Of a stretch of 64,000 nucleotides of DNA, positions 1-64,000 are shown piece after piece. The stretch spans positions 7,083,036 through 7,147,035 of the forward strand of contig CM077833.1 of NCBI GenBank assembly GCA_039720395.1. The letters run 5' to 3'. Source of the stretch: Liquidambar formosana (Eukaryota > Streptophyta > Magnoliopsida > Saxifragales > Altingiaceae). Within the stretch, counting starts at the first letter, position 1, and each line of letters begins with the position of its first letter. The translations under genes and the position numbers were made by a program. Below the pieces are notes generated by a model. The model ran no database searches. It was not told the origin of the DNA and saw nothing but the letters and a program-made list of their open reading frames with translations.

Positions 1-1102
1 CTCATCCAAATGAAACACTAATATCTACATACATAAATGAATTTACATGTTTAATGCAATAGATCCAAAGGTCTGGAAACCCAAAGTGGGGGAAAATAAT
101 TCTACATGAATTGGTCAAGTGATGACATATTATAATAAATCTATATGTCAAAGTAAGCTTAAACTCAACAAAAGAAGCATGGACAAACAGATCGAAAACC
201 CAGTAAGAAAAAGAACTGAAATGTACAAACAGCTAATATCCATCAGAATACTAAGCAAAGCAATTAAGAAATTAATTATAATGACCAACAGCTAAATACA
301 AATAAAACTTCATACTTAGCAATCAATACCCCATAAAAGGAGAAAAAATTCCATCATCTAAAAAGGGAAAAGCCAAAAAAAACAAAAAGGAAATGAATAA
401 TAGGAAAGGTATGAAGACCTACAGTATAGAATTTGGCAAAAATTTACAAAAACTGAGATTTGGATTGGATCTCATAATTGAATTGGGACAAAATCTAGCC
501 TAAAAATGTTTGCCACAGTTTTGGGAAAACTTAGGCCAAACTCAGAAAAATTTATGAATTGAAATTCAAAAAATCTGGTTGTCTTTCTATTTCATATTCA
601 TTTGGCTGTAAATTCAGTTGAATGATTGAGAAATTTAGAGAAACACAGCTGAATGATTTTTTCTATATATAAAAAAATTATATTAGATTATTTGCATAGT
701 ATTTCTATTTATGTATTATCGCATAGCATGATAACCTGGTTAGTAGCGTAAATGAATTTGGCAGATCGATGATAAGGGTTTGATTCGATGAAAACCATTT
801 CGATTTGATGTAAATTTAAGGTACTGTCATTTAAAATGAAAATCATATTCTTACCTCCAAAATATTGATTCGATGTAGATCGATGATAAAGGTTTCACGA
901 TTCTTGAGAATATGGGGTAGGTAGGTCTCGTGGATGTGTTCGCGATTACTTCGTTGAAGAATCCAGCTTTCAGACTCACCTCTATGTACATCAGCTTTCT
1001 TGTATGTGGATTTTTTCATCTCTCCGAGAAATTCAGATCTATTCTTGACGATTTCATAGGCTCGACAATTTCATCTCTCTGAGAAATGCAGCTGTCGGAC
1101 TT
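1..1102. other. AT-rich intergenic sequence, no gene seen
   Basis: No convincing reading frame, RNA gene or terminal repeat is visible. The last part repeats short phrases around 'gatttcatctctctgagaaa'. It ends at CTCGC (1103-1107), the target site of the large retrotransposon to the right. Confidence 0.6.
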
Positions 1103-1818
1103 CTCGCTGTCACACCCCATTTTTGCACCACCTTACTAGGGCTCATCATTTCATGCATGTTTTTTTTTTTTTTTTTGAGTCTAGTCACTTGCATTAGTTT
1201 TCTAGAGTCACAAGGACAATGGATATGAATTTTGGTTTAATTCGGAGTTGATCTTGAGGGATAATAAGAGCTTTTGTGACTTGAGGGGCATAATCGTCTT
1301 TTAGTCCCAAACTTTTCATTTGACCTTGAAATGATCTCCAAATTGTCAATTGGAGTTCATATGGATGCATTAAAGGTATTTCTAGGTTCAATTTGATGAA
1401 TCAATGGCTCGGGATTAAAATGGCTCAATACAGTTCAAGATTGCTTAATTGACCCTTCTTTGGGTTAGCTCTAATTGACTCACAATTACTAACCAAATCT
1501 TTTCAAATTGACTTTCATTAGTCATCATTTTACCTCCAAAAGTGTTTTATAAAGTTCAATTTTGATATGGAAAGTGTTTGGTTTGACCCTATGTGCATGC
1601 CTATGCTTAGCAAAGGTAGAGCATAGTGGTTAATCGCCTTGTTCAAACCTAACCATGCCCCCATGGTTAGTGGTTTTCACCCTAAAATGTTCAAAAACAT
1701 ATTCCTCATCGAAACACGGTCGTTTTGGATTTTGTTTCATCAAAATCGGAGTTCATTTGGCCCCTGAAACACTTCTAGAAGCATTGAGAGTCAAAATAGG
1801 AGAAAAATCCGAAGTGGG

Positions 1819-1899
1819 CTTGGGTGACCACCAAGCCTCGGGCAGCTAGCCGCCTGGGCCCTAGGTGGCTAGCCGCCCAGGCCCTGGTGGTCACCCAAG
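1819..1899. repeat. GC-rich palindromic cassette, copy 1 (5' LTR)
   Basis: The 14-bp outer arms CTTGGGTGACCACC (1819-1832) and GGTGGTCACCCAAG (1886-1899) are perfect inverted repeats. Between them lie two palindromes centred on GCTAGC. Diverged flanks (ATAGGA on the left, TCCTAT on the right) extend the symmetry. It lies about 200 bp upstream of the LTR TATA box. Related copies are at 11228, 14190 and 17099. Confidence 0.9.
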
Positions 1900-2097
1900 A
1901 CCACTTTCCTATTTGCACTATGTTTCCTTGCTGAAGCGGATTCCTCCCTATTTTGACGTACAAGGGCTCTTTTGGACGGGTTTCCTTCTAATTTTTGGTA
2001 ACTTCTGAGTTACTTAAGCCCCAAGGGGGTCTCTAATAGCCCTTGGATTAATTTTTAGGGTTTTAATCCTAGCCATTGGTTAATCCTACTGAAACTC

Positions 2098-2105
2098 TAT
2101 AAATA
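2098..2105 (+). promoter_or_regulatory. TATA box of the LTR promoter
   Basis: TATAAATA in the context 'ctctataaataccccc', repeated exactly in the 3' LTR at 17377-17384. Its spacing and unique position make it the likely RNA polymerase II core promoter for genomic RNA. Confidence 0.7.
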
Positions 2106-3387
2106 CCCCCCTATGCTTCAGCACAAGGGGAGCCACCTTATGCATTAATACTTGAGTGTTTGAGAGAGAATAAGAGAGAGAGACTTGAAGGAGAGCTGGA
2201 GTTCTTGCTGTAGCCTTGAAGAACATTGATTGAAGACATCCACCAGAGCAAGAGGGAGTTCATACAACAGCAAGGAAGGCTCTTTCTAAGGTATTCCTCT
2301 TTTCTGTTCAAGCTTAAATAAAGGTATCATGTAGGAATAGCTCTATTGCATGTAATGCTTGTAATTTCTACCATGAATTGAGGTTTCTATTAGTTAATAC
2401 ATGTGATATTGATGATGTTCATGATGAGTTTTGCATGCTTTAGAGTTAGTTCATAGGTCTTAATGCATAGGTGTGATTCTTGTGCTCCTGTTGTCCCTGT
2501 GCTAGGATTAGTGTTATTGCATGTTAGTCTTAGGGTTTCTTATCATGTTTTATTGCTTTAGTTAGTTAATATGCATGATTTAGGTTCTGTTTAGGTTTAT
2601 TTTAGTATGTGTGAAGTTGGTTTTGTATGTTTTTGAGCATATTTGTGAGTTTAGGGTTTTAGAGTCCTTGTTTTATGTTAGTTTTCATACAGCATGATAA
2701 AGTAGGTCTTTTTATTGGTTTTTCTTCCTGTTTGCTGTATATGTTTTTTATATGGAGTAAATATGATATTTTTGCATGCATGTTAGTTGATTTCTAGGGT
2801 TTTATGCATGATATAGTTCTAGGAATATGTTAGGACTTATTATTGTTCGCTGTTTTTGCTGTTAGCATACTTAGTGGATGATTTTAGGCCTTAGTACTAT
2901 TCTGTCCAGATTTGCATGTTAGTGTTTTTGCATGATTTTGAGCACGTGTAAGGGTGCAAATAGGTGTGGTATTAGTTCTATGGCAAATAGGGCTGCCAAT
3001 GTCTGAAATAGCTAATGCTTGGAGTAATTGCGCTCAGGTAAGTGGGTGTGAAGGTGCCCCAATTCACCTCTCTTCCGTATCCCTTCTCTTATCCCTCTCT
3101 AGGGTTAATTTTTAATATGATCCTATGGTTTAATTAGAGGTTTCCTTCACAAATAAATTCTGGTTTTTATTAAAGTTTCCATTTTGTGGAGTTCTTTCTA
3201 AAATCAAACTTTCTATTAAATTCAACTCTTTTGATCAAATAAGGAAACCTAGGGTTTTTACCATAGGTTTATATTAAGTCTTAACCCTAGTTCTAATCGA
3301 ACTACGTGGACTTTGATCCATGTATTTCGTTGCATGGTACGTAGGCGCTCTTCGTGAGGCTCAAGTCCGTTCTAGGATCCAAGCATC

Positions 3388-5917
3388 ATAAGCACTTGCT
3401 GCCCGTGTATCATAAGCACTTATTTGCCCACTATTTCCCCAATTTCAAAGCTCTCATTGGGGCTGGCACGCAGGTTGAAGATGCTATCAATGATGGGACA
3501 ATCAAAACTGAGGAAGTGAGGAGTCGCAAGACAAACTTTACTGGGAAGAACAATGCCGAGGTCAACACCATAACTCAACCCATCCAACCTTTCTCTCTCA
3601 ATGATGTCAACCCACCTCGCCATTTCACCGACCTATTCATGCCACTCGAAAGGGTCCTTGAAAAGCTCATGAGCCGTGACCTATTGAAGCCACTCGACCC
3701 AAAACCTCCACCAAATCCCTTACCCAAGAACTACAACGAGAATGAGTACTGCAAGTACCACCAATCCAAAGGCCATGCCACCAATCGTTGTATTCGCCTT
3801 CGCCATCAAGTCCAAGACCTCATTGACAAATAAGTCATCTCACCACCAACCCGTCCAAATGTCACCCGTAATCCTCTCCCATCTCACAACAACACACCCC
3901 CACCTAACACCATAAATGCCATTGGGTTTGAATCCTCACGCCCTCGCCGTCCCATAAGACAATACACTCCACTCCCCATGACCTTAACCCGTCTTTTCAC
4001 CATTTGCCGCAATAACAGCCTTATCATGCCACTTCCACCAAAGCCAAGGCCATCAACCCCTCACCAATATTGCCAATACCATCGTGCACCCGGCCATGAC
4101 ACCGAGGCTTGTTCTATACTAAAGAAGATCGTTCAAGACCTCATTGACCAAAAGGTTTTGTTGTTGCCAAAGAAATCTATCCAACAAGAGCTAAAGGAAA
4201 GATATGAAGCAGGGGATCCTCAGGTTGGCCTATTAGGTGAATCGTCAGGGAAAGTTGATTACTATGTGCTGTACTCAAGCCCAAGTCCAATATCAGATGA
4301 GCCAATAGTCCCTACAGGTTGGGATGACTTGCCGACAGAAATGGAGAGCATTGACATGATAGAGTGGGATGACTTAATGAATGACTCCGAGGAAGTCCAT
4401 GATATATGGGCTAGTGATGATGAGTTAGACCATATAACCAGAGGGGGTTGTCATTTCAAGCCTCCCCACCTAGAATCTGAGAATCCAATGGAAGATTTGG
4501 AAGGGCAGAGGCGTCCTAGCTTGCAAGAAGAAGAGGATGAGGTGCTTAGGTAGCTGAAGAAGACCAATGCCAACATCACTATTTGGGGCTTGCTCATGGC
4601 CTCGCACAAGCACAGACAGACCGTGTTAAAACTGCTGAATCAGATACAAGTGCCCGTTGACACATCCCCCGAGGGACTGGTACATTTGGTGAATCCAATT
4701 CCCAAGAACTCAACCATCGTGTTCACCGATGTGGACCTACCCAAAAGCAGGCCAAGCCATTCTCAAGCTCTCTATGTGACCGTTGACACTATAGGGAAGA
4801 GGGTACCTACCGTCCTTATCGACAATGGGTCTGCACTGAATGTATGCCCTCTCAGAATTGCCACTGTCTTGGGTTTGGGACCCACCGATTTCACGCCATC
4901 TGGGCAGACTGTAAAAGCCTATGACAACACCCGCTGAGAAGTAATAGGGGTGGTTACTTTGCCTCTTATCATGGGACCCTTTGAATTTAGGGTGGAATTC
5001 TAAGTGTTGGATGTGCCGTCATGTTTCAACTTGCTGTTGGGCCAACCTTGGATCCATCCTGCTGGGGCTGTGCCGTCTTCACTCCATCAAAAGGTGAAGT
5101 TTCCTTACAAAGGGGCCATAGTAACACTTCAAGGGGACTATGAATTGAAACTCGCAGGCGTGCCTATATGTGAGATACAACCAGAATCAGCGGCGGTGCC
5201 ATTATCCGGGTTTGACTATGTCCAATGCATTGAGAAAGAACTTGAGAAGGGTGAGTTAATACCCTTGGACTTTTGCCCCTATGGCAATTTGCACGTCGGT
5301 GAAATAATGAGAAAAATGAGTTTCTTTCCAGGCATGGGGCTAGGGCGTCGCCAACAGAGGATCCCTAAGTTTATTCAGAGCCGTGTCACCTCATACACCT
5401 TCGGGCTAGGATATGAGCCCTCCAGAAATGATCGTGCAGAAATGTTGAAGAGGAATAAAGAGAAAGTAAGAGCCAAAGCCGAGGGAAGGGTGCTAGACCT
5501 GAGAATCTCGCCATACCGACCTACTTTGAATGGTTACTTCGTCAAATAGGGGGATAATTTTCTATATTGCGGGTTTCCAGAACCCACCTTTGACCAATCT
5601 ACCAAGATCCGAGTTCCGGGTTTTGAAATTTTCTTCACCGAATGGTATCCAATCACAGCTGAAATGGTAGATGATGAAGCCATCAATGATGAGTTCTGGG
5701 AAAAGAAAGAAGAAGACTGGGCAGAGAACCTTGATGCAGGGGTTATGGCTGAAATGTTCCAAGATATGATCCTCACCGTGGAAGACTCGACCATTGAAGG
5801 ACTCCAGCATTCGTCCATTAGCCATGCTACCATGCCACTCCTGAATTGGTACCTTGAATGTGGTGTCATTGCGGAGCTCCATGAAGAAGAAGACCTTGGC
5901 CTACCTGATAGTAGCTT
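3388..5917 (+). pseudogene. gag-pro of the Tat element (decayed, N-terminus deleted)
   Basis: One reading frame runs through the region, interrupted by stops at 3831, 4551, 4935, 5001 and 5547. Two zinc-knuckle-like motifs of the type C-x2-H-x4-H-x4-C lie near 3750 and 4070, each followed by a similar QDLID segment, so the knuckle region looks duplicated. The protease has the active-site motif DNGSALN near 4821 and the downstream LLLGQPW motif near 5030. A glycine-rich GMGLGRRQQ segment near 5335 resembles the G-patch that follows protease in many plant Ty3 elements. The usual gag N-terminal domain is missing because of the 5' deletion. Identification as gag-pro is firm; non-function follows from the stops and deletion. 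Confidence 0.88.
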
Positions 5918-6078
5918 GTAGGTGTCTTAGTTTAGTAATATTTCCCTAATTTAATAAGATTTATCTACTCAATTCTCTTTGTGGATTCATGGTATTGATA
6001 CAGATTTGTTTGTTTTCTTTCTTCTTTTGTGTGTCATTCCTACTCAATAAAGTGTGTTTTCTTTCTCTATATATGCAG
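5918..6078 (+). other. probable intron between gag-pro and pol
   Basis: Gag-pro and pol are in different frames. A donor GTAGGT at 5918 and an acceptor ATATGCAG ending at 6078 bound 161 bp with a pyrimidine-rich 3' half. Joining 5917 to 6079 puts the two frames into register (phase 2 into codon position 3) and removes the stop at 5919. A spliced intron at this place is known for Ogre elements of the same lineage. The donor fits less well than the acceptor. Confidence 0.65.
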
Positions 6079-9000
6079 TGTCTCTTTTCTCTCCTCTATG
6101 GATATTTATGGTATGGATATAGATCCTAGGAACGATGTCCCTCCGGAACTCGTTGAGCAAAGGAAAAGGGGCGTCACCGAACCTAATATGGATGAATTGG
6201 AATCAATCAACTTAGGGACGAATGAATTGCCAAGAATAGTTAAAATTGGGAAAACCCTCTCCCCTATTGAAACAGAAAAGATGATCTCTCTCTTGAAAGC
6301 CAACATTATGGCTTTTGCATGGTCTTATGAAGACATGCCTGACATTGACCCCGATATTGTGCAACACTATATCCCCACTAATTCCCTAAAGAAGCCGATA
6401 AAGCAGAAACTCAGAAGATTAAAACCAGAATGGGCTCTAAAAGTAAAATAAGAGGTAACTAAACAACTAGACGCGGGTTTCCTCCAAGTTGTGGAGTACC
6501 CCGAGTGGTTGTCGAATATAGTGCCTGTGCCTAAAAAAGATGGAAAAGTGAGAATGTGTGTCGACTTCCAAGATCTCAACGCCACAAGCCCCAAGGATGA
6601 CTTTCCTTTACCCCATATCGACGTGTTGGTAGATAGCACAGTGGGGCATGCACTCCTCTCCTTCATGGACGGATTCTCCGGGTATAACCAGATAAAGATG
6701 GCGCCTCAAGACATGGAGAAAACAGCCTTTATCACGCAATGGGGAACGTACTGTTACAAGGTAATGCATTTTGGCTTAAGAAACGCTGGGGCTACTTACC
6801 AAAGAGCAACAACGACCTTATTGCATGATATGATCCATAAAGAAGTCGAGGTTTATGTCGATGATATGATCGTGAAGTCCGTGGATAGGGAAGGGCATTT
6901 CAAGGCGCTAGAGAAATTCCTAGAGCGAGCAAAGAAGTACAATCTCCGTCTAAACCCACAGAAGTGTGCTTTTGGTGTCACTGCAGGCAAGCTATTGGGA
7001 TTCATGATCACTCAGAGGGGAATCGAAGTGGACCCAGGGAAGATAAAAGCTATTGTGGAGATGGAGCCGCCTAGCACTGAGAAGCAGATCCGGGGTTTTC
7101 TGGGAAGGGTTCAATACATAGGCCGATTCATCGCCAACTTGACCATGATTTGTGAACCAATCTTCAAATTGCTTAAAAAAGGTGTGCCAAGAGTATGGAA
7201 TGAAGAATGCCAAGAGGCCTTTGAGACCATTAAGAGATACTTGAGCAATCCCCCAATCTTAGTTTCCCCACGGCAAGGTGCACCGCTCTTGTTATACTTA
7301 ACGGTCACCGAAACCGCGATGGGAGCTATGTTAGCTCAATATCTCGAAGGGTCTACAAAGGAGAATGCCATCTACTACCTAAGCAAGAAAATGACGGACT
7401 ATGAAGTGAAGTACAATGCCATTGAAAAGGCTTGTGTGGCACTAGTATGGGCGACGCAAAAGCTCCGGCACTACATGATGTCATTTGAAGTGTTCTTGAT
7501 AAGTCGCATGGACCCGTTGAAGTACCTGGTAGAAAGGCCGGTATTGTCATTCAGAACTGCTCGATGGTCAATTCTCCTCAATGAATTCGACATCAAGTAC
7601 GTAAATCAGAAGTCTATCAAGGGAAGCGTCATTGCAGACTACCTAGCTAGTTGTCCTGTGTCATCATCCGCTCCGTTCAACGATCAATTCCCAGATGAGG
7701 ACGTGCTAGAGATTGGTAGAAAAACTTGGAGTGTATACTTCGATGGGGCAGCCAATAAGAAAGGTTATGGGATAGGAGTCCTGCTGGTCTCACCTGAAGA
7801 GGCATTTACACCGTTGGCGGTCAAGTTGGGGTTTGAAGCTACCAACAACATTGCTGAGTATGAGGTCTGTATCTTAGCATTAGAAGTGGCACTTGAATTG
7901 GGGATCAAAGAATTGGAAGTGTTCAGGGACTCAGCGCTAATCATTTGTCAGATAAAAGGGGAATGGAAAACTTGAGATGAGAAGTTGCTGCCCTACCATG
8001 CCTACCTGTAAGCTCTAACTAAGGAGTTCTCAGAAATAGAGTTCAACTACTTGTCAAGAAACAAGAACTAGTTCGCCGATGCCTTGGCGACCCTAGCGTC
8101 CATGGTGGAGATACCTGAAGGAGGAAATGTGAAGCCGTTGGTAATAGAATGCCGAGACAAGCCTGTGTACTGTTGTGCAATCCGAGGAGGGGAGGTGATT
8201 GATGGCCACCCGTGGTTCCATGACATAAAGAAGTTCATTGAAGAAAGGGAGTACCCAGAAGGAGCATCTCGTATCGACAGAAAAACCCTAAGGCGGTTGG
8301 CGAGTCACTATGCACTTTGTGGAGGAAAGCTATATCGGAGATCATACGATGGGGTCCACCTGCTGTGTGTCACCGAGGAGGAAGCCGAGCATCTGATTAA
8401 AGAAATCCATGAAGGGACAGGGGCTCCGCATATGAATGGCTATATGTTGGCTAAGAAGATCATGAGGTTAGGCTATTATTGGTCTACTATGGAAAGGGAC
8501 TGCCACGCACATGTCAAGAAGTGCCACAAATGCCAACTGTTCGCTAGTGGACAACATCTGCCTTCTATGCCTTTAACAAGTATGTCGTCACCATGGCCAT
8601 TCGCAGTATGGGGGACAGATATCATTGGACAGATCAAGCCAAAGGCGTCAAATGGGCATGAATACATCCTGGTTGCCATCGATTATTTCACTAAGTGGGT
8701 GGAAGCAGCGTCCTTCAAGACCTTGAATTCCAAGAAGGTAGCACAGTTCATACAGCACAGCATCATCTATCGATATGGGGTACCGCATGAAGTTATCTCA
8801 GACAATGGCCAGCACTTTCAGAAAGAAACCCATGAGTTCTTGCAAAAGTATGGCATAGTTCATCACCTGTCGTCACCATACCGTACTCAGACTAATGGAG
8901 CAGTGGAAGCGGCTAACAAGAACATCAAGAAGATACTGCAGAAGACTGCGGACTCACACACAGACTGGCATGAGAAGTTACCGTTAGCTCTATGGGGTTA

Positions 9001-9457
9001 CAGAACATCAATAAGGTCGTCAACAGGGGCTACCCCTTACTCTCTAGTTTATGGAATGGAGGCCGTATTGCCAGTTGAATTAGAGGTTCCTTCACTAAGG
9101 GTTGTCGTGGAGAGCCAGATAACAGAAGTGGACTGGGTTAAGAGCCATTATGATGAGTTAGCTTTGCTCGATGAAAGGCGGTTAAGGGCGCTGTATCATG
9201 TGCAGGGGTATCAGCGGAGAGTTGCTAGAGCATTCAACAAGCATGTCAAAGATCGAGGTCTAAAGAAAGGGGATGTAGTGCTGAAAGAAATCAGAGCTCC
9301 AGTGTTCGATCCGCGGGGAAAATTCAAGCCAAGTTGGGGTGGACCATACATTATCAAAGAAATATTGCCAGCAGGGGCTGTTCGCCTCATGGATTTAGAT
9401 GGAATTGAGTTCGCTCATCCAACTAATTTGGATCAATTAAAGAAATATCATGTTTGA
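6079..9457 (+). pseudogene. pol (RT, RNase H, second RNase H, integrase), decayed
   Basis: A single frame with stops at 6449, 7973, 8009 and 8069. Reverse transcriptase spans roughly 6490-7100, with VPKKDGK, DLN, FGLRNAG and the catalytic YVDDM at 6854-6868. The first RNase H follows to about 7640. A second RNase H begins at about 7727 (WSVYFDGAANKKG, later NNIAEYE) and is cut by the stop at 7973. Integrase occupies 8230-9457, with the HHCC zinc site around 8430-8535 (CHAHVKKCHKC), the three catalytic acids in GTDIIG, SDNGQ and GAVEAA, and a C-terminal chromatin-proximal domain. The second RNase H places it in the Tat lineage. The stops make translation as Pol impossible here. Confidence 0.93.
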
Positions 9458-9537
9458 AGCCTGTTAGGTTGAAAACCCGTAAGGGCGACCTAGGCAAAAG
9501 TTAAGGCATAAGAACTACGTAAGACCTGATTCTCCAT

Positions 9538-9625
9538 TCAAAACAAAACAAAAAACAAAAACAAAAACAAAAACAAAAACAAAAACAAAAACAAAACCAA
9601 AAAAAAAAAGCAAAAAAAGAAAAAA
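9538..9625 (+). repeat. (AAAAC)n microsatellite
   Basis: About twelve AAAAC-type units followed by an A-rich run, just downstream of the integrase stop. The next 180 bases, up to the end of the antisense ORF at 9810, show no gene. Confidence 0.85.
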
Positions 9626-9809
9626 ATCATGGAGATACGTAGGCAACCTATAAAGTTAGCTTGGGTGCGGTCTAAATCAAACAACAAAATCCCAAATTTG
9701 GTTTATTATTGGCAATTTATTCAAAACTAAAATTGATTGACATAGCAATTTATTGGTATTAAGGAAAAGAACTATAAAAGTGCCATAAATATCCTATTCT
9801 ATTGAGTCT

Positions 9810-11084
9810 TCAATTTTTCCTGGGCTTCTTTGCAGCTTCCTTCTTCTCTCTTTCATGTCTTCTTTTCTTCCTCAAGTCGTGTTCATAAGCTGCTGTCACT
9901 GCTTCCATAATATCTTCTCTGCAAGGTCCAAGTCCATTATTCTTGATAAGTCCAAAAATCCTTTCTCTTCGAGTAGTCTCTCGCTCACCCAAATTGCTTT
10001 TCAACCACTCCTTATACTCGGGGCTCATCATATATGGACCATCAGTATTCGTAACTTGAGTCAGTGTCAACTTGCTAGGCCATCGATCCTTCGCCTAAGT
10101 CACTACAGAAAGACCTACAGGCACCACAGGATAGTCACCTCTGAAAGAAGTCGGTATGGTTTGCATGGCACCCATTTAACGAAGAACCCTTGAAGGCCAA
10201 TAAAAGGAAGTAGACCTCAGTCCTATGAGTCTCACCATTGTGCATCCAGAAGTTCGTAGAAGCACCTGTTCACTGCAGCCCTATATGAGGACAAACCACT
10301 TTATAGTCTTCCATGAAAGGGTTTGGAAGTAACCTAGCCAATCCCTTAATGAGAACTTTCCAGGCAACTCAATGTAGCGAAGGCAGTAATGCTGGGGCTT
10401 GTATGGTGTAATGACAGTGGGTGACAAGAAATTCAGCCTTTCAAGCAACCACATTTGCAGTAGAATGCGGCTACCTCCTAAAGGAACCTTTGGGTCCTCA
10501 TGAGCTTTATCCAAGCTATTTAGGGTTTCAGCTAGTACCATGGGAATCAAGTTATGGCCCTTGGCAAGGAGAGGAATCAACTCACAAATTTGTATGGGAA
10601 CATGTAAAGTACCAGTGGAAATAAGGAAACAACCAATAAGGCAAAAGGCAAGAGCATGCTTAATAGGAAAGGTAAATTTCAGAATACCTTTACTATTATA
10701 GGCCAAAAAAGAGGTTGCCAATTTCATCAAGTCTACCATATGGTCCTTTACAAACGTAGAGGCATATTGTTGGTGAATCCCAAATAGGTTGGAAAAAGAA
10801 GTAAGAAAGCTCGGGCGAAGAGTAGGGAGAATGAAAGGACCTACCGGTGAAACTCCATACAACGCGCAGAATTCCTCCATGGTTGGGCACAGTTCTTCAT
10901 AGTTGAAGCGGAACACATGAATTTGGGGATCCCAAAAATATGTAGCAGCAGTCAAGAGGTTCGTTTCAAGCCTCACATGCCTCAAGGAAAGCAATGGATC
11001 CAAGCCAAAGCACTTGAACTCAGATTTTGCTTCAGCACTCATAACTCTCAAAAACCCCCCTAAAAATTTGTCTAGAGCCTCCAT
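9810..11084 (-). pseudogene. antisense DUF7745-like ORF inside the Tat element
   Basis: Read on the - strand, one frame of 425 codons starts with ATG at 11084 and ends at 9810. It is broken by three in-frame stops around 10281, 10180 and 10098. Residues 1-265 hold LTAATYFWDP, then HVFRFNYEELCPTMEEF and a leucine-rich remainder. This pattern resembles plant DUF7745/plant-mobile-domain-like proteins found in and around plant transposons. The C-terminus is highly charged and lysine-rich (KKRRHEREKK), possibly a nuclear signal or coiled coil. It has its own TATA box and palindromic cassette upstream, so it looks like an independent transcription unit. The family assignment rests on motif memory alone. 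Confidence 0.65.
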
Positions 11085-11132
11085 AATTTCTAATGAATGA
11101 ATACAAGTAGGTTTAGGAACCTCTTGGATGTG

Positions 11133-11140
11133 TTTTTATA
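11133..11140 (-). promoter_or_regulatory. TATA box of the antisense DUF7745-like ORF
   Basis: On the - strand the sequence reads CCCTATAAAAACAC, about 50 bases before the ATG at 11084. It lies about 90 bases inside the palindromic cassette copy 2. No other TATA-like site is seen in this short promoter. Confidence 0.6.
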
Positions 11141-11227
11141 GGGAAAAGGTCACAAATCCAAGTTCAAATAGGAAAAAACCCATCAAAATAGGAAGTTTCC
11201 TATTCAAAGTGGGATTTCCGCTTCGGG

Positions 11228-11307
11228 CTCGGGTGACCACCCAGGCCTGGGCGGCTAGCCACCTGGGCTTGGGCGGCTAGCCGCCTAGCCCCGGGTGGTC
11301 ACCCGAG
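11228..11307. repeat. GC-rich palindromic cassette, copy 2
   Basis: Arms CTCGGGTGACCACCC (11228-11242) and GGGTGGTCACCCGAG (11293-11307) pair perfectly over 15 bp. Compared with copy 1, one base pair in the arm is changed on both sides (T-A to C-G). Two GCTAGC palindromes lie between the arms. It sits upstream of the antisense DUF7745-like ORF. Confidence 0.9.
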
Positions 11308-11519
11308 GCCGTTTTCCTATTTTGCCCAGTTTTGCCTATTTTTGACCTAATTTGACCCCTATATGGTTATGAGCTTGTTTTTGCACAAAAACATGAGTAA
11401 ATCACCATCATGGAACTCCAAAAGTCTCATAAAAAGTACCAAAGCAAATGTTCAGAGAGAGATTACAAAGCATAAAGAAAGATGTTTCATTCGGTTACAA
11501 AACAAGAGGTTAAGCTAAT

Positions 11520-13902
11520 CTAATGATCTCCCGTGGTTCTTCTCTTTCTACTTGACTCGCCTCTACCACGACCAGCATGAGGATTCCTTTGGGGTGGCAT
11601 TGGTTGTGGTGGATGCAGTGTCGAGACCTGTTGCAAAGAAATCAATTAATAAAGAAGGGTTATGCCTTTAACTCCTAGGATTGGAATGAACAAAGGGAAT
11701 GTCTTACAATGGGATTCAGTCGTCCTTCTAGCACAGAGTTCGCCAAACTCATCCTAACAAGGTCCTGCCTTAATCCCTCGCTGAGTTCAAGGCACTCCTG
11801 TGCGTACTCTCGGGGAACCTAAAAGATGAACATGGTTAATAAATGATGAAAGAGGTTTTCAGGAAAGCAAAAGGCTTAGAGCTTACATGCTCATAGCTCG
11901 GGTCAATCCTGGGGACTTCATCAAAAGCAGGATGAGTAATATTAGTCTTCATGAACTCCAACCCATTGCATAGGTTCACTTGCCAGTCGAGTACTGGGAG
12001 AGGTGGCTGTGCCATTCCCCCTATCTCATAATCCTCATCCCCATGAGTCATGCCTGTGGAGGACGCTATTGTGGAACTATGTCCACGAGCTCGCCGGCCC
12101 TGCAATAGATAATTTGTTTAAGAGGAGTGCTTGTATAAATCAATAATTGAAAAAAATGGGATAGAAACTCACCCCTTGAGGCGGGAAGCCAATGACTCTA
12201 GGGCGCATCAGGAATTGGTTGCAGAAAGTCATGTAGTCGGTATTGGGCGAGGTGAACTCCTCAGCATCCCATCCAATCAGAGCTTCCATCAGCTCATCCC
12301 CATCCAGAGAGTCAGTGTGCCTCATATTCATGGGAGGCAAGACAGGGGTAAGAGCGGCATCCACTCGTCCTTTCACCTGCCTAAGGACGCGCTCCCCTAA
12401 ATACCAGTCTGTCAAAATTCAAGAAAAGCATTAAAATCAAGTCAAGTTTGAGAGGAATTTAAAAATTAACATTTTTACTTACCTCCCAAACAAATGGGAG
12501 CCCACCAAAATTCTTGGAAACACCTCGAGAAATGTCGGACATGGATCTATACATAGTAGCTAGTGTTGCCCCTCCCCAGTTATACCTCCCCATTTTGTTC
12601 ACATCTACCATGGAAGCAAGGTAGCCCAGTTGCGCCATGTCATTGGCACCAACAAAGAGAGTGCAGGAGAGCATATAGATCATGAAAGCCCTAGCAATGC
12701 ACTCGGGAGCCACTCCCACACCTTCTACTTGGTTGGCAAAATTCTCAAATAGCCATGTCTTCCTAACACCGCGGGAACCCGCCTCAATATCCATCCCCAA
12801 CATAGTGAGGAGATAAGCGCTATCCGTGTTGGCATCCCCATAGAATTCCAACCTCTTTCCTTTGAGGCTTAAACCGGTGATGATTGAGAAATCCTTGGGA
12901 GTCATGGTCATCTCCCCAAAACTGAAGTGGAAGGTGTTGGTGGTATCCCACCATAATTCGGCTAAGGCAAGGAGGGCTTGCCTATCCCACTGTTCATTCC
13001 ATAGGGAGTCAAGAAACCAACCAAAACCTGCTTTCTTAATGGATTCTCTTGCGGAAGGTTGGGTGTGTTCCATATGCTTCCACCACCCAATAAGATTTTT
13101 TATCGAAGACCTTGTGCGTAGGTCTTGGAAGTTGGGCTAATCAAGAAGAATGATTCACCTAGTTAGTGTAAAAAAATCATATGCAAGCATTGATAATTGG
13201 CTTTTCAAAAGCTAAGTCTTTTAGTTCATGAACAAGTAAACCATGCTTTGAAAGTTTATGAAAACATTGGTTTCATTCTTCAAACTCATGATCATTGGTA
13301 AACCATGCATTCCAATACCATGGAAACATGGATTTTTCAAAGGAAATAGCAAGCAAACCTTGTTTTCCAAAGTGGTTTTTTGAGGAAAAAATAAGCAAAC
13401 CTTGTTCATGAAAACATTGGTTTTTTCAAAAATATAGCAAACTTTGTTTTTCAAAGTTCATGAAAATGCTTGGTTTGGTTTCTAAAATCAATTAGAAATG
13501 AATGCCTATGATTTTACCTTGCAATGCACATCAATTTTACAAAAATTGGATGAATTTTCATCACTCAAGCATTTTATCAAACACTTGGTGGGCACTATTC
13601 ACCAAGCTTTCAAATTGAATTCTTTTCACATCCAATCCTTGCCAAAATCAATGGGCATTGCAAACATTGCTAGGAATACTCATAGAGAGTTCATGAGAAT
13701 GCATTTCAATTAACAAAAATGAAAATTTCAAAGAAAAGTTTAAAATGGGTAAGCTTACCTCTTGCTTGGAATGGATAAAGGAGAGATGATTCCTTGGTTC
13801 TAGGAGCAATTTGCCTTGAGGAACATCATATATTGGTGCCTTGTATCTACTCTTTGAGTCAAGGAATGGATACTTTGAAGTGGAGTCTTTATTTGGATCC
13901 AT
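11520..13902 (-). CDS. antisense six-exon plant mobile domain (PMD) gene
   Basis: Exons on the - strand: 13902-13759, 13136-12483, 12408-12173, 12099-11887, 11818-11708 and 11627-11520 (stop TAG). All introns have GT-AG ends with good donors (GTAAGC, GTAAGT, GTGAGT, GTAAGC, GTAAGA). Exon 2 holds the PMD signature: ALAELWWDTTNTFHFSFGEM, then MTPKDFSIITGL and YNWGGATLATMYR. The C-terminus is basic (GRGRGESSRKRR), a possible nuclear signal. PMD proteins (MAIN/MAIL1 family) act in plant silencing, and PMD genes are known inside MULE and gypsy elements. Four junctions are phase 0. The exon 2-3 junction is off by one base unless a second donor 4 nt downstream is used. Exon frames are otherwise open, in contrast to gag-pol. 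Function here is unknown. Confidence 0.8.
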
Positions 13903-14189
13903 GGTGGATGAACTAGCTTGTTTTGAGCAAAAATGGGTTTAATGGGTTTTTGATTTGCAAAGTGCTGCAAATTTCTTGTTTTTGATGTGAAATTGGGTGC
14001 TAATGATGCTATTTCATGTGTATGAATCCCTCTTGAAGTGTGGATTTGAATGCCTTTGGGTGTTGAAGTGATTTTGCAAAATGGGGTAAGCTTTCTAGAG
14101 AGAGAAACTCCAATTTTCGGGTTCTTTGAACAAGGGGTATGAATAGTGCCCTTGTGCACTTTAAAAAACCAGATTTTTCAGCAAATAGG

Positions 14190-14270
14190 CTCGGGTGACC
14201 ACCCAAGCCCTGGGCGGCTAGCCACCAGGGCCTGGGCGGCTAGCCTCCTGAGGCCTGGTGGTCACCCAAG
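14190..14270. repeat. GC-rich palindromic cassette, copy 3
   Basis: Arms CTCGGGTGACCACC (14190-14203) and GGTGGTCACCCAAG (14257-14270) flank the same two GCTAGC-centred palindromes. One arm position is unpaired. It lies about 290 bp upstream of the PMD start codon, in that gene's promoter region. Confidence 0.88.
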
Positions 14271-14548
14271 CCACCTTGTTTTGGCTTTCTCTCTCGCTTT
14301 AACGCGTGATCAAACCTTCTTCCAAATGAGATATTCAATACTTTTTGAGCTTAAAATCAATCAAATTTCACCTTGAAATCAATTCTTTGAATTGATTTTA
14401 TGTTCAAAAGGGTTGAATATATTTCCCCTGTGCCATGCCAACTCAAGTGACAATGTGTTAAGTCACTTTCCTCTTGCACCATGCTTGTTCTATCTTGATA
14501 AATTGATCATATATCTTCATTTCAAATCTTGATTTTCCATCCCACTTG

Positions 14549-16240
14549 GTTGAATATATTCATCACTTGAATATGTTCTTCCATTTCAAAAGTGTATTCA
14601 CCTTTTGAATATGCTTCTCAGTTTCAAATCCTCATTCTTTATCCTACTTGGTTGAATATATTCATCACTTGGATATATTCTTCCATTTCAAAAGTGTATT
14701 CACCCTTTGAATATGCTTCTCAGTTCCAAATCCTCATTATCTATCTTACTTGGTCAAATATATTCATCACTTAGATATATTTTTCCATTTCAATGGTATG
14801 TTCATCACTTGAACATACTTGTCAATTACTTGGTTAAATATATCCATCGCTTGGATATATTTCTCCATTTCAATGGTATGTTCATCACTTGAACATACTT
14901 GTCAATTACTTGGTTAAGTATATCCATCGCTTGGATATATTTCTCCATTTCAATGGTATGTTCATCACTTGAACATACTTGTCACTTACTTGGTTAAGTA
15001 TATCCATCGCTTGGATATATTTCTCTATTTCAATGGTATGTTCATCACTTGAACATACTTTTCACTTACTTGGTTAAATATATCCATCGCTTGGATATAT
15101 TTCTCCATTTCAAAGGTATGCTCATCACTTGAGTATACCTCTCAGATCATTTGTCACTTACTTGGTTAAATATATTCATCACTTGAATATATTTCTCCAT
15201 TTCAATGGTGTACTCATCACTTGAGTACACTTCTCAGATCATTTGTCAATTACTTGGTTAAATATATCCGTCGCTTGGATATATTTCTCCATTTCAATGG
15301 TATGTTCATCACTTGAACATACTTGTCACTCACTTGGTTAAATATATCCATCGCTTGGATATATTTCTCTATTTCAATGGTATGTTCATTACTTGAACAT
15401 ACTTGTCACTTACTTGGTTAAATATATTCATCACTTGAATATATTTCTCCATTTCAATGGTGTACTCATCACTTGAGTACACTTCTCAGATCATTTGTCA
15501 ATTACTTGGTTAAATATATCCATCGCTTGGATATATTTCTCCATTTCAATGGTATGTTCATCACTTGAACATACTTGTCACTTACTTGGTTAAATATATC
15601 CATCGCTTGGATATATTTCTCCATTTCAATGGTGTGTTCATCACTTGAACATACTTGTCACTCACTTGGTTAAATATATCCATCACTTGGATATATTTCT
15701 CCATTTCAATGGTATGTTCATCACTTGAACATACTTGTCACTTACTTGGTTAAATATATCCATCGCTTGGATATATTTCTCCATTTCAATGGTATACTCA
15801 TCACTTGAGTATACCTCTCGGATCATTTGTCAATTACTTGGTTAAATATATTCGTGAACTGAATATATTTCTCCATTTCAATGGTGTACTCATCACTTGA
15901 GTATACTTCTCAGTCTCTTTCAATCACTTGGTTAAATATATTCGTGACCTGAATATATTTCTCCATTTCAAAAGTGTACTCATCACTTGAGTATACTTGT
16001 CAGTCTCTTTTCACTACTTAGTTAAATATATTCGTGACCTGAATATATTTCTCCATTTCAAAAGTATACTCATCACTTGAGTACACTTCTCAGATTTCAT
16101 TCTCAATCACTTGGTTAAATATATTCATGACTTGAATATATCTTTCCATTTCAAAAGTATGTTCATTCGTAGTGGCTTGAATATGCTTCTCTTGTCAACT
16201 CTCAACCCCCAGTGGTTTAAGTATACTCATGACTTGAGTA
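14549..16240 (+). repeat. tandem array of 80-bp units, each with two hairpins
   Basis: The core unit is 80 bp (starts at 14829, 14909, 14989) and longer variants carry a 'cagatcatttg' insert. Each unit has two perfect or near-perfect hairpins with 9-bp arms and a 5-nt loop (TCACT or TCGCT). One is built on ATATATCCA and the other on GTATGTTCA. Arm variants change on both sides together. The left end (14549-14760) and right end (15840-16240) are more diverged. Open frames across it are repeat artefacts. Tandem arrays in the 3' untranslated region are known for Tat/Ogre-type elements. Confidence 0.93.
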
Positions 16241-16368
16241 CACTTCCTTATTCCAGTCTCAGGTTTTCAACCTCCCATCATTGTTTGGTTACAGTGTGTG
16301 ATTTCTCCAGGCTTTTTGGCAAAAATGGGTTGTTCTTTATCATTGGTTCACAAGTGTAACTTGTTCGC

Positions 16369-16382
16369 CAATGAGGGGCTTC
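16369..16382 (+). promoter_or_regulatory. polypurine tract candidate
   Basis: The purine-rich 'aatgagggg' ends a few bases before the 3' LTR start at 16383, where plus-strand DNA synthesis would be primed. The last five bases (GCTTC) are not purines, so it is imperfect. Confidence 0.45.
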
Positions 16383-19105
16383 TGTCACACCCCATTTTTG
16401 CACCACCTTACTAGGGCTCATCATTTCATGCATGTTTTTTTTTTTTTTTTTTTTTGAGTCTAGTCACTTGCATTAGTTTTCTAGAGTCACAAGGACAATG
16501 GATATGAATTTTGGTTCAATTCGGAGTTGATCTTGAGGGATAATAAGAGCTTTTGTGACTTGAGGGGCATAATCGTCTTTTAAGTCCCAAACTTTTCATT
16601 TGACCTTGAAATGATCTCCAAATTGTCAATTGGAGTTCATATGGATGCATAAGAGGTATTTCTAGGTTCAATTTGATGAATCAATGGCTCGGGATTAAAA
16701 TGGCTCAATACAGTTCAAGATTGGTTAATTGACCCTTCTTTGGGTTAGCTCTAATTGACTCACAATTACCAACCAAATCTTTTCAAATTGACTTTCATTA
16801 GTCATCATTTTACCCCCAAAAGTGTTTTATAAAGTTCAATTTTGATATGGAAAGTGTTTAGTTTGACCCTATGTGCATGCTTATGCTTAGCAAAGGTAGA
16901 GCATAGTGGTTAATCGCCTTGTTCAAACCTAACCATGCCCCCATGGTTAGTGGTTTTCACCCTAAAATGTTCAAAAACATATTCCTCATCAAAACACGGT
17001 CGTTTTGGCTTTTGTTTCATCAAAATCGGAGTTTATTTGGCCCTTGAAACACTTCTAGAAGCATTGAGAGTCAAAATAGGAGAAAAATCCGAAGTGGGCT
17101 TGGGTGACCACCCAGCCCCGGGTGGCTAGCCGCCTGGGCCCAGGTGGCTAGCCGCCCAGGCCCTGGTGGTTACCCAAGACCACTTTCCTATTTGCACTAT
17201 GTTTCCTTGCTGAAGCGGATTCCTCCCTATTTTGACGTACAAGGGCTCTTTTGGACGGGTTTCCTTCTAATTTTTGGTAACTTCTGAGTTACTTAAGCCC
17301 CAAGGGGGTCTCTAATAGCCCTTGAATTAATTTTTAGGGTTTTAATCCTAGCCATTGGTTAATCCTACTGAAACTCTATAAATACCCCCCTATGCTTCAG
17401 CACAAGGGGAGCCACCTTATGCATTAATACTTGAGTGTTTGAGAGAGAATAAGAGAGAGAGACTTGAAGGAGAGCTGGAGTTCTTGCTGTAGCCTTGAAG
17501 AACATTGATTGAAGACATCCACCAGAGCAAGAGGGAGTTCATACAGCAGCAAGGAAGGCTCTTTCTAAGGTATTCCTCTTTTCTGTTCAAGCTTAAACAA
17601 AGGTATCATGTAGGAATAGCTCTATTGCATGTAATGCTTGTAATTTCTACCATGAATTGAGGTTTCTATTAGTTAATACATGTGATATTGATGATGTTCA
17701 TGATGAGTTTTGCATGCTTTAGAGTTAGTTCATAGGTCTTAATGCATAGGTGTGATTCTTGTGCTCCTGTTGTCCCTGTGCTAGGATTAGTGTTATTGCA
17801 TGTTAGTCTTAGGGTTTCTTATCATGTTTTATTGCTTTAGTTAGTTAATATGCATGATTTAGGTTCTGTTTAGGTTTATTTTAGTATGTGTGAAGTTGGT
17901 TTTGTATGTTTTTGAGCATATTTGTGAGTTTAGGGTTTTAGAGTCCTTGTTTTATGTTAGTTTTCATACAGCATGATAAAGTAGGTCTTTTTATTGGTTT
18001 TTCTTCCTGTTTGCTGTATATGTTTTTCATATAGAGTAAATATGATATTTTTGCATGCATGTTAGTTGATTTCTAGGGTTTTATGCATGATATGGTTCTA
18101 GGAATATGTTAGGACTTATTATTGTTTGCTGTTTTTGCTGTTAGCATACTTAGTGGATGATTTTAGGCCTTAGTACTATTCTGTCTAGATTTGCATGTTA
18201 GTGTTTTTGCATGATTTTGAGCACGTGTAAGGGTGCAAATAGGTGTGGTATTAGTTCTATGGCAAATAGGGCTGCCAATGTCTGAAATAGCTAATGCTTG
18301 GAGTAATTGCGCTCAGGTAAGTGGGTGTGAAGGTGCCCCAATTCACCTCTCTTCCTTATCCCTTCTCTTCTCCCTCTCTAGGGTTAATTTTTAATATGAT
18401 CCTATGGTTTAATTAGAGGTTTCCTTCACAAATAAATTCTGGTTTTTATTAAAGTTTCCATTTTGTGGAGTTCTTTCTAAAATCAAACTTTCTATTAAAT
18501 TCAACTCTTTTGATCAAATAAGGAAACCTAGGGTTTTTACCATAGGTTTATATTAAGTCTTAACCCTAGTTCTAATCGAACTACGTGGACTTTGATCCAT
18601 GTATTTCGTTGCATGGTACGTAGGCGCTCTTCGTGAGGCTCAAGTCCGTTCTAGGATCCAAGCATCCTAGGCTTCTTTTTGTTTTGTTTTGTTTTTCTTT
18701 ATTTTCTGTTTTTATGTGTTTGTTATGCATGGATGGATGAATGAAATATATGATATGCATGCTATCTTATGATGATATACTTGCTGATTTTTGTGTGGGA
18801 AAGATCTTGATTTAGCCCAAATAAACTGAGAGACCGAAAGGGTGACATGGGTGCCTATAGGCTTTGCCTAGAACCTTCCCATGTCATAACTTAGCCTCCG
18901 AATCCCCGATTTCTTTGGTTTCCAAAAGACTGTTTTTTGCCTTTCCTTTTTAAACATGGAGTCATTCAAATTGTTTTCCTAAAACAAACTATTTTTAGGG
19001 TTTTCCTTGTTTCCTTTAAAAAATAAGGTGGCGACTCCTTTTTTGTTTTCAAAACCCAATCTCTCTCTTTTCAATCCCTCGTGGGCCCGATTTCTGGGGT
19101 TCACA
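16383..19105 (+). repeat. 3' LTR of the Tat element, full length
   Basis: A 2723-bp LTR from TGTCACACC to TTCACA with the TG...CA ends expected of LTRs. The palindromic cassette copy 4 is at 17099-17178 (one arm mismatch, TTACC), and the TATA box is at 17377-17384. The final 439 bp (18667-19105) have no counterpart in the deleted 5' LTR. They include a U-rich stretch after 18667 and 'tcgtgggcccgatttctggggttcaca' at the end. It is immediately followed by the target duplication CTCGC. Confidence 0.95.
17099..17178. repeat. GC-rich palindromic cassette, copy 4 (3' LTR)
   Basis: Left arm CTTGGGTGACCACC (17099-17112) and right arm GGTGGTTACCCAAG (17165-17178), with one mismatch, around two GCTAGC palindromes. 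It is in the same LTR position as copy 1. Confidence 0.88.
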
Positions 19106-19154
19106 CTCGCTTGTAAGCTGGATGACAAGAATGAAGGAGAAGCAAGGTTTGGTG

Positions 19155-20303
19155 GATCTGATACATGAATTTGGTAGACGACGAGAACGAAGGAGATGAA
19201 AGGTTTGGTGGATCCGAGATATGAATTTAGTTAAGTTAAAAGGGTATTATGGGAATTTACTATTTTTGGGTATGAGATTCCTGATCCAACCAAATGCTGG
19301 AATGGGAATATTAGGGGAGTATCACACTTTCCATTACCACAAACCAAACATGGGAATGGTCACATTCCCTTACATTCCCATTCCCAAGTAATGGATCTGA
19401 GATGGTTCAAAGTGAATTATAAAATAAAGGAATGCTGGAAACATTTGTTGGATTGGAGGAAGACGAACAACTTGAACTCAAGGCAGAAAATCATTAACCT
19501 CCAAGAACAATTAAAAGAGAAAAATTCAAAAGTTCCTTATGATAGTTGTCGAACAAAGTAGGCTGAACATGAGCTTCATAAAGCCTGGAGGGAGGAGGAA
19601 ACCTATTGGAAGACAAAATCTAGAACTAGGTGGCTAAAATTAGGGGACAAAAACACTGCATTCTTCCATGCTTCTACTATACAGAGGCGACAACAGAATA
19701 AATTGGTTGGGTTGGAAGACAAAAATGGGATCTGATACATGAATTTGGTAGACGACGAGAACGAAGGAGATGAAAGGTTTGGTGGATCCGAGATATGAAT
19801 TTAGTTAAGTTAAAAGGGTATTATGGGAATTACAATTTTTGGGTATGAGATTCCTGATCCAACCAAATGCTGGAATGGGAATATTAGGGGAGTATCACAC
19901 TTTCCATTACCACAAACCAAACATGGGAATGGTCACATTCCCTTACATTCCCATTCCCAAGTAATGGATCTAAGATGGTTCAAAGTGAATTATAAAATAA
20001 AGGAATGCTGGAAACATTTGTTGGATTGGAGGAGGACGAACAACTTGAACTCAAGGCAGAAAATCATTAACCTCCAAGAACAATTAAAAGAGGAAAATTC
20101 AAAAGTTCCTTATGATAGTTGTTGAACAAAGTAGGCTGAACATGAGCTTCATAAAGCCTGGAGGGAGGAGGAAACCTATTGGAAGACAAAATCTAGAACT
20201 AGGTGGCTAAAATTGGGGGACAAAAACACTGCATTCTTCCATGCTTCTACTATACAGAGGCGACAATAGAATAAATTGGTTGGGTTGGAAGACAAAAATG
20301 GGA
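19155..20303 (+). repeat. 574-bp tandem duplication
   Basis: Unit 1 runs 19155-19728 and unit 2 runs 19729 to about 20303, with only a handful of substitutions. Each unit holds host sequence, the LINE target site AGTAATGG and the first 330 bases of the LINE. The duplication therefore post-dates the LINE insertion. Confidence 0.92.
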
Positions 20304-23300
20304 TTTGGTAAGACAAGGAAGAAGTTGTTGAGCATATTGTTACTGATTATTTTTCTGAGATTTTTTCCTCCCAATACCCAACTGATCTCGAGTTGATTAC
20401 AAGCCAGGTTAGAAACCAAGTATCTTCTACAACAAATTCTTTATTGACCAGAGCTTTCTCCCCTCAAGAAATTCGAGCAGCAGCTTTTCAGATTGGCCCA
20501 AATAAATCCCTTGGTCCAGATGGGATGACAGCGAAATTTTTTCAGACTTATTGGCATATTGTAGGACAGGATGTGATTGGAGCGGTTCAGAGTTTCTTCC
20601 ATTCGGGTAAGCTATTGAAAGCTGTTAATTTTACAAATGTGATTCTTATTCCCAAAGTGCAGTGCCCAATGAATATGAGTCAACTGCGACCTATTAGCTT
20701 ATGCAATGTCTCTTATAAGATCATTGCAAAAGCACTTGCTAATAGGTTAAGACTGGCTCTGCCGGAGATCATTAGTGAAAACCAAAGTGCGTTTGTACCA
20801 GGAAGGCAAATTACTGATAGCATTCTCATGGCTCACGAAGTGCTACATTCTTTAAAAAGTAGAACTAAGGGGAAAAACTACACCATAGCGGTAAAGCTAG
20901 ACATGAGCAAAGCCTATGATAGAGTTGAATGGGTTTTTTTGGAAGCTATAATGAGACAAATGGGGTTTGCAAAAAAATGGATCTGTTGGATAATGGAATG
21001 TGTGTCATCAGTCTCATATTCTTTCCTTATTAATCGAGATAAAAAGGGCTTTGTAAAGCCTTCAAGGGGTCTATGACAAGGGGATCCGCTATCCCCCTAC
21101 CTCTTTTTGATATGTGCGAAGGGTTTGTCTGCAATGTTGAAAGCAGCTGAAGATGCAGGGTCTCTAACTGGAGCTAAAATAGGCCGTGCTAGTCCCGCTA
21201 TAAATCACTTATTGTTTGCTGATGACTCTATCATTTTCTGTCGAGCTAATAGTGATAAAGGTGAGAAAGTTTTAGATATTCTTAGAAGATATGAAGCAGC
21301 ATCAGGGCAGACAGTAAATCTCCAAAAATCTTCAGTGTTCTTTAGTAAGAATACCCCTCATAGTTTAAGAGGTATCCTTGCAGGGAAACTTGGGATTCGC
21401 AATATTGGTGGGCAGGAGAAATATTTGGGTTTACCAGCTATTATAAGGCAATCTAAAAAGGCCTTATTTCAATAAGGGAGAAAGTGGAAAGTCGGGTGGT
21501 AGGTTGGAAAGAAAAATTGCTTTCTCATGCAGGGAAGGAGGTTGTATTAAAGTCGGTGGCGCTAGCTATGCCAAACTTTGCCATGTCCTGTTTCAAATTG
21601 CTTGTGGGATTATGTAAGGAGATTAACTCATGCTTAGCCAAGTTCTGGTGGGGTAATGGTGATAGGTAGAATAAAATGCACTGGATGCGATGGGATAAAC
21701 TCACAAATGTAAAGGATGAGGGTGGCTTAGGTTTTTGTGAGCTGGAAAGCTTTAATTTGGCTATGTTGGCGAAACAAGGTTGGAGATTGATGACAAGACC
21801 ACATTCTATGTGCACGAAACTATTCTGCAGCAGATACTTTTACAACTCAAGTTTTTTGGAAGCTGGTTTGGGAAATAACCCATCTTGGGTTTGGCGTAGC
21901 CTAATTGCAGGAAGGAAGATCCTCCAGGCAGGGGTTCGATGGCGAATTGGGAATGGAGCACATGTTCGAGTTTGGAAGAACCCGTGGATCCCCGTACCTA
22001 TCACTTTCAAAGTGCAGACTACACCTCCCCATGATGGCCATGATATCAAGGTAGCGGATTTATTAGATTGTGATAGGAAGTGTTGGAAGGAGGATAGAGT
22101 TAAGCAATTGCTGGATGCGCGAGAGGCAGAGGTGGTGCTTGGGTTGCCAGTGGCTTGGATGGGAAATAAAGATAAAATTATTTGGCATTACTCCTCCAAT
22201 GGCCAGTACTCAGGTAAGTCAGGATATACAGTTGCAAGAAATCTTAGTCGGAGTGGTGGGTTATTTTTGCAGAAGGCAGAGGGTGAGTCAAGTAGTCGTG
22301 TTTCAAATCGTGGCTTTTGGAAATTTGTATGGGGTCTCCAAGTTCCTGGGAAGTTTAGACATTTTATTTGGAAATGTGCACAGGAGGTTCTACCTGTAGG
22401 AAGTGTGCTGAGGCATAGAATTAGAAACTGGAGTGGTGCTTGCCCTTTTTGTGGAGAAGATGAGACTACCAGTCATCTTTTTTTAAATGCCAATTTGCAC
22501 GAATGGTGTGGTTCGGGAGCCATCTACAAGTGGACAGCGCCTCAATCGATGCTCAGTCCTTTTTGCAATATATTGAGGTCTTAAGGAAAAAGTGGGAAGC
22601 TAATGGCTCTGCTGAGCTATTGCTCCTCAAGCAGTCTTTATCCTATGGCGCATTTGGAAGGCAAGGAATGATAAGTGTTTCAAGGGGATAGGATGGAAGC
22701 CAAATGAAGTCTTTGGGAAAGCTGCCAATGATGAAGGAGAATATACCCAAGCTTGTACTCAGAGGGATTCGATAAGAGAGGAATCTGTGTTGGCTAATAG
22801 GGGAGAACGTGCCTTGCAAAAGTGGATACCCCCACCTGGACTACTGTATAAGCTCAATGTTGATGGTTCGTGGATTAAGTCTACTAAGACAAGAGGCATG
22901 GGTATTATGATTAGAGATACGAGGGGCCTGTTTATTGCGGGAATGGCAAAAAAAGTCCCTTTCATGAGGAGTGCTCAGCTGGTTGAAGCCTCAACACTAA
23001 GGGAAGGTCTCCAATTTGCGATTGATATGGGAATTAAAGGACTAGTAGTGGAAAGTGATGCAAAGGGACTCATTGATTGCCTGAATAGGAGAAGGGATAT
23101 GATAGAAGAAATTGAAATCTTATGTGAGGACATTTGGCTACTAGGCCAACTTGCCCAAGTGACTAAATACACTTACGTACCTAGAATTGGTAATAGAGTG
23201 GCAGATGTAGTAGCAAAATTTGCTCTTGCGGTGGATGATTTTGATGTTTGGCTTGAACATTCCCCTTCTTGGCTATCCCCTCTTCTTGAGGAGGATTTGC

Positions 23301-23367
23301 CCTTGATTTTGTAACCGGTTTTTTTACCTTAAATGAAGTATTTCTATCATTTGGAAAAAAAAAAAAA
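19395..23367 (+). mobile_element. 5'-truncated L1-type LINE with A-tail and target duplication
   Basis: LINE sequence begins at 19395 (again at 19968 in the duplicated copy) inside the region between endonuclease and reverse transcriptase. It ends in a 13-base A run at 23355-23367. The 8-bp sequence AGTAATGG precedes both 5' copies (19387-19394, 19960-19967) and follows the tail (23369-23376), as expected for target-primed insertion. The endonuclease is missing, as is common for truncated LINE copies. Confidence 0.88.
19968..23314 (+). pseudogene. LINE ORF2 remnant: reverse transcriptase, zinc domain, RNase H
   Basis: Reverse transcriptase spans about 20460-21475: FQIGPNKSLGPDG, LRPISLCNVSYKI, AFVPGRQI, LDMSKAYDR and the catalytic FADDS motif. 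An in-frame TGA lies at 21074, and the frame shifts near 21476. A zf-RVT-type cysteine region (CPFCGEDE, then HLF) lies near 22440-22500, after which a deletion breaks the frame. A type I RNase H (KLNVDGSW, EASTLREGL, VVESDAK) spans 22840-23230. RNase H at the C-terminus is typical of one branch of plant L1 elements. Stops and shifts make it inactive. Confidence 0.88.
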
Positions 23368-23647
23368 CAGTAATGGGTCAAACCCAGGAACCACATTCCC
23401 ATTCCCCATACCAAACACACCCTTAAGGAGCGACCGTGTTTGGAATTGCAAGTTGTTTGGGCCGAATAAGCGTTAAATATGTGATTTGGTGTCAATTGTG
23501 TGCAGTACGGTGGAACATTCATGTTATAATGGTGCAGGATGAAAGTTGAGACCTTATAACAAGACAATGAGGGCGTCCTCCTCATAGCCTAACACAATTC
23601 TCCCTCTCTCTCCTCTACTTTCTGCTCTCGTCTTCTTCGCTCTGAAA

Positions 23648-26600
23648 ATGGCGAATTTCCAACCAAGTTACCTACATCAAACGGCTCAAAATTCATCATC
23701 AAGTGTCTTCAACTCAGGTACGTTTCAGGTCCTCTCCATTCACCATTTCTTTTTTCCTTTTTTTCTTCATTTTTGCTCCACTTGATTTCATTCATGTTCT
23801 GTTTGATTTCCGAGAAAAAAAAAAAAAGAAAAAAGAAAAAAGAAAAAAAAGAATTGAGAATAAGATCATAAATTTTGCGTTTCATGTTGTTTTGATTTCC
23901 AAAACGGAGCAAAATTCGACCTAAAGTTAGCCTAACAGTTGTATTAAGATCAGTTGAGGGGTGAATTTAGTTTTCTCGGGGTTTTAAATTGTGTAAAATC
24001 TAAGATGCATGATTTTAAGTTCTTTTGTTATCTCCATTTTCTCAGCAACCAAACAGAGTATTATCCTCCATTTTCTCATCAACTAAGTGAAGTAGTCGTA
24101 TTAGGCAATAGCTGATTAAAGGTTTCTTATTTCTCTTCTGCCATAAAAAAAAAAAATAATAATGAAAAAAAGGGAGAAGATTTGCTCAGCAGCCAAACGG
24201 AGGCTAGCACTTTTGGTTCACTAATAAATGTATCTATATATATTAGGTATATATTCACATATTAAGAAACATATTCAAATGAAATTTAAAAATTGTGATA
24301 AAAAAAGGTTCAATACCAGTAAATTTACATTTCGTTGAAAAAACAATAAATTTTTTAATTTTTTTTTTTCATTTATTCTCTGTTTTATACCTCATTTTGT
24401 TGATTCTAGTTCTATTCATTGATTTTCCAAAGACATTCACATTTGAAAGATTCAATCGTCTTGAAGTCTGAACTCTGAAAAGTATGACATATGTTCCACT
24501 TTTAGAAGGTTTCTTTTAAAGTTCATCAAATATGACATATGTTCCACTTTTAGAAGCTTTCTGTTAAAGTTCATCAAATTTATATAAAAAACATTTTGGT
24601 TTGATGGTGGTGACTTTTGACTGAATGCTGTTTCAATTAGCTTAATTTTGAACTTGACACTAGTACAAAATAAAAATGCATGAATTCCTGCTGATTTTTT
24701 CAAGTTCTTGTTTTATTTGCATCAATTGTTACCTAGAGTTAATTTTGAAATCTTAAGTTTGACTTATTTTCGTTAAGATATTGGGGTTGCAGTGAACATG
24801 ATTTCTGAATGTAGTTTTCATCATTAGAGGTATCACCATCTTCTTTAATGCAATCTGATCTATTCCATTCTTCTTGCATTATAATGCGATGTTATCTTTA
24901 TTTACTCACTTTGAAGTTCCAGACTTCCAATACGGGGCACAATCCCATGCTGTTGCTATTCTACCTATCTCCGAGTTTGCCAAGGGTTAAGATATTATTA
25001 GACATAAGCCTATAACATAAAATCGTGCTATGATAAAGAGGAAAACAAATCATCAATAGTAGGTGGTAAGAAATTGCAAAAGGCTCCATTCAAGAGCAGA
25101 GTTTGAAGGATTACCAACAAGGGGGGTGGCTCTAGGCTAAAGAGGCATTTTTGAAAACCTGGGAACATAAAAAATGATGAGCAAAAAGACTGAAACTCTG
25201 GTCCATTGCATACGAAAGTTGACAAGTCCAACTGACTTTTTAATGCGTACAAGCAGTGTAGATCAAAAGCAGGGCCTTGATGTTCCTTTCAAGGTGGACA
25301 CTGAAATCAGTCAACAATGCACACCCCCCCCCCCCCCCCCCCCCCCACAAAAAAAAAAAAAAAAAAAAAAAGAAAAAAAGAAGAAGAAAAAACCAGTGAA
25401 TTCTCTTTTCTCTCATTAGCAGCTGTTTTATTAATTTCTTTGACTTTTGAACATTCTCTGGCAACGTGGTTATGGCTATGACAATGCTTTATGGCTATGA
25501 CAACGCTTCTTCCTCTTCCGGTGAGGTGCCATTTCAACTTCATCATTGGCCTTTACTCGCACATTTGGCCACATCATCAACCCCATTTTGTTCTACTTTT
25601 ATCAATCAGGGACCAACATTTTGATTCTTCTTTAAATCCTTTGCATTTTGCATTTTCCAGATGCCGGCATTTGAATTTTCATGACTTCCTGATTTTGTTC
25701 AGGCTTTTCCCTTACTTTTGGTTTACATTGCTTGACTTGTCAGTTTTCTCAGGCAGGGGAGTATTCCAGTTTTCGTTGCTTTATCGTTATATCAACTTTT
25801 ATCAATATTATTATTGTTATATCAACTTTTGGTCTCTCTTGCACTTGGTGCACCTTTGTAATCCTGCACTTTTGTGCTTTTTGTTATAATATTATTTACC
25901 TTATCAAAAAATAAATAAATAAAAAATCAACTTTTATCAATGTCACCTCGGCCTTGTGCTTCTCTCTTCTAAGTGATCATTCAGACCTTGCTTACACATA
26001 GTTTTTACTTGCCACAGCCACAGCCACAGCCACAGTCACAGCCAGAGCTCCATTCCTTTAGCGATTTTTTACTACCTGCTATTGTTAGTTCTTTCGATTT
26101 TCACTTTATCCCAACAAGATGTTCAATTATAAGCTTAGGGGAAACATTACTTATGACCCTTGGAAAGCTCAGAGATTGATTTATTAGCCAGTGTATGGAC
26201 TTTTGCATAGTGTTAGAAGGCAAACTTTCTGGGATCACATCTTTTGAGTGAGTCAATAAGGATATGCTTGCTTCAATAACAAGCCCATATTGATGATGCA
26301 GCAACAATGGTGCCCTCATGCCAGGCCACATTAGTCATTACTGCAATAAAGAAGATGGTTATCACAAACAACTTTGAATCCTCTTTAGTCTCATGTTGCT
26401 TTATCCATTCTCTTGTTTTATTGACGAAGAAATTTATAAAAAATTTGACCAAATTATATCACTCAAATTTAATGTGATTTTACTGTGTTTATCTTGTTTA
26501 TACCATCTGCAAGAAATTTAACACACATCAGAATCCAAGGAAATAGTGACAACATCAGAATTTGTTCCTTTCTAAGATGATCCTAAGATATCCTCATGTT

Positions 26601-28445
26601 TTTATTTTTTATTTTACCTTTCCTACTTCTGAATCAGTGGTGTGCACACATGATGCATCTCTCTGAGACATGAGCTATCAAAAAATTATCACGTTCATTT
26701 TTCACTGCCTGACTAGCTTTAAAATGTAAAATCAACTGCTAAGGCTATTTTGATATTTTATGTAAATATCCTTAAGGAGGCCTTTCTAATAATAGTATAG
26801 ATGTTGTAAGTGTTGTGGTTCCATTTATTTCATAAATTGATGTATTAGTTTATATTTTTGAAAATTTAAATGTCAATGATTACTTGTCATTGATGATGAA
26901 AGTTGGCAACTGATAGGAGTGATGTGTTTTCCTTGCTGAACAAATATTTATTTAACATACCAATGTATTTAATTGTTGGTTTTCCTTTTCAGCCTGTTTA
27001 TAAGAGATTATGTGTCGTTGATTTTGATATACTTCTATTATGTTGTTGGCAGACTTCACCTAATTGGAGTTCATTTAACATATCGAAAATGCTTTTTGAT
27101 GTCCTGATATAAATTTTGTGCACACATTCTTTGAATTCCTTTCCTCTTGAACTTTGATGTGAATATTATTGTACTTTTCTTTGAAAGTGTATGAATAGAA
27201 AGCTGAACACAGTGCACTGCATAAAGCATTTGACCTGGCAATATGTTTGCTACTTTTATGCCTTATACAGGTGGTGGTGGGGTTTGTATGATGAGCAACA
27301 CATGGAAGGATAATCAACATCCGTCCTTCATCAACTTTATCGCCTCTTTTCTCAGTGCAAACTCTTTCCGGCTTAACTTTGTCCCGATTAACCCTGTATT
27401 TTCCTATCTTTGTTTGTCTTCTTTATTATGGTGGTTCGTCACACAACTCTCAAGAACTTTTATTTGCAGGATTTTATTTTCAACTGTGGGGGTTTGTCCG
27501 TGGCATTCATTTTTGTGACAAACTGGGATTGCAATGACCTCTCGTTGTTCTTTAGCAGGTAGCCTTCTTGTCTTCATCTTGCTTTGTGCTTTGTGCTTTG
27601 TTTGATGCAATCCATTTTATAGAGTTCAGAAACTGAAGGTGCAGTTTGCACATCTCTATGTTGTTGTCACACTCCCAACCAGAGGCCAAAATGATTCATT
27701 TTTTCTCTCCTATTTCAAGTGAGTCAGTTGTTCAAAACTAGTGTTTAAATTGGTTGCTTCATATTCTGGCTCGATCTTGAAGAATTTTGGTACTCTTTGG
27801 GTTCTTGTGAAGATATGGAATCGAGCTTGGCAAACCTGCATTTGTGCCAGTTCAAGACTTAGAGATGGGTTTTGAGAAGATTGTGAAGATAGCTCATGCT
27901 CACGGTGGTAAATCCTTGGTTTTTGAAGCTCACTTCAAAATATATTTCAGAGTATTTCTCTGATCCAACCATGTATAATACAGTATGTAAGCGGCAGGAT
28001 GCCATATCGAAATTGAGGGCTGAGGTCAGTTGGTTAAAGTTGTTATCTTGCTTTATTTTTATTTTGTTACTATATGCACCTAAATATGGCTTGTTTTGTT
28101 TGCAAAGAGGGAGCGATCAGTGCAAGGGATGGACGCTTTCCTCAGAGTTGTCACCTCTATACCTGGCATTGATAGCCATGATGCAAATTCGGTAGTTCAA
28201 TTCACCATTCTGCGGCAATCCTGTTTGATTTGTTTCTTTTTCTTTTACTTGCATCAGTGCATGTCTGTGTCAAATACTTAATGTCCTAATAAAGGTAAAG
28301 GAAATATTAAGTGGATCTCGTGAAAGCCTTTATATGATAGAAAGCTTATTCTTTTAAAAAATATATAACCCACTTTTATCGTGTACAATTAATTAAAGTG
28401 CTAATTGCTCATAAATATTGCCCCCCCTCCCCCCCCCCCCCCCCC

Positions 28446-28480
<35 letters not shown>

Positions 28481-29275
28481 AAAGAAAGAAAGAAAGATCC
28501 AAATGATTTGAGTGATTTTCAAAATGTTCTTAATAATATTAGAACAATGATGTATTCTTCCTGTTACTTATATTGCTTCTTTCTCCCCTCTTGGATCCCA
28601 AATTATGTTCAAATTTGTCATAACCTCTGGCTTTCCAAATATTTCTTGTTATTTCCCTTATTACCTCACAAAATTTCAAACTACTTTCAAGGACAAATAA
28701 TTTTGAGTTCTGAATTCGTTTTAAGTTCTTTCAAGTTTCCACTATTATTCGAAGAGGACTAATTTTCAAAATTTTTAAAAATGAAGTTCAGTTTTCCTGT
28801 ATCTATGTTGTACTTGTTTCAGCATTTCCACCTCTGAAATCTACCAGGGGTATAGTCTCACTATCACTGGGTAGGTTTAAGCTGTGAAAAGCCAGTGTAG
28901 TTGAATAATTATAGTAATTACATCAGTCACTTGGAGTGGACAGTGTGAAAATATGGTGCAACGTTGATTATTGTGTTGTGAAAATCACTTGCCAATGATG
29001 GGTCAAACATTATTTGAGAAACTGTACAAAACAAAAACAAAACTGTAGTGAGAATTCAACATTTCAGTTATTTGGGGTCATCTAATATTCGGAAATGTAA
29101 CAGCTTCTTAATCTTCTGTGTTCAGCTTATTCAAGGTATTGGTTCAATTGAAGCAATAGCCAAAGCATCAAAGGAATGCATTGTAGAAAACACGGACCTT
29201 TCAGCTGACAAGGCGGAGATGATTAGTAAGTTTTTCAGAGATCCAAAGTATTACCTCAGTTCAAAGATTATTTGA
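23648..29275 (+). CDS. PTD: PARTING DANCERS (PTD) homologue, meiotic crossover factor
   Basis: Eight exons: 23648-23717, 27271-27395, 27470-27558, 27623-27718, 27813-27907, 27984-28024, 28108-28191 and 29126-29275. They join in frame to 249 codons plus TGA, all with GT-AG introns. Recognised stretches are [55 protein letters not shown] and [14 protein letters not shown]. These belong to plant PTD, an ERCC1/XPF-related protein that works with SHOC1 to promote interference-sensitive meiotic crossovers in the nucleus. The C-terminal [13 protein letters not shown] to AEMISKFF segment is the helix-hairpin-helix DNA-binding region. It lacks an XPF-type nuclease motif, as known for PTD. The start is the first ATG after a CT-rich leader. 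Intron 1 is unusually long (3.55 kb). The gene is intact, and its length fits the family. Confidence 0.92.
23718..27270 (+). other. long intron 1 of PTD: simple repeats, no second gene
   Basis: Contains A-rich tracts (23817-23849), a 48-bp tandem duplication (24483-24578), a C-run/A-run junction (25323-25380) and a CACAGC tract (26012-26046). I see no transposon ends and no open frame resembling a known protein. An unrecognised small exon cannot be excluded, but the exon 1-exon 2 join is already in phase. Confidence 0.6.
25323..25388 (+). repeat. poly(C) run joined to poly(A) run
   Basis: About 24 C residues followed by CA and more than 20 A residues, then GA-rich sequence. A similar C-to-A junction is at 28422-28478 in PTD intron 7. 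Confidence 0.9.
28422..28495 (+). repeat. poly(C)/poly(A) junction tract with (GAAA)n
   Basis: A C-rich run (28422-28446) is followed by about 32 A residues and 'gaaagaaagaaagaaaga'. It lies in PTD intron 7 (28192-29125), which otherwise shows no gene. Confidence 0.88.
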
Positions 29276-29566
29276 CATAGAGTGAGTTTTGAACTAGACA
29301 ATTCGGAATGAGTCCAACAGCAGTCTAGAGGTGGTGTTCTCTTCAACTTCACATTGTTTGTATTTCGGATTTCTCTTTCTTGGATGTTGCTTGTTCGGAT
29401 ACTGATCTGCACACTGATACATTAGATTTTGTTTAATAAATTTGAATAGATTGTTAAATCTGTTACGAGTTACAGAGACGAGAAGCATAAATTTTTTTCA
29501 AGTTTATGTTTACGGCAAATTTACACTTAGTGTGACTCTACTCATTTTATGTCAAATGCCAACTAT

Positions 29567-29780
29567 TTTTTCTTTTCTTTTTTGATGTGAGAAACCCTTA
29601 GGGGTAAACCTTGAGCACATGGAATATCTTACAATCTACATGGACTAGTTAAACCCAAGGCCCATGAGAACCATGGACCCTTGTACGTGTGGCTCCAAGG
29701 GATTGGCAAGAGACGAATCTCAGGACCTCCTCTTCCAGAGGCGTGGTCACTTGGCAAGTGAGCTACCGTTGGGGTTTTTT
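29567..29780 (-). mobile_element. tRNA-derived SINE with 10-bp target duplication
   Basis: On the - strand it starts GGTAGCTCACTTGCC (box A-like), then GAGATTCGTCTC (box B-like), and ends in an A-rich tail (T-rich at 29567-29583 on +). Flanks TGCCAACTAT (29557-29566) and TGCCACCTAT (29781-29790) match in 9 of 10 bases. It lies shortly after the PTD stop codon, within its probable 3' flank. Confidence 0.75.
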
Positions 29781-30214
29781 TGCCACCTATATGAGGTTCA
29801 ACACTGTAGGCCAATGGTTTTTTCTCAATCATTGCCGACATTCTTTTCATCACTATCTCAATCCACATCCTTATTGGTTTTGCTTTTGTCCTTGTGGCAC
29901 TGCATCCAGCATGCTGTCATTCCTTCTTGCTGGTGCTGTTATTGTTCGTCTTCTTTTTTTTTTTTTTTTTTCTTTCGAAAGAGCAGTTATTGTTCATTAC
30001 ACATGAAAAAACTATCTTAATTGTTTTTTTCTCCCATCTTGTCCCGAATCGGTGCTACCTTAATCCTCTCACAAATGCATTTGTTCGTAATTCTTTCCCC
30101 TACTGTCTCCTCACACATCCATTTCAATAACCACATTTGAGCCACATTTATGAACATGGTGAATCTATAATCTTTGCTAACAGAGGGGAAAGTTTCCAAC
30201 TTGCTGTCACAAGA

Positions 30215-30745
30215 TTGAGTTTAGGGGTGGCAAAGTCTGCCATGACCCGCGAACATAATTCGAACCTAACACGAAGTTGGTGGGTTTGGGTTTATTATAA
30301 TCATGTCTGAGTTGAAATCGGGTCTACCCGTATAATAAACAAGTATTTTTCCTGTGTTAGTCGTTAATACTAGTTAAAATGACAAAAATTAGGACTTTTT
30401 TTGTTTTTGTTATTTTATATATTATACAAATCTAGAGGATAAAATATATGATATGTTAATTTAAAATTATTTACAAGACAGACTATTAATTTGTTATAAA
30501 TAGATAAATTTGATCCCCTAATTTTTATTTATTTATTTGAATGTTGAATAGGATAAATAATAAATAGGTAAAATAAATGGGTTAATTTCAGGTTAAACAA
30601 GTTATACACGAATTTTGTTGTCGGGTCAATCGTGTTAACCAAACATAACCCAGCACGATCTAATTATGAAATAGGTGTTACGGATCGTGTCGTGCTACAT
30701 ATTAAATAATCAGGCCGTCTTCGGATTAGAAAAACTGACGTGATT
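30215..30745. mobile_element. hAT-like non-autonomous fragment
   Basis: Begins 'taggggtggcaaa', a common hAT terminal sequence in plants, and contains internal GGGT/ACCC-rich phrases such as 'cgggtcaatcgtgtt'. The right end and a target duplication are not found, so the limits are approximate. Confidence 0.4.
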
Positions 30746-31367
30746 AATAAACAGATCGACCTATGTACTTGAGTACACATGCCTTGATACAACACAAACA
30801 CTGTCAACACTTACATAAACCTAGTGGCATTTCACCCTCTAAGTTAGCTCTAATTTTGGGTGGTTCTTGTTCTATATATGCCTCTAATTTTAATTTTTAT
30901 TCAGGCTCCAGAACTTCACATTGTGTCCTTTATGTCTTGTTGATAATAAAAATATTGGATTAGAGCTTTGTGGATTGACAAAAATGGAAAAAATAATTCT
31001 AATATTTAACAATTCAGCGGTGCTATACGAAGCACCGTTTGTACAACACTCTAGTATGGCACCTAATCCACATCAGCAAAAAAGATATCTATTAAATAAA
31101 CTAAGAGTTGTGGTCCATACACATAGTGTCACATAAGGTGCTGTACGTAGTATTTCCCTCAAACAATTTTGTGTCAAAAAGCAAAATGCATTCTCCAATG
31201 GTCAGACAAGAACAGAAGAAATATGCAAAGCTTTCTTAGATCTCAAGCTACAAAACACAAACCATCTTTCCCATATCGCATGTCCCTTATATGTAGTAAG
31301 TTCGTGTTTAGCAATCAAACGTCTTTCCAATGGGTTTTAGATGTGTCTAACGATATCATGTTGAACC

Positions 31368-31563
31368 CCGAACTTTCTCAGATCTCAAACTACTAAGCTC
31401 AAACATCTTTCCAATGCTGTTGCATGTCTTTGTATGTAAGTAATGTGGTTTTTGGCAACCAATTTCCCGAACTTTCTCAGATCTCAAACTACTAAGCTCA
31501 AACATCTTTCCAATGCTGTTGCATGTCTTGTATGTAAGTAGTGTGGTTTTTGGCAACCAATTT
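31368..31563 (+). repeat. 99-bp tandem repeat, two close copies and a diverged third
   Basis: The phrase 'ccgaactttctcagatctc' starts at 31368 and 31467. A more diverged relative lies at about 31230-31330 ('ctttcttagatctcaagc'). Confidence 0.8.
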
Positions 31564-33821
31564 CAGTCAATGGATTGTAGACATAGTCTTTAAGCCTGTT
31601 CCTGGCCCCTCAGCCCTACACGTCCTCGTGTAGGATGTGCCCCACCGCCGCTAAGTAGGTCTTTTGGTTTCACCTCTCATGGCTTCATAACACATTGCTG
31701 CATGTTAAGGATATGGGCTCACATATATATAGCTCAACAACCCTCTCTAACCAGAATGTGGGACGAAGTGCATAAACCTAGCGCATCGCTTCATCCATCT
31801 TGACTTTTTACCTTAGGAGTTTTGACTCTTGGTGACTACAACCTATAAATTCCAAAGAATTTTTTCTTTTAATTGTAAGGAGAAGATTTCACCCTTTAGG
31901 TAATTTAAGTTGCCCTTGCAATTCATCAATGGGGATTTGCCTAAAAAAATTCCATGTTTGCGGAGGGCATTGGGGCATGTGGTTGGGGATAGCTGCATTT
32001 TTATTTGGCAAGTGTTTTTAAATTTTCAATTAAAAGAAAGGTAGATAGTTAGCATGGAATAGTTTAGGTTTATCCGTTTATAGTTGTCCAAATGAATTGT
32101 AAGAGAAACTACTTGGGCATTTTTGAAAAAAGGTGTTTTTTTTTTTAATTTTTAATTTTTAATTTTTAGTTAAGGATAATATGGAAAAGAAGACAAGTTA
32201 CAAAACTACACATCGGCATGAGTCCATGACTGAATAAAGGTGATAAAATAGCATATAAAACTGGTAAGCATGCTATACTCCAAAGGGTCTAGGTTCTTTA
32301 GTGCAAAATATGGAAACTCTTTTTAGCAAATCCCCATTATTTTACACTGCCATGGCTCTCTCTCTACATATGATAAATTGGCCCTTTTATCTCTCTCCAT
32401 CCATAGTCATTTTAAATTTTTGCAAGAACGATGTACTCCTAGATGGTTTGGGAAGCTTCCTTCCTTTCCTTTTTCTTGATATTACTCCTTTTTAAGTTTA
32501 GGGGTATCGTACACTTAAACACTTAAACACCTAACCTAGTTTAGGGGTATCGTACTCCTAGATGGTTGAAGGAGATTTTGTGTAACTTGGCTTTTATTAT
32601 ATTGAGGAAAATTACCATTAAACACCTAACTTAGGGTTTGTTTGGGAATTTCAAAAATTAGACTAAACGAATCTATTCCATAATTGTTATCTAGTTTTTA
32701 AATAAATCAAGTCACAATTAGTTTTTAAAAACCCGTGTTTATGCCTTGTTTTAAAAACAAAGTTGAACTTATTAGTGGGAAAAAGAGATTTACTAAACAG
32801 TGTGAAATCAAAACTGGTCAGACTTATCCTCACTCGGCTAGGTTTTCATGTTTGCCAACAACTGCTAAGAAATTCAAGCATGTCATTAAACATAACACCA
32901 ATTCATCCCACATTCTCCATTGTGAATAAACTATTTTATGTCTGGGTACCACCTTTTGAGAAGTATGGGTTTTTTTTTTTTTTTTTTTTTCAAAAAAGGA
33001 TTGTTAATGGTACAAATATTTCCATTGCAAGAGGCCTGTGTGATTATTCGAGAAGGTTCAGCTATTTTGGCAAGTGCTTGTCTGGATGGCACTTGTGTCT
33101 CTACTTACATACATTGTAAAAATTTAGATTTTCTTTAAAATTATTTAAAATAGTACAAAATTACAAATGTTCTAAACTCGTGTTAGAATATATATAGAAA
33201 AAGTGTAGTATATTACATAATCTATATTCTTTTGATGAGATGAAAATGACTTTTTATGAGAGTTTCTATAAGTAGAGAACCAATTCACACAGGCTGTTGG
33301 TAAGGTAGAGGCATGGATTTCTAACTAATAAGAGCAGCTTCATTAGAGCACTGATTTAGAGTGATGAAAGGAATAGAAGAGATAGTGGGCCGAAAAAAGC
33401 TATTATTGGATTGCAAATGGAAGCAAATAAAGCTATTTTGAAAATTCTTAATGGTGTTATTTCATTTTTATTTTACAACATGCCTCTACTAATACTGCTT
33501 AGAAGTGTCTTTAGTCGAGTTACAGTACACTTCATTGCTTCGCCTCACACATAACGAGAAGGGTTAACAAACAGGCACCGATTATAGTCTTGCCCAAAAG
33601 AACAACTCTGCCTTCAGTTACGCCTCCTGTCTATCAAATTAGACCTAGGAGTCAGTAGGCAAATCCTACTCTATTTAGTCCCAAAACTGTTCATAGATTG
33701 ATTTATTACTTAAAAGGCACGGATAAAACACACAAATTAAAGCAAAAACCTAAATACATGCTGCTACTACCACTGACCTAGATTGTGAAAAACAGATGCA
33801 GAATCACTAGAGAGATCAACA

Positions 33822-36800
33822 CTATGATGGAGCACCCAAATAAGAGGCAAGCCGTAATATGTCGCTGAATATTCCACCAGCTGTAACTTGGGCCCCAGCA
33901 CCCGGCCCACGGACTACCAAAGGCTGCTCCTTGTACCTTGCTGTAGTGAAAGCGATGATGTTATCAGACCCCGAAAGCTGAGCAAAAGGGTGCTCTTTTT
34001 TGTATCTTCGTAACTCCACAACTCCTTTTTGATTAACCACATCCACCACCCCGACATATCTCAACACCTTCACACAGCACAAACTCATTAGAAGATAAGT
34101 AAACACAAATTTAAAACAGAATGGAAAAGCTTTGCGTTAAATGAAAAAATCTCAACATGTTTGCAAAGCTGAACCAGCCATGAGAGGGGGCCACGCCATA
34201 TTGCTCACACGCAACTACATATGAGAGGAGACAGTGGCCTAACTTACTCATTTTGGATGTCATTATAGTTTATAGTTTTAAAAGGAAAAGGTTTAGACTT
34301 CCATGTGCTTCCCCAAACTTTTTGGGATTAAATTACATTTTGGAGTAGTTAGAAGTTCTTTCAATGATACTTCCAAAATCAGAATCCTGTCGCCCATTAG
34401 GTTTTTTTCTTCTATATCAAATTTAAGATATTTTTTGGTGTTCTGTCAGAATTAAATTAATCTAATTGGTGTCACATACATACATATATATATACACATC
34501 TATATACTTGTATGATATATATGTATATCATCTTTTGGGCAAACTCATTACCAAATAGAGGTCCATTACAGAAAATGGTAGCCATAATTGTAAACAAAGC
34601 AAAGTGTGTCAAGTTAAAAGATGAGAAAAGTGAATCATGTCTCAACAACCATGGTAGGAACCATTTTCTGTAATCGCCCCATCCTTGTGACAATTCCTTC
34701 AAATGCTATGTAAAACACAATGGAGCTATTCTCGGCATGTAATCACAGGTGATAAAACACTTCAAAAAGAATCAAAATGAGTGTAAAAATAAATGCTATG
34801 GATTCATCTCTGGGGTATGCCAGGTTAAATTGGAGAAAAGAATCCAGCCACCTTTCCCAACACTTCAATACTTCAAAATTAGCAGTAGTATACAGGAGAT
34901 AGAGATACTCACATCCCCTGCATCCTCGGCATCCTGTCGTTTCTTAGCCAAGTCTTGGTCAAACTGTGGCAGCTGCCGCATAAATTCCTCAGCTGATGCA
35001 TTAACCTGCAGTAAATTATTACAATGTCAAGGTTAAACATTTGAATAAAAAAAAACAGTTATGTACAAATGACATAGTAGATTAATTCTCACTCTTAATG
35101 GTTCTGGCACAAGACTTTCAACAGGAATATCAGAAAGTTCTAGCTTTAGACCAGATTCTCTCGCAAGAATTATCACCTGCAATATGACAGCAGCTTTGAG
35201 CCTGATTACATTGCATATACAGTTTAAATATAAAAAAGGATAAAGAAAAAGACAAATGTAGTCTCAAAAATATTAAAGGATTTGTTGAGGGTGAGTGGTG
35301 GTGTGGAATAAGCATCGAACAGAAGCAACAACAGTTCAGATGCCCAGCCTACTGCCAGATGTCATTCCACTGTATGGACTACCTGTTGAGTGGTGATTAC
35401 ATCAGCCATGGGCTAACTCACCCATAGAATCCGATTTGATCAGAGTGATGACTGACAGATGAACACACAATTGGACCCTTTTTTCCAAAGTACATATTCC
35501 ACAATAGGTTGAGCAAGCTGGCTCCCCTATGGGATACGTAATTTTCTGATACATGTTTCTTTTATCAGAGCCATTTTTTTGGATACATTCCAGACCATAT
35601 AATCAGGCCTATCTCAAATGGCAACTGAAGAGATTATTTATTGATCAAAAGGCCCTTGAGCCCTTCCCCAGATTTAGCAATCCTGTGGCGGGCATATGAA
35701 CCATTATGAAGTTCCATTTACTTAAATAAACTGGCACTACCTTTCTGGCAACATCTGTTCCAGATAGATCATCCCTTGGATCAGGCTCAGTATAACCTTC
35801 CTGTTTTGCCTCTGCGACCACCTCACTGAAAGCTCGTGAGCCTATAAAGTTGTTGAAAATATAACTCATAGTTCCACTGCATTAGCAAATCATGGAGCAA
35901 AATACTTGTGTTAAAAGACTAATTTGGTACACATTTGTGAGCACTGATGATTTCAATGCCTGAAACACACATTAATCAAAATTTTGAACATGGCTAACCT
36001 AAAAATGCCTTCAATGCGCAATATTTTGTCCCCAGTCTCAAGGAGGCCTCTTAAAGTGCTGATGATTGGGAGACCAGGCCCCAACAGTAGCTTCATAGAA
36101 GTAATGTGTATAGGATTGTCGTTGGAGAGCTCTCAACTTCAAATACTAAATAAAATAGACAGTAATCACATCACAGAAGCACCCGGATTGGACATTTTGA
36201 TAAACAAAATGCAAGGAAACACGTGGGTATTTATTTTATTAAGAAATCTATTTTTGAAATAAGAAAAAAGGAAGTTCATAATCTCAAATCAAAATAAATT
36301 CCAAGGCATCATTCTCAATGTTGGAGAAATAGGAATAGTGATGTAGTCATTTACATTGAACAAGTCTTCTTGACCGTAGGACCTTTTTCTATTTCCAAAC
36401 CTGGACATGAGATATTCTTAAAGTATGATTCAAAAAAATCTAATGCCCAAAGATGTTACCTGATCAAGTGGTCCTGAATTTGCCTTCTTGTTTGGGGTGA
36501 TTACGTGCATTCCTTTACGCAACCAATCATAATAATAGCTTGCAACACTAGAGTCTGCTGTACAATCTACCAAAACAGTGTTTGGGATAAAATGATTCCC
36601 ATGCACATGTTGAGCAAATTTGTCCAGGTCAGCCACTTCTCCTTTCTCCTTCTGAAGTTCTCTCCATCTAGACAAGTCAATTCCCCTACAGCCAGAGATG
36701 AAAGAGTGTAAGGGTAATTCTCGTATAACTATGATTAATGGAACAAACATAAGCAATTTAATTCATCAGGTAATAAGTGCCAGCATAGATCAAAGAATCG

Positions 36801-39800
36801 AGCAAACATTGAATTAGAAGGACAGAAGCCAGAGGTGGTGCATATACATTCAATTTTAAAGAACAAAACCCCAAGAGAATGAGAGAGAGAGAGAGACAGA
36901 GAGAGAGAGAGAAGGGGGAGGGGGGGGGGGAAGTAGTTTTAATTATATAAAATAAGAGAAAATACCATTTGAAAGTAGTAATTACGCAGAAGGCAGTGGC
37001 AAGGTAGTTTTTAATGCTAATTTTGTGTTTTTGGTTCCTAAGAAAGAAAGCCATGGACATCAGGGATTTTAGGCTAACCAGCCTAGTGGGGAGGTCTTAT
37101 GAAATTTTGGCAAAGTAATTGACTAATGTGCTAAGGGGAGGTAGTGACGGGATAATTAATGAATGTTCAAATGCAAGGCTCTAGAGTGGAAGTCAAGGAA
37201 TAATTTGTAAATTGGATACGTAAAAGGTCTATGATCGTATCAATTTGGAATCCTTTCAGTATTTAGTTGACAGGATGGGGTTTGGTGAGAAGTACAGTAG
37301 ATGGCCTTTTTATTGTATATTTACATGGTCCTTTTTCATTGTGGTTAAGGGGTTTCCATCCTGTATCTTAGAAATTCAAAAGGATTGAGGCAGAGGGATC
37401 CTCTATTTCGGCTTCTAGTAGACTCGTTAACAAGACTGTCGATGGAGATCTTATTCAAGGTTTTGAGGAGGGTTGGAGGAGTGGAGTGATTCCACATCTT
37501 ATATATGATACCATTGTATTTTATGGGGAGAAGGAGAGCAAAAAAATCAGTATTTAAGATGGTTCTTTTGAGTTTTAAAGCGGCAACAGTTTAAAGAATT
37601 AATTTAGGCAAGAGTGAGATAATTCCCCAATGTGATGTACGAGATATTGATTCCTTGGTATTGAATTTAGGGTGTAGGGTGGAGCATCTATAATCAATAT
37701 CAATGTTTTAAAAAACTCGCCCGAGGCGTGCCTGGGGCTTGCCCTGAGGCAAGACAAGCCAAAAACACCCCGAGGATTAAAAAAAAAAGGTAGAACTCCT
37801 TTTTGGTGTACACTCTTTCTTTGGTGCACATGCTCTATGTATGTGAGGTACACCTTTGGCGCCCCTTGGTAATAGGAATACACCTCAAGAGATCAAATTG
37901 CAACTCTTAAGAGGAACAATTTTTTTGATGAAGTAAAAGAGGAACAATTCTTTTCATTTAGTAAAGTTACCACAATCAGTTTAAAAGTTCACCATTTGAG
38001 TAAAAACTTAAGCAGCCACACAACCAGTTAGCGACTACAACTGTGACAGGTTAGGGAAAGACGGTTGACTGACGATGGTGATAACAACTATTCGTAGTGT
38101 TCACCTCCAAGAACACAACTTATTTGAATTCAAGTTATATGAACATTTTATATCTTGGTTAGTGGGACCACAAAAGACAATAGTAAATTTGTAGTGCAAA
38201 AAAATTTCTTTAATCTTTTTATATAATGCTTTCAATTTAATAATATCTAAAAATTTTAAAAAGGTCACTTGTTAAATAAATTTTACTTGTTATGTATTTT
38301 TTTTCCCACTATTTTTAGATATTAATATTTTTTAAATACTTTATATATATAAATTAAAAACCTATGGGACTTACACCTCACCCCACAAGAGGAAAAACGC
38401 CCCGCCTCACGTCCATGCCTTTTAAAACATTATAAGGGGTTGCCTTTAAGATCTTCATTAAAAGCTAGAGTGGTTTAGGATGGGGCTATTGAGTGGAAAG
38501 GCCACTAGGTGGTTGGAAATGATTATACCTCTCTAAAGATGGATTGCTTTGAAATAAAGCATCCATTCTTGCCTTCCCACCTATTTCTTGTCTCTTTTCC
38601 AAATTCCGGTAACTGGCACAAAGATTAGAGAAATTTCAAGGGATTTATTGTGAACCAATCCAGGTGAGGATTTTCAAAATCATCTCATGGATTGGGACTC
38701 AATTTGCATACATAAAGAGTTCAGAGGTCTCTATATAAGATCATTACCCTCTATGAATCAAGCTCCTTTGCCTTTTTTGGTTATAGAAATTCACCACAGA
38801 AAGAGAGCTTGCAACGATAAATTGTGGTTTAGAAATATGGGTGTGAGTATAGATATTGGAGATCTAAGAATGTAAGAAAGAGCTTTTGTGTAGGGTATTG
38901 AAATCTATTACAAGGGGGTTAATTTCTATCAAAAAAAAAGGAAAAAAAAAAGAAATTGGTCTTCAAGGTTGTAACCAATAATAGGGTCAAATTATTATTA
39001 TTATTATTTTTGGGGGGGTGGGGGGGGGGGGGGGGGGGGGAGAGCACATTTGGTATGGAGACACACTCCTTCGAAGGAAGCATTTTTTAAGCTCTTCATT
39101 GCAGTGGACAAGGATGCTTAGGTGGGACACTATGAAGAATTAGTAGAAATGATACACTAGAATCATACTTTGTGTGGTAGGTCCATGGTTGGGAGTTGGA
39201 GGTGGTTAACTAGTTATGCTCTTCTTTGGAAAAATTTGTTCCACCACCATCTCTACAGAGGAAGGAGATCTTATGAATTGGAGAAAGAAAAATCAGGGAT
39301 ATCCATAGTTAAAGTCATTACAAGTTTAAATATTGATGGTATTTGTGCAACATTATGGCCAAAAATATTTATCGTTTTTGTGCTCTTTCAAAGGTGGGTT
39401 ACTTTATTTGGATGACAGCTAAAGACAAATATTGAATGGTGGACCATTTGATTAGGAGGGGTTGGGTTATCTCTAATAGGTTTTGTATGTGCAAGGAAAG
39501 GAAGAAAAATTGAATCATCATGAAGTTCATTGTGATGTGGCCCAAGAGCTCTGGTAAACTTCTTCCTTCAACATGGGTTTATCTTGGGTGTTTCCAGTGT
39601 CCATGATTGACCTCCTTTTTGGTGGGGCTGTAGTGGAGGGAGTAGGAATGGCAGGGTTTTTTGGAAGGTGGTGTTAGCGTGTTGCTCTACTTCATGTGTT
39701 GTATTTAGTAGGAAAGAAATAGAACAATTTTCCACAATGAGGAAAAAGATGTCCGCGAGTCAAAAGAGATAATTCTTTGATCTCTCTTCAAATGGAGCTC

Positions 39801-42800
39801 CCCTTGGTGTTTTGAAACTTTTCCATCTTTATTGTAATTTTCAGATTGTTATTCGTTGAGTTGATTTTTGAAGCCATTTTTATACCTTAAGTGTTTTCTT
39901 TTCTTCTATTCAATTAAATATTGATTAATAAAAATAAAGTAAGACCACTTGACACCATTTGTATACCTTGGTCTTTCTGGGTATTCTTTAGTGTCATCTT
40001 TTTATTTTTTTATTTTTTATTATTTTATTTTATGTACATCAGTACATTTTTCCTGTTAACGCAATTTTCCTCATTAAGGCTATGTTTGGCTAAGGAAATT
40101 CTAGGTGGGATTTTTGTTTAAAAATTGGAATTCTAAAATTTCCAGCTAGAATTTAACTTGGTTTTTTTTTTTTTTTTTGGGCCGCGGGGGGGGGGGGGGG
40201 GTTGGGTTTTCAAAGTTTGTCTAGAAATTTCATCCATATAGGTGGAAGTCGTGGATATATCGAAGGTATTGTGGATATTTTAGTCCATGCATGGAACTTG
40301 CTAAATTCCATCTTTTAAACACGAAAGTAGCAAAATTCCATTTATAAATTTTAACTTTTAGAAATATAAGCCAAACATGGAACTTTAAAAGTCCCACTTA
40401 AACTTTCTGAACTTCGAAAATCCTATCATTTTAAAAATCCCAAAGTTTTTCCAAATTCCTCACCCAAACACAGTGTTACCATGGAGAGCATGACTTTACA
40501 TTTAATGAAGATTAAGATGATGTCCTTTAAAGAGTTCCTTATGCATGTTGTACAAAGGTTTTAAAGGTAAAAATGAACTGTTCACAGCCATCAATGTAAT
40601 TTTCCTTTAAAAAATAAGAATAATTTTTTTTTGAAGACAAAAAGAATAGATGTTTAATTCTTGCCTAGGAAATCAAAAAATTATCTAGCCCCATCATATA
40701 CAAGGGACAGGGTCACGAAAGCGTCAAGAGCATGGGAGGAAGTAAAGAGACAGGGTGGGGTAATTGTCCTACAGTGTTGATTTTTCGATGAAGAATTGTC
40801 CTACAGGCTACAGCATTCATGAACCTTATGTATTCTTTCTCAAAAGCAAAAGACCTTGGGTGCAAAATGAAGGTCAATTATCAATTTTATCATCAAGAAG
40901 AACAAAACCAACATTCCTATACTGCTAGAATACATGATAGTATGATAGCAAGTTGAAATTTTTTTCCGGTGGCCGATTCAAAGAAGTTTGGGATCACTAA
41001 ATGCTTCTATTTTGATTCGAATAGCATGGTTATTAAAATTTTAGTAACAATTAATATATGTTCAGTTATTCTATATTTTGAAGATGAAGTTGACTTGTGA
41101 ATGTCAAAAATACTATATTGTAATTTGCAAAGTTTCTTGTAAGCTTAGCCAAAAGTAAGGTAAATGGCTCAGGATAAGCCAGCCAATTTTCTAGTCTGAA
41201 AATACCTGGTGTTGCTAACTGGGATTGCTCCCCATGTCATACTAAAACATTCTGTTTGGGAACCTGCAATCATTCTTACCTAGATTCTCCATCCTCATAT
41301 CTATTGCAGGAGATTTGATTAGACTGAAAGAAACTACGGCAGGAACATCTGGACACTGGAGTCTACCAAGATATATTGTGCAAAAACTCGGCTGAAGCTA
41401 TGGAGAACAGTTGCTGGGGTTGGTAATTTGTATAGCCATACTCAATATCTCTAAGCTTCCACAAATTGATGTCATATCCATAGCAAACAATGCTAAATCT
41501 AAAGCTTAGTAAGCCCAACTGACAACCTCAAGGTGAAGAAGGGAAAATATAATTCCTAGTAAAGACCCTTTCAAGTTTACCCTTCCACCAACATATCAAC
41601 AATAATAGGAAATGAACAAAATAATCACCTTCCTTGAAGCTTCACTATTTATTTGAAGGCGTGAAAAATTATTCTCCAATTTTGTTATTGAATGAATAAA
41701 CCACATTCATAGCAAAGGAAAATCCAATCATTCTAAGTCGATGATCGTAACTCTTTACTTGTACTATTTCCCTGCTTTGGAATTTCCCATTGAAGAACAG
41801 AGGGCTCCTAAGTTCGTCTTTATCTTGTCACATTTAGTTCCCCCAAAAAAATTTTGAGGATAGAAATCATTCAGTGTTAACTGGGGATAAATTAATATCC
41901 AACCTTATTTAACCACCATTTCTACAAGGGTATGATATATATTAGGATAGAAATCATTGAAGAACAGAGGGCTCCTAAGGTCTCCTTTCTCTTGTCATAT
42001 TTAGTTCCCTTAATAATTGTTTAAGGATAGATATCATTCAGTGTTAACTGAAAATCAATTAGTGTAGAACCTTATTTAACCACCATTTTTACAAGGATAA
42101 GATATATATTAGGCATACAATCATAAACATGAAGTAATATTTGAAACTTTAACAACTAACACACACTTGATGTTGTTCAATATCAAAGCTCAAAATGAGA
42201 TCCCAACTTGAAAAAAATAGTACAAAGTTCCTTTTTATATTTGTACCACTATATCAGTAAGTAGGAATGGTACTTATATTTTCCCTCAACTGGAAAAACA
42301 AAGTGGCCATGCAGTGTATAGACACCAATTCCACTACGCAGTGTATAGATACCAATTCCACTACAAAAACATTCGTGACAATATAAAAATATTCATATAA
42401 GAACTTTCAACTTACACTTCACTTAAAAGCATTGCCCTTGAGCCAGTGATTCCCATAACACGCAAATCGATATTAAATTCTTCTTTAAGGACTGCTGCCT
42501 GCCAAAAAGGATTTTCATAATACATTCAAGTTCAGGGAGTTGACATTGATAAATTTTAACCCAAACCTTTTCGGAATCAGCAAGAATTTTCATATTTAGT
42601 AGTTAAATATTATACAAAGAGTTAATTCTTGCTTAATAGAGTGCTTGGTCCAGAACTACTGCAAGCCACTTGCGAGGCATACTATGTTATCCTGATGCAA
42701 GCATATAATGGTCCAGAAGGGTTATAGGATCTTAATATGTCATCCTGATGCAAGCATTCCATCTTTTTAAACGAATTAAAGCTTGTACTTAACTCCAAGC

Positions 42801-45800
42801 TGTGAAGCACGAATAGTCCAAAAACCCCGAAGAATCCGTATCGTATCCGTATCGGATATGAATACACTCCGGATATGCACAGGATACGTTCCATACATAT
42901 CGGAATAGTACAAAGTTCAAAAAATGGATCCAATACGGATGGATACGCCATGGATACTCTATTGATTCGTGTGGATATGTAGCAGATACGTAAAAGGGAG
43001 ATTTGTAAATATTTTTTTAAAAAAAAAGGGTCTTGAAAGTAAATTTTAAAAATAAGGGGGTCAAATTAAAAAGAAAAAAATGTTAAATTGACTTAACTCC
43101 ACACAGTTCAAAGAAAAGTAGAAAACCCACTTTTGTGATCCTGAGACCCCCCCTTCTGCGATAAGAGAAACGGAGAAACACATAAACCCATTTCTGTGAC
43201 CCCCCTCTCTCTCTCACTCTCCCCTAGGGTTTTCTCTTCCTTCCAACCTCTCTCTCCTAGGGTTGGTGCTCTCTTCTCTCTTCTGAAGGCGTTGGATGAT
43301 GGATGAACCCTAGGGAAGGCTGGAGGATTGCTCAAGTTGTTGTCTTGCTGGAGAACTACTCAAGTTGCAACATTATCATAGGTGTTCTTCTCACTCGACT
43401 TCAGTGTTGTTATGATGGGTTTTTGTTCTCGACTTAAGTTCCCTTTCTCTCTTCTTGCAGTGCTCCAAAGCCTAGCTCTCCCTCGCCTCCTCTTGCTTTG
43501 TTTTGCAATAGTGGTGGTTCGGCTTTGGTTCAGCTCTCCAGATCTCACTCTCTCTTTCTCTCGATGTCTCTCTCTTCTACTGGTGTGGTTCTGCTCTCCT
43601 TAAAAGGTTAGGTTTTTTTAAAGCATTGTATGCATAAAGTTAGTATCTTTTATATTATATGCATAAACCATAAAGTTAGTCAATGTTTATATATAAACTA
43701 TAAAGTTAGTATGTGGTTGTAATTCTTTTATATGCATTATGTATTTTTTATTGATTTGATTTAATTTTCTTTATATTGTTGATTGTTGGTTGATATAATT
43801 AATAGTTATTCATTATAGGTTAAATGACTTCAAGAAGTGGAAGTGTGAGTTCTTGTTTCCAAACCTTTGTGGAAATATGTTAAAAGGCTAGAAAAAGTAG
43901 AAGGGGGTGGGAACACAAGATTTCAATGTAACTATTGTCAAAATACTTTTGTTGGGTCATACTTTTGAGTGAAAGCTCATTTAATGAAAATTTCCGGGCA
44001 AGGATAAGAGCAATATGCTCCAAGGTGACATCCGCACACCTTGCGGAAATGCAAAAGAATGTAGAAGAAGCCGAAATAAGGTCAAAACCCATCCAAGTCC
44101 CTTTACCATCTTCCCAACAATCATCATTTGCAAATGCGGGATTGGGGTTGAGGAAAGAGGGTTCTGAGTCAAAGAAAAGGAAGGGTTTGGGAAATTCCCC
44201 CTCAGAGAAAGCTTTTAATCTTGAGGTTCGAGACCAATTAAAAGGTGAAATTTCCAGGAAATTCTATTCATTTGGCTTACCCTTCCATTTAGCTAGAAAC
44301 CTGTATCATGTTAGTTCATACACTATTGCAGCTAACAACATGATTAGTGGTTTTATTCCTCCGGGTTACAATGCGTTGAGGACTACACTACTTCAAAAAG
44401 AGAGGGCTAATATTGAAAAATTGTTCGAGCCAATAAAGAGCACATGGAAGGAAAATGGGTAAGCATTGTCACTGATGGGTGGTTTGATGCACAAAGGAGG
44501 CCACTAATTAATTTTATGGTTGTAACAGAAAGTGGCCCTATTTTCTTAAAAGCTATTAATTGTGAGGGCAAATATAAAGACAAGTTCCATATTTAGTCTC
44601 ATTAAAGACACAATTGCAGAAGTTGGAGCCCAAAATGCGATTCAAGTGATAACTGACAATGCCCCGGTTTGCAAGTTTGCAGGGATGCTTATTGAGAGCC
44701 AATATCCTCATGTTTTTTGGACACCATGTGTGGTTCATACTCTTAACCTCGCTCTTCAAAATATTTCTGCAACTGTAAATTCTCAAAGAAATGAGGCTAC
44801 ATATGCCGAATGTTATTGGATTACCAAGGTTACAGGGGATGCTATAATCGTAAGGAACTTTGTTATGAATTACCAAATGCGATTGGAAATTTTCAATGAA
44901 TTTGTGACTTTAAAGTTACTTACGGTTGCCGAAACCCGCTTTGCTTTGGCAATTATTATGCTTAAAAGACTCAAGCTCATAAAGCGTGGTCTCTAAGCAA
45001 TTGTCATTAGTGATTGGTGGTCTTCTTACTGGGAGGATGATGTTGGAAAAGCAAGATTTGCAAAAGAAAAAAATTTTGAATGACTTTTGGTGGGACAAGA
45101 TTGAGTATATACTCTCCTTCACAAGGCTTATCTATGACATGCCACGGTATGCCGATACCGATAAGCTTGCGCTTCATTTGATTTATTATATATGAAATTC
45201 AATGATTGAAAATGTGAAGATGTCTAATTAAACATGAGGAGAAGGAGGAAAATGAGGAATCGACCTTCTATTCAGTGGTGCATGCCATACTTATTGATCA
45301 GTGGAACAAAAATAGCACTCTACTTCATTGCTTGGCACATTCCTTGAATCCTAAGTAACTTTGAAATTTAATATAACTATATAAGAATATAACATTATTT
45401 ATTCTTTTTATGTTTAATTATGAGAAAACTTAATTCTTGTTTTCTAATATTTAGGTATTATAGCGAAGAATGGCTTAATGAGGACTCCAAATTGTGTTCC
45501 TCCACATAAGGATCTAGAAATTCATGAGGAAAGAAATAAATGTTTGAAAAGAAACTTTCCAAATGCAAAAAATCAGTGAGTAGCAATTCTTGAGTATGCT
45601 AAATTCTTTGGAACCATTAGGGGTTTTCTTCCTTTGATTCCCTACATGATATAGGAGTCTTGGATCCAAAGGCTTAGTGGGTGGTTTGTGGGGCTGCTGC
45701 ACCATTGTTTCAAAATATAGCTTTAAAGCTACTTGGGCAACCTTGTTCATCATCATGTTGTGAGAGGAATTGGAGTACTTACTCTTTTATTCATTTAATG

Positions 45801-48800
45801 AAGAGGAATAAAATACAACCACAACGTGTTGAAGATTTAGTATTTATACATACTGATCTTCGTCTTCTATCAAGGAAGAGCGAAAAATATTTGCGAGGAC
45901 CAAGCAAGATGTGGGATGTTGGAGGACATGCCTTTGATCCATTTGAAGGTGCTAGGATACTTGAGATTGCAAGTCTCTCACTTGATGAACCGGATATGGA
46001 GGCCGTGCTTTTTAACGATGAGGGGGATGACATGATGAAGATAATGTTATTACTTGTTAATATGTTATTACTTGAAAGTTAAAACAATCTCTCTCTTTTC
46101 CTTTTTCTTTTTTGGTGGAAGTTGGAGTTGGTTTTTTGTAGAAATGAAAGATGGACATTATTGATGATGTATTGATGTCCATCTTTCATTTCTCTTACAT
46201 CATTGATTACTAGATGACTAGATGACTAGATGGTTCATGGTTATTTTGTAATATTGATGTCTTTTTTTTTTATCAACGTAATACTAATGTCTTTTTGAAG
46301 GGTTTTTTTGAATGATGAACATGGTTAACAGCTTGACGCCTATGGCTATGTTTTTTGGTCATTTATTTGGCATATTAATTGTTTTGTAGATGTTTTAACC
46401 TTTTTCTTTTTTTCTTTTTTTTTTTTTCCATGTTTATTAATTATTATTGATGTTTTAGATAAAATATTAATATTTAAAATATTTATTTATTAACGTATCC
46501 CTATTGTATCGTATTCTGCAATTTTTTAGAATTGCCGAATTGGTGTATCCGTATCGTATCGAATCCATATCCCGTATCCGTATCCATGCTTCATAGACTC
46601 CAAGTAAATCTGTTGCTTCACTATTGGACAAACAGATCAATGCTGGACTAAAAATTCAACAGAAAAGAAAAAAACAAATAGAAATTGTATGAGCCTTTTT
46701 ATATTAGAAGGCTTAATTGAAATTTTGCATATGAGCTGCATTTTCCTTTTAGGACTTGTGCCCTAATCAAGACTAATAGACAACAGAGCCATCCTAACAA
46801 AGCATGTGGAGCTCTCATTTATTACTTAACATAAACCCCTAGTTCGCATGAAATTGGATTTCATCCATTTAAGAAATTGCTCCTATGTTTTCATGGTTGC
46901 AAATACATGATTAAAAAATTATAGTGATATTAAGAAAAAGGCTTTATCAAGGTCCTCTTTTTTTTTTCTTTTTTTTTTTTTTTTTTCCAACATAAACTTG
47001 CAACATGGCCTCAGGCATGCATGTCAAAAGCATGCGTGTCCAACAACTGGATTAGTATGATCCTAATGTAGTACAAAACTAGATTAATGCTGTATATGAT
47101 TGTTATAGTGGGCTAAAGCTTATGATTTTAGGGGTAAGAGGTTACTAAGGCTTTGTAGATTAAATTGGTCAAGGTTTAAAGGCAAAAAAGGGTAATAACC
47201 TTCTAAAAACAATACTAACCAATATAGAAACCAACAAGGACTCAATTTCTTTTCAAATAGAAAGTTTCTAAAATCTTAATGGGGCTGATTTATCGCTCAA
47301 GAAAATACTACTAATTAAACTCAAATTAGAAATGGAAACTCTTAGGAAGTCTAACCAAGGACTTTAATATCGATATCGATGGATATATCGAGGGTGCAAA
47401 AATGTGGATATATCGGATATATCTTTGAATATATCGACAATATTGATATCGTTTTAAAGATATGGTAGATATTATGAGTTAAACATAGATATTTTTATTG
47501 AAATTCTGGGAAACAATGATTTAGACTCTAATACACAATCTAGCATCAAAATATTGCAATTTGAATATGTATAATACAAGTATGTGTTGATAAGGTATAA
47601 AAAATATACCGCGCTAAGTAAATAAATAACAGAAAATTTTGCAAATTCAACATTTAAATGTTATATAACATTGAAATAGATTTTGTAACATTTAAATATA
47701 GAGTGCTATTAGACCAAAGGCCATTGGTTTGAAATAATATTTTAAATTATGTGAAATACTAAGTATAGTAAAATGTACACATATATATGTGTGTCAGTGT
47801 GTGTGTGTGTATAATTACATAATAAATATAAAAAATGAGTGGAGATATTTTTTAATTTTTTAAAAAAAAAATTAATACAATAAGATAGAGTAGAACTCTT
47901 TTAAAAAGGTTATAAATCTAAAGGTTAGAAGGTAAAGTTGTTAGAAAAAAAAAAAGGGAAAGGGGTAAGAAGATCAAGTTAAAAAGAATTATGGGTTACA
48001 TTTATAAAAATATGTAAAAAGTGGGTTTTTTAAGTAATAAAAAGGTTTGTTTTCCCTTTTAAAAGGGTTATAAAGCAAAACTATGTAACTGAAAATGAAT
48101 CCTTATCAGTCACGATTTGGGTTCAGCAAACAAAAGGAAAAAAAAAAAAAAAAAAAAAAAAGGAGAAATAAGGGCTCCAAAGTTCAAACATAGAGGCGTC
48201 AAGAGGGTTCCATGGGGGAGGGGGGTTTGACGGTGAAGCTAGAGGGCTAAGATGATGGCTGTGGCTAGGAGCCCCATGACGACGACAACAACAGCAGCAG
48301 CGGCGAGGAAGACAGCAACAGCACATACCAGTTTCTTCTTCGACAGCAACAAGGGCAACGGTGAGGGCATAAACCGCCACCTCCTCCTCCTCCTCTTCTT
48401 CTGCTGCTGCTGAAAAATTTCTCAAAATTTGCACCGACAAAGGACAAATAATGTGTAAAAATTTCACCAGCAATCAGCAAAAAGGGCATTTAAACATGGC
48501 GGTGTCGATATCCTCCATATATCGTCGATATATCCACAATTTTCGATAAGAAACCACAGAAACCAAGCAATAAAACAATTAATTGATATATCTTTGATAT
48601 ATCGAGTATATAATTCGATATTGTGTTTTTTTCAAAATTTTCAAATACCGCAATAGGATATCGTTTCGATGGGGGGCGATATGGTGATATATCGTCCATA
48701 TCGTCGACATTAAGGGCTATGAGTCTAACCAACTATATAAAATAGAAACTGTAGAATTACAAAAAACACCCGTAATCATGACTAGGACTTAACAAAATAG

Positions 48801-51306
48801 AAACTAATAACTCAAACAACTACAATGGATAGACCAAAACGGCTTCTTCATTATCATGGGGCCCACAACCTTAGCCTTTGGCTTTCCAACAAGGCTATTT
48901 CTTCTCTAACCGATTAAGAGCTATGCCATTAGATCCACAAATAGAGCATAAGGACACAGTTAATTGTTAAAAGAGAGTGAAATCCCTCCATTCTTTATCA
49001 AGGAACTAGTACGAAGATCTACTGGAAGGAGCAAGGAATATACAGTGAAGTATTCACGATGTTGTGGTCAAATAACAAATGAAGAGCAATTTTCATCTCA
49101 GAAATCTTGTACAAGGGTAGAAAGTTCATGAAGATCATACCAAAGTGAGATGCATATGGATGGAGATATATGTATGAAGCATTAAATTTTTGGGATCGAG
49201 TGCATTTTTTGGTTTCCTTTTAGGTATCCATATCTAATGCTTTCAATGGGAATCCGCTATTTGTTATTAAGTCTAAGCAGAAATCAATTTGTGTCTAGCT
49301 TGTTTTATTTTATCTTGTTGAGTCGGTCATACAAGTGGACGTCTTGTTCCCCTTTGTAATTTTTCGGATTTTAATGCAAAAAAAAAAAAAAAAAAAAAAA
49401 AAAGTGGTGTAATTACTGTTAGAAGGATAAGTGGAGAGGTGGAACTCATTTAAGGAGCATCTCTCTTAAGAGAGTCAAAACATGAGAAGTTCTACAAAAA
49501 GTTCATGATGAATTAGGGAGATGTTGAAGACCATATGATGTTAATAGCTAGAGTTAGGGAATGTGTGATAGTTTGAATTAGGAGAAACTCCGTCCACCAA
49601 AAGGAAAACTATGAGGAAAAATGTGGTGAGGGTGATATAAATGACATCAAATAGTGGACAAGAGCATAGAGGTAGCAGTGGTGGTGATCAAAGTTATGAT
49701 ATCAACTAATGGTAAACCAGTGCAATGGATGGGACAAAGTGCAAGTAGAAAAGAAAAATAAAAGTATTACATAAGAATAATTATAAAAATAATGTAAAAC
49801 TTAAATTTAAATTTAAATAAAAAAACAGAAGTTTAAAGAATGAAAAATTACCAACCTCGTTTAATAACATAATTTGCAATCATAGAAGATAATGAAGAAA
49901 AATAAATTTATCCAAAAAATTGAAGGAAAAAAAAGAGAAAATAGTTTTTATTATTATTTATATTTACATGGATTTTGAGGTACATAGAAGTATGGAACTG
50001 CCATAAGAGGTGCATTGAATGGCCTCAGAAGCTGTGTATATAACTTTGACACACACAGACTAACCAACGAGGATATCTAATCATTCTGTTTTCAATCTCA
50101 CAGTCAAAGAGCTATTTCTATAGATAGACAATGTGAGAATGGTGGCTGTTTCTACAGCTACCAATTACAAATATTTATAAAAAAAAATGATTGTGGAAAG
50201 CGTTTAAGAGAGACATGTTTGTTCAAAAGAAGGATTCATTGAGATTTGAAAACTCGTGTTATAAGATAACTGCTAGAAGTTACCAGGGTTTGGGTGTCTT
50301 AAGATAAGATAAAATTATTCCTATAAAACAAAAGATAAAAAATAAAAAAGAAGATAGGATAATCATTGGTGAGTTACAAGGATTATTTTGAAAGCAAAGA
50401 AGGTGCCACATGGCTACATAAAAATTCGTCATGTGGCTGCCCTAAACACTATCTATAAAGTCCTATTATCACATGCACTAGATGCAATTTTGCATCAAGT
50501 GCACTCCAAAACTCTTGCAGTGTGATTTGTATTTGGCCAAACCAACCGTTGGATTAAATTTGATTCAAGTTGATCTAAGATTAAGAGTTGTTTCATTCGA
50601 AATGTCCATAAATGAAAGATTGTTATTGATTAAAAAGTGCACGTTTTGGATTGAATAGCAATCAATCTCAGATCAACTTGATTTTTAACATGGAATGCCT
50701 ACATGAGAAGGCTATCTAATCCAACAGTTGGATTCACAAAATACAAATCACTAGGTAGAGTTTTGGAGTGCATGTGTATTAGGTGCAGGTGCACCTAATA
50801 ATAGAAGGACTATATATATATATAGGATGATGATCAGGTGAGCATGTGCTGATATAACTTATATCAGCCGTCACATTGAGGGTTGTACCTTGTGCATTAG
50901 TGGGTTACATTGGGTCAATGCATGGAGTACAACCCCTAATACATGGTGCTGATGTAAGTTATATGAGCATGTGCTCACCTAGTTGGGATTGTATATATAT
51001 ATATATATATATATATAGAAGATGTCAACAAATATTTCAAGATCCCTAATGTATTTTGTTGATGTAGATATATATGTCAATGTGTAAAAAATAAAAATTA
51101 AAAAATCAACTAAAACTTTAGGAAATGTTATAGATGTAGATCAAAACACATAGTAGATTTTTAAAATTTCAAGACATGCATATATATACAAACATATTTT
51201 TGTGGCCAAAGTGCTTGCCAGCAAGCATGCAAATTTCATATACAAGTTAAACGCCATTCATACGTTATTTGTGCCATCCAAATACATACATAATGCATAC
51301 GTACAA

Positions 51307-51346
<40 letters not shown>

Positions 51347-54300
51347 GGAACATAGTGATTATTTTCTACCAAACAAGGGGTATCCCAAGCCTAATCCAGC
51401 CAAGGTTTAGGCCTAGATTAATCTGCCCATGATGCACAATCCATTTGTTAGCCCATGCATCCAATAGTAAGGGAGCAGAGACTCGAACTCAAGACCTCCA
51501 GTTCATAAGTCATGAATCCTTAGCCATTTACGCCACCCTCACACTCTTACAGGTTAAGGAACATGACTAGAAAAGTTTATTACTTAATTTTCAATGCAAT
51601 AACTCATAAATATTTGTTATGTTGATCCCATTATTGACATCCAAATGTCAATAGAATAGAAGCCTCAATTCTCCAATTTCAACAAAATACAAAGGCTGAT
51701 TATCAAAACAAATAAAGATATAGAGGACAACTTGTATTTAAGAGAAAGCAGTATGACAAATAGAGATTATTTAGAAATGAACCTCGAAGGATAAATAAAT
51801 GACAATATTAGATGCAGAAATCACTCCTGAATCTATAACTAACATCAAAACAGTAAGATTATTTAGAAATGAACCTAGAAAGATAAATAAATGACAATAT
51901 TAGATGCAGAAATCAGCCCTGAATCTATATCTAACATCAAAACAGTAACAGTTAACCAGGCTTTTGAAATGTATTTGACATGTCAGTAATATATTAATAT
52001 CATCAAAATGTTACTATTATCAAGAATGTTGATGAATAATCTAAAATTATAGACTTACAGTGGCAAAATATATTGACACCTCTAGACATGGATAATAAAG
52101 AAGCAAACTAACAGTTCAGCCCACACGATGAGCGTGAAAGTGTGCGGGATAGTGAGATGCAGCCATGCAACACTATCTTTGTTAAAACTCACCCCAAAAT
52201 GACATTAATGTTCAAGATGCAAAAAATAAACAAAAAAAATATAAAAAAATTAAACACGGATAGAGAGAGTGGGGAAAATCTTACTTGTTTGCAACTTTTT
52301 CCCACTCTCTACTTCTCTTTTTTATCAGTCAAGATTTTCAATGATTTGCAGAGATAAATTTAATGTGGAAATATAACAAAGTCATGTAGGTGTTGAGAGG
52401 TTCCTCTACAATAGACAAGGTGAGGCCTAAGAATTGAATATTGTTAGAATACTCTTAATATATATCTTGTTTATTAGGGGTATTTTTGGTATTTCTCTTC
52501 TAAAGTTTCTTATGTATTTATACCTTGTGAAAATCTTATTTGTTTTTAATGAGAATTGCAACTTTTCATGGTTTCAGAGCAAAAAGGTTGAAAGCACCTT
52601 CTCTTTCTTCCTCCTTTGCAATGGGACCCATCTTAACACTTGTCAGTACTCCCTCCTTCACATGAATCAAGACCATTAGCAAATCAAGTTCTGTTGTACA
52701 TCAGAACCAGGACTGAAGCATGGCAAATCAGTTTTGATCCTCTCCATCACTATTGATCCTCCATCGCACCCAGCAATCTCTCTTGACCAAAGTCGCACCA
52801 GCCTTAGAATCAAAACTTCACCTCTCTATTTCTCTCTCCACCGTACCTATCAAGCATAAAAGAAAAAGACTCACCAGCCCTTAAATCGCAACCCTAGGCC
52901 TCATTCCACGAAACCTCACCTTCTTTAACCTAGTCAAACCAATTCACAAATCCTAACATCTCTCCTTTGCACAGTCACATACCTCCTAGAAGCATCACAC
53001 ATTGTCGCCGAGCCCTAAATCGCACTCTTTGCCTCTGTTCCTCATCGTCTTCTCTTCGAATCTATGAGTACCTTTACACTGCATCTCAAGCCTAATCCAC
53101 TATCAAGACCTTCGACCTTAACACACCAGATCATACATCGAGAACCAATCGCAAGGACCCACTTGGAAGCCTAGTCACAAATTCGCAGCCCCCAACCTTG
53201 ACGCACCACGATCACTTCTCTCTTTTGAACCATAGGCCATAGCAGCAGCCAACCATTAGGTTTCAGACCTTGTTGTTCACTGCTCTTCTTCTCTTACCAT
53301 CGTGAAGTATAGTCATCATTTGTGTTGTACTCTAATCCACTTGCACCCATTTCAAGATTCTCTCACAGCTATAAGTATTATAACAGCACCTATATGGTCA
53401 TACAGGATTTTTTGAGACAGCTTTCTTTATTCCCAATCGCAAATTGCACGACAGCCAGTGGTAAATCAGAATCCCTTCAAGCTATTAGTGTGAAATTGAC
53501 AAGTGATAATTTCACCTATTGCGCCTATGTTATGAAAAAATTTCTGTTGGAAAGAATATGTAGGGTTATGTGACTGCAACTGTTCAAAACCTAGTGATTC
53601 CAAAGTTGAAAAATATGAAGAATTGCTTTCAGTATGGGAAATGAACAATGCTAAAATTATTACTTAGATAAATAAGTCGGTTGAAAAATCCATTTGCATT
53701 TAGTTGGCTATGTTCTCAATTGCGAAAGAAATTTAGGATTATTTGTCCAAGGTGTATGTTCAATACACTTTGCAAGACGGTATAAATTGGAACGCAGCAT
53801 CGGGGGGCCCCTTAGAATGATAGAAATATATAGGAGTTTTATGTTGTTATAACTGATTTTTGGGATCAATTGGCTGTTGCAAAACCTAAGGAACTAAGTG
53901 CCAACACTGTGTATTGTACCTATAGAGATGAGCAACGACTTGTTTAGTTTCTGATGGCCCTCCAAGATGAGTTCGAAGGTATTCAAGGCACTATACTTCA
54001 TCGTAATCCTTTTCCTTCTATTGATTTTGTGGTTAATGAACTCTTAGCAAAAGAAAGACGTTTTAAGACAAAAATAGGGCTACTCCCTTTGCCCACTCCA
54101 TCTATATTTGCAGCTCCCTCCAAACTTCAGAATTACACTCAGAGCTCTCAAAAAATTAAGGAACTATTAATGAATGTATTTTCGATCGTCAAAAGGATCA
54201 TTAGAAGGCTTAGTGTCCCAAATTGTTGAATAAGTAGGCATTTGGTCCCATTAGCAGGCATCTAATTCTCATCGGCCTTGGAAGAAAAGTGGTCTTACAC

Positions 54301-57300
54301 ATACAGTGGCAATTGCATCATCTACTGATGCATATATTGATCCCTCTTTGGTCGCACTAGCTGAATAATTGCAGAAGTATCTTGGTTTATCTCAGCCTAA
54401 TACATTGTCTATCAACTCCTCTGTAGGTTTGTCCTCTTTTCCTCCAGGTATATCTCGATCCACTTGGGTATTTCATTCAGATGCCACTTATCCTATGACT
54501 CATAATCCCTCATTGTTTATTTCTACTGATTCTCCTCCATCTTCGATTACTGTCATGACTATTAATGATACATAATTCCTTTGGCAGGTGTTTGGTTTGT
54601 TTCAACATGTTATCTCTCTCTATCTTATGTTTATTGCATTCCTCAATTTTTGTCAGTCAACTTTCTTCACTTTTCCTCTTCGGGTTGCATTGTGTAGGAT
54701 CTTCTTTCTAGAATCTAGACAGCTGATTGGTACTGGCCGTACGATGGGAGGGCTATATGTGTTAGAGGAGTTGCATGTTCCTATCGTGGCTGCTCTTATA
54801 GTTTATTTGTCTTCTTTTCTTGTCAGTCCTAAATCATCTAGTTTTCATTTGTGGCATTCTTGTCTTGGACATGTTTCTAGTAGTAGTTTTAAATAGTTTC
54901 TATTAGAATTTTTAGTGATTTAAGTAGTCATGATATTTTAGTGTTTGCAAACTTGCAAAATTTACTGCCTTACATGTTAATAAAAGTACCACTATTTCTT
55001 CAACAACCTTTGATCTTGTTCACTCTTATGTGTGAGGGCCTGCCCTGTGGCCATTAAAGGTGGCTCTTGAAATTATGTATCCTTTATAGATGATTACAGT
55101 TGATAGTGTTGGGTTTATCTTATGAAACATCGTTATGAATTTCTCTCTATTTTTGCAAGAGAGAGAGAAGGGAGAGCTGGAGAGGTTAATAGGTGTTGTA
55201 ATTGTCTCTCTTTTGAGTAAGAGATAGAAAGAGAAAGACAGGGTAGTTAGGTGGTTGTGGGGGCAAAAGTTTAGGAACATGTGGGCAACTAGGCTTGGAA
55301 TTTAATTGTAGAGACAAAATTGAACTTAAGTTACGGTTGGAGCTTAAATTTGAAAAGGGATTTTTTTGTATTTTACAATACCATCCAACGACAAAGAAGG
55401 TTGGCTTAATATAATAGGATGGGATAGACATTACTTGTGGCGCCTTTAACTTGAATTAAATCACTCGTTATTATGAATGCAATCATGCAATGTTGTTGCC
55501 CATCCAAAAAAATATAATAGGATAGACTTTTAAGGCAATGGTAGGCAGTAGCGACAAGATGGATGCAGCCCCTAGATGGTTCTAGACCTTTTGAGTGAAA
55601 CAAAAATTCAGCGCACAATTTGATGTCCCAAAAACTTCCAATTTTTGTATACTTTTCAATGAAGAGGAAAAACAATTAATTTTAGTATTCTTCATGAACA
55701 GGAGTTCAAATTTAATGGAGTGCAATTTTATTTTGTAAGATGTTGTATTATTATTTATACTCATTAATTTTTCTATTAAAACCTTTTTTAATAGCCTTTC
55801 TTTACCTATCTATATTCATGCAGCACAATTCATATTTAGAATAATATATGTTGAGGACAAATGGATTGCATATGCATTTTGAGAGCTTTTAAGAACATTG
55901 GTCTAACTAGAAGCAATGCTCATATGTGCACAAGGAAACACGAAAACCTTTGATGTAGGATAGCCTCAAAACACGTAAGAGCGAAAAAGAAATAGAGAAA
56001 GAAAAGAAAAGAAGATTGAAAAGAACCTAAAAAAAACTAAAGCCCTAGGAGTTGGCACCTAGGGACGGTTTGGAGTCGGCACCAAACAAGCAAGAAAACC
56101 CTAAGAGTCGGCACTTAGGGGGTATGGAGTCAGCACCACACCTAAAAGAAACTCAAATCTTGATTAATCCATGGCTGATTTTATTAAAGAGGTATAGAAT
56201 CTTTATATAGACTCCAAGTAGATCAATCATGGTAATTACTTGGCCAGTTGGCCCTAAATTCATGAAAATTAAAAGGTAACAATTCCATAATTCCAAAATT
56301 AAAATAAGGAAATTTCTTAGTCATCAAGCTAATAGGGTCAGTTCGTTGGGCTTGGATCCGGTGACCCCATCAACTCTCCCGGGGCTGCTCTGATAGTAAA
56401 CCAACAAGTTTGAACTGCCTCATCTTAATAGAAGTGTTGTGATATGGGTTTGGTGTGGTGAGACAACGGTGAGTCGATGACTGACGGTGGCTTAGTTTCT
56501 CACTAGTGCGATCAACTAATGGGCGATGGTGGTTGCAGGAACTAGAGTTTTGATTAGCAGTAGTGCTTGATGGGAGTAAAGGAATGGAGTGTGATGGTGT
56601 GAGATGGCTGGAGTTGGCTGGTTGCTACAGAGTTCTTCACGGAGGTGTGAAGGATCTGTGTTTGCTCTAATACCAAATTTGATGTAGGATAGCCTCAAAA
56701 CATGTAAGAGTGAAAAAGAAATAGAGAAAGAAAAGAAAAGAACCTTGAAAAGAACCTAAAAAAGCTAAACCCCTAGGAGTCGACACCTAGAAAGGGTTTG
56801 GAGTTGGCACCAAACAAGCAAGAAAACCCTAAGAGTCAGCACTTAGGGGGTATGGAGTCGGCATCACACCTAAAAGAAATTCAAATCTTTATTAATCCAT
56901 GGCTGATTTTATTAAGGAGTTATCTAGTCTTTATATAGACTCCAACTACATCAATCATGGTAATTACTTGGCCCTAAATTCATGAAAATTAAAAGGTAAC
57001 AATTCTATAATTCCAAAATTAAAATAAGGTAATTTCTTAGTCATCAAACTAATAGGACCAGTTTGTTGGGCTTGGATTTGGTGTCCCATCAATCTAAATA
57101 TTAAACCTATATCCTTAATCATAGAAAATATGGTTGTCATAATTCAATCATAACTATTGAATTCTGAATAATAATTTCGATCTTCCAAATAATCATAATT
57201 AATGAAGTCGTTTCATGTCAGGACTCTAATGTTGTTCCAAACGAGCTGACAAGTAAGAGAAATATGGTAGAAATGAAATAAAAAAGAATATTAAATAATC

Positions 57301-57872
57301 GAACCAATGATGCACCTGATCCCTGAGCTGGTCAAGTAGTGTGCCACCAATCAATCCAGGTCCAATAATGCCCATTGCTATTGTGGTTCTTGAGAGATAA
57401 AATCTTGAGTGGACAGCTCTTAGGGCCCTAATGCAATCCTCTCGCTTGACTACTACAGTTATATTGTACTCAGAGCAGCCTTGAGCGATTGCACGGACGT
57501 TGATATTAGCCTGCATCATAATGACAATTCCAACAAATACATAGAAAAAATGAGACAATTTAAACATCAGGATTCGCTTTCAGGTAGAGGAAAAAAAAGA
57601 AACACTTGCAAAAAACTAAAATATCTACCACAAAATACGTGCATAACAACTAAATATTATTTCCAACATGACGAGATCTTCACTAAACATATGTGCTGGA
57701 ATAAGAATCCATATGAAACTTTAGCAAACCACCACACTAATTTACAAAAAATAAAATTGAAAACTCCCCATACCTTTGCCAGTGCATTAAAAAGAGTGGC
57801 ACTAACTCCAGGAGTACTTGCCATTTTCTGGCCAACTGCTGCCAAAATGCTACAGTTCGGAATCACTGCCAC
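33822..57872 (-). CDS. AK-HSDH: bifunctional aspartokinase/homoserine dehydrogenase, 3' part
   Basis: Nine exons on the - strand: 57872-57774, 57510-57316, 42498-42416, 36685-36460, 36145-35999, 35876-35741, 35176-35093, 35005-34913 and 34067-33822 (stop). The first two encode the ACT region (IPNCSILAAVGQKMASTPGV, AIAQGCSEYNITVVV). Then comes the HSDH Rossmann motif GIIGPGLIGG, followed by TPNKKANSGPLDQ and the HSDH signature ending DPRDDLSGTDVARK. The last exon ends YLGAPS. The plastid enzyme makes aspartyl phosphate and reduces aspartate semialdehyde to homoserine for threonine and methionine, with threonine feedback through ACT domains. The kinase and transit-peptide exons are upstream, beyond 64000. 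Exon 36145-35999 has 147 nt where 146 are needed. The extra base near 36077-36082 shifts the frame to an early stop. Other exons are intact. Confidence 0.93.
36886..36932 (+). repeat. (GA)n and poly(G) tract
   Basis: GAGAGA repeats with one ACA interruption, passing into a G-rich run ending 'gggggggggg'. It lies just before the LINE remnant. Confidence 0.85.
36961..39935 (+). pseudogene. degenerate L1-type LINE in an AK-HSDH intron
   Basis: Frame-hopping matches run in order: LVPKKE near 37030, DIRDFRLTSLVG near 37060, then a KVYDR-like motif near 37220 and a GLRQRDPL motif near 37385. After these come a CRV/YLGLP-like region split at 37701, and a zf-RVT-like end near 39430-39760 (ERNRTIFHNE). 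It ends near 39935 at 'aataaaaataaag'. Orientation is opposite to the host gene. Many stops are present. Confidence 0.75.
37701..38433. mobile_element. non-autonomous hAT-like element nested in the LINE
   Basis: Left end CAATGTTTTAAAAAACTCG; the right end, reverse-complemented, reads TAATGTTTTAAAAGGCATG. Both start with the hAT-type Y-A-R-N-G pattern. GC-rich subterminal stretches (GCCCGAGGCGTG and CGCCCCGCCTCACG) lie inside both ends. LINE sequence resumes on both sides. A clean 8-bp target duplication is not visible. Confidence 0.65.
40077..40475. mobile_element. Harbinger/Tourist-like MITE
   Basis: Terminal inverted repeats are 'ctatgtttggctaaggaa' at the left and, reverse-complemented, 'ctgtgtttgggtgaggaa' at the right. 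A TTA trinucleotide flanks both ends (40074-40076 and 40476-40478), as expected for PIF/Harbinger insertion. It contains a T-run joined to a G-run (40160-40201). Confidence 0.65.
41791..42115 (+). repeat. 167-bp tandem duplication
   Basis: Units start at 41791 and 41958 with 'tgaagaacagagggctcc' and both run to 'gatatatattagg'. Diverged by several substitutions and small gaps. Lies in an AK-HSDH intron shortly before the exon at 42416. Confidence 0.85.
42792..46604 (+). mobile_element. hAT transposon with exact 8-bp target duplication
   Basis: The element body is 42800-46596. ACTCCAAG occurs at 42792-42799 and 46597-46604. Termini are CTGTGAAGCA at the left and CTATGAAGCA at the right (reverse-complemented). 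Subterminal arrays of GTATCCGTAT-like words occur at both ends (42836-42960 and 46490-46590). A decayed transposase lies inside. It is inserted in the 14.8-kb AK-HSDH intron in opposite transcriptional orientation. Confidence 0.88.
43860..46062 (+). pseudogene. hAT transposase remnant (BED finger, DUF659, dimerisation domain)
   Basis: A BED-type finger (LWKYVKRLEK, CNYCQNTF) lies at 43868-43990 with an internal TGA, followed by a one-base shift near 44000. The DUF659-type RNase H fold follows: FHLARNLYHVSSYT and ANNMISGFIPPGYNALRTTLL, then IVTDGW and VITDNAPVCK with catalytic-type aspartates, then VHTLNLAL. The C-terminal hAT dimerisation domain (SSSCCERNWSTYSFIH, MKRNKIQPQRVEDLVFIH) is at 45681-46062. 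Several frameshifts and stops show it is dead. The gene may also have had introns, which I cannot separate from decay. Confidence 0.85.
47348..48729. mobile_element. non-autonomous hAT element with 8-bp target duplication
   Basis: The element body is 47356-48721. AGTCTAAC lies at 47348-47355 and 48722-48729. Termini are CAAGGACTTTAATATCG at the left and CATAGCCCTTAATGTCG at the right (reverse-complemented), fitting the hAT Y-A-R-N-G start. Dense GATATATCG-type words occupy 47367-47460 and 48508-48715. The interior has an A-run (48137-48162) and GAGGAGGAGG/CAGCAGCAG tracts but no transposase. The acidic-run frame at 48123-48473 is low-complexity. Confidence 0.85.
48730..50455. other. intronic AT-rich sequence, no gene
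   Basis: Contains an A26 run (49378-49403) preceded by 'cccctttgtaatttttcgg', possibly the tail of a retroposed sequence oriented +. Its body is not recognisable. The rest shows no structure beyond A-rich stretches. Confidence 0.45.
50456..50813. mobile_element. long-TIR foldback MITE
   Basis: The left end reads 'agtcctattatcacatgcac' and the right end reverse-complemented reads 'agtccttctattattaggtg'. Further matching arms 'gcactccaaaactc', 'gtgatttgtattt' and 'caagttgatct' run far inward. The element folds into one long imperfect hairpin. The target duplication is unclear. Confidence 0.75.
50824..50992. mobile_element. short foldback MITE
   Basis: Arms 'aggtgagcatgtgctgatat' and (reverse-complemented right end) 'aggtgagcacatgctcatat' continue through 'aacttatatcagc'. 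'Gggttgtacc' pairs with 'gtacaaccc' further in. It is flanked by TA repeats on both sides, suggesting insertion into TA-rich DNA. Confidence 0.75.
51309..51343 (+). repeat. (AC)n microsatellite
   Basis: An uninterrupted CA repeat of about 17 units. Confidence 0.95.
51370..51548 (-). mobile_element. tRNA-derived SINE, probable
   Basis: On the - strand the head reads GTGGCGTAAATGGCTAAGGA (box A-like) and, about 40 bases later, GAGTTCGAGTCTC (close to the box B consensus GGTTCGANTCC). The body then runs to 'cttgggataccccttg'. No poly(A) tail or target duplication is evident, so the limits are approximate. Confidence 0.55.
51765..51950 (+). repeat. 92-bp tandem duplication
   Basis: Units start at 51765 and 51857 with 'gattatttagaaatgaacct' and end 'catcaaaacagtaa'. 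They differ at a few positions. Confidence 0.88.
52442..55170 (+). mobile_element. Ty1/copia remnant, 3' half missing
   Basis: A possible short LTR (52442-52568, TGTTAG...CA) is followed directly by TGGTTTCAGAGC (52569-52580), one base from the usual plant copia primer site complementary to initiator tRNA-Met. UBN2-type gag pieces follow: SVKLTSDNFTYCAYVMKKFL near 53490 and FLMALQDEFEGI near 53950. A protease/pre-integrase region comes next (TWVFHSDATYPMTHNPSLF near 54465, then SSFHLWHSCLGHVSSS near 54835). The start of integrase lies near 54955-55165 with several stops. No reverse transcriptase or 3' LTR is seen. Confidence 0.75.
55951..57091 (-). mobile_element. TRIM-like miniature LTR retrotransposon, antisense
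   Basis: Two direct repeats, 55951-56372 (422 bp) and 56680-57091 (412 bp), share TGATGTAGGATAGCC starts and CCCATCA ends. They flank only 307 bp. Read on the - strand, the LTR end is followed by TTTGGTATTAGAGC, an initiator-Met-tRNA-type primer site (56666-56679). A purine-rich GGGAGAGT precedes the other LTR. No coding capacity exists. No matching target duplication is seen. Several base changes separate the two LTRs. Confidence 0.82.
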
Positions 57873-58205
57873 CTGGTAAGAGCCATGTTAATTAAGAAGG
57901 TAAACGAAGAAGTAGATAGAAGGGAGTCCCATCAAACTAAACATTAATACACTTTGATTTATGTGCCCACTATCATGGGGAAAACATACAAAAACAGTAC
58001 TTCAAGACTCAGATTTACACAGAAGGGCGAAGCTAAGTAATAAGCCTATGATGATGAAGTAGACAATTCTAGACAAATAACATGCATATTGGTGATAATA
58101 TAGGATTATACTCGTGAGTAAAACACACTTGCAAGTTGCAACTGACTGCATTGTAAGAAATGAACCAGACTTCTACATGAAATGGAATTACCAATATATT
58201 GGTTT

Positions 58206-58438
58206 ATTAAGATGCATTTGATGATGCAAAAAAGTGCATGGGAAAATGTGAAAATGCATAGAAAATGGTGCAAATAGGCAAATAGCATAGAAAAAGTGAT
58301 GCAAATAAGCAAATAGCATAGAAAAAGCAAAAATGCGTAGAAAATGGTAAAAATAGCATAGAAAAATGCAAAAATGCATTGAAAATTGTGCAAAGCACAT
58401 TTTCCCATGCACTTTTACTTTATCAAATGGATCTTAAC
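58206..58438. mobile_element. foldback MITE with internal short repeats
   Basis: The left end 'ttaagatgcatttgat' matches the reverse complement of the right end 'ttaagatccatttgat', and 'agtgcatgggaaaatgtg' pairs with 'cacattttcccatgcact'. The centre is a degenerate array of 'gcaaatagcatagaaaa' units. Confidence 0.7.
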
Positions 58439-58448
58439 ATGACCCTTA

Positions 58449-58525
58449 ATATATATATATATCTATATATCTATATATATATATATATATATATAGATAT
58501 ATAGATATGTTAAAAAAAAAAAAAA
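58449..58525 (+). repeat. (TA)n/TATATATC tract and A-run
   Basis: Sixty bases of TATATA with ATC interruptions, self-complementary, followed by A13 and GAAA repeats. Confidence 0.9.
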
Positions 58526-58850
58526 GAAAGAAAGAAAAGCAACAACTAATCTTATTAATATAAAATAAAAATGTACAAGGAGGACAAAAAAGAAAACCAA
58601 AACACAACATAAAAAGCTATCAATCACATATTTCTTTCCATCCTGCCATAGTGCCATGATAATAAAAAAAGGAATTCCTGCAAAAGCTTTGGAAACCAAA
58701 GCCCAAAAAGAAGCTAAAAAGAACACCCGATCCCACTTACACTTCCTCAAATTTATCTTAAAAAATTATCGCATTCCTCTCCTTCCAAATGACCCAAAAC
58801 AGGCAAGCAATGCACATCTCGAAAGAGTTATAGAACAGGACCCTTAATAT
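58526..58850 (-). pseudogene. LINE 3'-end fragment, antisense
   Basis: On the - strand the pieces FWVIWK and ERNAIIF near 58780 match the conserved end of plant L1 ORF2. They are followed by a 3' region similar in layout to the LINE end at 62897-63000. Heavily decayed. Confidence 0.55.
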
Positions 58851-59342
58851 ATTTACTTGATTGGTAAAAGATGTAGCACAAATGAAGGTATACCAAAGAC
58901 TCAAGGTATACCAAAGATGCTACCCATCTATTAATTGAAGGGAATAAGTACATTAAGATTAGACATAAGAGCCTTGCTCTTAATATATAGAAGATATAAA
59001 TAAGCAAGAACAACAGCATGGAAAAAGGGATTCAACACCAATTCCAGGGTCCATTCCAAATAACAAACTTGTTTGGCCATTTTTTCACAAAAAATCTTCT
59101 ATTTCTAGAATCATAGAAAAAAGAAAAGCACAGAAATTTTGTTTGGAAGCATGTTTCTGAAAAGTTAAAAACTATTTTTTGAGAATATATATATATATAA
59201 CAGCCCATTTAGGGACATCAAAATGATGCTCTTGATTCCTATTTTCTGTTTAAGAATGAATCTACTAAACGTACCATGTTCCCAAAATTTCCTTGTTGAT
59301 TTATAAAAACATTATTTTGAAAACTATTTCATGAGACCATGG

Positions 59343-60787
59343 CCAATATGGTCAATTTGTCAAAAAGTCTGGGGGAATGTTTGTGGGCTTAATGGAAAGG
59401 AAAATTGGTCAAGATTAAATCTGCTTTTAAAAAAAAAAAAAAAACATGGCATGTTGATATTGTCATTTAGCAAAACACAAAGTTGAAATTAATTAGTAGA
59501 GACATCATTAGAGATTTGTCAAAGGGTGGGGATCTGGAATGCATGGCTTTGGGAACTAAGGGCACTATGCAAAGAGTGGGGGTGGGATTGGTATTCTACT
59601 TATGTGGGTTAAATGGTTAATAGGGTGGTTAAAGAATTGGACAAGTTCATGGAAGCTATTCAGTTTCATGCCTTTTCAAAAATGAGGAAGATGGTTTCAT
59701 TTGGGTGTCGTCAGGAGTCTAGGGTCTCAATGAGGATAGTAAAAGGGCTCTTTTTTGGAGCAATTGGATGAGGTGAAGTGAAGATGGAACGTGCCTTGGT
59801 GTGTAGCGGGAGACTTTAATGCAATTAGATTTCTTTGTGAAAGAAAAGGTTGTGTGAGCTTCTTGACGAGTACGAAGAATTTTTTAGAATTTTTGGATAA
59901 GAACCAATTGATGGATCCACCTTTAGAGGGAGGTGGGTATACAGTCTACTTGGTCCAATACTCCAACAATCAAGATGATCCTTTCAAGATTGGATAGATT
60001 TTTATCCTCAACGTCTTGGAATACAAATTTTCCTAGGTCCATTCAATCCACATAGCCTAGACTGTTAGCCGATAATATTCCATTGGTTCTTGATTGCAAG
60101 GGTTTGACATTTGAAAGAGGTCTTTTTTTGCTTTGAGAATATGTGGCCAAAGCAGGAGGGCTTTGTTGATCTTGTAAAGAGTTGGTGTGACTCATTTTCT
60201 TTCATTGGCAACCCTAGCTAGTCTTTGCAAGAAGTTAAAAGCATATTAAAAGATGAGCTCAAGCAATGGAATAGAAAGGTTTTCACAGCTTGGAAGTGTC
60301 AAAATTGAAGGTGTTGGAGATTATTAAAAGCTTGGATGAAAAGGTTGGGTTAAGTAGTTTGCTGGAGGATGATAAAAGGAGAAAGATTGAAGTCAAAAAT
60401 AAATAAATCTTGGCTTTCTTGGTTGGAGTATATTGATGGAGACAAAAATCAGAAGCATTATGGTTGGATAAGAATACCAAGTTTTTTCATTGTAAGTCTA
60501 ATGTACAATAAAATGTGAATGTTATTGGAAAATTGTTGGTTAATGGTGTTTTGGAGGACGAGAATTTTATTTTCTAAAAATATGGCGTAAGTATTTTGAG
60601 AATCTTTTAGAGGAAGAGGTGGAGAAGAAGTTGTTACTTGATGTTGGATTTTAATGAAATTGATCAAGTTGATGCAGATTGATCAGAAAGTGTTTTTGAG
60701 GATGAGGTCCTAGACGCTTCAAAGATTTTTAGTGGGACATAGCTCCCTGTCAAGATGGGAAGTCTCTTGTTTTCTTTCAAGATTGTT
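59343..60787 (+). pseudogene. LINE 5' half: endonuclease and linker, decayed
   Basis: Begins near a WNVCGLNG-like endonuclease start (59370). WCVAGDFNAIRFLCERKG (59794-59850) includes the catalytic-type GDFN motif, followed by LMDPPLEGGGYTV. The linker phrase [16 protein letters not shown] lies near 60140. Stops and shifts are abundant. It ends abruptly near 60787, where a gypsy leader-like sequence begins. Confidence 0.75.
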
Positions 60788-61200
60788 GGGATTGCTGCTG
60801 CAATCGCATACTACACCATGCAATCAAGTGGCAGACTCTGTGATCACAAGTTTCCTCTTTTTCCACTGCCGTGGTTGAAGCTAGGGATTATAGTAAACCG
60901 ATGAAAGTGATCGCAGATCAAGGGAGATTCTTCAGTCATGATTGTTATTGCATCCGAACACTTCTGTTAAGATCGAATTGCAATGACTTTGCAACAATCC
61001 TTCTGTGATCGAGATTGAGATCAGTTTGAAGCTTACTCCTGTCAAGGCTGATTCAAATCAGTGGTAGATTCTTTTGCTAACTTGAGGATCTCAATTGATC
61101 TTACTATTGCCAGTCCACTCGTTTGGGGTCTTTTTAGTACCTGCTGCTATTGGGTGCAAATTTCCTTTAGATTTAATATCTTCTTGTGCCTAACTGCTGT

Positions 61201-61759
61201 TATGGCTTACCGTGGACGTGGTAGGAGAGGCAAAATTCAAGCAAATGCCATGAATCTTGATGAAGGAGTAGATTTTCATCCACCTATGGAGGGAGATGAT
61301 GCTCAACAACAAAATTAGCTTCAAAAAGAAGAAATTGGTGAATTATGGAGACAATAGCTGGCTTAATGGAGAAGGTACAGTGCCTCCACTCTCTTAGTGA
61401 GGAGAGTGAAGACTCCAAATTGGAGTATAATATCAAAGATGAGCCTTCGGAATTTCATGGAAGGTTTGATTCTGACGAGTTCATAGATTGGTTCAATACT
61501 CTTGAGAAAGCATTTGATTACTATGAAGTTCCGAATACAAAGAAGGTGAAGTTGGTCTCCAGCCACCTTAAGGGAAAAGCCTTCAAATGGTGGATACAAT
61601 TGCAAGTGTTTTGCCCAAAGGAGTGGATAGGGAAAGAATAGAGAGTGGAACAAGATGAAGAAAAAGCTCAAGGAGCAATTTCTTCCATTCAATTACATGC
61701 AAAACCATTCTAAGGGTGTAAAGTCTCAAATGCTTGGAAGAAGAATAGTGCGTTGATCC

Positions 61760-61795
<36 letters not shown>

Positions 61796-62661
61796 AATAG
61801 TGGCCAGCAAGTTCTAATTGAAAAGGTTGCTGGAATTTCATCCAATTAGCCAAATTTTCCTAGCATTAGAATGGGAAAACACTTCCAAAAAAGTGATTTG
61901 GAGTGTTTTAAGTGTGGTGAACATAAGCATCTATCTTTGGATTCTAGAACAATGTGCTTTTGATGGAAGAAATGGAAGAGTTGGAGCCATGTGAAGCACT
62001 GAAGCGTGAATAATTTATGACCAGCCCTTAAGTGAGGAAATTAGTGCTGATTTTGAAGAAGTAGATTGGTTGAGAACATATACTATCTCTAAGCCTCAAA
62101 CAACCCCCCCCCCCCCCCCTTATTTACTTCCACAAGGCTTATGGAAGATAGTGTTGATGGTGGTTGCTTTAGTGCTGATTTTGAGATTCCACTAGAGTAT
62201 TAGACTGATTTTGAGATTCCTAGTGCCGTTAGTGAGTAACCGTAGCCGAATTATCATGAGTTTCATTATGATTTTCCTCCTGAGACGTCTTCTATGCAAT
62301 ATATACCACCTTGTTCTGATGAGGAATCCGGTTTAGCATCTCTGACCAAGGCAGCCCAACAAATGACTCTTCCAGAGAAGGATAAAGCATTTTTGTCTCA
62401 TTCTACAAAAACAAATGACAAGATTGAAGGTTCGATAGATTTTGTGATTAGTGTCCACGCTTACATGAGGTCCAACATGAAAAACCTAATCCTAAACACA
62501 AGGCTATTGCGGATGTGCAACAAAAGAAGCTTATTTTCAAAACAAGAGACCTTGCTTGGGTGGTATGAAGTGCAGGAATTCAACCAGCTATACCAATAGC
62601 CACTTCTACTCTATTTTACCTCTCTCAAACTTGAGGACAAGTTTCTTTTAGAAGGGGAGTC
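61201..62661 (+). pseudogene. Ty3/gypsy element with internal deletion (gag start, integrase end)
   Basis: The gag start (MAYRGRGRRGK at 61201) is followed by the gag core PSEFHGRFDSDEFIDWFNTLE (61444 on) and LKGKAFKWW. Knuckle-like FKCGEHKH traces lie near 61900. Protease, RT and most of integrase are missing. The integrase C-terminal tail returns near 62450-62600 (VHAYMRSNMKN, SLFSKQETLLGW). A purine tract AGAAGGGGAG ends just before the LTR at 62662. An A32 run is at 61760-61793 and a C16 run at 62105-62120. Confidence 0.75.
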
Positions 62662-63800
62662 TGATGCAGTAGATATTAGTGGTTAAATTTCATTTGATTG
62701 TCTTGTATTGTATATGTGGTTAGTTTGTTTTACTGTCATGTAAGTAGGTGACCAATTAGTGAAGTTAGACTAGCTTAAACAAGTAGTTAGAGGCTGTTAT
62801 AGTTAGTTACAATTAGTTCCAAGTCTGTTAGTAGGTTAGAGTTGGTTAAACTATTATAAATAGTGGGCCTGTGGACAGTTAGAACTTAGAAGTGGTTTTT
62901 TTTTTTTTTTTAAAGATAGGAGACAATTATATTAATCACCAAAAGATAAATACATGGTGGACGAGTAGTACAAAGAGAACAAAAATACAACACAAACCCC
63001 CTACACAACCACCACCTGAGCAGCCTACAGCAAAAAAGAAAGAGTAAGACCCTCACATCCTCTCTTAACAGACCCAAAAACAAAGCACCAAAAACAGAGA
63101 AGCCAAATCAAGTGGGGTAGAAATGACCCCCAACACATCTTCTCTTAGCGGTCTTTGAAGCACAAATCTCAATCCAATTTCTCATAATCAAAAACAGCAG
63201 AAATCCTTCAAAAGATTGTCCATCAAAGCCCAAGAGAAGCAAGAAAACAAATCCTCTCCCATAGGCTCTCCCTATCTTCTGACTTGTCCCTGAATATCCT
63301 AGAATTCCGCTCAATCCAAATCACCTACAAAACAGCCATAAAAGCACAGTTCCAAAGAACTTTGGCCCTTTTGGAACAACCTAGACCTCTAAAATCCACT
63401 CCAACATGCCAGTAATGTGCTCCGTAGTGACCCACCTCCACCCTACAAGATCAAAGAGACAATGCCATAACTCCAACTTGTTCCTGAATATCCTAGAATT
63501 CCACTCAATCCAAATCACCCACAAAACAGCCATAAAAGCACAGTTCCAAAGAACTTTAGCCCTTTTGGAATGACCTAGACCTCTAAAATCCACCTCCAAC
63601 ATGCTAGCAATGTGCTCCGGAGTGACCCACCTCAACCCTGCAAGATCAAAGAGACAATGCCATAACTCCATCGAGATCTCACAGCGAAGGAAGAGATAGA
63701 AGTGGTTTTCATATCAGACTTTATTTTATACTGATTTGTATCATTGGAATAGAGCATTTTTTTAGTGACCAAGAGCCAAGACCCCAGACTCCTAAGGCAA
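62662..63800 (+). repeat. gypsy 3' LTR, interrupted by a LINE
   Basis: The LTR starts TGATGCAGTAGATAT after the purine tract. A TATAAATA box is at 62855-62862. The sequence is interrupted at 62900 and resumes at 63697 ('tcatatcagactttat'). The right end is not certain, and no matching 5' LTR is visible in the window. Confidence 0.6.
62887..63709 (-). mobile_element. 5'-truncated LINE inserted in the gypsy LTR
   Basis: TAGAAGTGGTTTT occurs at 62887-62899 and 63697-63709, a 13-bp target duplication. On the - strand the element ends in an A run (T run on +, 62896-62911). Coding remnants WRWVTTEH, SKRAKVLWNCAFMAVLW and IEWNSRIFRN are the C-terminal zf-RVT part of plant L1 ORF2. A 194-bp tandem duplication (units from 63288 and 63482) repeats this segment. 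Confidence 0.85.
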
Positions 63801-64000
63801 AGAGACCAAGATGGATGAGGTGAGGTGCTAGGTCCATGCACTTAGCCTCACATCACCTGGTTAGAGAGGGTATTAGGCTGTATATGTGGGTTCACATCCT
63901 TAACTTGCACAGACATGTTTTAAAACTATGAAGGGTAACTCAAGGTGGGCAATATCGTTGCAAGTGAAAGAGGGGTGTGATATAATTTTCTTGCTCTTTC
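63801..64000. other. right edge, no gene recognised
   Basis: Follows the LTR remnant. No open frame or repeat end is supported. Probably still inside the AK-HSDH intron, because the upstream kinase exons have not appeared. Confidence 0.4.

What the first reader, a model, noticed from the sequence alone, without database searches (positions are those of the whole stretch)
11520..13902. A spliced, mostly open PMD gene on the antisense strand of a Tat retrotransposon
Five GT-AG introns with good consensus sites cut a plant-mobile-domain ORF running against the element's genomic RNA. Exon frames are open, while gag and pol in the same copy carry nine stops. The sense genomic RNA would contain the intron complements, so these introns survive retrotransposition only because they are antisense. 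PMD proteins act in plant silencing, so an element-borne PMD gene could modulate host silencing or be modulated by it. That role is inference.
Basis: partly seen in the sequence, partly recalled or inferred. Interest (0 to 1): 0.9.

Follow-up and report, generated by a model that had tools for sequence, protein, structure and literature searches.

The report
Retrotransposon with two antisense PMD genes
A worn-out plant jumping element (an LTR retrotransposon) carries, on the strand opposite its own genes, two genes of a protein family tied to gene silencing in Arabidopsis; one is cut by predicted introns that would be spliced only from the opposite-strand RNA, so the element likely keeps them when it copies itself, but in this copy both genes are broken.

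Summary
On the minus strand, 13902-11518, six exons and five GT-AG introns encode a plant mobile domain (PMD) protein (PF10536, E 2.8e-25), antisense to a Tat-clade Ty3/gypsy element (1108-19105). Liquidambar formosana relatives cross four of the five junctions at the same places. Corrections: (1) exons are open singly, but exons 2 and 3 do not join in frame; relatives have about 90 or more further residues there, so this copy has likely lost about two exons. (2) 'Open exons versus nine gag-pol stops' is right in count (0 of 487 codons against 9 of 1972) but not significant (P 0.08-0.11). (4) The 5' LTR is fused into the gag region, so this copy is dead. New: a ~90-bp hairpin with paired AGCCGCC boxes occurs in this window only in the LTRs and upstream of each antisense gene. 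PMDs in Gypsy elements and antisense ORFs in Tat elements are published; I found no description of a multi-intron antisense PMD gene, the two-gene set or the shared hairpin in ten paper searches. Expression and selection could not be tested.

The parts
1108..3393 (+). 5' LTR, truncated: lacks about the last 430 bp and is fused to the gag region; 5-bp target duplication CTCGC at 1103-1107
   Evidence: 98.5% match to the 3' LTR up to 3393; TG start at 1108; target duplication
16383..19105 (+). 3' LTR, 2723 bp, TG...CA; target duplication CTCGC at 19106-19110
3394..5918 (+). gag-protease-like frame, N-terminal part missing, with premature stops
   Evidence: stop-to-stop ORFs in one frame; no Pfam hit above cut-off, a sub-threshold G-patch in 5004-5546; the label gag is by eye
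5999..9457 (+). pol frame: RT, RNase H, second RNase H, integrase, with premature stops
   Evidence: PF00078 1.3e-25, PF17919 6e-25, PF17917 8.7e-21, PF13456 2.2e-7; PF00665 5.1e-15, PF17921 1.1e-7
13759..13902 (-). gene A exon 1 (from ATG)
   Evidence: P0002 99-154
12483..13136 (-). gene A exon 2, first half of the PMD
   Evidence: PF10536 2.8e-25, profile 16-169 of 347; P0001 94.6% over 202 residues
12409..12482 (-). gene A intron 2, likely a hybrid left by loss of about two exons
   Evidence: phase mismatch; extra part in P0006, P0014, P0015
12173..12408 (-). gene A exon 3 (end of the PMD, WYLGERV motif)
   Evidence: P0006 211-288, 97%
11887..12099 (-). gene A exon 4
   Evidence: P0006 290-360, 89%
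11708..11818 (-). gene A exon 5
   Evidence: P0006 360-397, 92%
11518..11627 (-). gene A exon 6 with stop codon, basic C terminus
   Evidence: P0006 397-431, 89%
9810..11084 (-). gene B: second antisense PMD/DUF7745 gene, no introns, three premature stops in this copy
   Evidence: PF10536 1.1e-12, PF24924 1.9e-8 on 10281-11084; P0007 aligns in one stretch of 428 codons, 90.7%; stops
11135..11140 (-). TATAAA upstream of gene B
9749..9754 (-). AATAAA downstream of gene B
1812..1906 (+). hairpin module in the 5' LTR, upstream of the LTR TATAAA (2098)
17092..17185 (+). hairpin module in the 3' LTR
14188..14277 (-). hairpin module upstream of gene A
11225..11322 (-). hairpin module upstream of gene B
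14520..16240 (.). tandem repeat array (units about 80, 90, 102 bp) between gene A and the 3' LTR

Best explanation
This is a broken copy of a Tat-clade (Ogre/Retand-type) LTR retrotransposon that carries, between pol and the 3' LTR and on the strand opposite gag-pol, two plant-mobile-domain genes, one of them split by introns that are predicted to be spliced only from the antisense transcript and would therefore be kept through retrotransposition. Shown: both genes have the PMD, fall into two separate clades, and have close relatives; four of five splice junctions are crossed by annotated relatives. Inferred: each gene would be transcribed from its own promoter, since a hairpin like that of the LTR, with paired AGCCGCC boxes pointing the way of the gene, lies upstream of each. 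Inferred: the genomic RNA carries only the complement of the introns, so the spliceosome would not remove them. Inferred, by analogy with MAIN and MAIL1: the proteins likely work in the nucleus as regulators of transcription or silencing that help the element. This copy itself cannot work: gene A lacks about two exons, gene B has three premature stops, gag-pol has nine, and the end of the 5' LTR with the primer binding site is gone.
For: PMD in both genes. Annotated L. formosana proteins cross junctions 1, 3, 4, 5. Shared exon 2 border in 10 of 11 relatives. T-rich introns. Gene B relatives P0007 and P0008 are continuous at 428 residues. Two clades, 100/100 support for each of the two groups. 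RT-RNase H-second RNase H-integrase order, the Ogre/Retand order in PMC6317226. Hairpins at the LTRs and upstream of both genes only, z -10.2, -6.3, -10.3; AGCCGCC 10 times in the window, 9 in modules, 1.08 expected. Precedents: antisense promoter of Grande gene23 as told in PMC7264820; spliced antisense HBZ of HTLV-1 (PMC1459196, abstract).
Against: No RNA evidence of any kind; the annotated relatives are gene models. No dN/dS: no DNA of other copies was reachable (searches found none; the genome search did not complete). Gene A has no TATAAA between its hairpin and its ATG and no AATAAA within 1.7 kb after its stop. The openness of gene A is not significant against gag-pol. The orientation of the AGCCGCC boxes rests on two internal modules, and the gene B module also has one opposite box. 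The profile comparison of the two families aligns 261 columns at E 0.0034 but with 9.6% probability.
Confidence: 0.62

Rival explanations
1. The antisense unit matters as RNA, not as protein: antisense PMD transcripts pair with the genomic RNA, or are themselves copied into double-stranded RNA, and feed small RNAs that limit the element.
For: 175 PHAS loci lie at PMD genes in tea, and their phasiRNAs target PMD genes in cis and trans (PMC10673657, passages); Camellia PMD proteins are among gene A's relatives; PMC7264820 proposes dsRNA from antisense transcripts.
Against: Conserved exon coding across relatives at 55-94% identity and exact junctions suggest that the protein is under constraint; whether the tea loci belong to this kind of element is untested.
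Confidence: 0.17
2. Relic: the PMD genes were once useful or merely captured and now ride along and decay neutrally.
For: In this copy both genes are broken; the gene A contrast with gag-pol is not significant.
Against: Gene B is intact in at least two relatives of 428 residues that are about 75% identical to each other; a single dead copy says little about the family.
Confidence: 0.16
3. An ordinary host PMD gene lies by chance in an unrelated retrotransposon, through nested insertion or capture in this one copy.
For: Introns are typical of a host gene; P0015 is annotated as a MAIN-LIKE 2-like protein.
Against: Three related L. formosana proteins lie on contigs of three different lengths, so the genes are multicopy; two PMD genes of different clades sit in tandem with LTR-type hairpins before each; PMC5418596 reports PMD clades found only in Gypsy elements.
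Confidence: 0.05

Closest known systems
[quoted passage not shown]
   Same: PMD genes inside Ty3/gypsy elements, spread among angiosperms
   Different: The passages do not mention antisense orientation, introns, or two PMD genes in one element; clade membership was not tested here
Ogre eORFs with plant mobile domain, 57% of Ogre elements (PMC6317226, passages seen)
   Same: PMD accessory ORF in a Tat-clade element with a second RNase H between RNase H and integrase
   Different: That survey counted uninterrupted ORFs of at least 250 codons; gene A has no exon that long, so it would be missed
Retand antisense ORFs with TRP28 (PMC11963269, parts 1-3 of 5 read)
   Same: Antisense genes between pol and the 3' LTR, with tandem repeats
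   Different: Domain is PMD, not TRP28; gene A has introns; the LTR here is 2723 bp against 315-1194 bp; PMD is not among the domains in the parts I read
Grande gene23 (as told in PMC7264820, passages; the original was not held)
   Same: Antisense accessory gene with its own promoter; the protein is nuclear
   Different: Not described there as a PMD gene or as spliced
HTLV-1 HBZ (PMC1459196, abstract and outline seen)
   Same: Spliced antisense gene of a retroelement, product regulates transcription
   Different: Starts in the 3' LTR, different protein (bZIP factor), animal retrovirus

Membership tests
Plant mobile domain family (PF10536) | Match above the Pfam gathering score | tested here: met
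   Gene A exons 1-2: 89.7 bits, gene B: 48.3 bits, cut-off 34.9; gene A covers only profile positions 16-169 of 347
Gypsy-specific PMD-A clades | Falls in PMD-A1 or PMD-A2 in a tree with reference members | not tested
   No reference members were at hand; the tree only shows two separate groups
Tat clade of Ty3/gypsy, Ogre/Retand part | Second RNase H between RNase H and integrase | tested here: met
   PF13456 follows RT and RNase H, integrase follows in the next ORF; rule from PMC6317226
Tat clade of Ty3/gypsy, Ogre/Retand part | Place in a reverse transcriptase tree | not tested
   No reference RT set was fetched
Retand lineage | Antisense TRP28 (PF04195), in 97% of clusters | tested here: not met
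   Not among hits at E up to 1 in the four antisense pieces scanned; other antisense ORFs were not scanned
Retand lineage | LTR length 315-1194 bp | tested here: not met
   3' LTR 2723 bp; range
Ogre lineage | PMD eORF (57% of elements) | tested here: met
   frequency; not exclusive
Ogre lineage | gag-protease and pol as two ORFs separated by a gap | tested here: inconclusive
   Different frames with 80 nt between them, but both parts carry stops
Ogre lineage | Primer binding site type | not testable with these tools
   The site is deleted in this copy
Expressed spliced antisense gene (HBZ-like behaviour) | Spliced antisense RNA | not testable with these tools
   No RNA data

The most novel reading that the evidence does not exclude
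The element runs an antisense two-gene control unit: copies of its own LTR hairpin, with paired GCC boxes, drive an intron-bearing PMD gene and an intronless PMD gene against the direction of the genome, and the PMD products act back on the same hairpin in the LTR to tune genomic transcription or shield it from silencing. The introns stay for ever because reverse transcription only ever sees their complement.
Probability: 0.13. Interest if true: 0.85.

Novelty: new variant of a known kind. Interest (0 to 1): 0.5.

Why it matters
Surveys of accessory genes in plant retrotransposons count uninterrupted ORFs (at least 250 codons in PMC6317226, at least 600 bp in PMC11963269), so multi-exon antisense genes would be missed or split. 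If this architecture is general, Tat elements carry a hidden intron-bearing gene class of the domain family that Arabidopsis uses in silencing. The open question of whether PMD passed from Gypsy elements to the host or the other way (left open in PMC5418596) then becomes testable by comparing intron positions, and so does the source of PMD phasiRNAs in tea.

Tried and rejected
Rejected: the acceptor at 13159 for intron 1, because exon 2 is then read out of its open frame. Rejected: the ORF 9810-10070 as a spliced last exon of gene B; P0007 runs through in one ungapped stretch with in-frame stops in the window. Rejected: reading P0024's match to gene B as proof of the same tandem pair elsewhere; it can be explained by the shared domain. 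Led nowhere: scans of viral contigs with the gene A and gene B alignments and of genome contigs with the gene B alignment only gave no confirmed relative; AlphaFold models of P0007 and P0015 had mean pLDDT 46.1 and 41.4, so no fold search was run; Rfam found nothing at gathering threshold. Ten paper searches were made; their listings and the passages read showed no multi-intron antisense PMD gene. Steinbauerova 2011 and Gomez-Orte 2013 are not held, so the absence claim covers only the open-licence papers searched.

Full report
What is there. The window holds an LTR retrotransposon at 1108-19105 flanked by the 5-bp target duplication CTCGC (1103-1107 and 19106-19110). The 3' LTR is 2723 bp; the 5' LTR matches it at 98.5% as far as 3393 and is there fused to the gag region, so the end of the LTR and the primer binding site are missing. 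LTR divergence is 29 of 2285 aligned positions, K2P 0.0128, about 0.5 million years at a recalled rate of 1.3e-8 per site and year. Pol has RT, RNase H, a second RNase H and integrase, the order that PMC6317226 gives for Ogre and Retand. No RT tree was built. LTR length, the PMD genes and the frame change between gag and pol lean to Ogre; Retand LTRs range from 315 to 1194 bp, and Retand's antisense TRP28 domain was not found in the four antisense pieces scanned.

Gene A. Minus strand 13902-11518: exons of 144, 654, 236, 213, 111 and 110 nt, introns of 622, 74, 73, 68 and 80 nt, all GT-AG. The introns are T-rich on that strand, 0.37-0.45 against 0.16-0.27 in exons, as plant introns are (recalled). 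Exons 1-2 hit PF10536 at 2.8e-25; exons 3-6 alone hit nothing. The search with exons 1-2 gave 6 proteins, among them P0001 (94% over 74% of the query) and the L. formosana annotations P0002 and P0006; a search with P0006 gave 13, among them a third L. formosana protein, P0014, one from Rhododendron and six from Camellia. The window is therefore likely from Liquidambar or a near relative (inference). P0002 joins exon 1 to exon 2 where the window does, and P0006 runs through junctions 3, 4 and 5. At the border of exon 2, of 11 relatives examined, four read WE|V into what looks like intron, six annotated ones continue WE|[VIL]W.Y, and one lacked the motif; four of the six are from Camellia, and of the four, P0001 and P0003 still resemble the window's intron for a few residues.

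What is wrong with gene A in this copy. Exon 2 ends in phase 0, exon 3 is open only in another phase, and the joined frame stops after three codons. P0015 has about 93 residues between the two, P0014 about 116 including a stretch that looks like a small retained intron, and P0006, whose model is itself scrambled before this point, a comparable part. None of the 24 relatives places that part in gene A's region; P0024 places the corresponding half of the domain in gene B. The simplest reading, inferred, is a deletion from one intron into a later one that removed about two exons and left a 74-nt hybrid intron.

Gene B. A second antisense PMD gene lies just downstream, 11084-9810: PF10536 1.1e-12 and PF24924 1.9e-8 on its first ORF. 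Relatives P0007 and P0008 are continuous at 428 residues; P0007 aligns to the window in one stretch of 428 codons at 90.7%, with three premature stops in the window. A TATAAA at 11140 and an AATAAA at 9754 flank it, whereas gene A has neither hexamer close by. In a tree of 19 proteins the gene A group (5) and the gene B group (6) are each one side of a branch with 100/100 support against each other, so the pair is not a recent duplication. The profile comparison aligns the two families over 261 columns at E 0.0034 but with a probability of only 9.6%; the Pfam hits are the better evidence of a shared domain. Gene B has no intron where gene A has intron 2.

Stops. At the gag-pol rate 2.5 would be expected in gene A, P(0) 0.11, or 0.08 with gene B pooled: no significant contrast. 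Only 1.16 gag-pol stops are expected since insertion at the average LTR rate (P 3.7e-6). The parent was thus probably already defective and this copy moved in trans, unless the coding part mutates faster than the LTR, for example by methylation.

Hairpins. A module of about 90 bp that folds back on itself (z -10.2, -6.3 and -10.3 for the 5' LTR, gene A and gene B copies) lies at 1812-1906 and 17092-17185 in the LTRs, 14188-14277 upstream of gene A and 11225-11322 upstream of gene B, with no other match in the window at E 1e-6. Each has two AGCCGCC boxes in the direction of the unit that it precedes; the gene B module has a third, opposite one. AGCCGCC occurs 10 times in the window, 9 of them in modules, against 1.08 expected. 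That AGCCGCC is the GCC box of ERF factors is recalled. That the module is a promoter element is inference; a small foldback element that jumped three times is not excluded, though I saw no target duplication by eye.

Mechanism. The genomic RNA of the element contains the reverse complement of gene A, so its introns are not introns in that RNA and would pass through reverse transcription. This is strand logic, not an observation of RNA. HBZ of HTLV-1 shows that a retroelement can express a spliced antisense gene (PMC1459196, abstract). The product would likely be nuclear and regulatory: MAIN and MAIL1 act in silencing and gene expression (PMC5418596 and PMC7156037, passages), but these are PMD-C proteins, and the passages I read give no function for the Gypsy-encoded PMDs. 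In tea 175 PHAS loci lie at PMD genes (PMC10673657, passages), which is the basis of the main rival.

Known or new. PMD in Gypsy elements and antisense ORFs in Tat elements are published. The review PMC7264820 asks for a look at antisense and spliced transcripts. Within ten paper searches I found no description of a multi-intron antisense PMD gene, of an intron-bearing plus intronless PMD pair, or of LTR-type hairpins before antisense genes; two key papers are not held. I rate it a new variant of a known kind. The interest is moderate: the architecture is informative, but this copy is dead, and neither expression nor selection could be tested.

Noticed in passing
14520-16240: A 1.7-kb tandem array of 80-, 90- and 102-bp AT-rich units between the start of gene A and the 3' LTR; its units contain short inverted stretches.
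   Followed up: partly
19154-20124: A 573-574-bp direct duplication, 98-100% identical in the pieces matched, just outside the element's 3' end.
   Followed up: no
19823-23314: ORFs that look by eye like a non-LTR (LINE) reverse transcriptase and an RNase H, broken into several frames; not scanned.
   Followed up: no
5004-5546: A sub-threshold G-patch match (20.1 bits, cut-off 22) between the gag region and RT; PMC9289625 lists G-patch among domains found in plant Gypsy elements.
   Followed up: no
3345-9454: More premature stops in gag-pol (9) than LTR divergence predicts since insertion (1.16), which suggests mobilisation in trans of an already defective parent.
   Followed up: partly
P0013: A gene B relative is filed under the bacterium Modestobacter lapidis, probably plant DNA in a bacterial assembly.
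   Followed up: no
9540-9626: An A-rich (AAAACA)n run between the integrase stop and the 3' end of gene B.
   Followed up: no
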